Of a stretch of DNA of 61,789 nt, positions 1-61,789 are shown in pieces; position 1 is the stretch's first letter, and each line of letters opens with the position of its first letter. Below the pieces are notes generated by a model, which made no database searches, was not told the origin of the DNA, and was given only the letters and a program-made list of their open reading frames with translations. The stretch is from Chromobacterium piscinae (GTDB lineage Bacteria > Pseudomonadota > Gammaproteobacteria > Burkholderiales > Chromobacteriaceae), in NCBI RefSeq assembly GCF_021129175.1, contig NZ_JAJOHV010000083.1:1-61789 (forward strand). The letters run 5' to 3'. The translations under genes were made by a program, and so were the position numbers.

Positions 1-655
1 CGCGGGCGGCGCCCAGCGCCAGCGGCGCCAGCCGGGCGAACTGGGATGGCGTGGCGCGGCCGTTCCAGTTCATCATCGCTTGCCAGTCGCCGCCGACGAA
101 TTCCAGCACCGCGCGCGTCAGCGGACTGTGGCTGCGGCGGCCGTCCAGCGCCATCTGGGTGAGCTGGGCGGCGCGCTGGCCCAGCCAGGCCCCGCTGGCC
201 TCATCGCCGCTGGGATAGCCCCAGCCGCCCACCTCGCGGTGGCTGCCGTCGGAATACAACGCTTCGCCTATGCTGCCGGTGCCCAGCGCGACGATGATGC
301 CGGGCTGGCCGCCGTGCGCGCCCAGCAGGGTGGTGTAGCCGTCGGTGGCCAGGCGGAGCTCGGCGAAGTCCGGCGCCAGCGCCTTGAATTCGCTCGCCCA
401 CTGTTTGTTGTGAACGCCTGACAGGCCTAGCCCCAGCGCGCACTCATGGATGGGCGGCACGGGAAGGCCGGCCTGCTCGAAAGCGTCGTTCAGCGTGGAG
501 CGCACGGCTTGCCAAGCCTTGCCGATGCCCAGTGACAGCGCTGAGGCACCGCCTTCCGACTGCGCCAGCGGGGAGCCGTCGGCCGCGTTCAGGCGGATGC
601 GGGTGCCGGTGCCGCCGCCATCCACGCCTATCAGGTATCGGATGCTTGGGTTCAT
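1..655 (-). CDS. BadF/BadG-family amino-sugar kinase (glucosamine or N-acetylglucosamine kinase), 3' end outside the window
   Basis: This gene probably phosphorylates glucosamine or N-acetylglucosamine released from chitin or chitosan oligomers in the cytoplasm. Reading from the ATG at 655, the protein opens with the phosphate-1 loop VDGGGTGTR (about residues 9-17) typical of the ASKHA/BadF ATPase fold. Later come an LGTGS phosphate-2 motif and a GGWGYPSGDEASGAWLG segment typical of the N-acetylglucosamine kinase branch. About 218 residues are present and the frame is open to the window edge, so roughly the last third is missing. It is divergent from a ROK regulator and near a family 9 glycosidase. 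That set resembles the Vibrio neighbourhood where GspK (VC0614) sits beside a GH9 enzyme (VC0615), which is the basis for the substrate guess. Confidence 0.8.
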   Translation of the reverse strand, partial: MNPSIRYLIGVDGGGTGTRIRLNAADGSPLAQSEGGASALSLGIGKAWQAVRSTLNDAFEQAGLPVPPIHECALGLGLSGVHNKQWASEFKALAPDFAELRLATDGYTTLLGAHGGQPGIIVALGTGSIGEALYSDGSHREVGGWGYPSGDEASGAWLGQRAAQLTQMALDGRRSHSPLTRAVLEFVGGDWQAMMNWNGRATPSQFARLAPLALGAAR

Positions 656-682
656 CGCTTGCCGGGCTTTCGGCCCGCCTCG

Positions 683-745
683 TTCGAATGATGACATTTG
701 AATTTTCACTAGTAAAGCATTCGAATTTTATTTCGTCAACTTGAT
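683..745. promoter_or_regulatory. Divergent promoter/operator region between the sugar kinase and the ROK regulator
   Basis: This AT-rich stretch separates divergent genes. It contains TTCGAA at 683-688 and again at 720-725. TTATTTCG at 728-735 matches one half of the NagC/Mlc operator consensus known from enterobacteria. ACTAGT, at the centre of 703-717, is flanked by an imperfect TTT/AAA symmetry. I infer that the ROK protein binds here, but no complete two-sided operator is visible. Confidence 0.35.
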
Positions 746-811
746 TTATTTAAGTACGGCTCGATGACAATGGCTTGTTTGGCCGGTGCGTCGCCGTCAT
801 ACTTCTGTTTC

Positions 812-2023
812 ATGAAAAAAACATCATCAGCCGCCGAGCCGCGCACGGTGTCGGGCACCAATCTCGAATACGCCCGTTCGCATAACCGACGCGCGGTGCT
901 GGAAACCGTGCGCCTGAACGGCCAATTGACCCGGGCCGATTTGGCTCGGCTGACTGCGCTGACGCCGCAGACGGTGTCCAATATCGCCGCCGAGCTGTTG
1001 GACGCGGGCATGCTGCTGGCGGGACAGCCTTTGCGGGAGGGGGCGCGCGGACAGCCCGCCATTCCGCTTACCCTCAATCCGGACGGCGCTTACGCGGTGG
1101 GGATGCAGCTGGATCACCAGATGCTGGTGGCCTTGGCGCTGGATTTGTCGGGCCGGGTGAGGGCCCGGCTGGAGGCGCCGGTGAGTCGCCCGTCGCCGGA
1201 CGAAGCATTGCCGCTGATCTCGGATCTGCTGCAGCGGCTGAGGCGGGAGTCCGGTCTGGACTGGGGGCGGTTGCTGGGCTTGGGCCTGGTGATGCCGGGG
1301 CCGTTCGGCGTGGAGGGGATGACCTCGGTGGGGCCGACCACGTTGCCTGGGTGGGAGGGCATGGACGCGGCGGGGCTGGAGCGGGCGCTGGGCCTGCCGG
1401 TGCTGCTGGAAAAGGACGCCACCGCGGCGGCGATAGGCGAGCGGCTGTACGGCATGGCCAGCGAGCTGCGCAATTTCGTTTACCTGTTCATCGGCGCCGG
1501 GCTGGGCGCCGGACTGTTTCTGGATGGCCGGCTGTACACCGGCGGCCGGCGCAACGCCGGCGAAGCGGGGCACATGATGGTAGTGCCGGCCGGCCGGCCT
1601 TGCGATTGCGGCAACCGCGGCTGCCTGGAACGCTACGTATCGCTGCAGGCGCTGTATGAGGAGCTGGGCATCGCCGGCGGACCGCTCGCCACGCCCGAGC
1701 ATCTGGCCGCGCGGGGGATAGACGCAGCCGGAGAGCGCTGGCTGGACGCCGCGGCAGGGCCGCTGCGGCAGGCGATCAATATCTTGGAATCCATGCTGGA
1801 CATCGACGCGGTGGTGCTGGGCGGATTGTTGCCGCCAGTCTGGCAAGAGGCTTTGATGGCGCGGCTGCATCCGTTGCCGTTGTCGGTGCGCAGCAGCAGC
1901 GGCGAACGTTTGCGGCAGGGCAGCGCCGGCCGCGACGTGGTGGCGCTGGGGGCGGCGGCCTTGCTGGTGTTCGACGAATTCAATCCGCAATACGAGGTGC
2001 TGCTGAAGGGCGGCCGGCGTTGA
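812..2023 (+). CDS. ROK-family transcriptional regulator (NagC/Mlc type)
   Basis: A 403-residue ROK repressor. The N-terminal winged helix-turn-helix (about residues 15-65) reads NGQLTRADLARLTALTPQTV. The ROK sugar-binding fold follows, with DLSGRV, an EKDATAAAIGE segment, the GAGLGAGLF glycine motif and the zinc site CDCGNRGCLE (about residue 270). Having both HTH and zinc motif makes it a regulator rather than a plain sugar kinase. I chose ATG 812 because the longer reading from 764 adds 16 residues unlike the family; no good ribosome site was seen for either. It is divergent from the amino-sugar kinase and 25 bases upstream of the GH9 gene. It therefore probably controls both in response to an amino sugar or its phosphate. 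Confidence 0.88.
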   Translation: MKKTSSAAEPRTVSGTNLEYARSHNRRAVLETVRLNGQLTRADLARLTALTPQTVSNIAAELLDAGMLLAGQPLREGARGQPAIPLTLNPDGAYAVGMQLDHQMLVALALDLSGRVRARLEAPVSRPSPDEALPLISDLLQRLRRESGLDWGRLLGLGLVMPGPFGVEGMTSVGPTTLPGWEGMDAAGLERALGLPVLLEKDATAAAIGERLYGMASELRNFVYLFIGAGLGAGLFLDGRLYTGGRRNAGEAGHMMVVPAGRPCDCGNRGCLERYVSLQALYEELGIAGGPLATPEHLAARGIDAAGERWLDAAAGPLRQAINILESMLDIDAVVLGGLLPPVWQEALMARLHPLPLSVRSSSGERLRQGSAGRDVVALGAAALLVFDEFNPQYEVLLKGGRR

Positions 2024-2048
2024 GCGCGCGGAATCAGACTGGAGGGCG

Positions 2049-3734
2049 ATGATGGCGATGCGGTTCCTGTTCAATCATCTGGGCTTCGAGCGAAAGGCGG
2101 CCAAGCCGATATTACTGCAGGCGAAGGCCGGCGCGGCGGCGGATGCCGCGGCGGTGCTGGATGCCGCCGGCAAGGTGGTGATGCGCGCGCCGTTGCAGGC
2201 GCTGGGCAGCGTGAACGGCTGGGGCGACGATCACTATTGGCGCGCGAATCTCGACGAACTGACCCAGCCCGGACGCTATCAGCTGTGGCTGGAAGGCAGC
2301 GCGCCGCCGCTGGTGTCGGCGCCGTTCGAGGTGGCGGATGGCTTGTACGGGCCGGCGCTGTTGTCGGATCTGGTGTTCTATTTCAAGTCGCAGCGCTGCA
2401 GCGGCCTGTACGATCAGGCCGACCGCGCGGCGCCGGAAGAGGGCGGCGACGCGCGGCGCGACGCGCATGGGGGGTGGTTCGACGCTTCCGGCGATTGCTC
2501 CAAGTATCTGAGCCACCTGTCCTATGCCAATTATCTGAATCCCCAGCAGACGCCGCTGCTGGTCTGGATCCTGATCCAGGCGCGGCAAGCCTTGCCGCAG
2601 CAGGGCAAGTGGTTCGACGAGCGCTTGGTTGACGAGGCGCTGCATGGCGCCGATTTCCTGCTGCGGATGCAACATGAATCGGGTTTCTTCTACCAGACCC
2701 TGTTCGATGGCTGGAGCAAGGACGAGGGCCGACGCAGCTTGTGCGCCTATTCCACGCAGCAGGGCGTGCGATCTTCGGCTTTCCAGGCGGGCTGGCGCCA
2801 GGGTGGCGGCATGGCGGTGGCGGCGCTGGCTGCGGCGTCGATGCTGCCGCGCGACGGCGAAAGCGAGCGGGCGGAATATCTGGCGGCCGCGCGGCAGGGT
2901 TTCGCCCATCTGCGGGAGCATGGCCTCGATTATTTGCCGGACGGCGAGGAAAACCTGATCGACGACTACTGCGCGCTGCTGGCCGCCTGCGAACTGTACG
3001 CGGCCTGCGGCGACAGCGATTACGCCGACGCGGCGGCGGAGCGCGCGGCCGGCTTGCTGGCCCGACAGCACGGCGACGGCTGGTTCTGGCTGGATCGCCG
3101 GCAAAGCCGCAGCTTCTGCCACGCGTCCGATGCCGGCCTGCCATATATGGCGCTGGCGCGCTACCTGGAAACCTTGCCGGACGGCCCTTGCGCCGAAGCC
3201 GTGGAGCGGGGGTGGAAGCTAGGACTGCGTGGCGAGTTGGCCCGCAGCGCGGGGGGCAACCCTTTTGGCTATCCGCGGCAATGGGTCAGGCAGGCGGGCG
3301 AGATCGAAGGCGCGCGTTTTTTCATGCCGCAGCGCAATGCTAGCGGCTATTGGTGGCAGGGCGAGAACGCGCGGCTGGGCTCGCTGGCCGCCGCCGCCTG
3401 GCGCGGCGCGGCGCGCTGGCCGGAGCTGGCGGAAGACCTGAATGCCTACGCCCAGGCCGCTGTGGACTGGGTGTTGGGCCGCAATCCATTCGATGTTTGC
3501 ATGTGGCAGGGGTATGGGAGGAACAATCCGCGTTACGAGCCGGGCTACTGCAACGCGCCCGGCGGGGTTTGCAACGGCGTCACCGCCGAGCCGGGAAGGG
3601 GCGATGGCATCGCCTTCCTGCTGCCGGAGCAGACCGACATCAGCCAGTCATGGCGCTGGAGCGAGCAGTGGCTGCCCCATGGGGCCTGGCTGATGCTGGC
3701 TTTGGCACGGCGGCAGGCGATAGGCGGGGAATAA
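2049..3734 (+). CDS. Glycoside hydrolase family 9 enzyme with N-terminal Ig-like domain, probable exo-beta-glucosaminidase
   Basis: A 561-residue enzyme with no signal peptide, so it should act on imported oligosaccharides. Residues 1-95 form the CelD_N-type Ig-like domain (opens FLFNHLGFERKAAKPILLQ). The (alpha/alpha)6 GH9 domain follows. GGWFDASGDCSKYLSH, about residue 140, aligns with the DAGDxxKY motif that carries the nucleophile-activating aspartates. GRNPFDVCMWQGYG and RWSEQWLPHGAW near the C-terminus hold the expected acid glutamate. Cytoplasmic GH9 proteins of this size in Vibrio chitin clusters act on chitobiose or glucosamine dimers rather than cellulose, and the kinase and ROK neighbours favour that role. 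GGAGGG at 2041-2046 sits close to ATG 2049, so ATG 2052 or 2058 is also possible. Confidence 0.85.
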   Translation: MMAMRFLFNHLGFERKAAKPILLQAKAGAAADAAAVLDAAGKVVMRAPLQALGSVNGWGDDHYWRANLDELTQPGRYQLWLEGSAPPLVSAPFEVADGLYGPALLSDLVFYFKSQRCSGLYDQADRAAPEEGGDARRDAHGGWFDASGDCSKYLSHLSYANYLNPQQTPLLVWILIQARQALPQQGKWFDERLVDEALHGADFLLRMQHESGFFYQTLFDGWSKDEGRRSLCAYSTQQGVRSSAFQAGWRQGGGMAVAALAAASMLPRDGESERAEYLAAARQGFAHLREHGLDYLPDGEENLIDDYCALLAACELYAACGDSDYADAAAERAAGLLARQHGDGWFWLDRRQSRSFCHASDAGLPYMALARYLETLPDGPCAEAVERGWKLGLRGELARSAGGNPFGYPRQWVRQAGEIEGARFFMPQRNASGYWWQGENARLGSLAAAAWRGAARWPELAEDLNAYAQAAVDWVLGRNPFDVCMWQGYGRNNPRYEPGYCNAPGGVCNGVTAEPGRGDGIAFLLPEQTDISQSWRWSEQWLPHGAWLMLALARRQAIGGE

Positions 3735-3740
3735 GAATTA

Positions 3741-3754
3741 TTGATATCAATCAG
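3741..3754. promoter_or_regulatory. FNR/Anr-like box (low confidence)
   Basis: TTGATATCAATCAG matches the FNR/Anr consensus TTGAT-N4-ATCAA at nine of ten fixed positions. It also contains the perfect palindrome TTGATATCAA (3741-3750). It lies about 120 bases upstream of the secreted-protein gene at 3875. It may be chance in an AT-rich spacer. Confidence 0.25.
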
Positions 3755-3874
3755 ATTTTGTTGTTTGTTTTTTAATATCAATGTCATTTTTTCTTGGCTT
3801 GCTTCACGATAGGCGACGCGGCGAGGAAGCCACTGGCATCGAATCGCCGCGATGACAACAAGAAAGGAACCGTG

Positions 3875-4483
3875 ATGAAGTCCAAGATACTGCTTGCCCT
3901 GGCGGCAGGCGCGGCTTTTTCAGGAGCCAGTCCGTCCGTTCTGGCCGATTCGAATCAGGATTGCGATACGCGCTTCGCGATCATCGGGCCGGGGTTCAAC
4001 CAGTTGAACACCAACGCCACCATCAACTACATCGGCGCGGTGTCGCCCAACCGGCTGTTGATCGCCGGCAATGTAAATGGCTACAAGGTAACCGGTTACA
4101 TGGACCTGGTGGGTTTCACCGCCAGCGGATCCTGGGGCGACGAGGCGGGCGCGGCAGGCAGCGGCGGCGGAATCACTTCGATCGAAGTGCGCGACAAGGT
4201 GATGATCGTGTCCGGACAGGTCAGGCAAGGCGGCCCGTGGGGGCCTATCGGCTACCGGACCGCCCAGATCCAGTTCGCGGGCGACGTGTCGTTCTCCGGA
4301 GGCAGCGCCGGCAGTTCCGGCATCTCCAAGATCAATTACATCATTCCCTGGCCGTCCAATGTGACGAATCCCAACAAGGGCCTGCTTCTTGGCGGGACCG
4401 TGTTCGACAATCGCGGCCTGCCCAGCGGCAGTTTCCATTCTCCGAGCGCCATGTTGTGCAAGCCGGCTGTGGCCAAGAAATAA
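3875..4483 (+). CDS. Secreted protein of unknown function
   Basis: A 202-residue protein I do not recognise. It starts with a clear Sec signal peptide (basic MKSK, hydrophobic core, cleavage after SVLA at about residue 24). The mature part is rich in Gly, Ser, Asn and Ile and looks like a small all-beta domain. It has only two cysteines, one near each end (NQDCDTRF and MLCKPA), which could form a disulfide in the periplasm or outside the cell. ATG 3875 follows AAAGGA at 3863-3868 with good spacing; the upstream in-frame ATG at 3794 would bury the signal peptide. It stands alone between GH9 and an antisense helicase and ends at a shared terminator. Confidence 0.7.
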   Translation: MKSKILLALAAGAAFSGASPSVLADSNQDCDTRFAIIGPGFNQLNTNATINYIGAVSPNRLLIAGNVNGYKVTGYMDLVGFTASGSWGDEAGAAGSGGGITSIEVRDKVMIVSGQVRQGGPWGPIGYRTAQIQFAGDVSFSGGSAGSSGISKINYIIPWPSNVTNPNKGLLLGGTVFDNRGLPSGSFHSPSAMLCKPAVAKK

Positions 4484-4501
4484 GGCGCGGCGCGGACGAA
4501 A

Positions 4502-4529
4502 AAAAACGGCGGGGATGCCCGCCGTTTTT
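4502..4529. terminator. Bidirectional rho-independent terminator
   Basis: CGGCGGG (4507-4513), loop GATG, CCCGCCG (4518-4524). It has an A run on the left and a T run on the right, so it can end both the secreted-protein transcript and the opposing helicase transcript. Confidence 0.9.
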
Positions 4530-4545
4530 CATTTCAAGCTCAACC

Positions 4546-5865
4546 TTATTGCGCGTTGCTGCGCGGACCGCGGTTGCCTTGGTAGCCGCCTTCGCGGCGC
4601 TGGCCTTGGTAACCACCTTCGCGGCGATTGCCCTGATAGCCGCCGCGGCTGCCGCCGCCATTGCCGCGACGATCGCCGTAACCACCCGGCTTGCCGTTGC
4701 GACGCGGGCCGCCCTTGGACGGGCGACGGGTCGGCTCCATGCCTTCGATCACGCCTTCGGCGATGGAACGCTTCAGGTATTGCTCGATGCGGCGCACTTT
4801 GTGCGACTCTTTCGCTTCCGCCAGGGTGATGGCGGTGCCGTCGCGGCCGGCGCGGCCAGTACGGCCGATGCGGTGCACGTAGTCTTCAGCTTGCTTCGGC
4901 AGGTCGAAGTTCACCACGTGGGTGATGGTCGGCACGTCGATGCCGCGGGCGGCCACGTCGGTGGCGACCAATACCTTGATGCGACCGCGACGCAGGTCGT
5001 TCAGGGTGCGATTGCGCCAGCTTTGCGGCATGTCGCCGTGCAGGCAGGCGGCGGAGTAGCCCTGATCAGACAGCTTGTCGGCCAGCTCTTCGGTATACGC
5101 CTTGGTGGCGGAGAAGATCACGCACTGGTCGAAGCCGGATTCCTTCAGGATGTGATCCAGCAGGCGATGCTTGTGGTTCAGGTCGTCCGCGTACAGCAGG
5201 TGTTCGTCAATGGTGCCGCCGGAAGTTTCGGTACGGGCGATCTCGATGCGTTGCGGATCGCGGGTCATCTTTTCAGCCATGCGGCCGACGATGCCGTCCA
5301 GCGTGGCGGAGAACAGCACGGTCTGACGCGATTCCGGCGTAGCCTTGACGATGGCTTCGATGTCGTCGATGAAACCCATGTCCAGCATGCGGTCGGCTTC
5401 GTCCAGTACCAGCATTTCCAGACGGGAGAAGTCGATGCGGCCGGAGCGCATGTGGTCCATCAAGCGGCCCGGAGTAGCCACGATCAGATCGATCGGGCGG
5501 GACAGGGCGCGAATCTGGAAGCCGAAGGAAGAGCCGCCCACCAGGCAGGCGGTCTTCATCCAGCGCAGGTCCTTACCATATTCCAGAGCGTTCTTTTCAA
5601 CTTGCTGCGCCAGTTCGCGGGTTGGGGTCAGCACCAGCACGCGCGGGCCTTGGCCCTTGCCGGTGGAGCGTTCCGACAGCTTGGTCAGCGCAGGTAGCAG
5701 GAAAGCGGCGGTCTTGCCGCTGCCGGTTTGAGCGGAAACCAGCAGGTCGCGGCCAGCGATGGCGGCCGGGACGGCTTCGGCTTGAACCGAGGTGGGGGAG
5801 GTGTAGCCGGCAGCTTCCAGAGCGCGCAGGATGGTCGGGGCGATGCCCAGATCGGAAAAGTTCAT
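4546..5865 (-). CDS. rhlE: DEAD-box RNA helicase, RhlE type
   Basis: A 439-residue ATP-dependent RNA helicase that remodels RNA during ribosome assembly, decay or cold adaptation. Motifs in order: Q motif with TSVQAEAVPAAIAGRD, Walker A AQTGSGKT, PTRELA, TPGR, DEAD, SAT, then the second RecA domain with HGDMPQ, ATDVAARGID and HRIGRTGR. The C-terminal tail (about residues 385-439) is basic and glycine-rich, built of near-repeats of RREGGYQG, a typical RNA-binding extension. ATG 5865 is preceded by AAAGGA. A monocistronic gene with a long upstream gap. RhlE rather than DbpA or SrmB is chosen from the short RG-rich tail and the lack of a DbpA RNA-binding domain. Confidence 0.9.
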   Translation of the reverse strand: MNFSDLGIAPTILRALEAAGYTSPTSVQAEAVPAAIAGRDLLVSAQTGSGKTAAFLLPALTKLSERSTGKGQGPRVLVLTPTRELAQQVEKNALEYGKDLRWMKTACLVGGSSFGFQIRALSRPIDLIVATPGRLMDHMRSGRIDFSRLEMLVLDEADRMLDMGFIDDIEAIVKATPESRQTVLFSATLDGIVGRMAEKMTRDPQRIEIARTETSGGTIDEHLLYADDLNHKHRLLDHILKESGFDQCVIFSATKAYTEELADKLSDQGYSAACLHGDMPQSWRNRTLNDLRRGRIKVLVATDVAARGIDVPTITHVVNFDLPKQAEDYVHRIGRTGRAGRDGTAITLAEAKESHKVRRIEQYLKRSIAEGVIEGMEPTRRPSKGGPRRNGKPGGYGDRRGNGGGSRGGYQGNRREGGYQGQRREGGYQGNRGPRSNAQ

Positions 5866-6294
5866 GTATGTCCTTTCAGGCCGGATGATGCCGGCGTCAC
5901 TTATAGCCAGATTTCGTGGCGGTTATACGGCGCCTTTGGGCCGCAAATCATCGGCACTAACCTGGCAAGCGGCGAACAGCGGTCCAGTCGAAAGCGACAT
6001 TATTGCTTGGACGAAGCCTGGTAAAGGGTCAGGGACGATGAAAACACACTCGGGCAGAGGCGTGGTGTGGGTTTGCCCGGTGAAATTACAAGAGGCCGGA
6101 CTGTACATTAATTACGGCCCCAAGGCAACACTTTTCTGAAAAATGGCCGGATAAGTATTTGATTGTTTGTGTCTTGATTTGGACTATCCGCAAAAATAGC
6201 CTGCGATCGCCCTGCGCGGGCGCGGGCGCGGGGCTGGCGAAGCCATCCTCGCTCGCTACACTGCACTATAAGTCAGCAGGCTGGGGGCGGGCGG
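5866..6294. other. Intergenic region between rhlE and the EAL gene
   Basis: This 429-base gap lies between divergent genes. The short reading frames in it have no ribosome site or recognisable protein. It probably holds the rhlE promoter and leader (low-GC patch 6100-6200) and the EAL promoter (a TATAAG-like -10 near 6267). I see no RNA gene. Confidence 0.5.
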
Positions 6295-7344
6295 ATGCGG
6301 ATGGGGCGGAAGTTGGCGGTGTGGCTGTCGCGGTGGGCGGCCGGGGCGGGCGCCGCGCCGGTATATGCGTTGGCGGTGCTGGCGTGCGCGCTGCCGGCGC
6401 TGTTCCTGCCTTGGTGGCTGGGCCGGGCGGGCTTTGATCCCCCGGATTGGCGCGGATGGGCGCTCGGCGCGGAGGTGGGGGTTCTGGCCGCGCTGGCCGG
6501 GGCGATGTTCGCCGGCTGGCTGCGGCGCGGCGCGGGCGTGCGCAGTGCCAGCGACTGGGAAATACTGGAAGGCATACGCAACCAGGAGTTTTTCGTCCAT
6601 TACCAGCCCATCGTCACCGCCGCGGGCGGGGAGTGCGTCGGCGCGGAAGTGCTGGCGCGCTGGCGCCATCCGATGCAGGGCAATGTGAGGGCCGACCTGT
6701 TCATCCGGGAGGCGACCGAGGCGGGGTTGATCGTGCCGCTGACCCGCTATCTGCTTAAGCGGGCGGCCGGCGAGTTGCGCCAGGTGGCCTTGCCGCCGGG
6801 TTTCATCGTCGGCGTCAATATCGCCGGCGAGCATCTGGCGATGCCGGAGCTGGCGAACGATTGCCGGGAAATGCTGGAGATGCTACGGGCCAAGCAGGCG
6901 GCGTTGGTGCTGGAAATTTCGGAGCAGACGCCATTGAGCGAGGCGTCCGGCGCGCAGGAGGTGATCCGAAGACTCAAGCGGGAGGGTGTGAAGCTAGCGC
7001 TGGACGATTTCGGCTCCGGCTATGCTGATAAGGACTATCTGCGGCGCTGGGGTTTTGATTATCTGAAGGTGGAAAAAGGCTTCGCCTCCGCATTGGGGCA
7101 GGACACGCTGCGCGGCAATGTGCTGGACGGCCTGTTGCCGTCGTCCCGCCAGTTGGGCGTGAGCGTGATCGTCAAGGGCGTGGAGACTGCGGGCCAGCAG
7201 AATTATCTGAAAGCGAGTGGATTCGAGTTGTTGCAGGGGTTCTATTTCGGCAAGCCGATGGCGCTGAGCCACTTCCGGCAGTGGCTGTACTCCGGGGTCA
7301 TCCAGGACCGGTCGCCGACGCGGCGAAAGGGCGGCGGCCGTTAG
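6295..7344 (+). CDS. Membrane-anchored EAL-domain protein, active-site motifs partly degenerate
   Basis: A 349-residue protein with two predicted membrane segments (about residues 15-40 and 50-75), then a stand-alone EAL domain (about 90-335) and no GGDEF. The signature glutamate is kept in AEVLARWRHP, as are the Asn in GVNIAG and DDFGSGY. Two normally conserved motifs differ: KIDxxF reads KVEKGF, and EGVET reads KGVET. EAL domains hydrolyse cyclic di-GMP or, when degenerate, bind it or a protein partner. These changes make weak or absent phosphodiesterase activity plausible. Near the flagellar cluster, it may tune the motility-biofilm switch; that is inference from position. The GTG/ATG choices are limited; ATG 6295 follows a G-rich site. 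Confidence 0.82.
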   Translation: MRMGRKLAVWLSRWAAGAGAAPVYALAVLACALPALFLPWWLGRAGFDPPDWRGWALGAEVGVLAALAGAMFAGWLRRGAGVRSASDWEILEGIRNQEFFVHYQPIVTAAGGECVGAEVLARWRHPMQGNVRADLFIREATEAGLIVPLTRYLLKRAAGELRQVALPPGFIVGVNIAGEHLAMPELANDCREMLEMLRAKQAALVLEISEQTPLSEASGAQEVIRRLKREGVKLALDDFGSGYADKDYLRRWGFDYLKVEKGFASALGQDTLRGNVLDGLLPSSRQLGVSVIVKGVETAGQQNYLKASGFELLQGFYFGKPMALSHFRQWLYSGVIQDRSPTRRKGGGR

Positions 7345-7371
7345 AGGCTTGGCGCGGGTTTGGGGGACGGG

Positions 7372-7400
7372 TTGGGGCATGGGGCCGCGTTTGCTACAAT
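7372..7400 (+). promoter_or_regulatory. Probable sigma-70 promoter
   Basis: TTGGGG (7372-7377), 17-base spacer, TACAAT (7395-7400). The expected transcript start near 7407 falls downstream of the ATG at 7349, which supports the later start codon at 7433. Confidence 0.5.
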
Positions 7401-7432
7401 GCGGCCCTTTTTATTTCGAAGGAAGCAGTGGC

Positions 7433-8260
7433 ATGGAATACGCCGTGCAACGCTACGCCGCCACCCGGCCTTGGGCCAAGCGAGTGGGGCAGCTGTATGC
7501 CCAGACGGTCCAGGCCGCCGAGGCGCGGGCGCAGATGAAGGATGTGATCAAGCGCGAGCTGGAGCGCGCGGCGCAAGTGTTCGAGATTCCGCAGGCCACC
7601 ATCGTCTGCGAATTGGCGCTGGCCGAGGCCTGGGGTCACTTCGCTCGCCACGGGCGCGTGGTGTCCCATCTGGATGGCGCGTTGGCGGCAGCCTTGGCCC
7701 ACACCCGGCAGCCGTCGAACCTGCCCGATACGCTGAATCTGCCCGCCGCGGCCTTTTTCCTGCATGTGCCGGGTGAGGGCGGGGCCTTCATCGCGCATCA
7801 GCCGGAGCGTCGCGCCTTGCTGCTGACGATGGTGCGGATGGGCTTCGCGCCGGATGGCGTCAATTGGCTGCAGGCGGCGGACCAAGTTGAGTTGGCGCGG
7901 GTGGAGTACCCGGGCGAGCTGGCGCCGCAGCTGGAAAATGTGGCCGCCGATTGGCAGGGGCTGCTGTCTTCCGTATTGAACGGCCTAGCGATGATGACTC
8001 AGCCCAAGCTGGAGCTGGCCAAGGGCTGGGAGGCTTCCGCGCCGGCTGAGTGGGTGGCGGAAGCCGCGCATCCCTCGTGTGTCAAAACCCGGCAGAAGGC
8101 GCGCAGCCAACTGTTGAAGTCTGGCTTCGGCGAGGTGACTTTCTGCCGGGTGCCGGAACTGGCCGATGGCGCCGAATACGCCAGCCAGGGTTATTGGCGC
8201 CGCCAGTCTTTCGGCGCGGACAAGGCGCATTCGCGCCTGGTATGGGTGGCGCCGCGCTGA
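7433..8260 (+). CDS. Unknown protein with distant AcrVA2-like features
   Basis: A 275-residue soluble protein with no signal peptide or membrane segment. I do not recognise a standard family. Its order of features recalls AcrVA2 and its many chromosomal or plasmid relatives: a helical N-terminus, an LPDTLNLPAAAFFLHVP strand segment near the middle, a helical LLNGLAMM-type segment, and a basic tail ending in QGYWRRQSFG (about residues 252-261) followed by LVWVAP. AcrVA2 is known as a type V anti-CRISPR, but most relatives have no known role and a Cas target here is not implied. ATG 7433 follows GAAGGA and a promoter at 7372-7400; the frame is open further upstream but that part would not be transcribed from it. 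It ends before a shared hairpin. Confidence 0.6.
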   Translation: MEYAVQRYAATRPWAKRVGQLYAQTVQAAEARAQMKDVIKRELERAAQVFEIPQATIVCELALAEAWGHFARHGRVVSHLDGALAAALAHTRQPSNLPDTLNLPAAAFFLHVPGEGGAFIAHQPERRALLLTMVRMGFAPDGVNWLQAADQVELARVEYPGELAPQLENVAADWQGLLSSVLNGLAMMTQPKLELAKGWEASAPAEWVAEAAHPSCVKTRQKARSQLLKSGFGEVTFCRVPELADGAEYASQGYWRRQSFGADKAHSRLVWVAPR

Positions 8261-8301
8261 GGATGCGCGCCTTGCGCTGAACGAGCTGATCGAAGCGGAG
8301 A

Positions 8302-8324
8302 AACGCCCGGCATCGCCGGGCGTT
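8302..8324. terminator. Bidirectional terminator hairpin overlapping a stop codon
   Basis: AACGCCCGGC (8302-8311), loop ATC, GCCGGGCGTT (8315-8324). It lies between convergent genes and reaches into the stop codon of the receiver gene at 8323. The U tract is short. Confidence 0.6.
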
Positions 8325-9120
8325 AATACTCGTTGAGCAGGGTCCGGATCAGCTCGCGCATCTTTTCCATGTCGAAAGGCTTCTGGCAGCAGGCGGCGAT
8401 GCCCGCGTCCTCCAGATCGCTCTGGCCGATATTGTCGCTGTCGCTGGTGATCATCATCACCGGCGTGTCCGGCTGGAGTCCGCTGCTGCGGACGTGGCGG
8501 GCGAAGTCCAGCCCGTCCATGCCTGGCATGTGGTAGTCGGTGATGATGAGCTTGAACGGCTCCTGCTCCAGATAGGGTATGGCCGCTTCGCTGCTGGCCG
8601 CCTCGCAGAAATGCTCGAAGCCCAGCTTCTCCAGCACCTGCCGGATGTGATGGCGCGAAGTGCTGCTGTCGTCGACGATGAGCACGTTCATCAGCGCCAT
8701 GTCGGAGTCGACCTCGGCGCCGAGGCTGGGGCAGTTGAGAAAACTCATCACCGACTGCATCGCCAGATCGAACTCCTCAGGCGTGAACGGCTTGGACAGG
8801 ATGGCCAGGCTGCCGGCCTGGCGTATCGTTTCCAGTCTTTCCGGATTGGTCTCGCTGGAGATCAGGATGAAGGGCAGGTCGTACAGATCATCGCTTTCGC
8901 GCAACTCCCGGACCAGTTCCGCGCCCGTGATGTCGGGCAGGTGGTAGGCGCTGATGATCAGATTCGGCCGCCTTTGCCGGGCCTGTTCTATCAGCTCGCG
9001 GCCGGAAGGGTGGACTTCTATCTGGGCGGCGCCCATCGCCTCCAGCGCCTTGGTGATGATTTGCGCCTGCACCTGGGAGGGTTCGGCCAATGAGATCAGC
9101 AGTTGTTCCAAAGCCAGCAT
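8323..9120 (-). CDS. Tandem receiver-domain protein; first receiver lacks its phosphoacceptor
   Basis: A 265-residue protein made of two CheY-like receivers and no output domain. Domain 1 (residues 1-125) has lost the acidic pair (LAEPS in place of xxDD) and has LIISAYHLPD, with Ala58 where the phosphorylated Asp should be, yet keeps the Lys in LSKPF. Domain 2 (about 143-265) is complete, with IVDDSSTSR, LIITDYHMPGMDG and QKPFD. It is therefore a phosphorylatable receiver joined to a pseudo-receiver, and likely works by protein contact in chemotaxis or motility control. It is divergent from flgB, where many related bacteria carry flgA/flgM. ATG 9120 is the only good start. Confidence 0.85.
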   Translation of the reverse strand: MLALEQLLISLAEPSQVQAQIITKALEAMGAAQIEVHPSGRELIEQARQRRPNLIISAYHLPDITGAELVRELRESDDLYDLPFILISSETNPERLETIRQAGSLAILSKPFTPEEFDLAMQSVMSFLNCPSLGAEVDSDMALMNVLIVDDSSTSRHHIRQVLEKLGFEHFCEAASSEAAIPYLEQEPFKLIITDYHMPGMDGLDFARHVRSSGLQPDTPVMMITSDSDNIGQSDLEDAGIAACCQKPFDMEKMRELIRTLLNEY

Positions 9121-9192
9121 CGCTCCGCTCCGACATTCTACTTATTTACATTATTGTCGGTTTGGCACGATTTGGATGGGCCGGCAAGCAAA

Positions 9193-9271
9193 ATCCTCAA
9201 ATAGCTTGATGAGGATGAGGGCGGCAAGTTTTGCCGCCGCTCGCGCCGCGCCCGGCCGGCAAACTTGCCGC
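9193..9271. repeat. Two inverted repeats upstream of flgB
   Basis: ATCCTCA (9193-9199) pairs with TGAGGAT (9210-9216). GCGGCAAGTTT (9221-9231) pairs perfectly with AAACTTGCCGC (9261-9271). They lie 50-130 bases upstream of the sigma-54-type promoter, where an enhancer-binding activator such as FlrC/FleQ would be expected. No consensus site is claimed. Confidence 0.4.
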
Positions 9272-9320
9272 TTGCGGCCGAATCGGCGTGAAAACTTGGC
9301 TTTGCGCGGCTTTCAAGCGC

Positions 9321-9337
9321 TGGCACACTTCGTGCTT
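9321..9337 (+). promoter_or_regulatory. Sigma-54 promoter of flgB
   Basis: TGGCAC (9321-9326), five bases, then GTGCTT (9332-9337). The -24 GG (9322-9323) and -12 GC (9334-9335) have the exact ten-base spacing of sigma-54 promoters. This fits class II/III flagellar control. One -12 base departs from TTGC. Confidence 0.7.
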
Positions 9338-9365
9338 TAGCGTAGGCCAGCGAGGAGATTGCCCA

Positions 9366-9779
9366 ATGCTAGACAAGATTGCCCACTATTTCGATTTTCA
9401 GCAGCGCGCGCTGAATTTGCAGGCCTATCGCGCCGAAGTGATAGGCAGCAACATCGCGAACGCTGAAACGCCGTATTACAAGGCGGTGGATTTCGATTTC
9501 AAATCCGCGCTGCAGGCGCAGGTGGACAAGCAAGGGCAACTGAGGCTGGCCCAGACCGACGCGCGCCACATCGCCAATCAGGCCGGCGACGGCTCCGGCA
9601 CGCCGCTGCAGTACCGCAGCGCGGTGCAGCCCAGCCTGGACGGCAATACGGTGGATATGGACGTAGAGCGCGGCGCTTTCGCCGACAACGCTTTGCAGTA
9701 TCAGACCACGCTGGCCTTCCTCAACAAGAAGATCAGCGGCCTGAGCTCGGCGATCCAGGGCAGCGGCACGGGAGGCTGA
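9366..9779 (+). CDS. flgB: Flagellar basal-body proximal rod protein FlgB
   Basis: A 137-residue rod subunit exported by the flagellar type III apparatus and placed at the base of the rod. It has the N-terminal rod motif IGSNIANAETPYYKAVDFDF and a C-terminal helix, the usual length and layout. ATG 9366 follows GAGGAG (9352-9357); the longer upstream reading has no family resemblance. First gene of the cluster, four bases before flgC. Confidence 0.95.
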   Translation: MLDKIAHYFDFQQRALNLQAYRAEVIGSNIANAETPYYKAVDFDFKSALQAQVDKQGQLRLAQTDARHIANQAGDGSGTPLQYRSAVQPSLDGNTVDMDVERGAFADNALQYQTTLAFLNKKISGLSSAIQGSGTGG

Positions 9780-9783
9780 TTGA

Positions 9784-10194
9784 ATGTCACTATCTAATCT
9801 CTTCAATATTTCAGGTTCGGCGCTGTCGGCGCAATCGATGCGGCTAAACGTGGTGGCCAGCAATCTGGCCAACGCGGAAAGCGCCACCAGCTCGACCGGC
9901 CAGCCTTACAAAGGGCGCCACGTGGTGTTCACCGCGATTCCTGTGGACAACGCCCAGCCGCAGGTGGCCGGCGTGCGCGTGACGTCGGTGGTGGAAGACC
10001 AGTCGCCGCCGAGGCTGAAGTACGAACCGGGCAATCCGCTGGCCGACGAGCGCGGCTACGTGACCATGCCCAACGTCAACGTGGTGGAGGAGATGGCTGA
10101 CATGATCGCCGCCTCTCGCGCCTACCAGAACAACGTTGAAATGATGAACACCGCCAAGACGCTGCTGCAGAAGACGCTGCAGCTCGGTCAATAA
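9784..10194 (+). CDS. flgC: Flagellar basal-body rod protein FlgC
   Basis: A 136-residue proximal rod subunit. The N-terminus has [24 protein letters not shown] and the C-terminus has [22 protein letters not shown], the conserved helical pair that packs rod subunits together. A GGAGG site at 9771-9775 lies inside the end of flgB, so translation is probably coupled. Confidence 0.95.
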
Positions 10195-10215
10195 ACTAGC
10201 TAAAGGGTGACGGCC

Positions 10216-10956
10216 ATGGCTACCGCAGCAACGAACGGCATCGGAAACGGATTCGATTACACCAACGTGAACAGCGGCCAAGTACCGCCTGGCTCCATTC
10301 AGTCGACCAACAATGCCGGCACGAAGTCCAGCAATTCGTCGGTGACCAGCGCGCAGGCGATGCAGAACAATTTCCTGACGCTGCTGACCGCGCAGTTGAA
10401 CGCGCAGGATCCGCTGAATCCGATGGACAACAGCCAGATCACCAGCCAGATGGCGCAGATCAGCCAGGTGGCCGGCTTGCAGACGCTGAACCAGACCATG
10501 CAGCAAATGGTGTCGGCGCAGAGCGCCACCCAATCGCTGATGGCCTCCAGCATGATAGGCAAGAACGTGATGGTGGCCGGCAACGCCCTGACCGCGCCGG
10601 CCGCCGGCCAGACCACCCAGGCGGGCGTGCTGTTGAACGGACCCGCCGCTTCGGTGCAGGTCAATGTGCTGGATCAGAACGGCAATGTGGTGGATACGGT
10701 GCCGCTGCAGAACCTGGGCAAGGGCCTGACAACCTTCAGTTGGGACGGCAAGGACGCGAACAACAACCAGTTGCCGGCTGGCGGCAGTTACACGTTCCAG
10801 GTCAAGGTGGCGCAGGCCAGTTCGTCTGGCACTACGACCGCCACGGCCTACAACACCCAGCAGGTCCAGGCGGTATCCTGGGCCAATGGTTCGCCGATGC
10901 TGGTGCTGCCGGGCAACAACCTGGTGCCGTTGTCCAATGTCGCGCAGATGTCCTGA
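10216..10956 (+). CDS. flgD: Flagellar hook assembly scaffold FlgD
   Basis: A 246-residue hook-cap protein, needed to polymerise FlgE and absent from the finished hook. The N-terminal part holds NNFLTLLTAQLNAQDPLNPM, the family signature. The C-terminal part has the FlgD Ig-like and Tudor-like segments, with FSWDGKDANNNQLPAG. I chose ATG 10216, nine bases after AAAGGG (10202-10207), over GTG 10207, which overlaps that site. Confidence 0.94.
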   Translation: MATAATNGIGNGFDYTNVNSGQVPPGSIQSTNNAGTKSSNSSVTSAQAMQNNFLTLLTAQLNAQDPLNPMDNSQITSQMAQISQVAGLQTLNQTMQQMVSAQSATQSLMASSMIGKNVMVAGNALTAPAAGQTTQAGVLLNGPAASVQVNVLDQNGNVVDTVPLQNLGKGLTTFSWDGKDANNNQLPAGGSYTFQVKVAQASSSGTTTATAYNTQQVQAVSWANGSPMLVLPGNNLVPLSNVAQMS

Positions 10957-10996
10957 AGCACTCTGCCAAAATAAAGCTTGATGAGGAGCAGTTGAG

Positions 10997-12241
10997 ATGG
11001 GCTTTCAACAAGGTCTGAGTGGTCTGAACGCGGCGTCCGTGCAATTGGACACCATAGGCAACAACGTGGCCAACGCCAATACCGTCGGTTTCAAGAGCTC
11101 GCGCACCGAGTTCGCCGATCTCTACGGCAACAGCCTGTACGGCATCACCGCCACCACGCCGGGCATTGGCACCCAGGTGCAGGCAGTGACGCAGAACATG
11201 GGCAACGGCAACCTCGATTCCACCGGCCGCAGCCTGGACTTGGCGATCAATAACGCCGGCTTCTTCATCATGGGCTTGCCCAACGGCACGCAGGCGTATA
11301 CCCGCAATGGCCAGTTCCAGGTCAATAGCCAAGGTTACTTGGTCAACACTGCCGGCAATTTTGTCCAGGGTTGGACGGCGAATGCGAGCGGGAGCGTTTC
11401 CCAGGGGCCGGTCGGCAATCTGCAACTGACCACCACATCCATCGCTCCGCACGCCACCACCAAGCTGAGCATGCCGGTGCAGTTGAATTCCAATCAGAAA
11501 ACGCCCACTGGCGTGCCCATCAACAACCCGGCGGATCCTACGTCGTATAACTGGCCGAATACCGTGCAGGTATTCGACAGCCTGGGCAACCCGCACCAGA
11601 TGGTGTTTTATTACTCGCTGACGTCGTCCGCGGCCACTGGCAATACCTGGACGGTCAATGCCTACGTCGATGGCAAGCCGACAACTGCCGGCGCTGGCGC
11701 CAGTTTCAATTTGAATTTCGATACCAGCGGCAATCTGACCGGCTTTACGCCGGTGCCGATCACGTTCACCACTACGCCGGTGAACGGTTCGGCGATCCCT
11801 CAGACCGTGACCGTGGATTTCGCCAATTCTGTGCAGAACAACCAGCAGTTCGGCACCTTGTCGCCGCAGATTCAGGACGGCACGGCGCCGGGCACGCTGC
11901 AGGGCGTGAACATCTCGGCCAACGGCATGATTCAGGCCAGCTTCTCCAATAGCCAGACCAAGACCATAGGCCAGGTGGCGCTGTCGACCTTCGTCAATCC
12001 GCAGGGCTTGCAGGACATCGGCGGCAATATGTGGGTCCAGACCGGCAATTCCGGTTCGCCGACGGTCAATAATCCGGGCGCTGGCAATGCTGGCACCTTG
12101 TCGTCCGGCCAGGTGGAGGATTCCAACGTCAACCTGACCAACGAGCTGGTGAACATGATCACCGCGCAGCGCTACTACCAGGCCAACGCGCAGACGATCA
12201 AGACCCAGGACACGCTGATCCAAACCCTGTTGAACATCTAA
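10997..12241 (+). CDS. flgE: Flagellar hook protein FlgE
   Basis: A 414-residue hook subunit. The N-terminal motif LSGLNAASVQLDTIGNNVAN and C-terminal NLTNELVNMITAQRYYQANAQ are the D0 helices. The middle, rich in Thr, Asn and Gly, makes the D1-D2 surface. Length is within the usual range. GAGGAG precedes ATG 10997. Confidence 0.96.
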   Translation: MGFQQGLSGLNAASVQLDTIGNNVANANTVGFKSSRTEFADLYGNSLYGITATTPGIGTQVQAVTQNMGNGNLDSTGRSLDLAINNAGFFIMGLPNGTQAYTRNGQFQVNSQGYLVNTAGNFVQGWTANASGSVSQGPVGNLQLTTTSIAPHATTKLSMPVQLNSNQKTPTGVPINNPADPTSYNWPNTVQVFDSLGNPHQMVFYYSLTSSAATGNTWTVNAYVDGKPTTAGAGASFNLNFDTSGNLTGFTPVPITFTTTPVNGSAIPQTVTVDFANSVQNNQQFGTLSPQIQDGTAPGTLQGVNISANGMIQASFSNSQTKTIGQVALSTFVNPQGLQDIGGNMWVQTGNSGSPTVNNPGAGNAGTLSSGQVEDSNVNLTNELVNMITAQRYYQANAQTIKTQDTLIQTLLNI

Positions 12242-12256
12242 GCGGCGGATTGAAGC

Positions 12257-12997
12257 ATGGATAGAGTGCTGTACCTCGCGATGACAGGCGCCAAGCATGA
12301 GGCTTGGCAGCAGGCGACCACCGCGAACAATCTGGCCAACGTCAACACCAATGCCTTCAAGGCGGATCTGGCGGCATATCGGGCGTTGCCGGTGATCGGC
12401 GACGGCGCGCCGACCCGGACCTATGTCGTCGACAACACCATCGGCTTTGACGCCAGCCAGGGCGCGCTGCAGCATACCGGCAATCCGTCCGATTTCGCGC
12501 TTGGCTCGCCGGGCTTCTTCGCGGTGCAGGGCGCGGACGGGCAAGAATCGTATACCCGCGACGGCGGCTATGTGCTGGACGCCAATGGCCTGATGCATAC
12601 CCGCACCGGGCTGGTCATCATGGGCGACGGCGGCCCGATCACGGTGCCGGCGGGCACCCAGGTTCAGCTGGGCCAGGACGGCTCGGTGATGGCGGCGCCG
12701 CTGACCGGCGCCAATCGCGCGCCGCAGCTGGTGGGGCAGATCAAGATGGTCAATCCCGGGCCCAAGGATGTGTACAAGGGCGAGGATGGCCTGTTTCACG
12801 TCAATGGCGGCGGCACGCTGCCGGCCAGCGCCGATGTCAAGCTGGTGCCGGAAACGCTGGAAGCTTCCAATGTCAATTCGGTGGAGGCGCTGGTGCAGAT
12901 GATCTCCCATGGCCGCCAGTACGAACTCAATATCAAGATGATGCAAACCTCGCAGCAGAACGATCAGCAGGCTGCGCAGTTGCTGTCCACGAGCTGA
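12257..12997 (+). CDS. flgF: Flagellar basal-body rod protein FlgF
   Basis: A 246-residue rod subunit between the proximal rod and FlgG. It has the motif ATTANNLANVNTNAFKADLAAY near the N-terminus, a YTRDGGYVLDANGLM segment, and the C-terminal NVNSVEALVQMISHGRQYELN helix. It lies 15 bases after flgE. Confidence 0.95.
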   Translation: MDRVLYLAMTGAKHEAWQQATTANNLANVNTNAFKADLAAYRALPVIGDGAPTRTYVVDNTIGFDASQGALQHTGNPSDFALGSPGFFAVQGADGQESYTRDGGYVLDANGLMHTRTGLVIMGDGGPITVPAGTQVQLGQDGSVMAAPLTGANRAPQLVGQIKMVNPGPKDVYKGEDGLFHVNGGGTLPASADVKLVPETLEASNVNSVEALVQMISHGRQYELNIKMMQTSQQNDQQAAQLLSTS

Positions 12998-13031
12998 TGC
13001 CGGGGCAGAGGAAAGAACAAGGTAAAACGCC

Positions 13032-13814
13032 ATGATGCGCGCACTGTATATCGCCAAGACCGGCATGGACGCCAGCCAGTTTCAGCTGGACGTGGTATCC
13101 AACAACCTGGCCAACGTCAACACCATAGGCTTCAAGCGCAGCCGAGGCATATTCGAAGAGCTGTACTACCAGACCCTGCGCCAGCCGGGCGGACAGCTTG
13201 CCAACGGCAGCACCTTGCCTTCGGGTCTGCAGATCGGCACCGGCGCAGCCGCCGTTGCCACTGCCCGCATTCATGCCCAGGGCATTCCGACGCAGACTGG
13301 CCAGCCGCTGGACATGCAGATCGACGGCGATGGCTTCTTTCGCGTCCAACTGCCCAACGGCACCACCGCATATACCCGCGACGGCGAATTCCAGCGCAAC
13401 TCCAACGGCGATGTGGTGACCGCTATGGGTTACCCGATGAACCCGAATATCAATATTCCGGCCAACGCGACGCAGATCACCGTATCGACCGCCGGGGTAG
13501 TGCAATACACGCTGCCCGGAGCCACTGCTCCGCAGACGGCGGGAACCATTCTGCTGACCACCTTCATCAATCCCCAGGGTCTGGAGAGCACGGGCGGCAA
13601 CCTGTATCTGCAGACCGCCGCTTCCGGCGATCCGCAGGATGGCGATGCGCAGACCGACAACCGGGGCTCTATCCGATCCGGATTCCTGGAAATGTCCAAC
13701 GTCAACGTGACCGAGGAGCTGGTCAACATGATCACTGCCCAGCGCTCGTTCGAGATGAATTCGCGCGCGGTGACCACCGCCGACCAGATGCTGCAGAAGC
13801 TGAGCAATCTGTAA
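13032..13814 (+). CDS. flgG: Flagellar distal rod protein FlgG
   Basis: A 260-residue distal rod subunit, the usual length. It has LDVVSNNLANVNTIGFKRSR at the N-terminus, the YTRDGEFQRNSNGDVVT segment and the C-terminal NVTEELVNMITAQRSFEMNS helix. The FlgG-specific RGIFEELYYQTLRQPG stretch, absent from FlgE, supports straight-rod identity. Confidence 0.96.
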   Translation: MMRALYIAKTGMDASQFQLDVVSNNLANVNTIGFKRSRGIFEELYYQTLRQPGGQLANGSTLPSGLQIGTGAAAVATARIHAQGIPTQTGQPLDMQIDGDGFFRVQLPNGTTAYTRDGEFQRNSNGDVVTAMGYPMNPNINIPANATQITVSTAGVVQYTLPGATAPQTAGTILLTTFINPQGLESTGGNLYLQTAASGDPQDGDAQTDNRGSIRSGFLEMSNVNVTEELVNMITAQRSFEMNSRAVTTADQMLQKLSNL

Positions 13815-13853
13815 CGATGGGCCGAGCGCGGCCGGAATGACGGGAGTAGGGCG

Positions 13854-14537
13854 ATGAAAACCAATCTGGCGATTTTGCTGTCCGCGGCGGCGTTGCTGAC
13901 GGGGTGCGTAGTGCAGGAGCCGCCGTTGGTGCAGGGCCCGACCACGGCGCGGCCGCAGCCGCGCTCGGTGGGCCTGCCGGCCAATGGCGCCATCTTCCAG
14001 GCGGCCAGCTATCGGCCGATGTTTCAGGATTCGATGCCGGTGCAGGTGGGCGATACCTTGCAGGTTACGATCCAGGAGAACTCCTCCACTTCGCAATCTG
14101 AGCAGACCACGGATACCCGCACTTCCGGCTTGACGTCGAATATCACGGCGGGAGTGAAGATTCCTTTCCTGCCTAGCGGCCTGGCCAGCGGCCTGGGCGG
14201 CACCAACTTCAACAGTTCGGGCACCGCCAACAATACCGGCAAGGGCAACAACCAGGTCGCCACCACCTTCGTCAGCTCCATCACCGTGACGGTGATCGAC
14301 ATGCTGGCCAACGGCAATCTGGTGGTCAGCGGCGAGAAGCAGGTGCGCATCAACAGCGACACCGAATCCATCCGCCTGTCCGGCGTGGTCAACCCGAGAG
14401 ATGTTTCTCCGGATCGCACCGTCTCGTCGCTGAAGGTGGCGGATGCGCGCATCGAACAGCAAACCAAGGGCAATAACCGGCTGTACAACGAGCCCGGTTG
14501 GCTGTCCAAGATTTTCATGTCGCTGCTGCCGATTTGA
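13854..14537 (+). CDS. flgH: Flagellar L-ring lipoprotein FlgH
   Basis: A 227-residue outer-membrane ring protein. It has a lipoprotein signal with lipobox LLTGC and lipidated Cys18. The FlgH core has GDTLQVTIQENSSTSQS and VVSGEKQVRINSDTESIRLSGVVNPRDVS, and ends GWLSKIFMSLLPI. It forms the bushing in the outer membrane together with the FlgI ring. Confidence 0.95.
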   Translation: MKTNLAILLSAAALLTGCVVQEPPLVQGPTTARPQPRSVGLPANGAIFQAASYRPMFQDSMPVQVGDTLQVTIQENSSTSQSEQTTDTRTSGLTSNITAGVKIPFLPSGLASGLGGTNFNSSGTANNTGKGNNQVATTFVSSITVTVIDMLANGNLVVSGEKQVRINSDTESIRLSGVVNPRDVSPDRTVSSLKVADARIEQQTKGNNRLYNEPGWLSKIFMSLLPI

Positions 14538-14554
14538 GCGCGGCGAGGGATCGG

Positions 14555-15655
14555 ATGATGAAGAAATGGATCGTGCTGGCCAGCCTGTTGCTGGCCTCGC
14601 TGCCGGCCTTGTCGGCGCAGCGCTTGAAGGATATCGCCAATATCGGCGGCGTGCGGCCCAACCAGTTGATCGGTTATGGCTTGGTGGTGGGCTTGGATGG
14701 CAGCGGCGACAAGGTGACTTCCTCGCCGTTCACTGGCCAGGCGATGACCAATATGCTGAACCAGCTGGGCGTGCAGGTGCCGCCGGGCACCAAGATCGAC
14801 CCCAAGAACGTGGCCGCGGTGACGCTGACCGCCACCTTGCCGCCGTTCGCCAAGCGCGGCCAGGCGATCGACATCACCGCGTCGTCCATAGGCGACGCCA
14901 AGAGCCTGCGCGGCGGCACGCTGCTGCTGTCTCCGCTCAAGGGCGCGGACGGCCAGATCTACGCGATGGCCCAGGGCAATGTCGTGGTGGGCGGCGCCGG
15001 CGCGTCGGCCGGCGGCAGTTCTACTCAGATCAACCAGTTGAGCGTGGGGCGCATTCCGGGCGGCGCCACTGTGGAGCGGGAAGTGCAGACCGCGCTGGGC
15101 GACGGCGAATTCATTCACCTGGAGCTGCAAGAGGCGGACTTCACCACCGCTAACCGCGCGGTGCAGGCTATCAACAAAGTGTTCGGTTCCGATACCGCCC
15201 GCGCGGTGGATGGCCGGCTGATCGAGGTGAGGGCGCCGTTCGACAGCAATCAGCGCGTGCAATTCCTGTCGCGGATGGAAAATATTGCCGTCGATCCGGC
15301 AGATCTTTCCCCGCTGGTCATCATCAACGCCCGTACCGGCTCCATCGTGATGAACCAGGCTGTGACGTTGAGCTCCTGCGCGGTGTCGCACGGCAATCTG
15401 TCCGTCACTGTCAACAACACGCCGCAAGTGAGCCAGCCCAACCCCTTGTCCGGGGGCAAGACCGTCGTCACCAACCAGGCTGAAATCACAATCAACAGCA
15501 CCAGCGGCAAGGTGGTGGGCCTGAAGGGCGGCGCCAACCTGTCGCAGGTGGTGAATGCGCTCAATGCTTTGGGCGCCACGCCGCAGGATCTGATTTCCAT
15601 CTTGCAGGCAATGAAATCGGCGGGCTCGCTGAAGGCCGACTTGCAGATCATCTAA
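14555..15655 (+). CDS. flgI: Flagellar P-ring protein FlgI
   Basis: A 366-residue periplasmic ring protein, usual length. It has a Sec signal peptide (MMKKWIVLASLLLASLPALS) and then RLKDIANIGGVRPNQLIGYGLVVGLDGSGDK, the FlgI signature (given here as two adjoining motifs: RLKDIANIGGVR and NQLIGYGLVVGL). ATG 14555 follows GAGGGA; the longer reading that overlaps flgH would hide the signal peptide. The two cysteine-linked assembly features typical of the family are not checked. Confidence 0.94.
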   Translation: MMKKWIVLASLLLASLPALSAQRLKDIANIGGVRPNQLIGYGLVVGLDGSGDKVTSSPFTGQAMTNMLNQLGVQVPPGTKIDPKNVAAVTLTATLPPFAKRGQAIDITASSIGDAKSLRGGTLLLSPLKGADGQIYAMAQGNVVVGGAGASAGGSSTQINQLSVGRIPGGATVEREVQTALGDGEFIHLELQEADFTTANRAVQAINKVFGSDTARAVDGRLIEVRAPFDSNQRVQFLSRMENIAVDPADLSPLVIINARTGSIVMNQAVTLSSCAVSHGNLSVTVNNTPQVSQPNPLSGGKTVVTNQAEITINSTSGKVVGLKGGANLSQVVNALNALGATPQDLISILQAMKSAGSLKADLQII

Positions 15656-15669
15656 ATTTCGCGCAGCTA

Positions 15670-15685
15670 TGGCACGATTATTGCT
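15670..15685 (+). promoter_or_regulatory. Near-perfect sigma-54 promoter before flgJ
   Basis: TGGCACG (15670-15676), ATTA, TTGCT (15681-15685) matches the TGGCACG-N4-TTGCW consensus with exact -24/-12 spacing. The start should fall near 15696, just before the flgJ ribosome site GAGGAG (15697-15702). Confidence 0.8.
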
Positions 15686-15708
15686 TTTTGTGCGGCGAGG
15701 AGTAATCG

Positions 15709-16668
15709 ATGACCGCTAAATTCCAGTCTGTTCTGCCGCAGGACGCGCTCAGCCACCAGTTGGCGGTGGACCCGAGCCATCTGCGCAGCTTGCGCGCCAA
15801 GGCCGCTTCGGACCCCAAGGCCGCCGCGCGGGAGACTGCGGCCCAGTTCGAGTCGTTGTTGATGGGCAATATGCTGAAGGCCATGCGCGAGACCAAGTTC
15901 GACGATTCGGACGAGTCCAACAGCATGGATACCTTTCGCGGCCTGTCCGACCAGCAGATGGTCCAGGCGATGAGTGCCAATGGCGGCCTGGGGCTGGGGG
16001 ACATGATCTATCGCCAGATCGCCAAGCAGTCGGGCTTCAGCCCGGATGAGGGCAAGACCGCTCTGGTGCATCGCCAGGCAGGGCCCGCGCTGATGGTCCA
16101 GCCGGCCGGGCAGCGCATGTTGCAGGCTTACCGGAGCGCGCAATCCGAGGCGGACGGCGCGGTGGCGAGCCTGGCGCAGCAGCCCGCTCAGCAAGCGGGC
16201 GGCGGCAAGAGTTTCGCCAGCAACTTGTTGCCGCATGCCCGCGGCGCGGCGCAGCAACTGGGCGTGGCGCCCGAATGCGTAGTGGCTCACGCGGCGTTGG
16301 AGAGCGGTTGGGGCAAGCGCACGATACGCAACGGCGATGGTTCTGACAGCCACAACCTGTTCGGCATCAAGGCTGGTTCAGACTGGCAAGGCAAGACCAC
16401 CACGGTCATGACCACCGAGTACGTGGGCGGCGCGCCGCAGAAACGGATGGAAACCTTCCGTTCCTATGGCTCTTACGCCGAGGCGTTTTCCGATTACGCC
16501 AAAGTGCTAAAGGGCTCCTCGCGTTACAAGAACGTGTTGAACCAGGGACAGAACATGTATGGCTTTGCCCAGGGGCTGCAGGCAGGCGGCTACGCCACCG
16601 ATCCGCGCTATGCGCGCAAGCTGGTGGACGTGGCGGCGAGTCTGGCGCAACAAGTCGCCAAAGCTTGA
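15709..16668 (+). CDS. flgJ: Flagellar rod assembly protein and peptidoglycan hydrolase FlgJ
   Basis: A 319-residue bifunctional protein. Residues 1-110 are the rod-cap domain (ETAAQFESLLMGNMLKAMRETK, then MDTFRGLSDQQMVQAMS). Residues about 165-315 are a glucosaminidase-type domain with the catalytic Glu in AHAALESGWGKRTIR and the YGSYAEAFSDYAKVL motif. It opens the cell wall for the growing rod. It has its own sigma-54-type promoter after flgI. GAGGAG precedes ATG 15709. Confidence 0.95.
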   Translation: MTAKFQSVLPQDALSHQLAVDPSHLRSLRAKAASDPKAAARETAAQFESLLMGNMLKAMRETKFDDSDESNSMDTFRGLSDQQMVQAMSANGGLGLGDMIYRQIAKQSGFSPDEGKTALVHRQAGPALMVQPAGQRMLQAYRSAQSEADGAVASLAQQPAQQAGGGKSFASNLLPHARGAAQQLGVAPECVVAHAALESGWGKRTIRNGDGSDSHNLFGIKAGSDWQGKTTTVMTTEYVGGAPQKRMETFRSYGSYAEAFSDYAKVLKGSSRYKNVLNQGQNMYGFAQGLQAGGYATDPRYARKLVDVAASLAQQVAKA

Positions 16669-16695
16669 TCAAGTTTTGGCGCAAACAGCCGATAA
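16669..16695 (+). promoter_or_regulatory. Sigma-28 (FliA) promoter of flgKL
   Basis: TCAAGTTT (16669-16676), 11-base spacer, GCCGATAA (16688-16695). The -10 is a perfect match and the -35 misses one base of TAAAGTTT. It starts right after the flgJ stop codon and gives late-class control of the hook-filament junction genes. Confidence 0.9.
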
Positions 16696-16718
16696 GGAAG
16701 GCAGGATAGGGGATAATC

Positions 16719-18530
16719 ATGGCAATCGTCGGAGCAGACATATTCAGCATCGGCCTGAGCGGCCTCAACGTCGCTCAGAACGCGTTGTCGGTGACGAGCA
16801 ACAACATCTCCAATGCGGCGACGCCGGGCTACAATGTCGAGTACCTGACTCAGGCCAACCGCCAGCCGCAGAATGCCGGCTTCGGCTTTCTGGGGCAGGG
16901 AGTGGACGCCACCAATGTGCTGCGCACCTATAGCCAGTTCCTGTCCACCCAGGTGCAGAGCGCGCAAGCCAACAGCAGCTTCTATTCCTCCCAGCTGCAG
17001 CAGTTGAACCAGATCAACAATACCATCTCCAACTCGACCCAGAGCCCGAATCCGGCCATGCAGTCGTTCTTCGGCGCGTTGCAGACGCTGTCGCAGCAGC
17101 CGGCCTCGCTGCCTGTCCGCCAGAATGTGCTGAGCATGGCGCAGGCGCTGGCCACCTCGATGACCTCGCTGAATAGCCAACTAGTGCAGATGCAGCAGGG
17201 GATCAACGGCCAGATCGACACCACGGTGCAGAGCATCAACGCCTTGGGCCAGCAGATCGCAGATCTGAACCAGAAGATAGGCGCGGCGACCGGCGGCAAC
17301 GCCTCGGCCCCCCAGGCGCAGCCCAATGGGTTGCTGGACGCGCGCGATCAGGCCGTGTTGCAGCTGAACAAACTGGTGGGAGCGACGGTTTCCATCGCCA
17401 GCGACGGCACCTATACGGTCAACATCGGCAGTGGCCAGACGCTGGTGATCGGCGGCACGGTCAATCAACTGACTACCCAGGCCGACCCCAACAACAATAC
17501 CAATCGCCAGGTCGGTTTCGTCAACCCGGCCGGCGGCTCGCCCATCATCCTGCCCAACAGCGTTCTGGGTAGCGGTCAGTTGGGCGGTCTGCTCAATTTC
17601 CGCGATGGAGCGCTGTTGCAAGCGCAGAACCAGCTGGGCACGCTGGCGATCAATTTCTCGGCGGCGATGAATTACCAGAACTCGCTGGGTTTGGATTACA
17701 ACGCGCAGCCTGGCGGACCGATTTTCCAGGACTTGTCGTCTTATGCGGCCAATCCTCAATATGCGGCAGGGCAGTTCCAGGTGCTGATGGGAGATCCGAA
17801 GGCGCTGGCCACAGCCTCCAATATGGTTCCCACGGGCACGGCGGGTGGCACTAGCGGCGTGACGATGACGGGAGTGTGGTCCTCGTTGCCTGGCACCTAC
17901 GCGGGCAGCATCAATGGTTCGCCTCCGACTTTGCCGTTCCCGACCAAGGCGACCCATCCGTCTACCGGCATGACCAATATGACGATCACGGCATCGGGCA
18001 CCGCGCCGGTGGCGATGACTGCGACCATTACTGGCCCCAATGGCGGTGGCCCCTACAATGTAGTGGCCAATACGGGCCAGCCCAACAGTTACAAATTGCA
18101 GACCACGGCGGTGCCGCCGGTCGATGTCGGCATCGGCTTCCAGCTGTCCGGCACGCCGGACCTCGGCCAGAGTTTCACCGTGGGTCCCGCGACGGTGGGC
18201 GCGCCCAATTTGAAGGCGTCCGGCGATAACAGCAACCTGCTGCAACTGACCGCCCAGCAGAATATCAATTTGGTCAATAATCAGTCGTATCAGGTTTATT
18301 ACACCTCGATGGTGGCTTCGATTGGCAACCAGGGTTTCGCCGTCGGACAGATGAATGCCGGCGCGCAAAAAACGCTGGAGCAAGCCACTACCAATAACTC
18401 GAATTATTCAGGCGTGAACCTGGATCAGGAGGCGGCCAATCTGATCAAATACCAGCAGTCCTACCAGGCCTGCAGCAAGGTGATACAGATTGCGCAGAGC
18501 ACCTTTTCCAGCATCCTGAATATCATGTAA
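16719..18530 (+). CDS. flgK: Hook-filament junction protein FlgK (HAP1)
   Basis: A 603-residue junction protein linking hook and filament. It has the N-terminal GLSGLNVAQNALSVTSNNISNAATPGYNVE region (seen as LSGLNVAQNALSV and NNISNAATPGYN) and the C-terminal VNLDQEAANLIKYQQSYQACSKVIQ helix. It is slightly longer than many homologues because of a Thr/Gly/Pro-rich surface segment around residues 375-500. Driven by the sigma-28 promoter at 16669-16695 together with flgL. Confidence 0.95.
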   Translation: MAIVGADIFSIGLSGLNVAQNALSVTSNNISNAATPGYNVEYLTQANRQPQNAGFGFLGQGVDATNVLRTYSQFLSTQVQSAQANSSFYSSQLQQLNQINNTISNSTQSPNPAMQSFFGALQTLSQQPASLPVRQNVLSMAQALATSMTSLNSQLVQMQQGINGQIDTTVQSINALGQQIADLNQKIGAATGGNASAPQAQPNGLLDARDQAVLQLNKLVGATVSIASDGTYTVNIGSGQTLVIGGTVNQLTTQADPNNNTNRQVGFVNPAGGSPIILPNSVLGSGQLGGLLNFRDGALLQAQNQLGTLAINFSAAMNYQNSLGLDYNAQPGGPIFQDLSSYAANPQYAAGQFQVLMGDPKALATASNMVPTGTAGGTSGVTMTGVWSSLPGTYAGSINGSPPTLPFPTKATHPSTGMTNMTITASGTAPVAMTATITGPNGGGPYNVVANTGQPNSYKLQTTAVPPVDVGIGFQLSGTPDLGQSFTVGPATVGAPNLKASGDNSNLLQLTAQQNINLVNNQSYQVYYTSMVASIGNQGFAVGQMNAGAQKTLEQATTNNSNYSGVNLDQEAANLIKYQQSYQACSKVIQIAQSTFSSILNIM

Positions 18531-18541
18531 GGAGAGCGGCC

Positions 18542-19477
18542 ATGCGCATCAGCTCGACAACGCTATATCAGTCCGGCGTGAACAATATGTCGAACCTGCA
18601 GGCTCAGCTGGTCCAGGTCAACACGCAGATCGACTATCAGAAGCGTGTGGTGACGCCGTCGGATGATCCGGTCGCCGCTTCGCGGATAGAGTTGCTGAAT
18701 ACGTCCAGCGGCCAGAATACGCAGTACAAGGCGAATACCCAGGCGGTGGATAGCTGGCTGTCGTATTCCGACACCTCGCTGAAGAGCGCGATCGACCTGA
18801 TGGGCTCGTTGAAGAGTCAGGCGATCTATGCCGGAAGCGGCGCGTTGTCCACCACGCAGTTGCAGGCGATCCAGAAAACGGTGAAGGAAGGCTTGTCCGA
18901 GCTGGTGGGCTATGGCAACGCGACCGACGGCAACGGCAGTTATTTGTTCAGCGGCAATCAGATCAACACGGCTCCTTTCGCGTTGGATCTGTCGAACAAC
19001 CCGCCGACCATCGCCTACAACGGTGATGATGGCCAGCGCAGCGTGCAAGTCAGCGCTTCGCGGATCATGGCGATTTCCGATCCGGGCAATATGGTGTTTG
19101 GTTCGCTGGCAAGCGGCGGCAGCCCCACTGCCGCTTTCGACTCGGTGATCAATCTGTACAACCTGCTGGGTCAGAATCCCAAGCCGGCCAATTTCCCGAC
19201 GCAGATAAACAACATCATCAACCAGATGAGCGATGCCACTCAGCAGATGAATATCGGCTTGGCCTCGGTGGGCGCGCGCGAGCAGGAAAACTCGAACCTG
19301 CAAAACATGAGCGACAACCTCAATCTCCAGTACAACAGCGGCATCAGCGCTTTGCAGGATCTCGACATGGCGCAGGCGATTTCCCAGTTCACCCTGACCC
19401 AGACCTCGCTGCAGTATACGCAGAAGACCTATGCCCAGGTCGCGCAGCTGTCGCTGTTCAATTACATTTCCGGCTGA
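18542..19477 (+). CDS. flgL: Hook-filament junction protein FlgL (HAP3)
   Basis: A 311-residue junction protein that contacts the first flagellin subunits. The N-terminus RISSTTLYQSGVNNMSNLQ and VVTPSDDPVAASRIELL are flagellin-like D0/D1 motifs. The C-terminus has LDMAQAISQFTLTQTSLQYTQ. It begins 11 bases after flgK with GGAGAG as ribosome site and ends at a strong terminator. It is the last gene of the cluster. Confidence 0.95.
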   Translation: MRISSTTLYQSGVNNMSNLQAQLVQVNTQIDYQKRVVTPSDDPVAASRIELLNTSSGQNTQYKANTQAVDSWLSYSDTSLKSAIDLMGSLKSQAIYAGSGALSTTQLQAIQKTVKEGLSELVGYGNATDGNGSYLFSGNQINTAPFALDLSNNPPTIAYNGDDGQRSVQVSASRIMAISDPGNMVFGSLASGGSPTAAFDSVINLYNLLGQNPKPANFPTQINNIINQMSDATQQMNIGLASVGAREQENSNLQNMSDNLNLQYNSGISALQDLDMAQAISQFTLTQTSLQYTQKTYAQVAQLSLFNYISG

Positions 19478-19491
19478 TACGCGTTTTGGAC

Positions 19492-19520
19492 GAAAACGGG
19501 CCGCATTGCGGCCCGTTTTC
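19492..19520. terminator. Terminator shared by flgL and astE
   Basis: GAAAACGGGCCGC (19492-19504), loop ATT, GCGGCCCGTTTTC (19508-19520), followed by TTTT. It lies between convergent genes and has A and T runs on opposite sides. Confidence 0.92.
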
Positions 19521-19540
19521 TTTTGCGCATTCCGAATCGT

Positions 19541-20530
19541 TCAGCCCAGGCTGGCGGGTTCCACCACGATGCCGGCGCGCAGGCCCGGCTTCACCGCGGG
19601 ATTGGGGAACAGGATGCGCTCCTTGCCGCCGCGGGCCACGTAGCGGACATCTCCGTCCTCGGCGATCAGCATGCCGTCCGGCAGCACGGTGAAATTCTCG
19701 ACGTCGTCCGCAAGGTGCAGGCGGAAAGCTTCGCTGAGTTTGACTAGATCGTATTTGGCGCGGAATAGGGGCAGCGGAGCCTGCTGCGCGCCGCTGCCGG
19801 CTGGCTCGGCGGACAAAAGCGCGCGCAGCGCCAGGTCTATGCCGGAGAAACGCGACAGGTCGTTCTGGCCGAATGGGCGCGCCTTGCCAAGCTCCAGCGT
19901 GAAGGCGTCCGCTCCGCAGCGATGGCTTGTGTGGTAGCTGAAGGTATTGGCGGGTTGGCTGTGCAGCAGCACGGCCTCGACTCCGCATTGTTGCAGCCAG
20001 GCCAGCTGTTCGCGATTGTGCGCGCGTTCATGAATGAAGGGGTAGATCGCGAATTTTTCGAACGCCGAGCCGCGGATGGCGGTGTGAAGGTCGTAATGCA
20101 GGCGGCGGCCGCGCGCAGGCGCGAAGAAGGCTTCAGCCTGGTTTTCCAGTTCCGCGGCGCGGGCCGATTCGGGCCATTCGGCTTGTTTGGCATGGGCGCC
20201 GTTGAACAGACGGTTCATGTCGTAGCTGCCGTAGCGCACGCCTTGCCGGATGGCGTCCAGGTTGGCGAACATCACCAGCAGTCGGCAGCGCAGCGGCAGC
20301 CGGCCTGCGGCGATGTCGCGCAGGATGCTGTCCACCACTTCGATGGGCGCGGTTTCGTTCCCGTGCACGCCGCAGGACAGCAATACGGAGTCGGCCTCGA
20401 CGGCGCCGCCATTCAGCTCCACGCAGCCCGGCGCAAGCCAACGCGCGGCCAGGCCGTTGGCCAGCGGCCATTCGACAGGGGTGGTGGGGGCGGATAGCGC
20501 GTGCTGCAGGAACGGTGGCGTGTGCGTCAT
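19541..20530 (-). CDS. astE: Succinylglutamate desuccinylase AstE
   Basis: A 329-residue zinc hydrolase that releases succinate from N-succinylglutamate, the last step of the arginine succinyltransferase route. It has the zinc motif GVHGNETAP, the third ligand region HYDLHTAIRGS, and the substrate region FTLELGKARPFG, followed by the C-terminal beta domain. The other ast genes are not in the window. ATG 20530 is preferred to the GTG at 20545, which adds five residues; neither has a strong ribosome site. Upstream of it on the other strand is speA, another arginine-using enzyme. Confidence 0.9.
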   Translation of the reverse strand: MTHTPPFLQHALSAPTTPVEWPLANGLAARWLAPGCVELNGGAVEADSVLLSCGVHGNETAPIEVVDSILRDIAAGRLPLRCRLLVMFANLDAIRQGVRYGSYDMNRLFNGAHAKQAEWPESARAAELENQAEAFFAPARGRRLHYDLHTAIRGSAFEKFAIYPFIHERAHNREQLAWLQQCGVEAVLLHSQPANTFSYHTSHRCGADAFTLELGKARPFGQNDLSRFSGIDLALRALLSAEPAGSGAQQAPLPLFRAKYDLVKLSEAFRLHLADDVENFTVLPDGMLIAEDGDVRYVARGGKERILFPNPAVKPGLRAGIVVEPASLG

Positions 20531-20831
20531 GGCGTGGCGGTTCACTTGGCGATGGATGATGTCCGATTGTAATCGCGGCTGCTTATCCGGTCATGTCGCG
20601 ACGCGGTGGCGGGCTGCGGAGAGTGTTGCGGATCTGGTTAAAAAGCTTGTCGTTTGCGAAAAAACTGGCCTGCTTGAGGAGGGAGTGGGAAGTGTCCGAT
20701 GTCATGGCTGGGCCGGGCTCGCGCGCGCAATCCTTTGTTTTGCTTGCCTTGATTTTTCCGGCGGGCGGATGCTGTTTGGGAGCGGCGGCGAGGATCGATT
20801 CGGACGAATGCGAACGAGTACATTTTTTTAC

Positions 20832-20859
20832 TTGTCAATCAGCGAGATGTTGTTACAAT
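20832..20859 (+). promoter_or_regulatory. Sigma-70 promoter of speA
   Basis: TTGTCA (20832-20837), 16-base spacer, TACAAT (20854-20859). The expected start near 20866 leaves a leader of about 135 bases before speA. Confidence 0.65.
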
Positions 20860-20876
20860 CCGCGCTCGTTTGCGCT

Positions 20877-20930
20877 ATGCAACAACTGACAATTCATTCT
20901 GTTTCGCTCCGACATCCCAGGCCCACATAA
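20877..20930 (+). CDS. Possible 17-residue leader peptide upstream of speA
   Basis: The frame from ATG 20877 to TAA 20928-20930 would encode MQQLTIHSVSLRHPRPT. It starts just after the predicted transcript start and has no clear ribosome site. Two of the last six residues are Arg, which could suit arginine-sensitive attenuation, but no antiterminator pairing was worked out. It may simply be chance. Confidence 0.2.
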   Translation: MQQLTIHSVSLRHPRPT

Positions 20931-21000
20931 AAGCTGTAGAGCCCGAAAGCCGTGCACTAAGGAGCGGGGTTATCCATCATAAGTTCTGAGAGGAAAACTC

Positions 21001-22881
21001 ATGGCTTGGTCTGTGGCTGATAGCCGGAGCCTGTACGGCATCCGGCATTGGGGGGCTGGTTATTTCGATGTGGGCGACAACGGCAATATCGTCGTGCGTC
21101 CCAATGTGCGCCAGCGCAAGGAAATCGATCTGTATCGCTTGGTGAGCGAGCTGGGCGGCAAAGGCCTGGATCTGCCCCTTCTGGTCCGTTTTCCGGACAT
21201 TCTGCAGGATCGCGTGACCCGCCTGTGCGGCGCCTTCGACAAGGCCATCGCCGAACAAGGCTACGGCAACCGCTACACTGCCATCTACCCGATCAAGGTC
21301 AACCAGCAGGAAGCGGTGGTCAAGAGCATCATCGCCACCCAGGACGTGTCCATCGGCCTGGAAGCCGGTTCCAAGCCGGAACTGATGGCGGTGCTGGCTT
21401 TGGCGCCCAAGGGCTGCACCATTGTCTGCAACGGTTACAAGGACCGCGAATTCATCCGTCTCGCGCTGATCGGCGAGCGTCTGGGCCACCAGGTGTTCAT
21501 CGTGATCGAGAAGGAGTCCGAGGTCGAACTGGTGATCGAGGAGTCCCGCAAGCTGGAAGTGCGCCCGAATATCGGCCTGCGCGTTCGCTTGTCGTCGCTG
21601 GCGTCCAGCAAGTGGTCCGACACCGGCGGCGAAAAGGGCAAGTTTGGCCTGTCCGCCGGCCAGCTGATCTCGGCCACCGACAAGCTGATCGAGGCCGGCC
21701 TGGGCGACTGCGTGCGCCTGATGCACTTCCATATGGGCTCGCAGATCGCCAATATCGCCGATTACCGCCTGGGTTTCCGCGAAGCGATCCGCTATTTCGC
21801 CGAATTGCGCGCGCTGGGCCTGCCGGTCGACCATGTCGACGTCGGCGGCGGCCTGGGCGTCGATTACGACGGCACCCATTCGCGCAACGATAGCTCGATC
21901 AACTACGACATGGACGAATACGCGCACGTGATCGTTTCCATGTTGTCGGAGTTCTGCGGCGAAAACGGCATTCCGCATCCGCGCATCCTGTCCGAATCCG
22001 GCCGTGCGATGACTGCCCACCACGCGGTGCTGCTGATGAACGTGACCGACGTTGAGCGTCTGCCCGATACGGTGGCTCCAATCGAGAACGCGGAAGAGCT
22101 GTCGTTGCCGCTGCGCAAGCTGGTGGAGCTGGCCAACCTCAACGACGAGGAGCTGGTCACCGAGATCTATTACCGCGCCAGCCACTGCGTGTCGGAAGTG
22201 AGCGAGATGTATGCCGAAGGCCGCCTATCGCTGAAGGAAAAGGCGCTGGCAGAAGACCTGCACGCCACGCTGTGCCGCCGTTTGCACAATCAGCTGCAGG
22301 CTAGCCAGCGTTCGCAGCGCCAAGTGTACGACGAGCTGACCGACCGCTTGGCCGACAAGTATTTCTGCAACTTCTCGGTATTCCAGAGCCTGCCGGACAC
22401 CTGGGCCATCGACCAAGTGCTGCCCATCATGCCGGTGCATCGCCTGGCCGAGCAGCCGACCCGCCGCGCGGTGCTGCAGGATCTGACCTGCGACTCCGAC
22501 GGCAAGCTGAAGCAGTATGTGGATCAGCAGAGCATCGAGTCCAGCATGTCGGTGCACGAGGTGAAGCAGGGCGACGAGTACCTGATCGCGGTGTTCTTGG
22601 TGGGCGCCTACCAGGAAATCCTGGGCGACATGCACAATCTGTTCGGCGATACCGACTCGGTCAACGTCTACGTCCGCGAAGGCGGCGAGCTGGAGGTTTC
22701 CGGCATCGAGGAGCATGACACCATCGAAGACATGCTGCGCTATGTGCACTTGTCGCCGGAGGACTTGATCAACCGCTACGAGGCCAAGACCCGCGAATGC
22801 GATCTGAATCCGGAAGAGCGCAGCCTGTACTTCGCCGAGTTCTGCCGCGGTCTGAAGCAGTCGTCGTATCTGGCGGTTTGA
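21001..22881 (+). CDS. speA: Biosynthetic arginine decarboxylase SpeA
   Basis: A 626-residue PLP enzyme that makes agmatine from arginine, feeding putrescine synthesis. The PLP lysine is Lys99 in IYPIKVNQQ. Other marks are [30 protein letters not shown], the glycine-rich [14 protein letters not shown] and the C-terminal [13 protein letters not shown]-type region (here [17 protein letters not shown]). Length matches the family (about 630). GAGAGGA precedes ATG 21001. It is monocistronic, ending at a strong terminator. Confidence 0.96.
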
Positions 22882-22900
22882 TCTACGATTTCGCCAGTAA

Positions 22901-22928
22901 AAAACCGGGCCTTGAGCCCGGTTTTTTT
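22901..22928. terminator. Terminator shared by speA and the GNAT gene
   Basis: AAAACCGGGC (22901-22910), loop CTTGA, GCCCGGTTTTTTT (22916-22928). It lies between convergent genes, with A and T runs on either side. Confidence 0.92.
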
Positions 22929-22944
22929 GCGCCTGGCGCGCCGA

Positions 22945-23472
22945 TCAGACTGGATCGGAGCTTGGCGGGACGAAATACAGGCTGGGGCCGTCGATGCCGG
23001 GCAAGTCCAGTGTGCGGTCGTAGACCAAGCCCAGTTTCTCCAATACCCGGATCGAACCCTGATTGTGCGGCGCGGTGATCCCTACCACGTAGTGGATATC
23101 CAGTCGCGCGCGCCCGTGCTCCAGACAGGCGGCGCCGGCTTCGCTGGCGTAGCCGCGGCCCCAGTGGCGCGCCAGGAATGCGTAGCCGATGTCGGGGTGG
23201 GGCAGGCTGTCGCGCTTGACCAGGCCACAGATGCCGACCGGCTCGCCGCCGTCGCGCAGCGCCACCATCAGCAGACCGTGGCCATGCTGGCGGTAGCTGG
23301 CTTGCGGGCCTTTCTCGATGTAGTTGCGCGCGCCGGCCAGATCATGCACATCCTTGTCGCCGATATTGGCAAGGAAGGCAGGCTCGTTGACCAGCTCCAG
23401 GATGAAGGGGGCGTCGCTTTCCTGCAGCGGGCGCAGCAGCAGGCGCGGCGTTTCTATGTCTAGTGAGTGCAC
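22945..23472 (-). CDS. GNAT-family N-acetyltransferase (RimJ/RimL type)
   Basis: A 175-residue acetyltransferase. It opens with IETPRLLLRPLQESDAPFIL, typical of the RimJ/RimL branch. The acetyl-CoA binding loop is HWGRGYASEAGAACLEH (R/Q-x-x-G-x-G/A pattern), and GITAPHNQGSIRVLEKLGL is the usual C-terminal motif. The acceptor may be a protein N-terminus or a small molecule; the sequence does not decide. The start is GTG at 23472; no in-frame ATG lies nearby. Confidence 0.85.
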   Translation of the reverse strand: MHSLDIETPRLLLRPLQESDAPFILELVNEPAFLANIGDKDVHDLAGARNYIEKGPQASYRQHGHGLLMVALRDGGEPVGICGLVKRDSLPHPDIGYAFLARHWGRGYASEAGAACLEHGRARLDIHYVVGITAPHNQGSIRVLEKLGLVYDRTLDLPGIDGPSLYFVPPSSDPV

Positions 23473-23538
23473 GGAATGAAGCTCAGGTGTGGGTGGGACA
23501 GGCTACAGTGTGCCAGTGGGCAGGGGCTTAGCCAATAA

Positions 23539-23567
23539 AAAAAGCCGCGGTTTTGCCGCGGCTTTTT
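23539..23567. terminator. Terminator downstream of sdaA
   Basis: AAAAAGCCGCGG (23539-23550), loop TTTTG, CCGCGGCTTTTT (23556-23567). It ends the minus-strand sdaA transcript, with a U run on that strand. Confidence 0.88.
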
Positions 23568-23583
23568 GCTTGGCGCAGAGGGG

Positions 23584-24984
23584 TCAGCACTCGACGATGT
23601 TGACTGGCACCTCGATCACGTTGATCGCCAGGCCGCCGCGCGCGGTTTCCTTGTACTTGGTGCTCATGTCCATGCCGGTGTCGCGCATGGTCTTGATCAC
23701 GCGGTCCAGCGACACGAAGTGCTGGCCGTCGCCGCGCAGCGCCATCCGCACCGCGTTGATGGCTTTCACCGAGGCCATTGCGTTGCGTTCGATGCAGGGC
23801 ACCTGCACCAGGCCGCCTACCGGATCGCAGGTCAGGCCCAGATTGTGCTCCATGCCGATTTCGGCGGCGTTTTCAACCTGTTCCGGCGTGCCGCCCATCA
23901 CTTCGCACAGCGCGCCGGCGGCCATGGAACAAGCCGAGCCCACCTCGCCCTGGCAGCCGACTTCGGCGCCGGAGATGGACGCGTTCAGTTTGAACAGGAT
24001 GCCGATGGCGCCGGCGGTCAGCAGGAAGCGGACGATGCCGTCGTCGCTGGCGCCCGGCACGAAGCGGGCGTAGTAGTGCATCACTGCAGGAATGATGCCG
24101 GCGGCGCCGTTGGTGGGGGCAGTGACCACGCGGCCGCCGGCGGCGTTTTCTTCATTGACGGCCAGCGCGTACAGGTTGACCCAGTCCATCACCGTCAGCG
24201 GGTCGCGCATCGCGGCTTCCGGCGAGGCCAGCAGCTTGCGGTGCATGTCGGCGGCGCGGCGCTTCACCTTCATGCCGCCCGGCAAGATGCCTTCGCGCTC
24301 GCAGCCGCGTTTCACGCAGGCCTGCATCACGTTCCAGATGTTGAGCAGGCCGGCGCGCACTTCTTCCTCGCTGCGCCAGGACAGCTCGTTCTCCAGCATG
24401 ATCTGGCTGATGCTCTTGCCGTGACGCTGGCACAGAGCCAGCAGCTCGGCCGCGCTCTTGAACGGGTGCTTCAACTCGGTGACGCCCGGCGGGACGAAGC
24501 CGGCATCGATCGCAGCCTCATCCACCACGAAGCCGCCGCCCACCGAGTAGTAGGCGCGCTTGGACAGGCTTGCGCCGGCCGCGTCGAAGGCTTCGAAGAT
24601 CATGCCGTTGGGGTGGTAGGGCAGGGTTTTCTTCTTGTGCAGGATCAGGTGCTCGCCTTCGACGAAATCGATCTCGCGCTTGCCCAGCAGCTTCAGTTTG
24701 CGCTGCTCGCGGATGGCGGCCAGCATGCCGTCCACGGCATCGGTGTCGACCAGATCAGGCTGTTCGCCCTGCAGGCCTAGCAGCACCGCCACATCGGTGC
24801 CGTGGCCCTTGCCGGTGGCGCCCAGCGAACCGAACATCTCGGCGCTGACGCGGACGGTGGCGTCCAGCTGGCCGTCCTTTTCCAGGCGGCTGATGAATTG
24901 GCGGGCGGCGCGCATCGGGCCCACGGTGTGGGAGCTGGACGGGCCGATGCCGATTTTGAACAGGTCGAAAACACTGATTGCCAT
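23584..24984 (-). CDS. sdaA: L-serine ammonia-lyase, single-chain iron-sulfur type
   Basis: A 466-residue enzyme that deaminates L-serine to pyruvate using a [4Fe-4S] cluster rather than PLP. The N-terminal SDH beta domain has [15 protein letters not shown] and the alpha domain has [36 protein letters not shown] and [21 protein letters not shown]. The cysteines in those last motifs are the expected cluster ligands. One chain with both domains is the usual E. coli-like form. ATG 24984 begins [19 protein letters not shown], matching the family start. Confidence 0.96.
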
Positions 24985-25498
24985 GGTAATGCTTCTCTAA
25001 GGGAAATTCCCGGCTCGGGCCGGGTTGTTGTCGGGCGCCGCGAGGCGTCTCTTAGTTTGTATTGTAATGGTTGCCGGGCGAGGGTGCGCGGGCGGCGGAT
25101 GATTGCGCCGCAGGCGAGCGGTCCGGTTGGCTCGTCGGCAGATTACCGCAGAGCGCAATCCCGCACCACCCTGTCGAGAATATGGTCTTATTTGGAATAT
25201 GTCGTTGTTTTTTTAAGGGAATGCGAGGGTGCCGGGTGTGACGCGAAGAGCGCCGTGGAACTGAAGTCAGAATGATTGTCGTATTTTTGCCTATTAAATT
25301 TGAATGTCATTTTTGGAATTAAAATTTTACATTCTTTTATTTTGTGAAATTTATACGTTTTGAATGGCTAAATCGCGGGATTATCAACCGATTGCAGATT
25401 GATTACGTGTTTTTACGTAATTTGAATTTGTAAGTAAATTGTTAATATTTGTCGGCAAATTTTAAACAATATTAACTATTTACTCTAATTCTGCCGCG
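24985..25498. other. Intergenic region between sdaA and the CDI locus, AT-rich on its right side
   Basis: This 514-base gap lies between divergent sdaA and cdiB. From about 25265 to 25495 the sequence turns strikingly AT-rich against the GC-rich genome, as expected for a silenced, transferred locus. It includes two hairpins: ATTACGT (25402-25408) with ACGTAAT (25415-25421), and GTTAATATT (25441-25449) with AATATTAAC (25468-25476). They probably carry the cdiB promoter and regulator sites. No gene is supported. Confidence 0.6.
25441..25476. repeat. Inverted repeat just upstream of cdiB
   Basis: The 9-base arms GTTAATATT and AATATTAAC are separated by 18 bases. The right arm ends 22 bases before the cdiB start codon. 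It may act as an operator or a structure in the leader. Confidence 0.4.
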
Positions 25499-27190
25499 AT
25501 GAACTTTGCCTCCAAAGCCGCCCGCCTGGGCGGCTTGTTGTTTCCCGCCTGGGTTTGCGCCGCCACCGTGCCAGACGTGGTGCTGCAACAGAACGATCAA
25601 CAACTCCGCCACCAGCAGCAACAACTGGAACAGCGCCGCCAGGAACTGCAGCAGCGCCCGGACGTATTCTCTCCACCGCCGGCCGCCGCGCCGCAGACGG
25701 TTGTTCCCGCTTCCGACGCCCAACACTGCTTCGCCCTGACACGGGTGGCGCTGGAAGGCGCGCCGGCCGGCTGGCTGGCTTGGCTGCAGCCGCTGGCTGA
25801 CGCAGGCCTGGCCGGCTGCGTCGACCTGGCCCGGATCAACGGCCTGACGGCGGCGCTGACCAACGAGATGGTGGCGCGCGGCTTCGTCACCAGCCGGGTC
25901 TACCTGCCGGAACAGAACCTGCGCGGCGGCCAGCTGCGGCTGGCGGTGGTGCCGGGCCGCATCCACGCGATCCGGCTGAAGGCGGACGGCAGCGATATCG
26001 GCTTGCGCAGCGCTTTCCCGGCCGGAGCGGGCGACATCCTCAATGTGCGCGACCTGGAGCAGGGTTTGGAGCAGCTGGGCCGGGTGCCGGGCCAGCAGGC
26101 GACGATGGAGCTGACGCCGGCCGACGCGCCGGGCGAGAGCGATGTGGTGGTGGATAGAAGCGGCGGCCGCTTGCTGTCCGGCATGCTGTCGCTGGACGAT
26201 TCCGGCCAGAATGCCACCGGGAGGCTGCAAACGACCGGCAGTTTGACGCTGGGCGGCGCTACAGGCCTCAACGACGCGCTGTCGCTGTCCTGGAGCCAGG
26301 ACGCCGAGCATCTGGCGCATCCGCTGAGCCAGTCGGCGTCGCTGTCATGGCTGCTGCCGCTGGGCAACTGGACCGGTTTTTTCAGCTACAGCGGCTTCGC
26401 CTACCACCAGACGGTGCGGGGGGTGAACCAAAGCTTCACCTCCAGCGGCCACAGCCGCAACACGCTGCTGTCGCTGTCGCGGCTGCTGCGGCGCAATCAG
26501 AGCGGCAAGACCGAGTTGAAGCTGAGCCTGACGCGCAAAGCGTCGCGTAGCTTCGTCGAGGATGCCGAGGTCGTGCAGCAGCGGCGCGACCTGACCATCG
26601 CCGGGCTAGAGCTCAGCCATCGCCAGTATCTGGGCGAGGCGGTGCTGGATGGCTCGATCAGCTACCAGCGCGGCATCGGCGCCTGGGGCGCGCAGCCGGA
26701 TACGCTGGCGGCGCAGGGCGGGCCGACCGCCCGCCACGAGCTTTACCAAGGCAGGCTGGCGCTGCAACTGCCGCTGCATGTCGCATCGCAGACGCTGCGC
26801 TGGAGCAGCGAGCTGCGTGGCCAGTACAGCCCGGACCTGTTGATGTCCAGCGAGCAGTTCTCTCTCGGCTGCCGCTGCACAGTGCGCGGCTTCAACGGCG
26901 AGGCGCTGGTGGGGCAGAGCGGCTATTACCTGCGCAACGAGCTGAGCTGGCCGCTGCCGCCAGCCGGTCCGCTGGCGCTGGAGCCCTACCTGGGGCTGGA
27001 TGCCGGCCAGATCGCGCGCCCGGCCTACGATGTTGGTCCGGTCCGCAGCCTGTCCGGCTGGGCCGCCGGCCTGCGCCTGAGCTTGGGTGGCCATCTGTCC
27101 GCCGAACTCAGCCACGAGCGCGCGCTGCACCAGCCGCAGGGCTGGGATCGTCCCGCCATCACCCATTTCTCGATCACCGCGCAGTGGTGA
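25499..27190 (+). CDS. cdiB: Two-partner secretion outer-membrane transporter CdiB (ShlB/FhaC family)
   Basis: A 563-residue Omp85-type transporter that exports CdiA across the outer membrane. It has a signal peptide (cleavage near residue 22, after VCAA). Next comes a Gln/Arg-rich plug helix (about 28-50), a POTRA_2 domain (about 75-150, with GFVTSRVYLPEQNL) and a beta-barrel to the C-terminus. VRGF at residues 462-465 matches the conserved barrel-lumen loop motif. The start ATG 25499 has no strong ribosome site. It lies 36 bases before cdiA, the usual B-A-I order of E. coli-type loci. The gene is GC-rich, although its upstream region is AT-rich. Confidence 0.92.
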   Translation: MNFASKAARLGGLLFPAWVCAATVPDVVLQQNDQQLRHQQQQLEQRRQELQQRPDVFSPPPAAAPQTVVPASDAQHCFALTRVALEGAPAGWLAWLQPLADAGLAGCVDLARINGLTAALTNEMVARGFVTSRVYLPEQNLRGGQLRLAVVPGRIHAIRLKADGSDIGLRSAFPAGAGDILNVRDLEQGLEQLGRVPGQQATMELTPADAPGESDVVVDRSGGRLLSGMLSLDDSGQNATGRLQTTGSLTLGGATGLNDALSLSWSQDAEHLAHPLSQSASLSWLLPLGNWTGFFSYSGFAYHQTVRGVNQSFTSSGHSRNTLLSLSRLLRRNQSGKTELKLSLTRKASRSFVEDAEVVQQRRDLTIAGLELSHRQYLGEAVLDGSISYQRGIGAWGAQPDTLAAQGGPTARHELYQGRLALQLPLHVASQTLRWSSELRGQYSPDLLMSSEQFSLGCRCTVRGFNGEALVGQSGYYLRNELSWPLPPAGPLALEPYLGLDAGQIARPAYDVGPVRSLSGWAAGLRLSLGGHLSAELSHERALHQPQGWDRPAITHFSITAQW

Positions 27191-27226
27191 GCCCGCTGCC
27201 CTGTCCCGTCTTGTTGAGCTGACATC

Positions 27227-30200
27227 ATGAACAAACACCTTTATCGGATCATCTTCAATCAATCCCGCGGCCAACTGATGGTGGTGCAGGAAGACGCCTG
27301 CGGACAGGGCAAGGGCAACGGCGCCGAGGGCGTCGCCGCCACGCTGGCGGCGGCGTGCAAGGCATTCTCGCTGCGCCTCAGCGTGCTGTTGATCGGCCTG
27401 GGATTGGGCAGCAGCGCCCTGGCGGCCGACATCATCGCCGATCCCAACGCCGCGGCCGGCAAGCAGCCGGGCGTGATCCAGTCGGCCAATGGCCTGCCGG
27501 TGGTGCAGATCGCCGCGCCCACCGCCGCCGGCGTGTCGCACAACCAGTACCAGCAGTTCAACGTCGGCCCCGGCGGCGCGCTGCTCAACAACAGCGCCAC
27601 CCTCGTCAACACCCAGCTGGCCGGCTACATCAGCGGCAACCCCAATCTGAAGAACGGCAGCGCCCGCATCATCCTCAACGAAGTGACGCAGGCGAATCCG
27701 TCGCAGCTGCGCGGCTACCTGGAGGTGGCCGGCCAGCGCGCGCAGGTGGTGATCGCCAACCCCTGGGGCATCACTTGCAGCGGCTGCGGCTTCATCAATA
27801 CCCAGCAGGCCACGCTGACCACCGGCGCGCCGCAGCTGAACGCCCTGGGCGCGCTGACCGGCTACCAGGTGGCCGGCGGCCGGGTCAGCATAGACGGCGC
27901 CGGCCTCAACGCCGCCAACGTCGACAGCTTCGCCATCATCAGTCGGGCAGTGTCGGTCAACGCCAGCCTGTACGCGCAGAAGCTGGACCTGGTGCTGGGC
28001 CGCAACCAGGTGGACGCTGCCACGCTGGCGGCCCAGCCGTTGGCGGGCCGCCCGAGCGACGCCCCGGCCTTCGCGCTGGACGTGGCGCAGCTGGGCGGCA
28101 TGTACGCCAACGCCATCAAGCTGGTGGGCACCGAGAAGGGCGTCGGCGTCAATCAGCTGGGCACCATGGCGGCCCAGGCCGGCGATTTGCAGCTGACCAG
28201 CGCCGGCGACTTGATCCTGCGCGGCCAGACCCACAGCCAGCAGAACCTGATCCTGCAGGCCGACGGCCAATTGCGGCACGATGGCGTCACCCGCGCCGAG
28301 GGAGCGATCCAGGCCGACATCGCCGGCCAGACCGCCCTGCACCAGGCGCTCAGCGCCGGCGGCGACCTCACGCTGAACACCGGCGCGCTGCAAGGCGACG
28401 GCGCGCTGGCCGCCGGCGCCCAGGCCGACGGCAAGCTCAGCGACCACGGCCGGCTGGCGGTGGCCAGCGCCGGTATGCTGCAACACAGCGGCCAGCTGCT
28501 GGCCGGCGGCGACGTTAGTCTGAAGGCTGGCCAGGCCGACCTGTCCCAAGCCACGGTCAGCGCCAGCCACGGCGCGTTGGAGATCCGCGCCGCCGGCGAC
28601 GTGAACGCGCAGCAGGCCCGGCTGAGCGCCGCCGGCGCCGCCCGGCTCACCCTCGATGGCCAGCTCGACAACCGTAGCGGCCAGCTCGCCGCCGCCCAGG
28701 TGGACCTCCAATTGGGCGCGCTGGACAACCGCCAGGGCAAGATCGTGCAGACCGGGCAAGCCGACTCGGTCTGGCGCATCAACGGCCAGGCCGATAACCG
28801 TCAGGGCCTGCTCGCCAGCGCTGGCCATGATCTGAAGCTGCAAAGCGGCGATCTGGACAATCGCGGCGGCGAAATCAGCCACGCCGGCGCCGGCGCGCTG
28901 CGCCTGAGCGCGGACGCGCTCGACAACCGCGAACAAGGCCGCATCGCCAGCGACGGCCGGCTGGACGCGCAGGCGGCGCAACTGGACAACCGCCAGGGCC
29001 GGCTGGTCGGCGTCCTGTCGGCGTCGGTCGACGCGCGCCAGCAGTTGAATAACGATGGCGGCGTGTTGGGCAGCGACGGCAAGCTGGACCTCGCCGCCGG
29101 CGCGCTCGACAACGGCAGCGGGCTGATTCAGTCCGGTCAGGACCTGCAGCTCACGGCTAATAGCCTCACCAACGCCGACAAAGGCCAGATTCTGGCGCTG
29201 GGCAAGGACGTTGCCAGCAAGGTGGACGTCAGCGGCGAGCTGCGCAACCAGGGCAAGGTCGCCGGGAATGCCGACCTGACCGTCAACGCGGCGACCATCG
29301 ACAACAGCAAGGGCGCCTTGCAGGCGGCGGCTAGCTTGAATCTTACCAAGCAAAGCAGCCTGATCAATGACGGCGGCTATATCGCCGGCCAGAGCCTGAA
29401 GCTGAACGCCGATTCGCTGAGCAACCAGGCGGGCGAGATCTATGCCCAGCAGCAGCTGACGAGCCAACTGAAGACCCTCGACAATGCCAAGGGCAGCCTG
29501 ATCGGCGGTCAGGGCGTTGACCTCACCGTCAGCACCCTGTTGCATAACGACGGCGTGGTCGGCAGCGATGGCCAAGTGAAGCTGAGCGCCGGCAAGCTGG
29601 ACAATGCCGCCGGCACCATCCAATCCGGCAAGGATCTGCAGCTTACCGCTAGTAGCCTCACCAACGCCGACAAGGGGCAGATCCTGGCGTTAGGCAAAGA
29701 CGCGGCGAGCAAGGTGGACGTCAGCGGCGAACTGCATAACCAGGGCAAGGTGGCCGGCAACGCCGACCTGACCGTCAACGCCGCCAGCATCGATAACAGC
29801 AAGGGCACGCTGCAGGCGGCCGGCCATCTGGAGCTGAGCAAGCAAACCAGCCTGACCAACGATGGCGGCCATATCGCCGCCCAGAATCTGCAACTGAACG
29901 CCGATAGCCTAAGCAACCAGGCCGGCGAGATCTACGCCCAGCAGCAGCTGAGCAGCCAACTCAAGACCCTAGACAACAGCAAAGGCAGCCTGATCGGCGG
30001 CCAGGGCGTCGACCTGACGGCGACCGACAGCCTGCACAACGACGGCGTGGTCGGCAGCGACGGCCAAGTGAAATTGAGTGTCGGCACGCTGGAGAACGCT
30101 GCCGGCACCATCCAGTCCGGCAAAGACTTGCAGCTCACGGCTAATAGTCTGAGCAATGCCGACAAGGGCCAGGTTCTGGCCCTCGGCAAAGATGCGGCGA

Positions 30201-33200
30201 GCAAGGTGGACGTCAGCGGCCAGCTGCGTAACCAGGGCAAGGTCGCTGGCAACGCCGATCTGACCGTCAACGCGGCGACCATCGACAACAGCAAGGGCAC
30301 GCTGCAAGCAGCCAGCCATCTGGAGCTGAGCAAGCAAACCAGCCTCACCAACGACGGCGGCCACATCGCCGGCCAGAGTCTGAAACTGAATGCCGACAGC
30401 CTGAGCAACCAGGCCGGCGAGATCTATGCCCAGCAGCAACTGAGCAGCCAACTGAAGACGCTGAACAATGCCCAAGGCAGCCTGATCGGCGGCCAGGGCG
30501 TCGACCTCACCGTCAGCAGCCTGCTGCGCAACGACGGCGTGTTGGGCAGCGACGGCCAAGTGAAGCTGACCGCCGGCGCGCTGGAGAACGCCGCCGGCAC
30601 CATCCAGTCCGGCACGGACCTGCAGCTCACCGCTAGCAGCCTCACCAACGCTGACAAGGGCCAGATCCTGGCGCTGGGCAAGGACGCCGCCAGCACTGTT
30701 GACGTCAGTGGCGAGCTGCACAACCAGGGCAAGCTGGCCGGCAACGCCGACCTGACGGTCAGTGCCGCCAGCATCGACAACAGCAAGGGTACCTTGCAAG
30801 CGGCCAGCCATCTGGAGCTGAGCAAGCAAACCAGCCTGACCAACGATGGCGGCCATATCGCCGCCCAGAATCTGCAACTGAACGCCGATAGCCTAAGCAA
30901 CTTGGCCGGCGAAATCTATGCCCAGCAACAACTGAGCAGCACGCTGAAGACCCTCGATAATGCCAAGGGCAGCGTCATCGGCGGCCAGGGCGTCGACCTC
31001 ACCGTCAGCAGCCTGCTGCACAACGACGGCGTGGTCGGTAGCGACGGCCAAGTGAAGCTGAGCGCCGGCACGCTGGAGAACGCCGCCGGCACCATCCAAT
31101 CCGGCAAGGACCTGCAGCTTACCGCTAGCAGCCTGAGCAACGCCAACAAGGGCCAGATCCTGGCATTGGGCAAGGATGTGGCGAGCAAGGTGGACGTCAG
31201 CGGCCAGCTGCGTAACCAGGGCAAGGTGGCCGGCAATGCCGACCTGGCCGTCAACGCGGCGACGATAGACAACAGCAAGGGCACGCTGCAGGCGGCCAGC
31301 CATTTGGACCTGAGCAAGCAAACCAGCCTGACCAACGATGGCGGCCACATCGTCGGCCAGAGTCTGCAACTGAAGGCCGACAGCCTGAGCAATCAGGCCG
31401 GGGAGATCTACGCCCAGCAGCAACTCACCAGCCAACTGAAGACGCTGAATAACAGCCAGGGCAGCCTGATCGGCGGCCAGGGCGTCGACCTCACCATCAG
31501 CACTTTGCTGCACAACGACGGCGTGGTGGGCAGCGATGGCCAAGTGAAGCTGAGCGCCGGCGCGCTGGAGAACGCCGCCGGCACCATCCAATCCGGCAAG
31601 GACCTGCAGCTCACCGCTAGCAGCCTCACCAACGCTGACAAGGGCCAGATCCTGGCGCTGGGCAAGGACGCCGCCAGCACTGTTGACGTCAGCGGCGAGC
31701 TGCACAACCAGGGTAAGCTGGCCGGCAATGCTGATCTGACCGTCAACGCGGCGACCGTCGACAACAGCCAGGGCACTTTGCAGGCGGCTAGCCATCTGGA
31801 ACTGAGCAAGCAAGCCGCGCTGACCAACGACGGCGGTCATATCGCAGGCCAGAGTCTGAAACTGAATGCTGACTCGCTCAGCAATAAGGGCGGTGAGTTG
31901 TATGCCCAAGGCCAACTGACCAGCCAACTGAAGAACCTCGACAACAGCCAAGGCAGCCTGATCGGTGGCCAAGGTGTAGACCTCACCGTCAGCAGCCTGC
32001 TGCACAACGACGGCGTGGTCGGTAGCGACGGCCAAGTGAAGCTGAGCGCCGGCAAGCTGGAGAACGCGCAGGGCACCATCCAGTCCGGTAAGGAGCTGCA
32101 ACTGACGGCGGCTTCGCTGACCAACTCCGACAAGGGCCAAATCCTGGCGCTGGGCAAGGATGTCACCAGCAAGGTGGACGTCAGCGGCGAACTGCATAAC
32201 CAGGGCAAGATCGCCGGCAACGCCGATCTGACCGTCAACGCCGCCAGCGTCGACAACAGCAAGGGCACGCTGCAAGCGGCCAGCCATCTGGAGCTGAGCA
32301 AGCAAACCAGCCTCACCAACGACGGCGGCCACATCGCCGGCCAGAGTCTGAAACTGAATGCCGACAGCCTGAGCAACCAGGCGGGTGAGATCTATGCCCA
32401 GCAGCAGCTGACGAGCCAACTGAAGACCCTCGACAACAGCAAGGGCAGCCTGATCGGCGGCCAGGGCGTCGATCTCACCGCGAGCACTCTGTTGCATAAC
32501 GACGGCGTGGTCGGCAGTGACGGCCAGGTCAAGCTGACGGCCGGCACGCTGGAGAATGCGCAAGGCACGATTCAATCGGGTAAGGATTTGCAGCTCAGCG
32601 CATCGAGCCTGACCAACGCCGACAAGGGTCAAATCCTGGCGTTGGGCAAAGACGCTGCCAGCAAGGTGGACGTCAGCGGCGAGTTGCATAACCAGGGCAA
32701 AGTCGCCGGCAACGCCGATCTGACCGTCAATGCGGTGACCATCGACAACGCCAAGGGTACGCTGCAAGCGGCCAGCCATCTGGAACTGAGCAAGCAAAGC
32801 ACGCTCACCAACGATGGCGGCCATATCGCCGCCCAGAATCTCAATCTCAAAACCGATACCCTCAGCAACCAGTCTGGCGACATCCGCCAGATCGGCGCCG
32901 GCGAGGCCAAGCTGAAGATCGGCCAGGCCTTCCACAACCAGCAGGGTCAATTGCTGAGCAACGGCGGGCTGACGCTGGACGCCGGCCAGCTCGACAACCG
33001 CCAGGGCACGCTGGGCAGCCAGGGCGCGCAGGCCCTGACCGTGCGGCAGGATCTGAACAACCAGGGGGGCACGCTGGCCAGCGGCCAATCGCTTAGTTTG
33101 ACCTTGCAGGGCGCGCTGGACAACCAGAAGGGGATAGTGCAGGGCGACAGCTTGCAACTGGACGCCGCCAGCCTGGATAACCGTGGCGGCGGCATCAAGG

Positions 33201-36200
33201 CGCTGGGCGCCGGCGACAGCCGGATTCAGCTGGGCGGCAAGCTGGATAACTCCACTGCCGGCGCGCTGGCCGCCAACGGCAATCTGACGCTGAGCGCCAA
33301 TCAACTAGATAACAGCGGCAGCGTGCTGCAAAGCGCCGCCACGCTGGATGTCCAACTGAAGCAGGACGCGCAAAACGGCGGCGGCGCGCTGCAGGCCGGC
33401 CAACTGAAACTCAGCGCCGCCAGCCTGGGCAACCAGCATGGCCAGATCGGCCAGGCCGGCGCGGGGCTGGCCACGCTGGCCATCGGCGGCCAGATCGACA
33501 ACAGCCAGCAGGGCAAGATCACTTCCGGCGGCCAGCTGCAAGTGACGGCCGGCGACCTCAACAACAACCATGGCGTGCTCAGCAGCCAGGGCGACTTGAC
33601 CCTGAGCGGCAAGGCGCTGAACAACCAGCAGGGCACGCTGGGCAGCAACGGCACGCTGACCTTGAACGCCGGCAGCCTGGACAACAGCGGCGGCCTGCTG
33701 CAAGCCGGCCAGACCTTGCAACTGGACAGCGGCAGCCTGCGCAACGCCGGCGGCAAGGTGCTGGCGCTGGGCGTCGGCGACAGCCGACTGACCGTGACCG
33801 GCCAACTGGCCAACGGCGGCCAGATCGCCGGCAACGGCAACTGGCAGCTGAGCGCGCAGGGCCTGGATAACGGCGGCGGCAGCGTCTACGGCCAGCGCAA
33901 TCTCGCCATCGACACGGTGTCGCTGGCCAACGCCGGCAGCCTGCTGGCGGGGCAAGACCTGTCGCTGAAGCTGCAGGGCGACTTCGTCAACGCCGCCGGC
34001 ACCCAACTGCAAGCCAACCGCAACCTCAGCATCAGCGTCAGCGGCAACCTGGTCAACAACGGCCAGCTGCAAAGCAGCGGCAACCTCAGTCTGTCTGGCG
34101 TCAACTGGACCAATAACGGCAGCGTCAACATCGGCGGCACGCTGAGCACCCAGCTCAGCCAGAGCCTGGTCAATGCCGGCAGCCTGGGCGCGGGCGCGCT
34201 GGACATTCACGCCGCCAGCCTCACCAACACCGCCTCCATCACCGCCGGCGACATCGCCATCCAGGCTGGCAGCCTGGACAACAGCGGCGGCAAGGCGCTG
34301 CTGGCCTCGGCCGGGGGCATGGCGCTGAATATTGGCGGCACGCTGAATAACCATGATGGTGCCTGGTTATATAGCCAGGGCGATATGCGGATAGGCCAAT
34401 CCGGCGCGACGGTGGGGCAGGTGGTGAATCACATCGCGACCTTGCAGTCGGATGGGAATATGTTTATCGAAGCTGGGCGGGTGAGTAATGAGTCGAATTC
34501 GGTAGCAATACGCCAATTAAATAGTAATACAGTAGAAACCAAAGAGCTCTACAACTTCCCTTTAGCTGCAGTCGGTGAAGGTGCATGCCATCATTCGAGT
34601 TGTGATACGCTATTTTCCCCTTATGTGGGGAGATTTAACTTTCGAAATGGAGTGGACGAATGGGTTGTTTACTCTCCATGTGTAAATTCAAATCATTGCA
34701 GTTCCACTCCGTCAATGAGGGTGCGATATTCTGTAGTAAGTGACGACAAGAACAAACATTTGCTAACAGTAATAAGGAGGGAGCTTTCTCCTTATCAGGA
34801 TTCTCTTTTGTCGCCAGAAAAGGTGGAGAGTTATTTTTACATTAATAATGCTCCGAGTGGGGTGTTTGATCTCAACGCTTTTAATAAAATCCCAGGGTGG
34901 GGTGGTGCGTATGATTCGTACATGTTTCTTATTGGATTTGATCCTAATAAAAATCTAATGCCTGCGCCTGGAGATAATTGGAATTCAGTGGCGATGAGAT
35001 TGGTTTCGGTTAGTAAGTCTGGTTTGGAGGCCTCTGAGAAGGTATTTGTTAATAATGTCAGGCCAGACCCTAAGAACATGGCTATTCGCCCTTCTATGGG
35101 TAGTTTTCAAAGCCTGAATTTAACAGGGGTTGATGAATTTTTTCCTGTGGCTAACTATGGGGAGAGTCTAAGGCGTGAAATAAAAACAGAAACAATTGAT
35201 GTTGCCGAATTGGTGGGAAGCCCATCTAGAATGTTAGCTGGTGGTGATATTCATATCTCTGGTGGGGAGGTTTCTAATCGGTACAGTTCAATTGCTGCAG
35301 GAGGGAGCGTTTCGGTTGGGTCTGGAAGTGTTCAGAATATTGGCCAGGAATTAAAGAAAACTATAACCACCACCCAATCCTCTACTGTTAACCGATATGA
35401 TAACTTTGCAGATGCATGGAACTGCATGCAGCGTGAAGGGGCTTGGTGTACCACGGTTGTTACTTCTGCAGCGACTACAACGTCAACAGTAATCGGTTCC
35501 CTAGACGCCACCGTCGCCTCCAACCAACACCTAAACCTGCAAGCCCCCTCCATCGTCAACGGCAAGGACGCGGCGCGGGTGAATGTGTCCACGGTAACCG
35601 GCAATGCCGTCAATAACCAGTCGGCGGTGAGCCAGGCGCAAGGGCCGGCGATCAAGGGCGCAGGCCAGCAGGCTGCGGCCACCGGCCAGGCCTTGCAAGG
35701 CGCGGTGGGCCAGGCACAAGGCGCGCAGTTGAATGGCGCGCTGTCCAGCATGGCGGGCCAGGCCTTGGGCGGGGCGGCGGCGCAAGGAGAGGCGGGCAAG
35801 GTCCTGCAGGGCGCGCTTGGCCAGGTCCAGGGCGCGCAGTTGAATGGCGCGCTGTCCGGCGCGGATGGCCAGCAACTGAAGAACGGCGGGGTCGATGCCA
35901 CCGCCGGCGGCCAGTTGGCCAAGACCTATTCGCCGGCACCGGCCACGCAGCAGGTGACGATGTCCGCCGGCGGCGCCAAGGCCGCCAATCCGGTGGCGAA
36001 CGGCTATGCCGTGCCGGACAACGGCCTGTTCCACGCCAAACCGGCACCGCAGCAGCCCTACCTGGTGGAAACCAATCCGCAATTCACCCAGTACAGCAAT
36101 TTCATCTCGTCCGACTACTTGCTCAAGCAACTGAATTACGACCCCAGCAAGGTGGAAAAGCGCCTGGGCGACGGCTTCTACGAACAGCAGCTGGTCACCC

Positions 36201-39200
36201 GCGCCGTCACCGACATGACCGGCAAGCGCTTCCTGTCCGGCTACGGCAGCGCGATGCAGCAATACCAGCAGCTGATGAGCAACGGCGCGCAGTACGCCAA
36301 GCAGTTCCAACTGACGCCGGGCATGGCGCTCTCGGCCGATCAAATGGCCAAGCTCACTTCCGACATGGTGTGGCTGGTGAAGCAAAACGTGGGCGGCCAG
36401 GACGTGCTGGTGCCCATGGTCTATCTGGCCAATGCCGATCAAAAGTCTCTGCGCGGGCAGGGCGCGGTGCTGGCCGGCAACAGCATGAGCCTGCTGGCCA
36501 GCGGCGATCTGGTCAACACCGGCACGCTGAAGTCCGACACCACGCTGCTGGCGCAGGCCAACAACATCCGCATCGAAGGCGGCAAGGTGCAAGCCGGCGG
36601 CGATCTGGGGCTGTCCGCCGCGCAGAACCTGACCATCACCGACGACAGCCAGCACAGCCAGGCGGGCAGCAGCGTCAAGGCCGGCGGCGACTTGCAGCTG
36701 CAGGCCGGCAATGATCTGAAACTGCGGGCGGCGGCGATCGACGCGGCAGACAACGCCAGCCTGCAGGCCGGCCACGATCTGGACATTCTCAGCCGCGAAA
36801 CCCGTTACGACCTGGGCGGCAGCGGCTGGTACAGCAGCTACCAATATCAGCAGGCAGACCACGTCGGCAGCCAGCTCAATATCGGCGGCAGCCTGGCGCT
36901 CGCCGCCGGCAACGACCTGACCCTGTCTGGCAGCGCCGCCAAGGCCGGCGGCAGCGTGCTGGCCAGCGCCGGCGGCAGCCTGACCTTGGCGTCCACGCTG
37001 GACAGCAAGCATGGCGCGGGCAGCTGGTGGGGTGGCGGCTACGATACCTTGAGCCAAACCCATAACGCCTCGCTGCTGCAAGGCGGCGGCGATGTATTGC
37101 TGAAAGCCGGCGGCGACCTGAGCCTGAGCGGCTCGTTCGCGCAATCCACCGGCGGCAGCCTGACCGCTCTGGCCGGTAAGCAGCTGACCATGCAAAGCGA
37201 AGTCAACACCAACCATGACATCGGCTACGGCTGGGGCAACAGCCACAACTGGCAAGCCGACAACCTGGCCGTGGCCAGCCTGGCCGGCAAGGGCGACCTG
37301 CAACTGCATGCCGGCGGCGACGCGCTGCTGAACGGCGCCAGCCTGGCCAGCGGCGGCAAGCTGGCCCTGTCCGCCGGCAACGACATCAAGCTGGGCGGGG
37401 TGGCGACGGAAAGCCGCAACGACAATACTTGGGGCGAGACCATCCGCAATAACTACGACCTCACCCAGCACGGCGTCGCCGCGCATGGCGAGGGCGGATT
37501 GATCCTGCAGGCGGGGCGCGACATCTCCACCCAGGCCGCCAGCCTGACCAGCAATGGCCAGGAAGCGCTGGTGGCCGGGCGCGACGTCAACCTCGGCAGC
37601 GCCGAGGAGCGGCACAGCGACTACAGCAAGACCGTGCACCATTCCAGCGGCTGGTTCAGCAGCACCACCACCACCGACATCGTCGCCCACGACAGCACGC
37701 ACGAAGCCGGCAGCACGGTATCGGCCGACACGCTGATCCTCAAAGGCCAGCGCGACATCAACATCCACGCCAGCCAGGTGGCGGGCAGCGGCGACGTGAC
37801 GCTGGATGCCGGCCGCAATCTCAACATCACTTCCGGCACCGATACCAGCCGCCTGTTCCAGTACCACAAAGAAGAGACATCAGGCCTGTTCTCCGGCGGC
37901 GGCCTGGGCTTCACCATCGGCAGCAAGGAATTGACGCAGCAAATGGACGGCGCGGGCACCACCCAGAGCCAGAACCGCAGCCTGGTGGGCAGCATAGGCG
38001 GCAACCTGAACATCAAGACCGGCGACACCCTCACCCTGCAAGGCAGCGACGTCACCGCCGGCGGCAACCTGTATCTGGATACTAAGAAGCAGAACCTCGA
38101 CGTGGCGGTGGACACCTGGCACAGCGTGCAGAAGACCGTCAGCAAGTCCAGCGGCCTGACGCTGCAGCTCACCAGCCCGCTGATCAACGGTTTGCAGGCG
38201 ATGGAGTCCGCCACCGAAACTGCGCTGAAGAGCAAGGATGATCGCGTCAAGGCGCTGTCCGCCGCCACCGCCGCGCTGGCCGGCTACAACAGCTACACCG
38301 CCTACCAGCAAGCGATGAGCGACGCCGGCCAGAAGACCAAGGGCGGCATCCAGTTGAGCCTGACCGTTGGTGGCAGCCGCAGCGAAAGCACCACCGTCAG
38401 CGACAGCCATAACGAAAGCGGCAGCTTGCTCAAGGCCAGCGGCAATGTGATGGATCTGGCGCACGGCGCGGGCAAGGACAGCACCATCACCGCCAAGGGG
38501 GCGCAGTTCATCGCCGGCAAGGATTTGACCTTGCAGGCCGAAGGCGACATCACCCTGCTGGCGGCCAAAAGCACTAGCAGCGAACATACCACCAGCAGCG
38601 CCAGCAGCGGCGCGGTGGGCGTGGCGATTGGCTTCCAGGAGAACAGGCCGCAACTTGGCTTTACCGCCAACGGCAGCCTCAGCCGCGGCAGGGTGGATGG
38701 CAACGGCAGCCAATATCAGCTGAGCGAACTGAATGCCGGCGGCAAGCTGAACCTGCAGTCCGGCGGAAACCTCACGCTGCAGGGCATCGCCAGCGGCCAG
38801 CAGGTAGTGGGCGATATCGCCGGCGATCTCAAGATTGATAGTCTGCAGGACACCAGTACTTATCACAGTCTGAATCAGTCGATCAGCGGCAATGTGACCA
38901 TCGGGCCTATCGGTTCGGGCGGGAGCGTCAGCCTCAGCCAGCAGAAAATGGATGCCGACTACGCCAGCGTGCAGCGCCAGTCCGGCATCCAGGCCGGCGA
39001 CGGCGGCTTCCAGCTGACGGTGAAGGGCATTACCGCTCTGAACGGAGCGGAAATCGCCAGCACCGACAAGGCGGCGCAGGACGGCAAGAATAGCTTGCAA
39101 ACCGGCGCATTGGTGCTGAAGGACATCGACAACCATGCCGATTTCACCGCCAGCAGCATCAGTGTCACCGCCGGCAGCAGCGGCGTAACCGGCATGGCCA

Positions 39201-40810
39201 TGGCCGCGTCGGACCACGACAACAGCACCACCCGCGCCGGCATCAGCGCCGGCAGCCTGACCATCACCGACAACGCGCTGCAGCAGGAGAAAACCGGCCA
39301 AACGGCTGAACAGGCGGCAGCCTCGGCCAACCGCGACGTCAGCACTGGCCGCGACGGCAGCGGCAAGCTGGCCAACAACTTCAACGCCAGCGAAGTGCAG
39401 GGCTTGTTTGACGCCGCCAACGCCTTGAACCAGCAAGTGGGCACCTTCATGGCCAATAAGGCTGCGGAGGCCAAGGCGGCAGCCGACGCCTTGAAAGATG
39501 CCGACCCCAACAGCCCGGATTACGCCAGCAAGAAACAGGCCGCGGACGATACCGCCAAGTGGGCCCCGGGCGGCAGCTATAGCCAGATTCTCACAGCGGT
39601 CACCGCCGGAATTGGCGGCAACCTGGCCAATGGCCTGACCGGCATGGCGCAGAATGCCGGCATCGCCTACCTGCAGGGATTGGGCGCGCAGGAAGTCAAG
39701 GCGCTGGCGGATGATCTGGAACGGGCGCAGAGCAGCGATCCGGATCATGCGGACAAGAAGCCGGAAGGCGAAGTCGTGCGCGCGGTGCTGCATGCCGCCC
39801 TGGCTTGCGCCGGCGCGGAAGCCAGCGGCCAAAGCTGCGGAGCGGGCGCGGCGGGCGGCGCGGCCAGCGTGGCGCTGAACAACGCGCTGGATAAGCTGCA
39901 GCATACCGATGCCGACAAGATGACGGCGGAGGAAAAGTTGCAGCGCGAGAATCTGGTCAACGGTTTGTTGACGGGGTTGTCGACTGCGGCTGGCGGCGCT
40001 GAGACGGCAGCGACGACGGTGAATGCGGCGAAGACTGAGATGGAGAATAATGCTCTTACCTTTGCAAGGGGTACAAGCGAAAGAGTCAAAGTCGCAGCGA
40101 CAGAGGTTGCAGGTTTGCTTGGAAAGGGTAAGGGGCAGGTTAGTCGAAAAGATATCGATAATGAGCTTAATAGACTGAAGAAACTGATTGCCAAGGGGGA
40201 TTTGTCCTCTCAGGAGGAGCAAAATATTGGTGCTCTTTGGATGTCGGTTGTTCAGCGTGCATCCCTTGAAAATCTCATGACCCCAAATGAGATTGTTGGA
40301 TCCAGAGCATTTATGATGGCTGCTATTTCCTCCATGGCTTTTAGTGGTGGTGGAAATGGGGGAGGGGTAGTTAGTAAGGAGACTGAAGTAGAGCTTCCGA
40401 GGACTAGAGGTACTAGAACTGCATATGGAGTTTCAGAGGGGGAGGCAAGTGTAATGAGTACCGTTGCTCTGAAACAAAGGTTGTATAAAAAAGAATTGGA
40501 TGCGATTGCTGCGCAAGATGGTCGTTTGGCAAAAGTTATTTCCGGCTCTGCAGATGGTTATAAGAATTTTGGGATAGGCACTGGTAGTGTGGAGGATGCA
40601 AATCGACTAGGTCAGCTTTGGGTCGGGGATGGAGCAAGACCAATGGGGGGCGTGCCTGGTGGCTTGGTTAGTGCGGATGGAACTAGGTCATATCGACCTC
40701 CAGCTGAAAAAAACGGTCGTTTTGCAATTACCGGTGTTCAGGCTAATTTTGAAATGAAAGATAGCAATGGGAAGGTGATCAGAAATGGTCATCTGAATGT
40801 GAGGCAATGA
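27227..40810 (+). CDS. cdiA: CdiA-type giant toxin-delivery protein (two-partner secretion exoprotein)
   Basis: A 4527-residue surface filament that should deliver its C-terminal toxin into touching cells. In order: ESPR extended signal (MNKHLYRIIFNQSRGQLMVV), cleavage after residue 66; TPS domain (about 67-330) with NPNL at 138-141; FHA-1 repeats (to about 2418), including eight 492-base units; an AT-rich putative receptor-binding region (about 2418-2760); an Ala/Gln/Gly linker; a YP-like domain (about 2944-3070) with LGDGFYEQQLVTRAV; FHA-2 repeats; a pretoxin domain ending MENN (4272-4275), a VENN variant; and a 252-residue toxic C-terminus. The last three bases overlap the immunity gene. 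The CdiA reading rests on domain order; a plain FHA-type adhesin is the main alternative. Confidence 0.9.
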   Translation: MNKHLYRIIFNQSRGQLMVVQEDACGQGKGNGAEGVAATLAAACKAFSLRLSVLLIGLGLGSSALAADIIADPNAAAGKQPGVIQSANGLPVVQIAAPTAAGVSHNQYQQFNVGPGGALLNNSATLVNTQLAGYISGNPNLKNGSARIILNEVTQANPSQLRGYLEVAGQRAQVVIANPWGITCSGCGFINTQQATLTTGAPQLNALGALTGYQVAGGRVSIDGAGLNAANVDSFAIISRAVSVNASLYAQKLDLVLGRNQVDAATLAAQPLAGRPSDAPAFALDVAQLGGMYANAIKLVGTEKGVGVNQLGTMAAQAGDLQLTSAGDLILRGQTHSQQNLILQADGQLRHDGVTRAEGAIQADIAGQTALHQALSAGGDLTLNTGALQGDGALAAGAQADGKLSDHGRLAVASAGMLQHSGQLLAGGDVSLKAGQADLSQATVSASHGALEIRAAGDVNAQQARLSAAGAARLTLDGQLDNRSGQLAAAQVDLQLGALDNRQGKIVQTGQADSVWRINGQADNRQGLLASAGHDLKLQSGDLDNRGGEISHAGAGALRLSADALDNREQGRIASDGRLDAQAAQLDNRQGRLVGVLSASVDARQQLNNDGGVLGSDGKLDLAAGALDNGSGLIQSGQDLQLTANSLTNADKGQILALGKDVASKVDVSGELRNQGKVAGNADLTVNAATIDNSKGALQAAASLNLTKQSSLINDGGYIAGQSLKLNADSLSNQAGEIYAQQQLTSQLKTLDNAKGSLIGGQGVDLTVSTLLHNDGVVGSDGQVKLSAGKLDNAAGTIQSGKDLQLTASSLTNADKGQILALGKDAASKVDVSGELHNQGKVAGNADLTVNAASIDNSKGTLQAAGHLELSKQTSLTNDGGHIAAQNLQLNADSLSNQAGEIYAQQQLSSQLKTLDNSKGSLIGGQGVDLTATDSLHNDGVVGSDGQVKLSVGTLENAAGTIQSGKDLQLTANSLSNADKGQVLALGKDAASKVDVSGQLRNQGKVAGNADLTVNAATIDNSKGTLQAASHLELSKQTSLTNDGGHIAGQSLKLNADSLSNQAGEIYAQQQLSSQLKTLNNAQGSLIGGQGVDLTVSSLLRNDGVLGSDGQVKLTAGALENAAGTIQSGTDLQLTASSLTNADKGQILALGKDAASTVDVSGELHNQGKLAGNADLTVSAASIDNSKGTLQAASHLELSKQTSLTNDGGHIAAQNLQLNADSLSNLAGEIYAQQQLSSTLKTLDNAKGSVIGGQGVDLTVSSLLHNDGVVGSDGQVKLSAGTLENAAGTIQSGKDLQLTASSLSNANKGQILALGKDVASKVDVSGQLRNQGKVAGNADLAVNAATIDNSKGTLQAASHLDLSKQTSLTNDGGHIVGQSLQLKADSLSNQAGEIYAQQQLTSQLKTLNNSQGSLIGGQGVDLTISTLLHNDGVVGSDGQVKLSAGALENAAGTIQSGKDLQLTASSLTNADKGQILALGKDAASTVDVSGELHNQGKLAGNADLTVNAATVDNSQGTLQAASHLELSKQAALTNDGGHIAGQSLKLNADSLSNKGGELYAQGQLTSQLKNLDNSQGSLIGGQGVDLTVSSLLHNDGVVGSDGQVKLSAGKLENAQGTIQSGKELQLTAASLTNSDKGQILALGKDVTSKVDVSGELHNQGKIAGNADLTVNAASVDNSKGTLQAASHLELSKQTSLTNDGGHIAGQSLKLNADSLSNQAGEIYAQQQLTSQLKTLDNSKGSLIGGQGVDLTASTLLHNDGVVGSDGQVKLTAGTLENAQGTIQSGKDLQLSASSLTNADKGQILALGKDAASKVDVSGELHNQGKVAGNADLTVNAVTIDNAKGTLQAASHLELSKQSTLTNDGGHIAAQNLNLKTDTLSNQSGDIRQIGAGEAKLKIGQAFHNQQGQLLSNGGLTLDAGQLDNRQGTLGSQGAQALTVRQDLNNQGGTLASGQSLSLTLQGALDNQKGIVQGDSLQLDAASLDNRGGGIKALGAGDSRIQLGGKLDNSTAGALAANGNLTLSANQLDNSGSVLQSAATLDVQLKQDAQNGGGALQAGQLKLSAASLGNQHGQIGQAGAGLATLAIGGQIDNSQQGKITSGGQLQVTAGDLNNNHGVLSSQGDLTLSGKALNNQQGTLGSNGTLTLNAGSLDNSGGLLQAGQTLQLDSGSLRNAGGKVLALGVGDSRLTVTGQLANGGQIAGNGNWQLSAQGLDNGGGSVYGQRNLAIDTVSLANAGSLLAGQDLSLKLQGDFVNAAGTQLQANRNLSISVSGNLVNNGQLQSSGNLSLSGVNWTNNGSVNIGGTLSTQLSQSLVNAGSLGAGALDIHAASLTNTASITAGDIAIQAGSLDNSGGKALLASAGGMALNIGGTLNNHDGAWLYSQGDMRIGQSGATVGQVVNHIATLQSDGNMFIEAGRVSNESNSVAIRQLNSNTVETKELYNFPLAAVGEGACHHSSCDTLFSPYVGRFNFRNGVDEWVVYSPCVNSNHCSSTPSMRVRYSVVSDDKNKHLLTVIRRELSPYQDSLLSPEKVESYFYINNAPSGVFDLNAFNKIPGWGGAYDSYMFLIGFDPNKNLMPAPGDNWNSVAMRLVSVSKSGLEASEKVFVNNVRPDPKNMAIRPSMGSFQSLNLTGVDEFFPVANYGESLRREIKTETIDVAELVGSPSRMLAGGDIHISGGEVSNRYSSIAAGGSVSVGSGSVQNIGQELKKTITTTQSSTVNRYDNFADAWNCMQREGAWCTTVVTSAATTTSTVIGSLDATVASNQHLNLQAPSIVNGKDAARVNVSTVTGNAVNNQSAVSQAQGPAIKGAGQQAAATGQALQGAVGQAQGAQLNGALSSMAGQALGGAAAQGEAGKVLQGALGQVQGAQLNGALSGADGQQLKNGGVDATAGGQLAKTYSPAPATQQVTMSAGGAKAANPVANGYAVPDNGLFHAKPAPQQPYLVETNPQFTQYSNFISSDYLLKQLNYDPSKVEKRLGDGFYEQQLVTRAVTDMTGKRFLSGYGSAMQQYQQLMSNGAQYAKQFQLTPGMALSADQMAKLTSDMVWLVKQNVGGQDVLVPMVYLANADQKSLRGQGAVLAGNSMSLLASGDLVNTGTLKSDTTLLAQANNIRIEGGKVQAGGDLGLSAAQNLTITDDSQHSQAGSSVKAGGDLQLQAGNDLKLRAAAIDAADNASLQAGHDLDILSRETRYDLGGSGWYSSYQYQQADHVGSQLNIGGSLALAAGNDLTLSGSAAKAGGSVLASAGGSLTLASTLDSKHGAGSWWGGGYDTLSQTHNASLLQGGGDVLLKAGGDLSLSGSFAQSTGGSLTALAGKQLTMQSEVNTNHDIGYGWGNSHNWQADNLAVASLAGKGDLQLHAGGDALLNGASLASGGKLALSAGNDIKLGGVATESRNDNTWGETIRNNYDLTQHGVAAHGEGGLILQAGRDISTQAASLTSNGQEALVAGRDVNLGSAEERHSDYSKTVHHSSGWFSSTTTTDIVAHDSTHEAGSTVSADTLILKGQRDINIHASQVAGSGDVTLDAGRNLNITSGTDTSRLFQYHKEETSGLFSGGGLGFTIGSKELTQQMDGAGTTQSQNRSLVGSIGGNLNIKTGDTLTLQGSDVTAGGNLYLDTKKQNLDVAVDTWHSVQKTVSKSSGLTLQLTSPLINGLQAMESATETALKSKDDRVKALSAATAALAGYNSYTAYQQAMSDAGQKTKGGIQLSLTVGGSRSESTTVSDSHNESGSLLKASGNVMDLAHGAGKDSTITAKGAQFIAGKDLTLQAEGDITLLAAKSTSSEHTTSSASSGAVGVAIGFQENRPQLGFTANGSLSRGRVDGNGSQYQLSELNAGGKLNLQSGGNLTLQGIASGQQVVGDIAGDLKIDSLQDTSTYHSLNQSISGNVTIGPIGSGGSVSLSQQKMDADYASVQRQSGIQAGDGGFQLTVKGITALNGAEIASTDKAAQDGKNSLQTGALVLKDIDNHADFTASSISVTAGSSGVTGMAMAASDHDNSTTRAGISAGSLTITDNALQQEKTGQTAEQAAASANRDVSTGRDGSGKLANNFNASEVQGLFDAANALNQQVGTFMANKAAEAKAAADALKDADPNSPDYASKKQAADDTAKWAPGGSYSQILTAVTAGIGGNLANGLTGMAQNAGIAYLQGLGAQEVKALADDLERAQSSDPDHADKKPEGEVVRAVLHAALACAGAEASGQSCGAGAAGGAASVALNNALDKLQHTDADKMTAEEKLQRENLVNGLLTGLSTAAGGAETAATTVNAAKTEMENNALTFARGTSERVKVAATEVAGLLGKGKGQVSRKDIDNELNRLKKLIAKGDLSSQEEQNIGALWMSVVQRASLENLMTPNEIVGSRAFMMAAISSMAFSGGGNGGGVVSKETEVELPRTRGTRTAYGVSEGEASVMSTVALKQRLYKKELDAIAAQDGRLAKVISGSADGYKNFGIGTGSVEDANRLGQLWVGDGARPMGGVPGGLVSADGTRSYRPPAEKNGRFAITGVQANFEMKDSNGKVIRNGHLNVRQ
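29040..32890 (+). repeat. Tandem 492-base repeats inside cdiA (about 7.8 copies)
   Basis: The anchor encoding L(T/S)N(A/S)(D/N)KGQ(I/V)LALG begins at 29165, 29657, 30149, 30641, 31133, 31625, 32117 and 32609, each exactly 492 bases (164 codons) after the last. Neighbouring units are nearly identical over long stretches. They form part of the FHA-1 beta-helix stalk. Confidence 0.93.
34480..35505 (+). other. AT-rich non-repeat module in cdiA, putative receptor-binding region
   Basis: Codons about 2418-2760 lose the Asn/Gly/Gln beta-helix repeat pattern and become AT-rich, with four cysteines near its start (CHHSSC, and a CVNSNHC segment). GC-rich repeat-like sequence returns after about 35505. 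In E. coli CdiA the receptor-binding domain lies between FHA-1 and the YP domain, the same place. I infer a swapped specificity module. Confidence 0.6.
40052..40807 (+). other. CdiA toxic C-terminal module (after MENN)
   Basis: The 252 codons after MENN are AT-rich, unlike the upstream protein. The first half, with a hydrophobic AFMMAAISSMAF stretch near 40308-40345, fits a cytoplasm-entry domain. The last about 80 residues contain LGQLWVGDGARP, VSADGTRSYRPP, GVQANFE and NGHLNV. I recall that order of motifs from the ends of other FHA- and RHS-type polymorphic toxins, but I cannot name an activity. Conserved His and Lys/Arg would suit a nuclease; that is a guess. Confidence 0.65.
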
Positions 40811-41157
40811 AAGCAAATATTAAGTCTGTTGATTTGGGTGGTGTTTGTAATGTTGAGGGATTTACGCCAGAAGATCCTTACTGTTTTAGTATATGGCTTG
40901 TCTGTGTAATTGGAGCCGAGAATAGTGCTGGTGGTGATTGCTTTCGTGTTAATGTATGTACGCCTAGTTGGCTGCAGGCGGCTGCAAAAATGCCTACTTG
41001 GGGTAGACATATGCTGATTGTTAATAAATATGATTTTCCGCAGATTAGGCAGACTATTGAAAAAGCTTTGCTGGAAATAGATGCACCTGACTGGGATGGT
41101 GTTGCTAGGAAAGTTTCGAAGGTAATGGAGTGGGAATTTGAGGATTATGTGAATTAA
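40807..41157 (+). CDS. cdiI: CDI immunity protein, Imm8-like
   Basis: A 116-residue cytoplasmic protein that should neutralise the adjacent CdiA toxin. It opens MKANIKSVDLGG, has CFRVNVCTPSWLQ and GRHMLIVNKYDF, and ends KVMEWEFEDYVN. From memory these match the Imm8 family of polymorphic-toxin immunity proteins. Its ATG overlaps the cdiA stop by four bases (ATGA), so the pair is translationally coupled. It is AT-rich like the toxin end, which shows they travelled together. No terminator is obvious after it. Confidence 0.82.
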   Translation: MKANIKSVDLGGVCNVEGFTPEDPYCFSIWLVCVIGAENSAGGDCFRVNVCTPSWLQAAAKMPTWGRHMLIVNKYDFPQIRQTIEKALLEIDAPDWDGVARKVSKVMEWEFEDYVN

Positions 41158-41169
41158 AGGGAGGTGGGG

Positions 41170-41248
41170 GATACAGTCTTTCACGTCAAACAGGGCCGTA
41201 AGTTGGGCTAGGCTTGCGAAGGGCCGTAGATACCGTCTTTCACGTCAA
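41170..41248. repeat. Direct repeats just after cdiI
   Basis: GATAC(A/C)GTCTTTCACGTCAA occurs at 41170-41189 and 41229-41248 (one mismatch in 20). AGGGCCGTA follows the first copy at 41192-41200 and precedes the second at 41220-41228. They mark the sharp change from AT-rich to GC-rich sequence at the right edge of the CDI locus. They may be a recombination scar or repeat element. Confidence 0.7.
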
Positions 41249-41319
41249 GCGGCTCTTGCATAGTCGGTCCGGTAAGGTTGGCGTGTTTTCAGCCCTCCGG
41301 CAGCGAAGAAGGCCCTCCG

Positions 41320-42237
41320 CTACTGGAACGGGAAGCTCAGCCGCAGATTGAAAGAGTCGCCGCCGACATCGCTGGTGGTGCGGAAGCCGTGGTTGTAGAT
41401 CGCCATCAGCTTCACTTTGCCAAGCTGATAGCCAAGCAGCGGGCCGATGCCGTAGTTGCTGGCGCGGCAGCCGCCGGTCTGCGCGCAGGCGGCCGCGCCG
41501 CTGCCGGAGTCGTCGCTCAGCTGGTTTTCCTGGTAGCCGCCCAGGCCTATCGTCCATTTGCCTATGGTCTTGGCGACGGTGTAGTCGATGGCCAGCTGTT
41601 GACCGGACTTGTACTGGGTGTCCGGGTTGCGGAAATTGTAGGCGTAGGTGGCGTCCATGCTCAGGTTCCAGCCATTGTGCAGCCAGCTCAGCGCCAAACC
41701 GGGCTGCAGTGTCCAGAAGCCGTTGGCGGCGCCGAGGTAGGTGCCGTTCGGCAGCCGGCGCGGCGATGAGCTGCCGGTGGGCAGGTATACCGCCAGGCTG
41801 GCTTTGAGGTGGAGGTTGTTGGGCAAGGCCCAGGACAGCTGCCCGGGAACCAGGATGGTGTTGAAGGTGCCCCAGCGTCCATTGGGGGGCAGGCCATCGC
41901 CGCTAAGCGTGGTGTAGTCGATGGGCTGGGCGATGGCCACGGCGTAGTCGGCGCCGAACACCTTGAGTCCCGTCGACCACAGCACTTCCGGCAATTCGAT
42001 CAGCGCTCTGACCCGCAGGCCGGTCTTGTCGCCGTTGTGGTCGTATTTGTCCACCCAGGTCCAGTAGTTGTTCAGCACGCCATAGACGCCTTTCGGCGGC
42101 AGCACGCCTGCGGCCAGCCCTTCGTTGACGCCGCGCAGATGAGGATCCCACAGCTCCTGACCATTGGCGCTGGAGTGCGGCAATAGGCAGGCGATGGCGA
42201 CGGACGCGGCCTGCGCGATCATTTTTGCTGGTTTCAT
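41320..42237 (-). CDS. Outer-membrane protein of the SphA/phenol-degradation (MetA) family
   Basis: A 305-residue protein with a signal peptide (start MKPAKMIAQAASVAIAC, cleavage near residue 25) and a beta-barrel pattern of alternating polar and hydrophobic residues ending in Phe-Gln. The sequence GVYGVLNNYWTWVDKYDHNGDKTG and repeated amphipathic strands fit the Phenol_MetA_deg (PF13557) family of outer-membrane channels for hydrophobic compounds. A disulfide could form between the Cys residues in the AAACAQTGGC loop. ATG 42237 was chosen because the longer frame from 42336 would place 33 unlike residues before the signal peptide. Substrate unknown. Confidence 0.75.
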   Translation of the reverse strand: MKPAKMIAQAASVAIACLLPHSSANGQELWDPHLRGVNEGLAAGVLPPKGVYGVLNNYWTWVDKYDHNGDKTGLRVRALIELPEVLWSTGLKVFGADYAVAIAQPIDYTTLSGDGLPPNGRWGTFNTILVPGQLSWALPNNLHLKASLAVYLPTGSSSPRRLPNGTYLGAANGFWTLQPGLALSWLHNGWNLSMDATYAYNFRNPDTQYKSGQQLAIDYTVAKTIGKWTIGLGGYQENQLSDDSGSGAAACAQTGGCRASNYGIGPLLGYQLGKVKLMAIYNHGFRTTSDVGGDSFNLRLSFPFQ

Positions 42238-42582
42238 CCTGAAAGTGTCCCTGTTCGGTTTTGCTTGGTGGTTGGCGGCATGCTGGGCAACTGTATGCAG
42301 GCTTGGCGTTAGGCAAACTGAGTATAGGCTGCGCATTCCAAAGAGGTGGCGCTTGCGAGTAGGCCATGATCATGGATTGTGGACAGAGGGGCATGCATGG
42401 ACGGAATGTCCTCCCCGCATGCGTGGGAGAGCGGATTTTCCGGCGTGGACGGATCGGAAAATGTCGGTAAAAGGAATATCATGTGCCGGGATGCGAATGC
42501 GCATGAAAAGCGTTGTAGTTAGCAAACCCGGCCCCGCGCAGGGGGCGGTTGAATGAGTAGACCATTAATGAGGGAAGCAGGG
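42238..42582. other. Intergenic region with a 12-base palindrome
   Basis: This 345-base gap separates divergent genes. CCATGATCATGG at 42364-42375 is a perfect palindrome and could be an operator. The open frames in it have no ribosome site or recognisable product. Nothing else is seen. Confidence 0.45.
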
Positions 42583-42831
42583 ATGGAGCAGCCGTTGAAG
42601 GCTTATCAGGTTGGCGGCAACGATATCGTCGCCGCTGGTTCCGCGGAAGAGGCTTTGGCCGTGCTGGAGGAGCTGGCAGGCGAGACCGATCTGACTATCG
42701 AGGATGTCGCTCCGATTGCGGAGGATGAACTGGATGTGCCAGTGGAGGACGAGGAGGGCACCGCCTGTCCCACCATCCGCCAGATGCTGGCCGAGTTGAG
42801 CGAGCCGGCCTATCTTTTCGGCTGGGATTGA
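42583..42831 (+). CDS. Small acidic protein of unknown function
   Basis: An 82-residue, strongly acidic soluble protein. It reads as a compact domain: KAYQVGGNDIVAAGSAEEALAV, then a Glu/Asp-rich middle (IAEDELDVPVEDEEG) and an end TIRQMLAELSEPAYLFGWD. It resembles small acidic proteins often seen near phage or plasmid genes, but no role is known to me. ATG 42583 follows AGGGA (42571-42575) with seven-base spacing; the upstream ATG at 42553 lacks such a site. It converges with the YqaA gene over a palindrome. Confidence 0.6.
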   Translation: MEQPLKAYQVGGNDIVAAGSAEEALAVLEELAGETDLTIEDVAPIAEDELDVPVEDEEGTACPTIRQMLAELSEPAYLFGWD

Positions 42832-42855
42832 GGACGAGCGCCGCTCTCAATCGGA

Positions 42856-42871
42856 TTTGGCTGCAGCCAAA
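42856..42871. terminator. Palindrome between convergent genes
   Basis: TTTGGCTGCAGCCAAA is a 16-base perfect palindrome. It sits between the acidic-protein gene and the end of the YqaA gene and may act as a weak terminator. Confidence 0.4.
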
Positions 42872-42884
42872 ACGCCGCCCCGCC

Positions 42885-43451
42885 TCAAAACCACTGCCCC
42901 AAACCCCGCCAGAAATCGTCCGGCACCCACAGCAGGGCGGCGGTGGTGAGAACATAGCGCAGGAATTTGCCGATCGCCATGTAGCACACGCTGGGCCAGA
43001 ACGGGATGCGCAGCCAGCCGGCCAGAGTGCACAGCGGGTCGCCGATGCCCGGCAGCCAGGACAGCAGCAGCATCGGCGCGCCGCGTTTGCGCATCCAGCG
43101 GAAGTAGCGCGGGCTCAGCGCGGGCTTGCCGCTGCGCGGCGGGCGGCCTGCCGATTCTGCATGCGGGTGCGCGTGCGCGCGGTGGCTGCGGCGCAGGCGA
43201 TAGCGCAGCAGCGCCACCTTGGCGCCGTAGCCCATCCACCAGTCGATCATGCCGCCCAGGGTGTTGCCCAGCGTGGCGACGGCGATCACCTGCCAGAACA
43301 TGTCCGGCCTGAGCTTGATGTAGGCGAATACGGCGGGTTCGGAACCTAGCGGCAGCAGCGTGGCGGATATCAGGCTGATCATGAAAATGGCCGATAGGCC
43401 CACTTTGGGCAGGGCCAGGGTTCCGAGCAGCCAGTCGAGCAGTCCTTCCAT
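42885..43451 (-). CDS. YqaA/DedA-family membrane protein
   Basis: A 188-residue inner-membrane protein with about four hydrophobic segments. It has TLLPLGSEPAVFAYI, GNTLGGMIDWWMGYG and the DedA/SNARE-associated motif region SWLPGIGDPLCTLAGWLRIPFW. YqaA relatives may move or flip lipids; function is poorly known. An internal His/Arg-rich loop (RSHRAHAHPHAES) at about residue 88 looks like an insertion. ATG 43451 starts MEGLLDWLLGTLALP, matching the family; the longer frame adds an unlike proline-rich tail. Confidence 0.82.
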   Translation of the reverse strand: MEGLLDWLLGTLALPKVGLSAIFMISLISATLLPLGSEPAVFAYIKLRPDMFWQVIAVATLGNTLGGMIDWWMGYGAKVALLRYRLRRSHRAHAHPHAESAGRPPRSGKPALSPRYFRWMRKRGAPMLLLSWLPGIGDPLCTLAGWLRIPFWPSVCYMAIGKFLRYVLTTAALLWVPDDFWRGLGQWF

Positions 43452-43779
43452 AGGGGCGGGTTCGTTCTTGTGGGTGGCCGTCGATGATAGCACCGCCCGG
43501 CCGGGGTTTCGCCGCGCGTCGCGTGGTAAGGGCGGCGCTTGCGCGGCGGCCGGGTAGGCAGCCCTGCCGACATCCGCGCGATCCGGCAATCTCGCCGGGA
43601 AAGATTAGGTCAGGAATTTAGGCCAGTTTGCAGCGTCGGATGGCGCGGGCATGCTGGCCTTTTGCATTTGCTATGGTTAAACGGCGTGCGATCAGGCGTC
43701 CGACACGCATAAAGATGCTTGGCATGGCGAATCGAGGACTGGACGCCTGGTCTTTTCGAAACCTGAAGGGGGAAAGACG
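43452..43779. other. Intergenic region upstream of aqpZ
   Basis: This 328-base gap lies between divergent yqaA-type and aqpZ genes and probably carries both promoters. A lower-GC stretch with TTTTGCAT and TATGGT near 43660-43680 is a weak candidate for the aqpZ promoter. No gene is supported. Confidence 0.4.
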
Positions 43780-44469
43780 ATGAAATCATATGGCGCGGAG
43801 TTTCTGGGCACTTTCTGGCTGGTGCTGGGCGGCTGCGGCAGCGCGGTGCTGGCGGCGGGGTTTCCCAACTTGGGCATCGGTTTCGCCGGCGTGGCGCTGG
43901 CCTTCGGCCTGACGGTGGTGACGATGGCTTACGCGATCGGCCACATTTCCGGCTGCCACCTGAATCCAGCGGTATCCATCGGCTTGTGGGCAGGCGGGCG
44001 CTTTCCCGCCGGGCAGCTGGGGCCATACATCGTGGCGCAGGTGCTGGGGGCCATCGCCGCGGGCGCGGTGCTGTACGTGATCGCCAGCGGAGGGGCCGGC
44101 TTCGACGTGGCCAAGGGTTTTGCCTCTAATGGCTACGCCGAGCATTCGCCGGGCGGCTATTCGCTGCTGGCGGCTCTGGTGTGCGAGGTGGTGATGACCA
44201 TGTTTTTCTTATTGGTGATTATGGGCGCCACCGACAAGCGCGCGCCTGCCGGTTTCGCGCCGTTGGCGATAGGCCTGGCGCTGACCCTGATCCACCTGAT
44301 CAGCATCCCGGTTACCAATACCTCGGTCAATCCGGCGCGCAGCACCGGCGTGGCCTTGTTCGTCGGCGGCTGGGCGGTGCAGCAGCTGTGGCTGTTCTGG
44401 CTGGCACCCATCATCGGCGCGGTGCTGGGCGCGAAGGTATACCGCCTGATCGCCGGCGAGTCGGAGTAG
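43780..44469 (+). CDS. aqpZ: Aquaporin Z
   Basis: A 229-residue inner-membrane water channel with six membrane segments. The two pore motifs are HLNPAVS (about residue 64) and SVNPARS (about residue 185). The start [26 protein letters not shown] is AqpZ-like, and the His/Arg selectivity residues are in family context. AAGGGGGA precedes ATG 43780. It ends at a clear terminator. Confidence 0.95.
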
Positions 44470-44485
44470 CTGCCCGCCATCCCGC

Positions 44486-44513
44486 AACCGCGGCTTAGGC
44501 CGCGGTTTTTTTT
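44486..44513 (+). terminator. Terminator of aqpZ
   Basis: AACCGCGGC (44486-44494), loop TTAG, GCCGCGGTT (44499-44507) running into a T tract to 44513. Confidence 0.92.
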
Positions 44514-44677
44514 CGCGCTAAGTAGCTGCCCGCGTGCCGCCTGTTCCGCGTTGTTCAGGGTATGTCAGGTGGGTTGTTGATGTTGCGATAGCTCCCCGGC
44601 GGGCATGGGCAGGGGCGCTGGTCTATCAATAAAGCTCAGGCCGCGCGGCGGCCATTTCCGTCAGTCCGGAGGTCCCG

Positions 44678-45013
44678 ATGCGATTTCATGTTCCGATGAT
44701 TCTGGCGTGCTCCTGTTTCTATTCTCTGATAGCCGCGGCGTCGGACGGCAAGGCGCTTTACCAGCAAAACTGCGCGGTTTGCCATGGAACACACGCTCAG
44801 GGCAAGACTGGGCCGCGTTTGGCGGGAGACGCCAGCAAATGGCGCAAGCAGCTATTCGAGAGGGCCGTGCTGGAGGGCGTGGATGACGAGGGCAAGGCGC
44901 TGAAGGCGCCTATGCCTCATTGGGGCAATAGCAGTCTGAAAGAGGATCACGGCAAACCGCCCACCACGGAAGAAGTGGACGCGATACAAGCCTATCTCAA
45001 GACCCTGCATTGA
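44678..45013 (+). CDS. Small periplasmic class I cytochrome c
   Basis: A 111-residue secreted electron carrier. It has a signal peptide (cleavage near residue 21 before SDGKALY). The haem motif is CAVCH, and the likely distal ligand is the Met in KAPMPHWG. The region between has SKWRKQLFERAVLEGVDDEGKALKAPMP. GGAGGT (44668-44673) precedes ATG 44678. The partner oxidase or dehydrogenase is not in the window. Confidence 0.88.
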   Translation: MRFHVPMILACSCFYSLIAAASDGKALYQQNCAVCHGTHAQGKTGPRLAGDASKWRKQLFERAVLEGVDDEGKALKAPMPHWGNSSLKEDHGKPPTTEEVDAIQAYLKTLH

Positions 45014-45062
45014 GAAGCGCGGGCGGCATTCGGCCCGCTCCAGACATCTGGACGCATGCCTG

Positions 45063-46094
45063 TCAGGCCGGCGCAGTCTTGGCCGCGCTCAGCCGCGGCA
45101 GCAGGTCGGCGACGATCTCGCAGCAGCGCAGCCGATCGGCAAAGTCGTGGCAGTCGACCGACAGCATGATTTCGTCCACGCCGGTCTCGTCCAGCAGCTT
45201 TTGCAGCCCGGCCCTCACCGTTTCCGGTCCGCCGAACACCGCCGCGCCCAGCCATTCGCTGCGGACCGAGAATTCCTCGCGCGGGCTCCACAGGCCGTCC
45301 ATGCTGTCCACCGGCGGCGGCAGCGGGCGGCGGTCGCCGCGGATCAGATTGAGAAATTTCTGGTACGGCGTGGTGGCCAGCCGCTGGGCTTTTTCGTCGC
45401 TGTCCGCAGCCAGCACCGGGATGCAGGCCATCGCGTACGGCTGGCTCAGCGTGGCGGAAGGCTGGAACAGATGGCGGTACAACTGCAGCGCCTCATGCAG
45501 CTGGGCCGGGGCGAAGTGGGCGGCGAAAGCGAAAGGCAGGCCCAGCTGCGCGGCCAGCTGGGCGCCGTACAGGCTGGAGCCCAGTAGCCATAGCGGCACG
45601 TTAGTGCCGGTTCCGGGAATGGCGCGCACGGCTTGGCCCGGCTGTTCCGGCCCCAGGTAGCCGCGCAGCTCCGCCACTTGCTGCGGGAAATCGTCGCCGG
45701 CGCCCAGTCGGTCGCGGCGCAGCGCGCGGGCGGTGAGCGGGTCGGTGCCGGGCGCGCGGCCCAGGCCCAGGTCGATGCGGCCGGGAAACAGCGTAGCCAG
45801 CGTGCCGAACTGCTCGGCCACCACCAGCGGCGCGTGATTGGGCAGCATGATGCCGCCGGAGCCGACCCGTATTCGCTCGGTGTGGGCGGCGATGTGGCCT
45901 ATCATCACCGCGGTGGCGGAGCTGGCCACGCCGGCCATATTGTGGTGTTCGGCCACCCAGAAGCGGGTGTAGCCCAGTTGCTCTGTGTGGCGGGCCAGGG
46001 CCGCGCTGTTGCGCAGGGCCTGGGCGGCGTCGCCGCCGGCGACGATGGGCGCCAGCTCCAGCATGGATAGGCGGGGAGATGCGGAGGATGTCAT
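45063..46094 (-). CDS. Luciferase-like flavin-dependent monooxygenase (YhbW type)
   Basis: A 343-residue LLM-class (luciferase-like TIM barrel) oxidoreductase that should use reduced FMN and oxygen. Motifs: [51 protein letters not shown] and [22 protein letters not shown], the usual alkanal monooxygenase-like signature. These proteins are common in Proteobacteria as YhbW homologues and the substrate is not known. ATG 46094 has an AGGCTGA site upstream. It stands alone. Confidence 0.88.
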
Positions 46095-46292
46095 TCAATT
46101 CAGCCTGTGTTGGCGCGCGCGGACGGCGCCTGCGCGAGATGAAGCCAGTATACGGAGCGGCGCCGTTCGTCAGAAGTAGGCACTTTCAGGTGGGATAGTT
46201 GCCTTCCGGTGCGTATGGTATGAAAGAGCTGTCTTGAATTATCTGGGTACGGCCATATTTGAGAACCATTCCTGTTTGAGAGAGCAAGCATC

Positions 46293-46691
46293 ATGACGAA
46301 TCGCAGCAATCTGGACATTGTCCGCGCCACTTACGAAGGCAAATCCGAAGACAATGGCCGCAACCTGCTGGCGGCGCTGGCGCCGGACGCGGAATGGACC
46401 GAGGCGGCGGGCTTTCCGTACGCCGGCACCTATGTCGGTCCGCAAGCCATCGTGGAAAACGTGTTCCAGCGGCTGGGCGGCGAGTGGGACGGCTATCGCG
46501 CGGCGGTCGATCATTACTATGTGGATGGCGACAACGTGGTCGCCCAGGGCTTTTACCACGGCACCTATCGCGCCACCGGCAAGAGCTTTACCGCGTCCTT
46601 CGCCCATGTCTACACGCTGAAAGATGGCAAGATCGTCAAGTTCGAGCAGATCGTCGACAGCGCCAAGGTGTGGGAGGCGATGCGTCCCTGA
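46293..46691 (+). CDS. SnoaL-like/NTF2-fold protein
   Basis: A 132-residue protein of the ketosteroid isomerase-like (NTF2) superfamily. It has IVRATYEGKSEDNGRNLLAALAPDAEWTEAAGFPYAGTYVG near the start, YYVDGDNVVAQGFYHGTYRATG, and ends with FAHVYTLKDGKIVKFEQIVDSAKVWEAM, the pattern of SnoaL-like members that bind a small ligand in the cone. The catalytic role is not decided by sequence. It starts at ATG 46293 after AGAGAG and ends at a terminator. Confidence 0.82.
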   Translation: MTNRSNLDIVRATYEGKSEDNGRNLLAALAPDAEWTEAAGFPYAGTYVGPQAIVENVFQRLGGEWDGYRAAVDHYYVDGDNVVAQGFYHGTYRATGKSFTASFAHVYTLKDGKIVKFEQIVDSAKVWEAMRP

Positions 46692-46706
46692 TCGCTATGC
46701 GCGATG

Positions 46707-46742
46707 AAAAACGGCCAGCTCCGGAGGGAGGCTGGCCGTTTT
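46707..46742. terminator. Terminator shared by the SnoaL and queuosine-transporter genes
   Basis: AAAACGGCCAGC (46708-46719) pairs with GCTGGCCGTTTT (46731-46742). It lies between convergent genes, with A and T runs either side. Confidence 0.88.
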
Positions 46743-46757
46743 GCTTTGTCCAGGCGG

Positions 46758-47423
46758 TCAGACCGGCTGCAGCTGCTCGCCGACGCCGGCGCGCAGCAGG
46801 CGCTTCACTATCATTTTCAGCACCACGCCGTACATGGGCAGGAAGAACAGCATGCAGATCAGCACTTTGAAGCTGTAGTCCACCAGGGCGATCTCCACCC
46901 AGTTGGCGGCCATGAACGGATCGCTGCTCTTGTAGAAGGCGATGAAGAAGAATGACAGCGTGTCGCTGATGTTGCCGAAGAACATCGCGGCGGCCGGCGC
47001 CACCCACCAGGCCTTGAGCTGGCGCAGCCGGTTGAACACCTGCACGTCCAGGATCTGGCCCAGCGCGTAGGCGGCGAAGCTGGCCGCGGCGATGCGGGCG
47101 ACGAACAGGTTGAAATGCTCCAGCGCCTGGAAGCCTTGCCACGCGCCCTGATAGAACAGCGTGGACACCAGGTAGGAGATCGCCAGCGCCGGCACCATCG
47201 CCGCCAGGATGATGCGCCGAGCCAAAGGCGCGCCGAAAATGCGCACGGTCAAATCGGTGGCCAGGAAGATGAACGGGAAGGTGAACGCGCCCCAGGTGGT
47301 GTGGAAGCCGAAGACGGTGATCGGCAGCTGCACTAGGTAGTTGCTGGAGGCGATGATGGCGATGTGGAACATCGACAGCTGTATCAGAGCGGACAGGCGC
47401 TGCCGGTCGGTAAAGGCAAACAT
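46758..47423 (-). CDS. yhhQ: Queuosine-precursor transporter, YhhQ (VUT) family
   Basis: A 221-residue inner-membrane protein with about six membrane segments. It opens MFAFTDRQRLSALIQLSMFHIAIIASSNYLVQLPI, shown here as FTDRQRLSAL and SSNYLVQLPITVFG, the family start; it also has FPFIFLATDLTVRIFGA and MFFGNISDTLSFFFIAFY. Members import preQ0 or preQ1 for queuosine tRNA modification. ATG 47423 sits seven bases after AGGA, which is part of an apparent preQ1-I riboswitch. Function and regulation thus agree. The longer frame from 47531 would run through the riboswitch. Confidence 0.9.
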   Translation of the reverse strand: MFAFTDRQRLSALIQLSMFHIAIIASSNYLVQLPITVFGFHTTWGAFTFPFIFLATDLTVRIFGAPLARRIILAAMVPALAISYLVSTLFYQGAWQGFQALEHFNLFVARIAAASFAAYALGQILDVQVFNRLRQLKAWWVAPAAAMFFGNISDTLSFFFIAFYKSSDPFMAANWVEIALVDYSFKVLICMLFFLPMYGVVLKMIVKRLLRAGVGEQLQPV

Positions 47424-47430
47424 TGATGCA

Positions 47431-47466
47431 TCCTTTTTGCTGAATGGGGTGAGGGAACCCAGTGAA
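47431..47466 (-). promoter_or_regulatory. PreQ1-I riboswitch aptamer covering the yhhQ ribosome site
   Basis: On the minus strand the RNA reads CUGGGUUCCCUCACCCCAUU then CAGCAAAAAGGAUG. UGGG pairs with CCCA as P1. The loop has UUC-CCU-CAC, with the C before CCC at the position that binds preQ1. An A-rich tail follows, and AGG pairs with CCU as P2. It matches the known preQ1-I fold, including the Thermoanaerobacter example. AGGA is the ribosome site, so binding should block translation. Confidence 0.8.
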
Positions 47467-47686
47467 TACCCGCCGGAGGCCCATGGCCCGGCGACAGAGG
47501 GGCGTGATGATACCGCTTTTTGTCTATACATGAAAATATTTTCTGCAAAATCAAGGCCATTTCCAGCTTATATCTGAATGGCGGCATGCAGAATGACTTG
47601 TTGTTTGTTGGACAAAGAAAGCTATAAATATTCTAAGTAAATTCTCGTAATCGAATTCGACGCGCCGGGCCTGCAAGGAGTAGGAC

Positions 47687-49303
47687 ATGACCATTACGAA
47701 GAGACTGCTGTTGACCACCGTGCTGGCATTGCTGGTGATGCTGGCACTGGGCGTGCAGGGGCTGTGGAAGCAGCAGCAGGCCAATGATCGCTTCGATTAC
47801 ATGAAGATCAACACCTTTCCCAGCATCCATACCCTAGATGACGCTAAGGAAGCGCTGGCGGACGTGAGGTTGACGCTGGCGCGCAGCGTGGCGTTGTCGG
47901 ACCCGGCGGCCAAGAAGGCTGAGTTCGCCGCGCTGGCGGATCTGGACAAGCGTTTCGATGCGGCGCTGGACAAATACGAGAAAGAGCTGGTTTCCAACGA
48001 CGCCGACCGCAAGCTGCTGCAGGTTGACCGCGATGACATGAAAATGTATCGACAGCAGCGCGACAAGTATTTGCAGCTGGTCCAGGACAATAACGTGGCG
48101 GCGGCGGACAAGCTGATGACCGGCGACATGTCCAACGAGGCCAAGGCGTTGAACCAGGCGCTGATCGACCATATCGAGTTCAATTACAAGCTGGCCGAAC
48201 AACTGAGTAAAGACAATACTGCCGCTTATCAGGCAGCCTGGTGGCAGTCGACGATATTGGTGGCGCTAGCTGTGCTGGTGTGCGGCTGGCTCAGCGGCCA
48301 TCTGTTCCTCAATATCCGCAGCAGTCTGGAGCAGGTGCTTGACACGATGCAGTCTGTGCGCACCTCGCTGGATTTCCGCCTGCGCGCGCCGGTGAAGCGG
48401 ATGGATGAAATAGGCAAGATAGGCAGCTCGTTCAATGAGCTGATGGGCCGTCTGCAGCAGAGCTTCCAGGAAATCCGCCGCAGCGTGGAGGACATGGAAG
48501 GCTCCATCATCCACATGGTGAACTCGTCCGGCGACATCGCGTCCAGCTCGGTGCAGCAGAGCGAGTCCGCTTCGGCGATGGCCGCCGCGGTGGAGCAGGT
48601 AACGGTCAGCATCAATCATGTGGCCGACCGGGCCAGGGAGGCCAACCATCAAGCGAAGGAGGCCGGCGAGATAGCCGACCACGGCAGCCGGGTGATGCTG
48701 GGCACGGTGGACGGCATCAGCGCGGTGGCGGAATCGGTGGGCGAGGCGTCTGACCGCATCGGCAAGCTGCGCGAGGACAGCGTCACCATCGCCACCGTGT
48801 TGGGCGTGATCAAGGACATTGCGGACCAGACCAATTTGCTGGCGCTGAATGCCGCAATCGAAGCCGCGCGGGCCGGCGAAATGGGGCGTGGCTTCGCCGT
48901 GGTGGCGGATGAGGTGCGCAAGCTGGCCGAGCGCACCGCCAGCTCCACCACTGAAATCTCCGCGGTGATAGACAAGATGCAGCAAGGCACTCAGGCCGCG
49001 GTGACGGGCATGCAGCAGGTGGTGGAGCGGGTGAACGAAGAGGCGGAGAAGGCGCGCGACGCCGGGGACACCATCCAGCAGATCAAGACCAACTCCTCGC
49101 ACAGCATGCTGCTGATCGGCGAAATTTCAGACAGCATCGTCGAGCAAGGCAGCGCCAGCAACACCATCGCCCAGAAGGTGGAGCAGATCGCGCAGATGGC
49201 GGAAGCCAATTCCAAGGCGTCGTCCGATTCGGCCGATTCCGCGCGCGAGCTACGCGAGCAGGCCGGAAATATCCAGCGCACGGTGGCGCAGTACAAAGTG
49301 TAA
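47687..49303 (+). CDS. Methyl-accepting chemotaxis protein with 4HB-type sensor
   Basis: A 538-residue chemoreceptor. TM1 is about residues 6-28, a periplasmic four-helix-bundle sensor (4HB_MCP pattern) spans about 30-185, TM2 is about 187-208 and HAMP is about 209-262. The signalling domain has the conserved hairpin tip around [38 protein letters not shown] (here [18 protein letters not shown] and [17 protein letters not shown]). No CheR-binding pentapeptide is at the C-terminus. The ligand is unknown. GCAAGGAG precedes ATG 47687; it ends at a terminator. Confidence 0.93.
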
Positions 49304-49335
49304 ACCGAACAATGACAGGGATCGGGGAAGATCCG

Positions 49336-49362
49336 ACAGGGCCGCAAGGCCCTGTTTTCTTT
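49336..49362 (+). terminator. Terminator of the chemoreceptor gene
   Basis: CAGGGCC (49337-49343), loop GCAA, GGCCCTG (49348-49354), then a T-rich tract. Confidence 0.88.
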
Positions 49363-49411
49363 TGGCGGAAGCATTTGCAGGAAAAGCGATAAGCAAGCCA
49401 GGATTAATTGC

Positions 49412-49603
49412 TTAGCCGGACGCGGCGCGCTTGAAGGCATCGCGGATCAAGGCTATATCCGCGTGGCTAACCTTGTAGCACTCAATCTCCCCGCTGTTGA
49501 TTTCTGCGGACCTGGAATAGCCCGCAAGCAGCACGATGGAGTCATGGCAGTCGTCTTTGTTTTCCAGCCGAAGACTCCTTGTCTGAGGGAAATCGATCAC
49601 CAT
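49412..49603 (-). CDS. Small protein of unknown function
   Basis: A 63-residue protein I do not recognise. It has a mixed charged sequence (VIDFPQTRSLRLENKDDCHDSIVLLAGYSRSAEI) and no signal peptide. It begins one base after the stop codon of the next gene, so the two are an operon. Lower GC than flanking genes. It might be an immunity- or regulator-type small protein, but there is no firm evidence. Confidence 0.55.
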   Translation of the reverse strand: MVIDFPQTRSLRLENKDDCHDSIVLLAGYSRSAEINSGEIECYKVSHADIALIRDAFKRAASG

Positions 49604-49604
49604 G

Positions 49605-49976
49605 TTAGTTAAGCTCCCAGCCTGGCGGCAGCTCTGGGTAGGTAAGCCAGTAACTGAGGCATTGCTGATCTAGCGTATCGCTCCACTGGTAGATGCCAGC
49701 TCCGTTGTAGTAGAGCACCGGTTTGAGGTCGATGTAAGCGATAACAGATACTCTGGGCTGATAAAACGGAGATGCCAACATATCGCTAACCGATACCTCG
49801 TCTATGCAGATCATATCGGCGATCTTGCCATGCGGCCATGAACATGCCTCAAGCTGGAGCAGCTCCTCATCAGGTAAAGAGGAAACGTGCTGAGCAACCA
49901 CTTGGGCGAACGCATTCTTGAAAGATAGCAAGCCTATACAGGAAGGGTGTTTGTATGCATATTCTTCTGGATTCAT
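49605..49976 (-). CDS. Protein of unknown function
   Basis: A 123-residue soluble protein I do not recognise. It has MNPEEYAYKHPSCIGLLSF at the start, CSWPHGKIADMICIDEVSVSDML in the middle and PELPPGWELN at the end. ATG 49976 is preferred to a TTG at 50048, but the ribosome site is weak. It is divergent from the cupin gene, and it pairs with the 63-residue gene. Lower GC suggests transfer. Confidence 0.6.
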   Translation of the reverse strand: MNPEEYAYKHPSCIGLLSFKNAFAQVVAQHVSSLPDEELLQLEACSWPHGKIADMICIDEVSVSDMLASPFYQPRVSVIAYIDLKPVLYYNGAGIYQWSDTLDQQCLSYWLTYPELPPGWELN

Positions 49977-50060
49977 GGAGGTAAATTCCAACAAGCGGAG
50001 GTGATGGAATTTTATATGCGTGAAGTATTTTTTATGGCGCAATAACAACTGTTCCCCATG

Positions 50061-50089
50061 TTGTTAGGATATGTTATTATGACAATATT
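50061..50089 (+). promoter_or_regulatory. Possible promoter of the cupin gene
   Basis: TTGTTA (50061-50066), 17-base spacer, AATATT (50084-50089). It lies in the divergent AT-rich gap before the cupin gene. The match to consensus is partial. Confidence 0.35.
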
Positions 50090-50119
50090 TTGCAAATAGT
50101 TCTACAAAGAACAATCAAC

Positions 50120-50653
50120 ATGCAGACAATAAAATCCAAACTTATCAGCAATGACTACATCGGAACTGTCATCGAGGAAAGCAAGGGGGCGCCTAGGAGG
50201 CGTATTCCAATACTTGTTCACGATAGTTACGACGAAGTTCCGCAGCGTTTTGTAAACTGCATGGCGTCGGACTCTTATATTAAACCGCATAAGCATGAAA
50301 GTGATAATCAGTGGGAGTTGGTAACATGGATTTCAGGGGAGATGCTTATTGTCATCTTTGATGATTTAGGCAAAATATTGAACAAGGTTGAAATGGGGCA
50401 GTACAGTAATCGCATAATGGAGATACAGTCTAATCAGTATCACAGTTATATACCTTTATCTGATTGTGCGTATCTTGAAGTAAGAAACTGCAGGTTTGTT
50501 TATGGGCGGCCAGAGGCCGATAGAACATTTGCTAGTTGGGCTCCGGATGAGGGGAGCGTCGAGGTGGGTGATTTTGTCACCTGGCTTAAGAGTGCGGATA
50601 TTGGAAGGCAGTATGGACAAGACGGACAAGTATTTTCAGATTATAAATTGTAG
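50120..50653 (+). CDS. WbuC-type cupin protein
   Basis: A 177-residue cupin-fold protein. From RIPILVHDSYDEVPQRFVNCM through YIKPHKHE (metal-ligand histidines), WISGEMLIVIFDDLGKI and the end TFASWAPDEGS it follows the WbuC family, found beside O-antigen and sugar genes. Metal binding is plausible and the reaction unknown. No sugar-pathway genes are here. ATG 50120 gives the family start; an ATG 30 bases upstream adds unlike residues. The end overlaps the next gene by 41 bases. AT-rich island. Confidence 0.75.
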   Translation: MQTIKSKLISNDYIGTVIEESKGAPRRRIPILVHDSYDEVPQRFVNCMASDSYIKPHKHESDNQWELVTWISGEMLIVIFDDLGKILNKVEMGQYSNRIMEIQSNQYHSYIPLSDCAYLEVRNCRFVYGRPEADRTFASWAPDEGSVEVGDFVTWLKSADIGRQYGQDGQVFSDYKL

Positions 50654-51365
50654 CCCTGTCCCGACGTTTTGGAAGGACGCTGAACGATATTTCATGGGTT
50701 GCAACCAGAAATTCTTGGATATGGTTGATGTTGAAAATATCGAGAGCCTCCTTGAAAGGCGAGATGTCGACTTGCCCTGGGCTCGGAATTGGGAGCAATT
50801 CGAGAGGGATGATCGACAGGTTTTAGAAACTGGGCAGACAGTATCCAGGTTGGAGCAGATTCCATCTGGAGATGGTGAGGTGGTTTGGTCTGAAACTATC
50901 AAGCACCCAATTGTGCAAGATGGAAAAATCACGGGGCTTGTTGGTTTTTGTAAGGATGTGACGATTGAGAGGAGGTTGCAGGAGATAGAGCGCGAGAGAA
51001 GCATTGATAAGCTGCACTTGCAACTGGCTGATTTGGTTGGCAAGTTTATGAATGAGGTACAACACACTAAGCTATCTATCGTTGAGCAGCGTGTTGGATT
51101 GAGCCAGCGAAGTGATGGAATAAGTAGGCGGCAAATCAGCTTGAGTAGTCGAGAGAGCGAAATCATTTACTATCTATCTATTTATAAATCGCCTAAAGAG
51201 ATAGCAAAGATACTGTCGATTCTTCATGGGAAAGATATTTCAGTTCGGGCAGTGCAGACAGCGATTAGCGATAGATTGTATGTTAAATTCGACGTCAATA
51301 CCACCAGTCAGTTATTGGAACGGGCTGCAGTTCATAATTTGATACCGTTACGCATGCCCAGTTAG
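50613..51365 (+). CDS. PAS-domain LuxR-type transcriptional regulator
   Basis: A 250-residue regulator. A PAS/PAC sensor (about residues 5-125) has YFQIINCSPVPTFWKDAERYFMGCNQKFLDM and FCKDVTIERRLQE at its end. A coiled linker follows and then a LuxR-like helix-turn-helix with LSSRESEIIYYLSIYKSPKEIAKIL (about 175-250, ending SQLLERAAVHNLIPL). This resembles small PAS-LuxR proteins whose signal is unknown. The ATG lies within the cupin gene's end (41-base overlap) and GGAAGG precedes it, so the two genes are co-transcribed. It may control the cupin or its divergent neighbours. Confidence 0.78.
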   Translation: MDKTDKYFQIINCSPVPTFWKDAERYFMGCNQKFLDMVDVENIESLLERRDVDLPWARNWEQFERDDRQVLETGQTVSRLEQIPSGDGEVVWSETIKHPIVQDGKITGLVGFCKDVTIERRLQEIERERSIDKLHLQLADLVGKFMNEVQHTKLSIVEQRVGLSQRSDGISRRQISLSSRESEIIYYLSIYKSPKEIAKILSILHGKDISVRAVQTAISDRLYVKFDVNTTSQLLERAAVHNLIPLRMPS

Positions 51366-51551
51366 TTATCCCTCTGTGAATTTATATGAGCTGTTAAGTT
51401 GAATTTTCTGTTGCTTTTGTTGTGAAGCATAGCGCGGGTCATTGGGTATATTCAATAAAGTGTAAAGCTTTTTATAAATCAGCATTTAGCCTGTGACGGT
51501 TCGCTTGTTAGATTGGAACGGTATTTCCAACTCGTACCAAATGGACAAGCC

Positions 51552-52538
51552 ATGGCGAAACCGCGCGCATTTATCAAACTGATCCTTTCCGCCGCATTGG
51601 CCGTTTCGGGCGTCGCCGCGGCGGCAGACGCCGTCACCGTCGGCTACCAGACCGGCATTGACCCCACCAAGGTGCCGCAGGCCGACGGCGCTTACGAGAA
51701 AGCCACTGGCAGCCGCATCAATTGGCGCAAGTTCGACAGTGGCGCCGACCTGATCGCCGCGGTGGCGTCCGGCGACGTGGCCATCGGCAATATCGGCTCC
51801 AGCCCGCTGGCGGCCGCCGCTAGCCGCGGCCTGCCGCTCGAAACCTTCCTTGTGGCCGACGAGATCGGCTCGGCCGAGGCGCTGGTGGCGCGCAAGGGCA
51901 GCGGCATCGCCAAGCCGCAAGATCTGATCGGCAAGAAGGTGGCGGTGCCCTTCGTCTCCACCACCCATTACAGCCTGTTGGCAGCGCTGCGCCACTGGGG
52001 CGTGGACCCTGTCAAGGTGAAGATCCTCAACCTGCGTCCCGGCGAGATCGCGGCCGCTTGGCAGCGCGGCGACATCGACGCCGCCTATGTCTGGGACCCG
52101 GCGCTGGGCAAGATCAAGGCCAGCGGCGCGGTGCTGACCAGTTCGGCCGAGGTGTCCAAGTGGGGAGCGCCCACCTACGACATCTGGGTGGTGCGCAAGG
52201 ACTTCGCCGCCGCCCATCCCGAGTTTGTCTCCCGCTTCGCCAAGGTGTCGCTGGACGCCATCGCCGGCTACCAAGCCAATCCGCAGGCCTTCATCGCCAA
52301 CGCGTCCAACATCGCCAAGATCAGCCGGCTGACCGGCGCCGCCGCGCCGGACGTGGTGGCCGGGCTGAAGGGCAACCGCTTCCTCGGCCGCGACGAGCAG
52401 GCCGCGCTGCTGCAATCGCCGTTCGTGGCGGCGGTGGGCAAGACCGCGGCCTTTCTGAAGGCGCAGGGCAAGGTGGAGTCGCTGCAGCCGGACTACGGCC
52501 CCTACGTGACCAACCGCTTCGTCAAGACGGCGAGGTGA
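51552..52538 (+). CDS. tauA: Taurine ABC transporter substrate-binding protein TauA
   Basis: A 328-residue periplasmic binding protein. It has a signal peptide (AALAVSGVAAA, cleavage near residue 23). Its core matches E. coli TauA: NWRKFDSGADLIAAVASGDV, GNIGSSPLAAAASRGLP, VPFVSTTHYSLLAALRHWGV and AAWQRGDIDAAYVWDPAL. It captures taurine or related sulfonates for import as a sulfur source. Start ATG 51552 was chosen over an upstream frame that hides the signal peptide. It begins the tauABCD operon; the promoter in the AT-rich 51370-51550 stretch is not clear. Confidence 0.94.
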   Translation: MAKPRAFIKLILSAALAVSGVAAAADAVTVGYQTGIDPTKVPQADGAYEKATGSRINWRKFDSGADLIAAVASGDVAIGNIGSSPLAAAASRGLPLETFLVADEIGSAEALVARKGSGIAKPQDLIGKKVAVPFVSTTHYSLLAALRHWGVDPVKVKILNLRPGEIAAAWQRGDIDAAYVWDPALGKIKASGAVLTSSAEVSKWGAPTYDIWVVRKDFAAAHPEFVSRFAKVSLDAIAGYQANPQAFIANASNIAKISRLTGAAAPDVVAGLKGNRFLGRDEQAALLQSPFVAAVGKTAAFLKAQGKVESLQPDYGPYVTNRFVKTAR

Positions 52539-52540
52539 GC

Positions 52541-53326
52541 ATGGCGGCGCTGATCGCAGACAGGGTGTCGGTCCATTATCCCGGCCAAGTGCAGCCGGCG
52601 CTGGACGGTGTGTCGCTGAGCGTGGGGCCGGGCGAGCTGGCGGTGGCGCTGGGGCCATCGGGCTGCGGCAAGACCACCTTGCTCAATCTGTTTGCCGGCT
52701 TCCAGTTTCCCAATTCCGGCAGCGTGCGCTTCGGCGGCGCGCCGGTGGCGGGGCCGGGCGCGGAGCGCGCGGTGGTGTTCCAGCAGCACGCCTTGCTGCC
52801 GTGGCTGAGCGCGCTGGACAACGTCGCTTTCGGCCTGCGCCTGCGCGGCGTGCCACGCGCCGAGCGCCGCGCGCTGGCCGAGCGTGCGCTGGAGCAGGTG
52901 GACCTGGCCGAGGCCGGCGCCCGCTATCCCTGGCAATTGTCCGGCGGGCAGAAGCAGCGCGTCGGCATCGCCCGCGCCTTGGCCGGCCGCGCTGGCGCGC
53001 TGTTGATGGACGAGCCGTTCGGCGCGCTGGACGCCTTCACCCGCGAGCAGATGCAGGAGCTGCTGCTCAAGGTGTGGGCGGGGTCCGGCAGCAGCGTGTT
53101 CCTGATCACCCACGACATCGAGGAAGCGCTGTTCCTCGCCACCGAGCTGGTGTTGATGTCGCCGGGGCCGGGCCGCATCGTCAAGACGCTGCGCCCGCCG
53201 TTCAGCCGCCGCTGGCGCGCCGGCGACAGCGCGCGGGCGATCAAGTCCGATCCGGAATTCATCGCGCTGCGAGAGCAACTGCTGGCCGACGTGTTCGCCC
53301 AGTGCCGACAGGAGGCATGGGCATGA
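52541..53326 (+). CDS. tauB: Taurine ABC transporter ATPase TauB
   Basis: A 261-residue ATPase. It has Walker A GPSGCGKTTLL, the signature LSGGQKQRVGIARAL, Walker B ALLMDEPFGALD and the switch histidine in LITHDIEEA. It starts two bases after tauA and ends overlapping tauC by four bases (ATGA). The larger frame back to 52058 is not real because it reads through tauA in another frame. Confidence 0.94.
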   Translation: MAALIADRVSVHYPGQVQPALDGVSLSVGPGELAVALGPSGCGKTTLLNLFAGFQFPNSGSVRFGGAPVAGPGAERAVVFQQHALLPWLSALDNVAFGLRLRGVPRAERRALAERALEQVDLAEAGARYPWQLSGGQKQRVGIARALAGRAGALLMDEPFGALDAFTREQMQELLLKVWAGSGSSVFLITHDIEEALFLATELVLMSPGPGRIVKTLRPPFSRRWRAGDSARAIKSDPEFIALREQLLADVFAQCRQEAWA

Positions 53327-54171
53327 GCGGCGTCGAAACTACCGCGGAACAGGAGTTGCTGTCCGTTTCCTCTCGCATCGAGGGTGGCCCGAGGCGGGGA
53401 CGCGAACCATCCCGGCTATGGCTGGGCGCGGCCAGCCTGGCACTGCTGCTGGGCGGTTGGTGGCTGCTGGCGCACAGCGGCTGGGTGCCGGCGTTGTTCC
53501 TGCCCGCCCCGGAAGCGGTGCTGGGCAAGCTGTTCGTCGTCGCCGGCCAGGGCTTCATGGACGCCACGCTATGGCAGCATCTGGAAGCCAGCCTGCAGCG
53601 TATCGCGCTGGCGCTGGCCGCAGCCGTGGCGGTGGGCGTGCCGCTCGGCGCGCTGCTGGGGCGCAGCCCGCTGGCACAGGGCTTGCTTGATCCTATGTTG
53701 GAGGCATATCGTCCAGTGCCGCCGCTCGCTTATTTGCCGCTGATCGTGATCTGGTTCGGCATTGGCGAGCTGTCCAAGGTGCTGCTGATTTTCCTGGCCA
53801 TCCTGGCTCCGGTGGTCATCGCCACCCGCCACGGCGTGGCCCAGGTCAGCCGCAACCGGCTGCGCGCGGCGCAGAGCCTGGGCGCCAGCCGCTCGCAGCT
53901 GTTGTGGCTGGTGGTGTTGCCCGAGGCGCTGCCGCAAATCTTGACTGGCATCCGCATCGGCTTGGGCGCCGGCTGGTCCACGCTGGTGGCGGCGGAACTG
54001 GTGGCGGCCACCCGCGGGCTGGGCTTCATGGTGCAGTCTGCGGCGCAGTTTCTGGTCACCGACGTGGTGGTGCTGGGCATTCTGGTGATCGCCGCGGTGG
54101 CCTTCGCGCTGGAACTGGGTCTGCGCGCCTTGCAGCGCCGGTTGGCGCCTTGGCACGGACAAGACGACTGA
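53323..54171 (+). CDS. tauC: Taurine ABC transporter permease TauC
   Basis: A 282-residue inner-membrane permease with about six segments. It has the EAA loop [49 protein letters not shown] (seen as [23 protein letters not shown]). The N-terminus is longer than E. coli TauC, with a charged extension before TM1. GGAGG (53311-53315) sits seven bases before ATG 53323. Confidence 0.94.
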
Positions 54172-54200
54172 TAGACAACGATAATAAGGAGAAGACGCTG

Positions 54201-55034
54201 ATGAGTTTGCAATTGACCCGCCTGAGCCCGGCGCTGGGCGCGGTGGTGGAGGGGATAGACCTGGCGCGGCCGTTGGACGACGAGCAGCGCCGGGCATTGA
54301 ACGAGGCATTGCTGCGCCATCAGGTGCTGTTTTTCCGCAGCCAGGACATCACGCCGCTGCAGCAGCGCAATTTCGCGGTGCGCTTCGGCGATCTGCACAC
54401 TCACCCGATCTATCCGCAGCACCCGGACGCGCGCGAGATCGTGGTGCTGGATACCGACGTGGTGGACTTGCAGGATAACGCCATCTGGCACACCGACGTC
54501 ACCTTTATCGAGACCCCGCCGCTGGGCGCGGTGCTGGCGGCGCGGCAGCTGCCGGAGCTGGGCGGCGACACGCTGTGGGCCAGCGGCATCGCTGCCTACG
54601 AGGCGTTGTCGGCCAGCCTGAAAGCCAGGCTGGAAGGCTTGAGCGCAGTGCATGATTTCGCCAAATCCTTTCCGCTTACGCGTTACGGCCTGACTGACGA
54701 CGACCGCCGCCGCTGGGACGAAACGCGGCGCAAGCATCCGCCCATCAGCCATCCGCTGGTGCGCATACATCCGGAAAGCGGACGCCGCGCGCTGTTCGTC
54801 AGCGAGGGCTTCACCGTCGCCGTCAACGATCTGCCGGAAACCGAGGGCCAGGCGCTGCTGCAATTCCTGTTTGCCCACCAGTCGCGGCCTGAGTTTTCCA
54901 TACGCTGGCGCTGGCAGCCGGGCGACGTGGCGTTCTGGGACAACCGCTGCACCATCCATTACGCGGTGGACGACTACCGGCCGGCGCGGCGGGTGATGCA
55001 CCGGGCGACGATACTGGGAGACCGGCCGTACTAG
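54201..55034 (+). CDS. tauD: Taurine dioxygenase TauD
   Basis: A 277-residue Fe(II)/2-oxoglutarate dioxygenase that frees sulfite from taurine. The iron triad is the His and Asp in [10 protein letters not shown] and the His in [13 protein letters not shown]; the 2-oxoglutarate Arg is near the C-terminus ([15 protein letters not shown]). AAGGAG (54186-54191) precedes ATG 54201. It completes the operon and ends at a terminator. Confidence 0.95.
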
Positions 55035-55062
55035 TTCGGCGGCGTTGAGTCTTGCAGGCAGC

Positions 55063-55092
55063 AAAAAGGCCATCCATAGGGATGGCCTTTTC
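55063..55092. terminator. Terminator shared by tauD and dbpA
   Basis: AAAGGCCATCC (55065-55075), loop ATAG, GGATGGCCTTTT (55080-55091). It lies between convergent genes. Confidence 0.9.
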
Positions 55093-55114
55093 ATTTGAAT
55101 GACGACGGGACGGA

Positions 55115-56497
55115 TTAGCCGACCAGCCGCATCTTGAACTGCTTGCCCTTGATCTTGCACTGCGACAGCTTGGCCAGCGCCTGCTCTGCAATGCTGCGCT
55201 CCAGCGCGACGAAGCTGGCGAATTCGAAGATATTGATCTTGCCGATCTGGCTGCCGGCGAAGCCGGCGTCGCCGGTCAGCGCGCCCAACAGGTCGCCCGG
55301 GCGCAGCTTTTCGCGTTTGCCGCCGGCAATCTCCAGCGTCACCATCGGCGGCAGCAGCGGGCCGCCGGGGGCCGGGGTCAGCTCTTCCACGTCGGCCCAG
55401 GTCAGGTCGGCCTGCTGGTAGTTTTCGATCTGCACCAGGCGCTTGGCCTCGCTGTCGGTGGCAAGGGTCAGCGCCAGGCCATGCTGTTCGCCGCGGCCGG
55501 TGCGGCCGATGCGGTGGATGTGCACTTCCGGATCATGGGTGACGTCGACGTTGATCACCACGTCCAGTTCCTTGATGTCCAGGCCGCGCGCCGCCACGTC
55601 GGTGGCCACCAGCACGGTGGCGCTCTTGTTGGCGAAGCGCAGCAGGATCTGGTCGCGCTCGCGCTGTTCCAGGTCGCCGTGCAGGGTCAGCGCGTTGAAG
55701 CCCTGTTCCTGCAGCTCGCGCACCAGCTCCTTGCAGCGCTCGCGGGTGTTGCAGAAGGCCAGCGCCGAAGTGGGGCGTAGATGGCGCAGGATGCGGCTGA
55801 CCGTCTCCAGCCGGGTCTCCGGCTTCACCTTGTAGAACCACTGTTCGATGTGGTCGGCGTTGTGCAGCGACTCCACCTTCACTTCCACCGGATTTTTCAG
55901 GAACTGCGAGCTGGCCTTGCGGATGTCCTCCGGATAGGTGGCGGAGAACAACAGGGTCTGGCGGGTCTTCGGGCAGGCGCGGACGATGCCGACGATCTCC
56001 TCGATGAAGCCCATGTCTATCATGCGGTCCGCCTCGTCTAGCACCAGCGTCTTCACGCCGGTCAGGTTCAGCGTTTCGCGGAACAGGTGGTCCTGCAGCC
56101 GTCCCGGCGTGCCGACGACGATATGGGCGCCATGTTCCAGCGAGCCGATTTGCGGACCCATCGGCGTGCCGCCGGTCAGCGTCACCACCTTGATGTTGTC
56201 GATGGCGCGCGCCAGACGGCGGATTTCCTGCGCCACCTGGTCGGCCAGTTCGCGCGTCGGGCACATCACCAGCGCTTGCACGCCGAACCAGCGTGGATTG
56301 AGGCTGGCCAACAGGCCCAGTCCGAACGCAGCCGTCTTGCCGCTGCCGGTCTTGGCCTGGGCGATCAGGTCGCGGCCTTCCAGAATGGCGGGCAGGCTGG
56401 CGGCCTGGATGGCGGTCATCTGGTGGTAGCCCAGGCTGTCCAGGTTGGACAGCAGCGGGGCGGGCAGGGGCAGGGCGGAAAAAGCGGCTGGTTTCAC
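55115..56497 (-). CDS. dbpA: ATP-dependent RNA helicase DbpA
   Basis: A 460-residue DEAD-box helicase that acts on 23S rRNA in 50S assembly. Motifs: AKTGSGKTAAFGLG, PTRELADQVAQE, TPGRLQDH, DEADRMIDMGF, SATYPEDI, then HGDLEQRERD, VATDVAARGLDIKELD and HRIGRTGR. The C-terminal RNA-binding domain (about residues 385-460) has EIAGGKREKLRPGDLLGALTG and GQIGKINIFEF-type motifs (here SQIGKINIFEFASFVAL), the DbpA-specific feature. The start is GTG 56497. It is followed by a shared terminator. Confidence 0.95.
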   Translation of the reverse strand: MKPAAFSALPLPAPLLSNLDSLGYHQMTAIQAASLPAILEGRDLIAQAKTGSGKTAAFGLGLLASLNPRWFGVQALVMCPTRELADQVAQEIRRLARAIDNIKVVTLTGGTPMGPQIGSLEHGAHIVVGTPGRLQDHLFRETLNLTGVKTLVLDEADRMIDMGFIEEIVGIVRACPKTRQTLLFSATYPEDIRKASSQFLKNPVEVKVESLHNADHIEQWFYKVKPETRLETVSRILRHLRPTSALAFCNTRERCKELVRELQEQGFNALTLHGDLEQRERDQILLRFANKSATVLVATDVAARGLDIKELDVVINVDVTHDPEVHIHRIGRTGRGEQHGLALTLATDSEAKRLVQIENYQQADLTWADVEELTPAPGGPLLPPMVTLEIAGGKREKLRPGDLLGALTGDAGFAGSQIGKINIFEFASFVALERSIAEQALAKLSQCKIKGKQFKMRLVG

Positions 56498-56581
56498 AAT
56501 GACTTGGCGCGGTTGGCTAAAGGCTGGGCAGTGTAACAGCAGTGAGGCTCGCGGCCAAATGCCCGGCGCATTTTCGGTTGG

Positions 56582-56605
56582 AAAAACGCCCGGTCGAGCC
56601 GGGCG
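56582..56605 (-). terminator. Terminator of the haem chemoreceptor gene
   Basis: CGCCCGG (56587-56593) pairs with CCGGGCG (56599-56605), with an A run at 56582-56586 that becomes the U tail on the minus strand. Confidence 0.85.
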
Positions 56606-56661
56606 CGGGAAGCTGCCTCTCTTGTTTTATCAGATGCAGCCGGTTTTGCCGGGTTTAGCGC

Positions 56662-58290
56662 TCACACACGGAAGCGCGACACAGAGTCGGTCAGCCGCTT
56701 GGCCAGCGCCTCCAGCTCTTCGGCAGCGCTCACGGTCTGGCGGATGTCGTTGTCGTTGGTGCGCGCCATGCCGGCGATGGCGTCGATGTTCTCGTTCACC
56801 GTCTGGCTGGTGCGGCGCTGCTGTTCGGTCACCTCTACGATCTGCCTGAGGCCGCTGCGAACCTCGGCCACCGACTGGTTGGCCGCGTCCAGCACGCCGG
56901 CCACGCTGTCGGTGGCGTGGCGGCTGGCTTCCAGCGATTGCAGGCCGGCGCTCACCGCCTGGCGCACCGCGTCGGTCTTGTCGTTCAGCGAGCCGGTGAC
57001 GGCGTCGATCTCGCTGGCGGACTTGGCCGACTTTTCCGCCAGCTTGCGCACCTCGTCGGCCACCACGGCGAAGCCGCGGCCTTGCTCGCCGGCGCGGGCG
57101 GCTTCGATCGCCGCGTTCAGCGCCAGCAGATTGGTTTGCTCGGCGATTTCGCGCACCTGCTTGGTCATGTGGGTGATCACGGCGGTGGAGTTGACCAGCT
57201 CGCTCTCCGCCTGCGCCATCAGCTGCACCGCGCTTTCCGCCTGGCCTACCTCGCGCTGCAGCCGGTGCAGGCTTTGCCGGCCTTGTTCCGAGCGCTGCAG
57301 GCTCTCCTCTGCGCCGCTGCTGACGTGCTCGGCCTTGCCGGCGATCTCGCCGATGTGGGCGGCCAGTTGGTCCACCGCCTCGGCGGCGGCCTGCGACTGG
57401 CTGTTCTGGCGATGGGAGCTGGCGGCCAGTTGGCCGGCGCCGTCGGACAAGCTGCGCGCAGACAGCGCCACCGCGTCGGCGCTGTCGCTGACCTGGCGCA
57501 CCAGGCCGGCCACGGTGCCCAGCATCTGGTTGAACAGGCGGGCGGTGACGCCGATCTCGTCCCGGCTGCGTTCCGGCAGGCGGCGGGTGAGGTCGCCTTC
57601 GCCCTTGGCCAGCTCGGCCAGGCCATCGGACATCTCCCGCAGCGGGCGGGTGACGAAGCGGCGGATGAATAGATAGACCACCGCCAGCATCGGCAGCGAG
57701 GCGAACAGCGCGAACAAGATGCTCTGGGTGCGGAAGGCTTCGACGGACGCGTATGGCTTTTCCAGCGAGATGCGCATGCTGACCACGCCCAGCGGCGTCT
57801 TGTCCGCCACCTGATGGCAGGCCAGGCAGTTCTTGCCCAGGTAGTTGGCGGAAGCCAGCGCCGGGTAGACCACGCGCAGGTGCTCGCCCAGCTGCGGGGT
57901 GGACTCTATCTGGATGTGCGGCTTGCCGTCGCGCAGCGCGGCGCGCTCGGTTTCGTCGCCCGGCCGGGCCTTGTCGCCGGCGCTGCCGGGGCCGAACTGC
58001 TTGCTGACCGCGTCGCCGCGTATCACGCGCAGGTCGCGCACCGCCGACAGCTCGCGGATCTGGTCCAGGAACACGTCGCGCTGGCCGACGGTGCCGGTGA
58101 TCATCATGCCGGTCAGGCCGGCCAGGGTCATTTCGTTCATGCTGTGGGCCAGGTCCTTGGCCTGCTCCACGGCGATCTCGCGGCTGGCCTGGGTTTCCCA
58201 GGCGATCAGCCCGCCCCAGGCCAGCACCAGACAGGTCCAGATCGCGCCGGTCAGGCGCAGCCAGATCGGCCAATCGGAAAATTTTCTCAT
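56662..58290 (-). CDS. Methyl-accepting chemotaxis protein with a periplasmic c-type haem motif
   Basis: A 542-residue chemoreceptor. TM1 is about residues 10-32 and TM2 about 185-205, followed by HAMP and a full signalling domain with the [38 protein letters not shown]-type tip (seen as [16 protein letters not shown] and [17 protein letters not shown]). The periplasmic loop contains [15 protein letters not shown], with CxxCH at residues 155-159, so a haem is probably attached covalently. This points to redox or gas sensing (aerotaxis-like). The start ATG 58290 begins [18 protein letters not shown]; the longer frame adds unlike residues. Confidence 0.9.
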
Positions 58291-58528
58291 CGCGTTTCGG
58301 GGTGGTGGGCCCCGTCTCCTGTGTGTGGCGTCGTTATTGTCGGCCGGATTGCGGACAGTCCCGGCTATGCCGTATGGATTCTGATGGAGAATGGGAACCG
58401 GACTTCTGGTCTGGATCAAACATTGCCAGGAAAACGCTTGCGCTTGGGTTGGCGGCCGATTTCTGCAACAATCGCGCCCTTGCCGCCACGGCTATGGTGA
58501 AAACGGGACAGGAATACAAGGAATGGGC

Positions 58529-59770
58529 ATGAATGACAGCACAAGGCGCGGCGTCGCCATCATAGGCGGCGGCCCGGCGGGCCTGATGGCGGCGGAGGTG
58601 CTGACGGCGCGCGGCTATGCGGTGGATGTGTATGACGCGATGCCGTCGGTGGGCCGCAAATTCCTGTTGGCCGGCATCGGCGGCCTCAACATCACCCATT
58701 CCGAAGCCTATCCGGCCTTTATCGGCCGTTACGGCGACCGCGCGGAGCAGATCGCGCCGCTGCTGAAGGATTTTGACGCCGACGCGCTGCGCGCCTGGGT
58801 GCATGGCTTGGGGGTGGAAACCTTTGTCGGCAGTTCCGGCCGGGTGTTTCCCAAGGAAATGAAGGCAGCGCCGCTGCTGCGCGCCTGGCTCAGCCGGCTG
58901 CGGGAGGCCGGCGCGCGCATCCATGTGCGCCACCGCTGGCAGGGCTGGAACGCCGATGGCAGCCTGAAGTTCGACACCCCGGACGGCGAACTGGCTGTGC
59001 GCGCCGACGCGACGCTGCTGGCGCTGGGCGGCGGCAGCTGGAGGAAGCTGGGTTCGGATGGCCGCTGGATGCCGTGGCTGGAGGAAAAGGGCGTTGCCAC
59101 CGCGCCGCTGTCGCCGTCCAATTGCGGCTTCGACGCCGAGTGGAGCGATTTCTTCGCCGACAAGTTCGCAGGCGAGCCGCTGAAGTCCATCGGCCTGGCT
59201 TTCCAGGGTGGCGACGGGCGTGAGTTCAAGCGCGTGGGCGAATGCGTGATCACCAAGAGCGGTATTGAGGGCAGCCTAGTCTACGCCTGCTCGGCGCTGC
59301 TGCGCGACGAGATCGCCCGCGCTGGCTCCGCCACCGCTTATCTGGACCTGATCCCGGCCTGGGACGAAGCCCGGGTGCTGGCCGAAGTTTCGCATCCGCG
59401 AGGCTCGCGCTCCTTGTCCAGCCATCTGCAGAGCCGGCTCAATCTGAAGGGCGCGCGCGCCGGCATCCTGCGCGAATGCCTGGACAAAGAAAGCTTCCAG
59501 AACCCGGCGCTGCTGGCCGCAGCGATCAAGCGCTTGCCCGTGACCGTGACCGCGGCGCGGCCCATCGATGAGGCGATCAGCACCGCCGGCGGCGTCTGCT
59601 TCTCCGCGCTGGACGCGCGGCAGATGCTGGCCGCGCTGCCCGGCGTGTTCTGCGCCGGCGAGATGCTGGACTGGGAAGCGCCGACCGGCGGTTATCTGCT
59701 GACCGCCTGCTTCGCTAGCGGCCGCGCGGCGGGGCAGGGCATCGCCGACTGGCTGGAGGCGTCAAGATAG
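58529..59770 (+). CDS. HI0933-family FAD-binding flavoprotein
   Basis: A 413-residue NAD(P)/FAD-dependent oxidoreductase of the TIGR03862/HI0933-like family. The dinucleotide site is VAIIGGGPAGLMAAEVL, then KFLLAGIGGLNITHSE, the GSSGRVFPKEMKAAPLLRAWL region and the C-terminal GGVCFSALDARQML...GVFCAGEMLDWEAPTGGYLLTACFASGRAAG pattern. The substrate is unknown. AAGGA (58518-58522) supports ATG 58529; the frame back to 58391 is not needed. It is divergent from the haem chemoreceptor. Confidence 0.9.
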   Translation: MNDSTRRGVAIIGGGPAGLMAAEVLTARGYAVDVYDAMPSVGRKFLLAGIGGLNITHSEAYPAFIGRYGDRAEQIAPLLKDFDADALRAWVHGLGVETFVGSSGRVFPKEMKAAPLLRAWLSRLREAGARIHVRHRWQGWNADGSLKFDTPDGELAVRADATLLALGGGSWRKLGSDGRWMPWLEEKGVATAPLSPSNCGFDAEWSDFFADKFAGEPLKSIGLAFQGGDGREFKRVGECVITKSGIEGSLVYACSALLRDEIARAGSATAYLDLIPAWDEARVLAEVSHPRGSRSLSSHLQSRLNLKGARAGILRECLDKESFQNPALLAAAIKRLPVTVTAARPIDEAISTAGGVCFSALDARQMLAALPGVFCAGEMLDWEAPTGGYLLTACFASGRAAGQGIADWLEASR

Positions 59771-59867
59771 TTTTACTTGAGGGCGGCAGGCAGGTCTGAC
59801 AAAATACCCGGATCGCATTTTTCCGCCCATCCTGGGCGCTATCCGCAACCTGTTTTTCTTGCTTGCC

Positions 59868-60230
59868 ATGAGTGAAAAAAGCAATCCCTGCCAATCCTGC
59901 GGCGCGTGCTGCGCCAGTTTCCGCGTTTCTTTCTACTGGGCCGAGGCCGATGACGGCGGCGGCCCGGTTCCCGGCCATCTCACCGAAAAACTCAACGACT
60001 GGACCCGCTGCATGCGTGGCACCTGGTCCGCCAGCCCGCGCTGCGTCGCCTTGCAGGGCGAGGTGGGCGGCAGCGTCGGCTGTGGCGTCTATCCGCTGCG
60101 GCCCAGCCCCTGCCGCGAAGTGGAGGCCGGTTCGGCGCAATGCCTTAAGGCGCGCGCCATCCACGGCCTGCCCGTGCTGTGGGAGGCGCCGGCGGCGGCC
60201 AATGAGCCGGAGCCGCTGCTGGCGGGCTAG
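59868..60230 (+). CDS. YkgJ-family cysteine-cluster protein
   Basis: A 120-residue protein with the metal-cluster cysteines CQSCGACC near the start, then RCVALQG, GCGVYPLRPSPCREVEAG and QCL, the YkgJ/CxxCxxCC pattern that binds zinc or an iron-sulfur cluster. Function is unknown. ATG 59868 is used without a clear ribosome site. Its stop overlaps the stop of the opposing hydrolase gene by four bases, so the two genes end tail to tail. Confidence 0.85.
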   Translation: MSEKSNPCQSCGACCASFRVSFYWAEADDGGGPVPGHLTEKLNDWTRCMRGTWSASPRCVALQGEVGGSVGCGVYPLRPSPCREVEAGSAQCLKARAIHGLPVLWEAPAAANEPEPLLAG

Positions 60231-61144
60231 GGCAGGCTCCGGTCGAAAAAGGCTTTCAGCTTGGACGCGGCGGCCGCTACGCACGGTTCGCGGTCGTACA
60301 GGTCGAAGTGCGAGGCCCAGGCGATCAGGCATAGCTCTTTCGGCTCCGCGGCGGCGGCGATGGCCTGCTCGCTGAAGTAGCGGGTGTCGGCGTCGGCGCC
60401 GGCTATCATCAGCAGCGGCCGCGGGGCCAGCATATCGATGCGGGCGAAGGCGTCGAAGCCGGCCAGCGCGTCCAGGCCCGACACCACGAAACGGTTTTCC
60501 GCGTTGGGGTGGCGGCCGCGCGGCGTGCGGTAGTAGTCGTAGGCCTCGCGCAGCAGCCGCTGCGGCTGTTCGGCCGCGGCCTGCGCCGTTTCCGCCAGCG
60601 CGCTGCGGGTGGCGGCGGCTTCGCCGCGGTCCTGGGCGGTGCGGTCTTCGGCCGCCGCGGCGAGCAGACTTTGCAGCTGTTCGGGCGTGCGGCTGCCGTT
60701 CAGGCCTTCGCGCAGCAGGCTGCCCTGGCAGACGGCGTTGACGGCGGCCACGGCCTTGATGCGCGGGTCGGTGCGGGCGGTGAACACCGCGTAGCCGCCG
60801 CCGGCGGCGATGCCCAGCGCGCCGATGCGTTCCGGATCGACATCGGGCAGGTTGGACAGATAGCTGACCGCCGACTTGATCCCCTCGGCCCGCGAATGGG
60901 GCGTTTCCAGATGGCGCGGCAAGCCCTCGCTCTCGCCCTGGTAGGCGGTGTCGAACGCCAGCGCGAGATAGCCGTCCTGCGCCAGCCGTTCGGCGTAGCG
61001 CCCGGCAACCTGTTCCTTGACGCCGGTGAACGGGTGGCTGACCACGATGGCCGGGTAGCGTTTCTCCGGCTGGTAGTCCGCGGGACGGTACAGATGGCCG
61101 ACCAGTTCCAGGTCTTCGCTGAGAAAAATCACTTCCTGTTTCAT
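60227..61144 (-). CDS. Alpha/beta-hydrolase, dienelactone-hydrolase-like, usual nucleophile replaced by Ala
   Basis: A 305-residue cytoplasmic alpha/beta-hydrolase fold protein. It has YPAIVVSHPFTGVKEQ, LALAFDTAYQGESEG and a C-terminal His in IAWASHFDLYD, and the Asp candidate GADADTRYF. The nucleophile elbow, usually GICxGGGY or GxSxG, reads LGIAAGGGYAVF, so the Cys/Ser is Ala. Unless another residue acts, this is a non-catalytic member. It lies 26 bases after the efflux-protein gene on the same strand. ATG 61144 (MKQEVIFL) is preferred to TTG 61174. Confidence 0.8.
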   Translation of the reverse strand: MKQEVIFLSEDLELVGHLYRPADYQPEKRYPAIVVSHPFTGVKEQVAGRYAERLAQDGYLALAFDTAYQGESEGLPRHLETPHSRAEGIKSAVSYLSNLPDVDPERIGALGIAAGGGYAVFTARTDPRIKAVAAVNAVCQGSLLREGLNGSRTPEQLQSLLAAAAEDRTAQDRGEAAATRSALAETAQAAAEQPQRLLREAYDYYRTPRGRHPNAENRFVVSGLDALAGFDAFARIDMLAPRPLLMIAGADADTRYFSEQAIAAAAEPKELCLIAWASHFDLYDREPCVAAAASKLKAFFDRSLP

Positions 61145-61170
61145 ATTGTCGTTCTGTTCGATTGCGAGGT

Positions 61171-61789
61171 TCAACGCGGCGTCTGCTCCCAGCCGCCGCC
61201 CAGCGCCAGGAACAGGTTGACCTGATCCAGCGCCAGTTGCGCGTCCGACGCGGCCAGCGCCGATTCGTTGCCGGCCAGCGCGCGGTCGGCGTCCAGGCTG
61301 GTCAGGTAGGGCGTGCGTCCGGCCGCGTACAGGCGGCGGTTGTCTTGCGCGGCGGCGCGGGCGTTGTCGCGCGCCGAGCGCAGGTCGGCGTTGCGTTCCA
61401 GGTCCTTGGCGTAGAAAGTCAGCGCGGTTTCGGTCTCGCGCAGCGCGTTCAGCACCACGCCGTCGAAATGGGCGAGCGCCGCGTCGGCGTCGGCTTCGGC
61501 CGCCTTCACCCGGGCGCGGGCGCCGCTGTCAGGAATGGTCCAGCTGATCAGCGGCCCCAGGCTCCAGCGCCGAGTGCGGTCTTCTCCCACGTGCTCCAGC
61601 AGGCCGGTGAAGCCAGCCGACGCGTCCAAGCTGATGCTGGGATAGAGCTGGGCGGTGGCCACGCCGATGCGGGCGGTGGCGGCGGCGAGCTTGCGTTCCG
61701 CCTCGCGCACGTCGGGCCGGCGCTTGAGCAGCGCCGCGCCGTCGCCGACCGGCAGCGGCTGCTTCAACTGGGGCAGCGCCGAGCAGGCG
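61171..61789 (-). CDS. Outer-membrane efflux lipoprotein (NodT/OprM family), 5' part outside the window
   Basis: The C-terminal 206 codons of an RND-efflux outer-membrane channel. It has LLKRRPDVREAERKLAAATARIGVATAQLYPSISLDASAGF (shown as RRPDVREAERKLAAATARIGVA) and LQVNLFLALGGGWEQ-type ending (ALDQVNLFLALGGGWE), typical of the TolC-like barrel-and-tunnel fold. The frame is open through the window edge, and a TTG at 61767 is internal, not a start. The partner pump genes are likely beyond the right edge. Confidence 0.88.
   Translation of the reverse strand, partial: ACSALPQLKQPLPVGDGAALLKRRPDVREAERKLAAATARIGVATAQLYPSISLDASAGFTGLLEHVGEDRTRRWSLGPLISWTIPDSGARARVKAAEADADAALAHFDGVVLNALRETETALTFYAKDLERNADLRSARDNARAAAQDNRRLYAAGRTPYLTSLDADRALAGNESALAASDAQLALDQVNLFLALGGGWEQTPR

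What the first reader, a model, noticed from the sequence alone, without database searches (positions are those of the whole stretch)
25499..41157. A complete CDI locus with an unusually long CdiA and a divergent toxin tip
cdiB, a 4527-residue cdiA and an overlapping Imm8-like gene form one contact-dependent inhibition unit. Domain order (ESPR-TPS-FHA1-AT-rich region-YP-FHA2-pretoxin-MENN-CT) matches E. coli-type CdiA, including the B-A-I gene order. The sequence shows the domains; assigning CDI function is inference from architecture.
Basis: partly seen in the sequence, partly recalled or inferred. Interest (0 to 1): 0.75.

Follow-up and report, generated by a model that had tools for sequence, protein, structure and literature searches.

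The report
CDI locus with Ntox7-like toxin, Imm8
This is an ordinary but complete bacterial "contact weapon" gene set (export pore, long surface stick with a probable RNA-cutting tip, and its antidote), in which the probable target-recognising part and the toxin tip both differ sharply from those of close relatives.

The parts
25499..27190 (+). cdiB: TpsB/Omp85-type outer-membrane transporter with two POTRA domains
   Evidence: Pfam POTRA_2, POTRA_3, ShlB; 96% and 93% identical copies in two genus relatives
27227..40810 (+). cdiA, 4527 aa
27227..27358 (+). ESPR extended signal peptide (aa 1-44)
   Evidence: Pfam ESPR 1e-10
27428..28216 (+). TPS secretion domain (aa 68-330)
   Evidence: Pfam TPS 3.9e-53
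29059..32884 (+). FHA-1 tandem array, 492-bp unit, about 7.8 copies
   Evidence: Tandem Repeats Finder; Fil_haemagg and fil_hemag_20aa stretches over CdiA
34484..35566 (+). probable receptor-binding region (aa 2420-2780), low GC (0.448 over 34400-35550) and variable among relatives
35915..36196 (+). YP (Tyr/Pro) segment, approximate limits, recognised by eye from recall
   Evidence: sequence; 88-100% conserved in G027
38366..38881 (+). best FHA-2 stretch (aa 3714-3885)
   Evidence: Pfam Fil_haemagg_2
40040..40051 (+). MENN motif (VENN-type boundary, aa 4272-4275)
   Evidence: same motif and boundary in L023
40052..40471 (+). CdiA-CT first part, putative cytoplasm-entry domain
   Evidence: position only; no Pfam/NCBIfam match, no match in plasmids
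40472..40807 (+). CdiA-CT toxin domain, Ntox7-like, predicted BECR RNase
   Evidence: relatives and conserved residues, motif DGTRSYR, published Ntox7 description, model
40807..41157 (+). cdiI, Imm8 family immunity protein (116 aa)
   Evidence: Pfam Imm8 2.5e-33
41188..41221 (+). 34-bp remnant of a ~132-bp hairpin repeat (REPIN/MITE-like)
   Evidence: 94% to an element copy downstream of cdiI in G027
41220..41293 (-). scar of the 3' end of an IS110-family transposase
   Evidence: near-identical DNA at the end of a Transposase_20 ORF in L072

Best explanation
A complete E. coli-type contact-dependent growth inhibition locus (cdiB-cdiA-cdiI). CdiB exports CdiA, whose FHA-1 repeats form a long stick. 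The aa 2420-2780 region binds a receptor on a neighbouring, probably related cell. The C-terminal 252 aa after MENN are released into the target cell, where the last ~110 aa, an Ntox7-like domain, probably cut RNA. CdiI (Imm8) binds and blocks that domain in the producer. The receptor-binding block and the CT/cdiI module were each exchanged as cassettes. Shown here: genes, domains, toxin-Imm8 linkage, the module border at MENN. Inferred: export, contact dependence, receptor role, RNase activity, neutralisation.
Confidence: 0.8

Rival explanations
1. Same CDI locus, but the tip is not an RNase: for example a DNase or another enzyme that Imm8-type proteins also neutralise.
For: Zhang 2012 lists Imm8 also with Tox-EHHH nucleases; fold assignment of the tip is inconclusive; the one paper that a whole-word search for Ntox7 found is a prediction.
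Against: Motif and immunity pairing fit Ntox7, and only one invariant histidine is seen, not the several that Tox-EHHH is described with. The shared R, R, K, Q, N, H pattern suits a metal-independent RNase (inference).
Confidence: 0.2
2. The protein is mainly a two-partner-secretion adhesin/haemagglutinin; the tip is carried along and the locus does not inhibit neighbours.
For: FHA repeats dominate the protein; the own genome has two more TpsB-like genes at 38% and 31% identity, so other two-partner systems exist.
Against: Overlapping immunity gene, MENN boundary, difference of CT together with the immunity gene from the nearest relative, toxin domain also found after an Rhs-like frame.
Confidence: 0.07
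3. The CT/cdiI cassette arrived by simple homologous recombination between conserved MENN-side DNA and the conserved downstream flank; the repeat and IS110 scars are bystanders.
For: Identity is high right up to MENN and again from 41290. The VENN-recombination model is in Poole 2011 (passages). The hairpin repeat is spread over the genome (28 matches in the own genome, both strands counted), also beside defence-like genes.
Against: The repeat lies right after cdiI in the window and in G027, and separates the frames of the array in G027. At a second site four genomes carry inserts of different sequence beside or between repeat copies.
Confidence: 0.5

Closest known systems
E. coli-type cdiBAI systems (VENN motif)
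   Same: Gene order B-A-I, ESPR-TPS-FHA1-RBD-YP-FHA2-pretoxin-(V/M)ENN-CT order (published scheme: Cuthbert 2022, figure legend passage), overlapping immunity gene, variable RBD and CT.
   Different: MENN instead of VENN; no Pfam pretoxin-VENN hit; RBD without relatives in the plasmid collection, though with relatives in the genus; CT of a type for which I found no characterised member.
Ntox7 toxin clade (Zhang et al. 2012, PMC3482391, passages)
   Same: DGx+xhR motif, following N, Imm8 partner, occurrence in FHA-repeat (FilH) and RHS carriers.
   Different: Assigned by published motif and partner, not by a profile of the original clade (no Ntox7 model was hit in Pfam); fold not confirmed.
Imm8 immunity family (PF15586)
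   Same: Full-length match 1-114/114, WEF near the C-terminus.
   Different: None seen; 20-40% identity to the other eight members aligned.
PDB 5t86, CDI complex of E. coli A0 34/86
   Different: 17% identity, rmsd 3.2 A, tied with unrelated rows; not found by a sequence profile. That chain A is the toxin is inferred from its residue numbers.
REPIN / REP-RAYT elements (recalled kind)
   Same: ~132-bp hairpin with long inverted ends; a Y1_Tnp (RAYT-like) gene in the own genome lies between element pieces.
   Different: In this genus it lies beside and between low-GC toxin/immunity-type and defence-like inserts. Three literature searches showed no such report (the first two list 20 of 1,408 and 20 of 46 papers, so they are not exhaustive).

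Membership tests
CDI (cdiBAI) system | TpsB transporter with POTRA and beta-barrel next to cdiA | tested here: met
   POTRA_2, POTRA_3, ShlB
CDI (cdiBAI) system | CdiA with ESPR, TPS, FHA-1, FHA-2 | tested here: met
CDI (cdiBAI) system | VENN-type motif marking a variable CT | tested here: met
   MENN at 40040; DNA identity to G027 ends just after it, and protein identity drops after it in five of five relatives
CDI (cdiBAI) system | Pfam pretoxin-VENN domain before the motif | tested here: inconclusive
   not reported at E<=1; the region is conserved in 10 of 19 genus genomes, own included
CDI (cdiBAI) system | Linked cognate immunity gene | tested here: met
   Imm8 2.5e-33, ATGA overlap; linkage kept in 8 of 8 fetched plasmid-collection loci. 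That it is cognate in function is not tested
CDI (cdiBAI) system | Contact-dependent inhibition neutralised by CdiI | not testable with these tools
   needs a competition assay
Imm8 (PF15586) | Full-length profile match over cut-off | tested here: met
   115 bits, cut-off 27, 1-114 of 114
Ntox7 | DGx+xhR motif and conserved N | tested here: met
   DGTRSYR; N85 and N98 invariant; motif exact in 7 of 9 aligned sequences, window included
Ntox7 | Imm8 as usual immunity partner | tested here: met
Ntox7 | Match to the original Ntox7 alignment/profile | not tested
   no such profile was at hand; the example named in the paper is from a listed germ and was not fetched
BECR-fold RNases | BECR fold | tested here: inconclusive
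BECR-fold RNases | RNase activity | not testable with these tools
   needs an assay

The most novel reading that the evidence does not exclude
In this genus a ~132-bp REPIN-like hairpin element works as the second recombination boundary of toxin-immunity cassettes: the conserved MENN-coding DNA is the left joint and the hairpin repeat the right joint, so CT/cdiI modules are loaded, stored as an element-separated array (seven copies in G027) and collapsed to a single module (as in the window, leaving an element/IS110 scar). The same element frames toxin/immunity-type and defence-like inserts at other chromosomal sites.
Probability: 0.27. Interest if true: 0.6.

Novelty: new member of a known kind. 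Interest (0 to 1): 0.33.

Why it matters
As a CDI locus it puts an Ntox7-like/Imm8 pair on a complete delivery system, which gives a clean way to test an RNase clade that was predicted in 2012 and for which a whole-word search for 'Ntox7' found only that one paper in the library. Comparison with a relative whose pretoxin region is 97% identical pins the left joint of the CT module to a few bases. If the hairpin repeat is the right-hand joint of module exchange, it would bear on how CDI strains change toxin and immunity together, for which Poole 2011 (passages) offers recombination models without settling them.

Tried and rejected
Rejected: 'unusually long CdiA'. Set aside as chance-like: L002, a Planctomycetota contig with 47 matched residues and no Imm8-like hit, and L013 (7.7e-6 in one of the 368 other class genomes; no toxin-like frame seen by eye among the ORFs printed). 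Neither is in any count above.

Rows dropped: H2 and H7 were not fetched (same species as H1 and H6, near-equal scores). In the interval count I left out, of 16 loci with two or more element pieces among 22 looked at, L061, where the interval holds the transposase gene itself, and L066, whose element pattern repeats that of L054. The 20 regions were picked because one search showed element matches, mostly clusters, there, so they are not a random sample; one search counts both strands of a palindrome, so matches overstate copies, and its list was cut short. In one search two short intervals (in G000 and G028) were not compared.

Papers: Zhang 2012, Cuthbert 2022, Poole 2011, PMC13224477, PMC11669294 and PMC11062931 were seen only as passages (in PMC11062931 the match was Imm88, irrelevant); all others only as search listings.

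Full report
Observation. cdiB is a TpsB transporter (POTRA_2, POTRA_3, ShlB), cdiA carries ESPR, TPS, FHA-1 and FHA-2 families, and the 116-aa protein is Imm8 over its full length at 2.5e-33. cdiA and cdiI overlap as ATGA. No tRNA or Rfam match (gathering threshold) was found in the window. Upstream is a serine dehydratase gene on the other strand (23584-24984) and downstream a 'phenol MetA' type gene (41320-42336).

Length. Part of the length is a tandem array of about 7.8 units of 492 bp. Stop-to-stop frames holding the same pretoxin region in relatives are up to 8428, 4584, 4322, 4046, 3940 and 3844 aa, besides shorter ones. So 4527 aa is mid-range.

Toxin tip. The last ~110 aa hit no Pfam, NCBIfam or PHROGs model. 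tblastn found relatives in 10 of 72,556 plasmid-collection records, in six genera: Pantoea (4), Neisseria gonorrhoeae (2, in 2.2-Mb records), Paraburkholderia, Rhizobium, Phytobacter, Methylobacterium. I fetched 8 of the 10. In 8 of 8 an Imm8-like gene follows by tblastn; it is annotated as immunity 8/Imm8 in six, and two records had no annotation there (E 2e-10 in L004, 1e-12 in L009). One carrier (L010) is Rhs-like by its upstream sequence, read by eye. Two further copies from the viral-contig collection (L033, a CdiA-like frame; L052, of which only a C-terminal piece is left) also precede Imm8-like genes. One scan of genome contigs gave only a chance-like match, and no phage record matched. 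In 369 class genomes the toxin profile matched 2, one of them the own genome.

Family. Nine aligned toxin domains share 12 invariant columns. Zhang et al. 2012 (PMC3482391, passages) describe Ntox7 as a predicted BECR fold with 'DGx+xhR, N motif', with Imm8 as 'the predominant immunity protein across a wide phyletic range', listing FilH and RHS repeats and MafBN among its carriers. The window toxin has DGTRSYR, the only such motif in the 4527 aa; 7 of the 9 aligned sequences have it exactly, two have one residue changed; 935 of 200,000 shuffles of the toxin have it by chance. A whole-word search for 'Ntox7' found that one paper only. I therefore call the tip Ntox7-like.

Two exchanged blocks. 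I compared aa 2300-4527 with CdiAs of five genus relatives (G027, G028, G026, G022, G017) in blocks of 60 aa. Identity is 13-48% over aa 2420-2779 and 0-38% from aa 4280 on in all five. In G027 everything else is 80-100%; in the others it is lower and uneven (for example 20-32% at aa 2780-2899 in G026 and G022, and 35-38% at aa 3620-3859 in G026), so the clean two-block picture rests on G027. The first block sits where the published scheme puts the receptor-binding domain. Both blocks are low in GC: 0.448 (34400-35550) and 0.456 (40059-41250), window 0.631. In G027 DNA identity is 92.8% over 35488-40058, ends seven bases after the MENN codons, and resumes at 41290. Imm8 occurs in 1 of 61 family genomes, the own one, whereas the pretoxin region is in 10 of 19 genus genomes and parts of the receptor-binding block in 12 of 19, own included in both. 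The serine dehydratase gene is found in 19 of 19 genus genomes; by coordinates cdiB lies about 0.5 kb from it in G027 and G028, and a CdiA-type frame within 2 kb in G021.

The 3' joint. Between the end of cdiI (41157) and the conserved flank (41290) lie a 34-bp piece of a hairpin repeat (41188-41221) and the 3' end of an IS110-family transposase (41220-41293). In G027 the same stretch is 5.9 kb long and holds seven copies of the ~132-bp repeat, 454-825 bp apart start to start. Between them lie small low-GC frames: one is a PT-HINT pretoxin, one looks by eye like a piece of a PAS-type gene seen whole in L072, and one interval has no frame of 60 aa or more. The repeat folds as a long hairpin (-48.1 kcal/mol, z -12.1), is found in 15 of 19 genus genomes (28 matches in the own genome, both strands counted), and pieces of it flank a Y1_Tnp gene in the own genome, so it looks like a REPIN-type element (recalled kind). 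In 27 intervals between neighbouring pieces at 14 selected loci the median GC is 0.45 and 24 of 27 are at or below 0.51 (two-decimal values), against 7.4% of 5000 random stretches taken more than 1.5 kb from an element in 20 of the fetched loci.

A second site. Of 19 genus genomes, 7 had at least one right-hand anchor gene within the stretch fetched. The four with both anchors (G000, G027, G018, G028) all carry element pieces and inserts of 1.0-3.8 kb with GC 0.44-0.51; in three the pieces lie at both ends, in G028 the last 1.5 kb before the anchor lie outside the last piece. G021, G024 and G020 have one anchor and no element. The other 12 had no anchor in reach (one of them, G026, with an element; G012 had only 1.3 kb). 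Six intervals compared share only one 42-bp piece; whole-site comparisons show further short matches at and beside the elements. Some own-genome inserts carry an Mrr-type nuclease or an AAA ATPase resembling defence genes. This may mean that the element helps exchange cassettes, or only that it gathers in tolerant low-GC islands; my data do not separate the two. On checking, the G028 end and the PAS-type piece made me lower the odds of the novel case from 0.30 to 0.27, and the tie those of the best explanation from 0.82 to 0.80.

Mechanism and verdict. The best-supported reading is an intact E. coli-type CDI system whose toxin is an Ntox7-like, probably RNA-cutting domain, neutralised by Imm8. 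Shown: genes, families, linkage, the module border at MENN. Inferred: export, contact dependence, receptor role, nuclease activity, neutralisation. Cuthbert 2022 (passages) notes that the majority of CDI toxin structures appear to be BECR or PD-(D/E)XK and that BECR members are hard to identify by sequence alone, which fits. The locus is a new member of a known kind; the repeat-bordered cassettes are the more open question. The host genus is not named by the tools; I did not identify it.

Noticed in passing
L034:8984-13126; window 41188-41221: A ~132-bp hairpin repeat occurs seven times between small low-GC frames (one a PT-HINT pretoxin) downstream of cdiI in G027; a 34-bp scar of it follows cdiI in the window.
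   Followed up: yes
L056, L063, L065, L071 (sites L074-L077): At another chromosomal site four genus genomes carry different low-GC inserts beside or between copies of the same repeat.
   Followed up: partly
L061:5956-6474 (-): A Y1_Tnp (IS200-like, RAYT-type) gene in the own genome lies between pieces of the repeat, a candidate mobiliser.
   Followed up: partly
L057:977-3853 and L058:5402-8199: A low-GC own-genome insert between two repeat pieces holds an Mrr-type nuclease (L057); beside a single repeat piece lies an AAA ATPase resembling NsnB/AriA-type defence proteins (L058).
   Followed up: partly
window 41220-41293: Scar of an IS110-family transposase end directly against the repeat scar; insertion of IS110-type elements into REP-like palindromes is recalled, not tested.
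   Followed up: yes
G017:C1:1666086-1672394: A congeneric CdiA-type open frame of 8428 aa, stop to stop.
   Followed up: no
G000:C61:8690-10333 and G000:C6:19138-20544: Two further TpsB-like genes in the own genome (38% and 31% identity to CdiB), so other two-partner secretion loci probably exist.
   Followed up: no
L033:3642-4901: In a contig of the viral collection, a second VENN-containing frame follows the Ntox7-like/Imm8 pair, like an orphan module.
   Followed up: no
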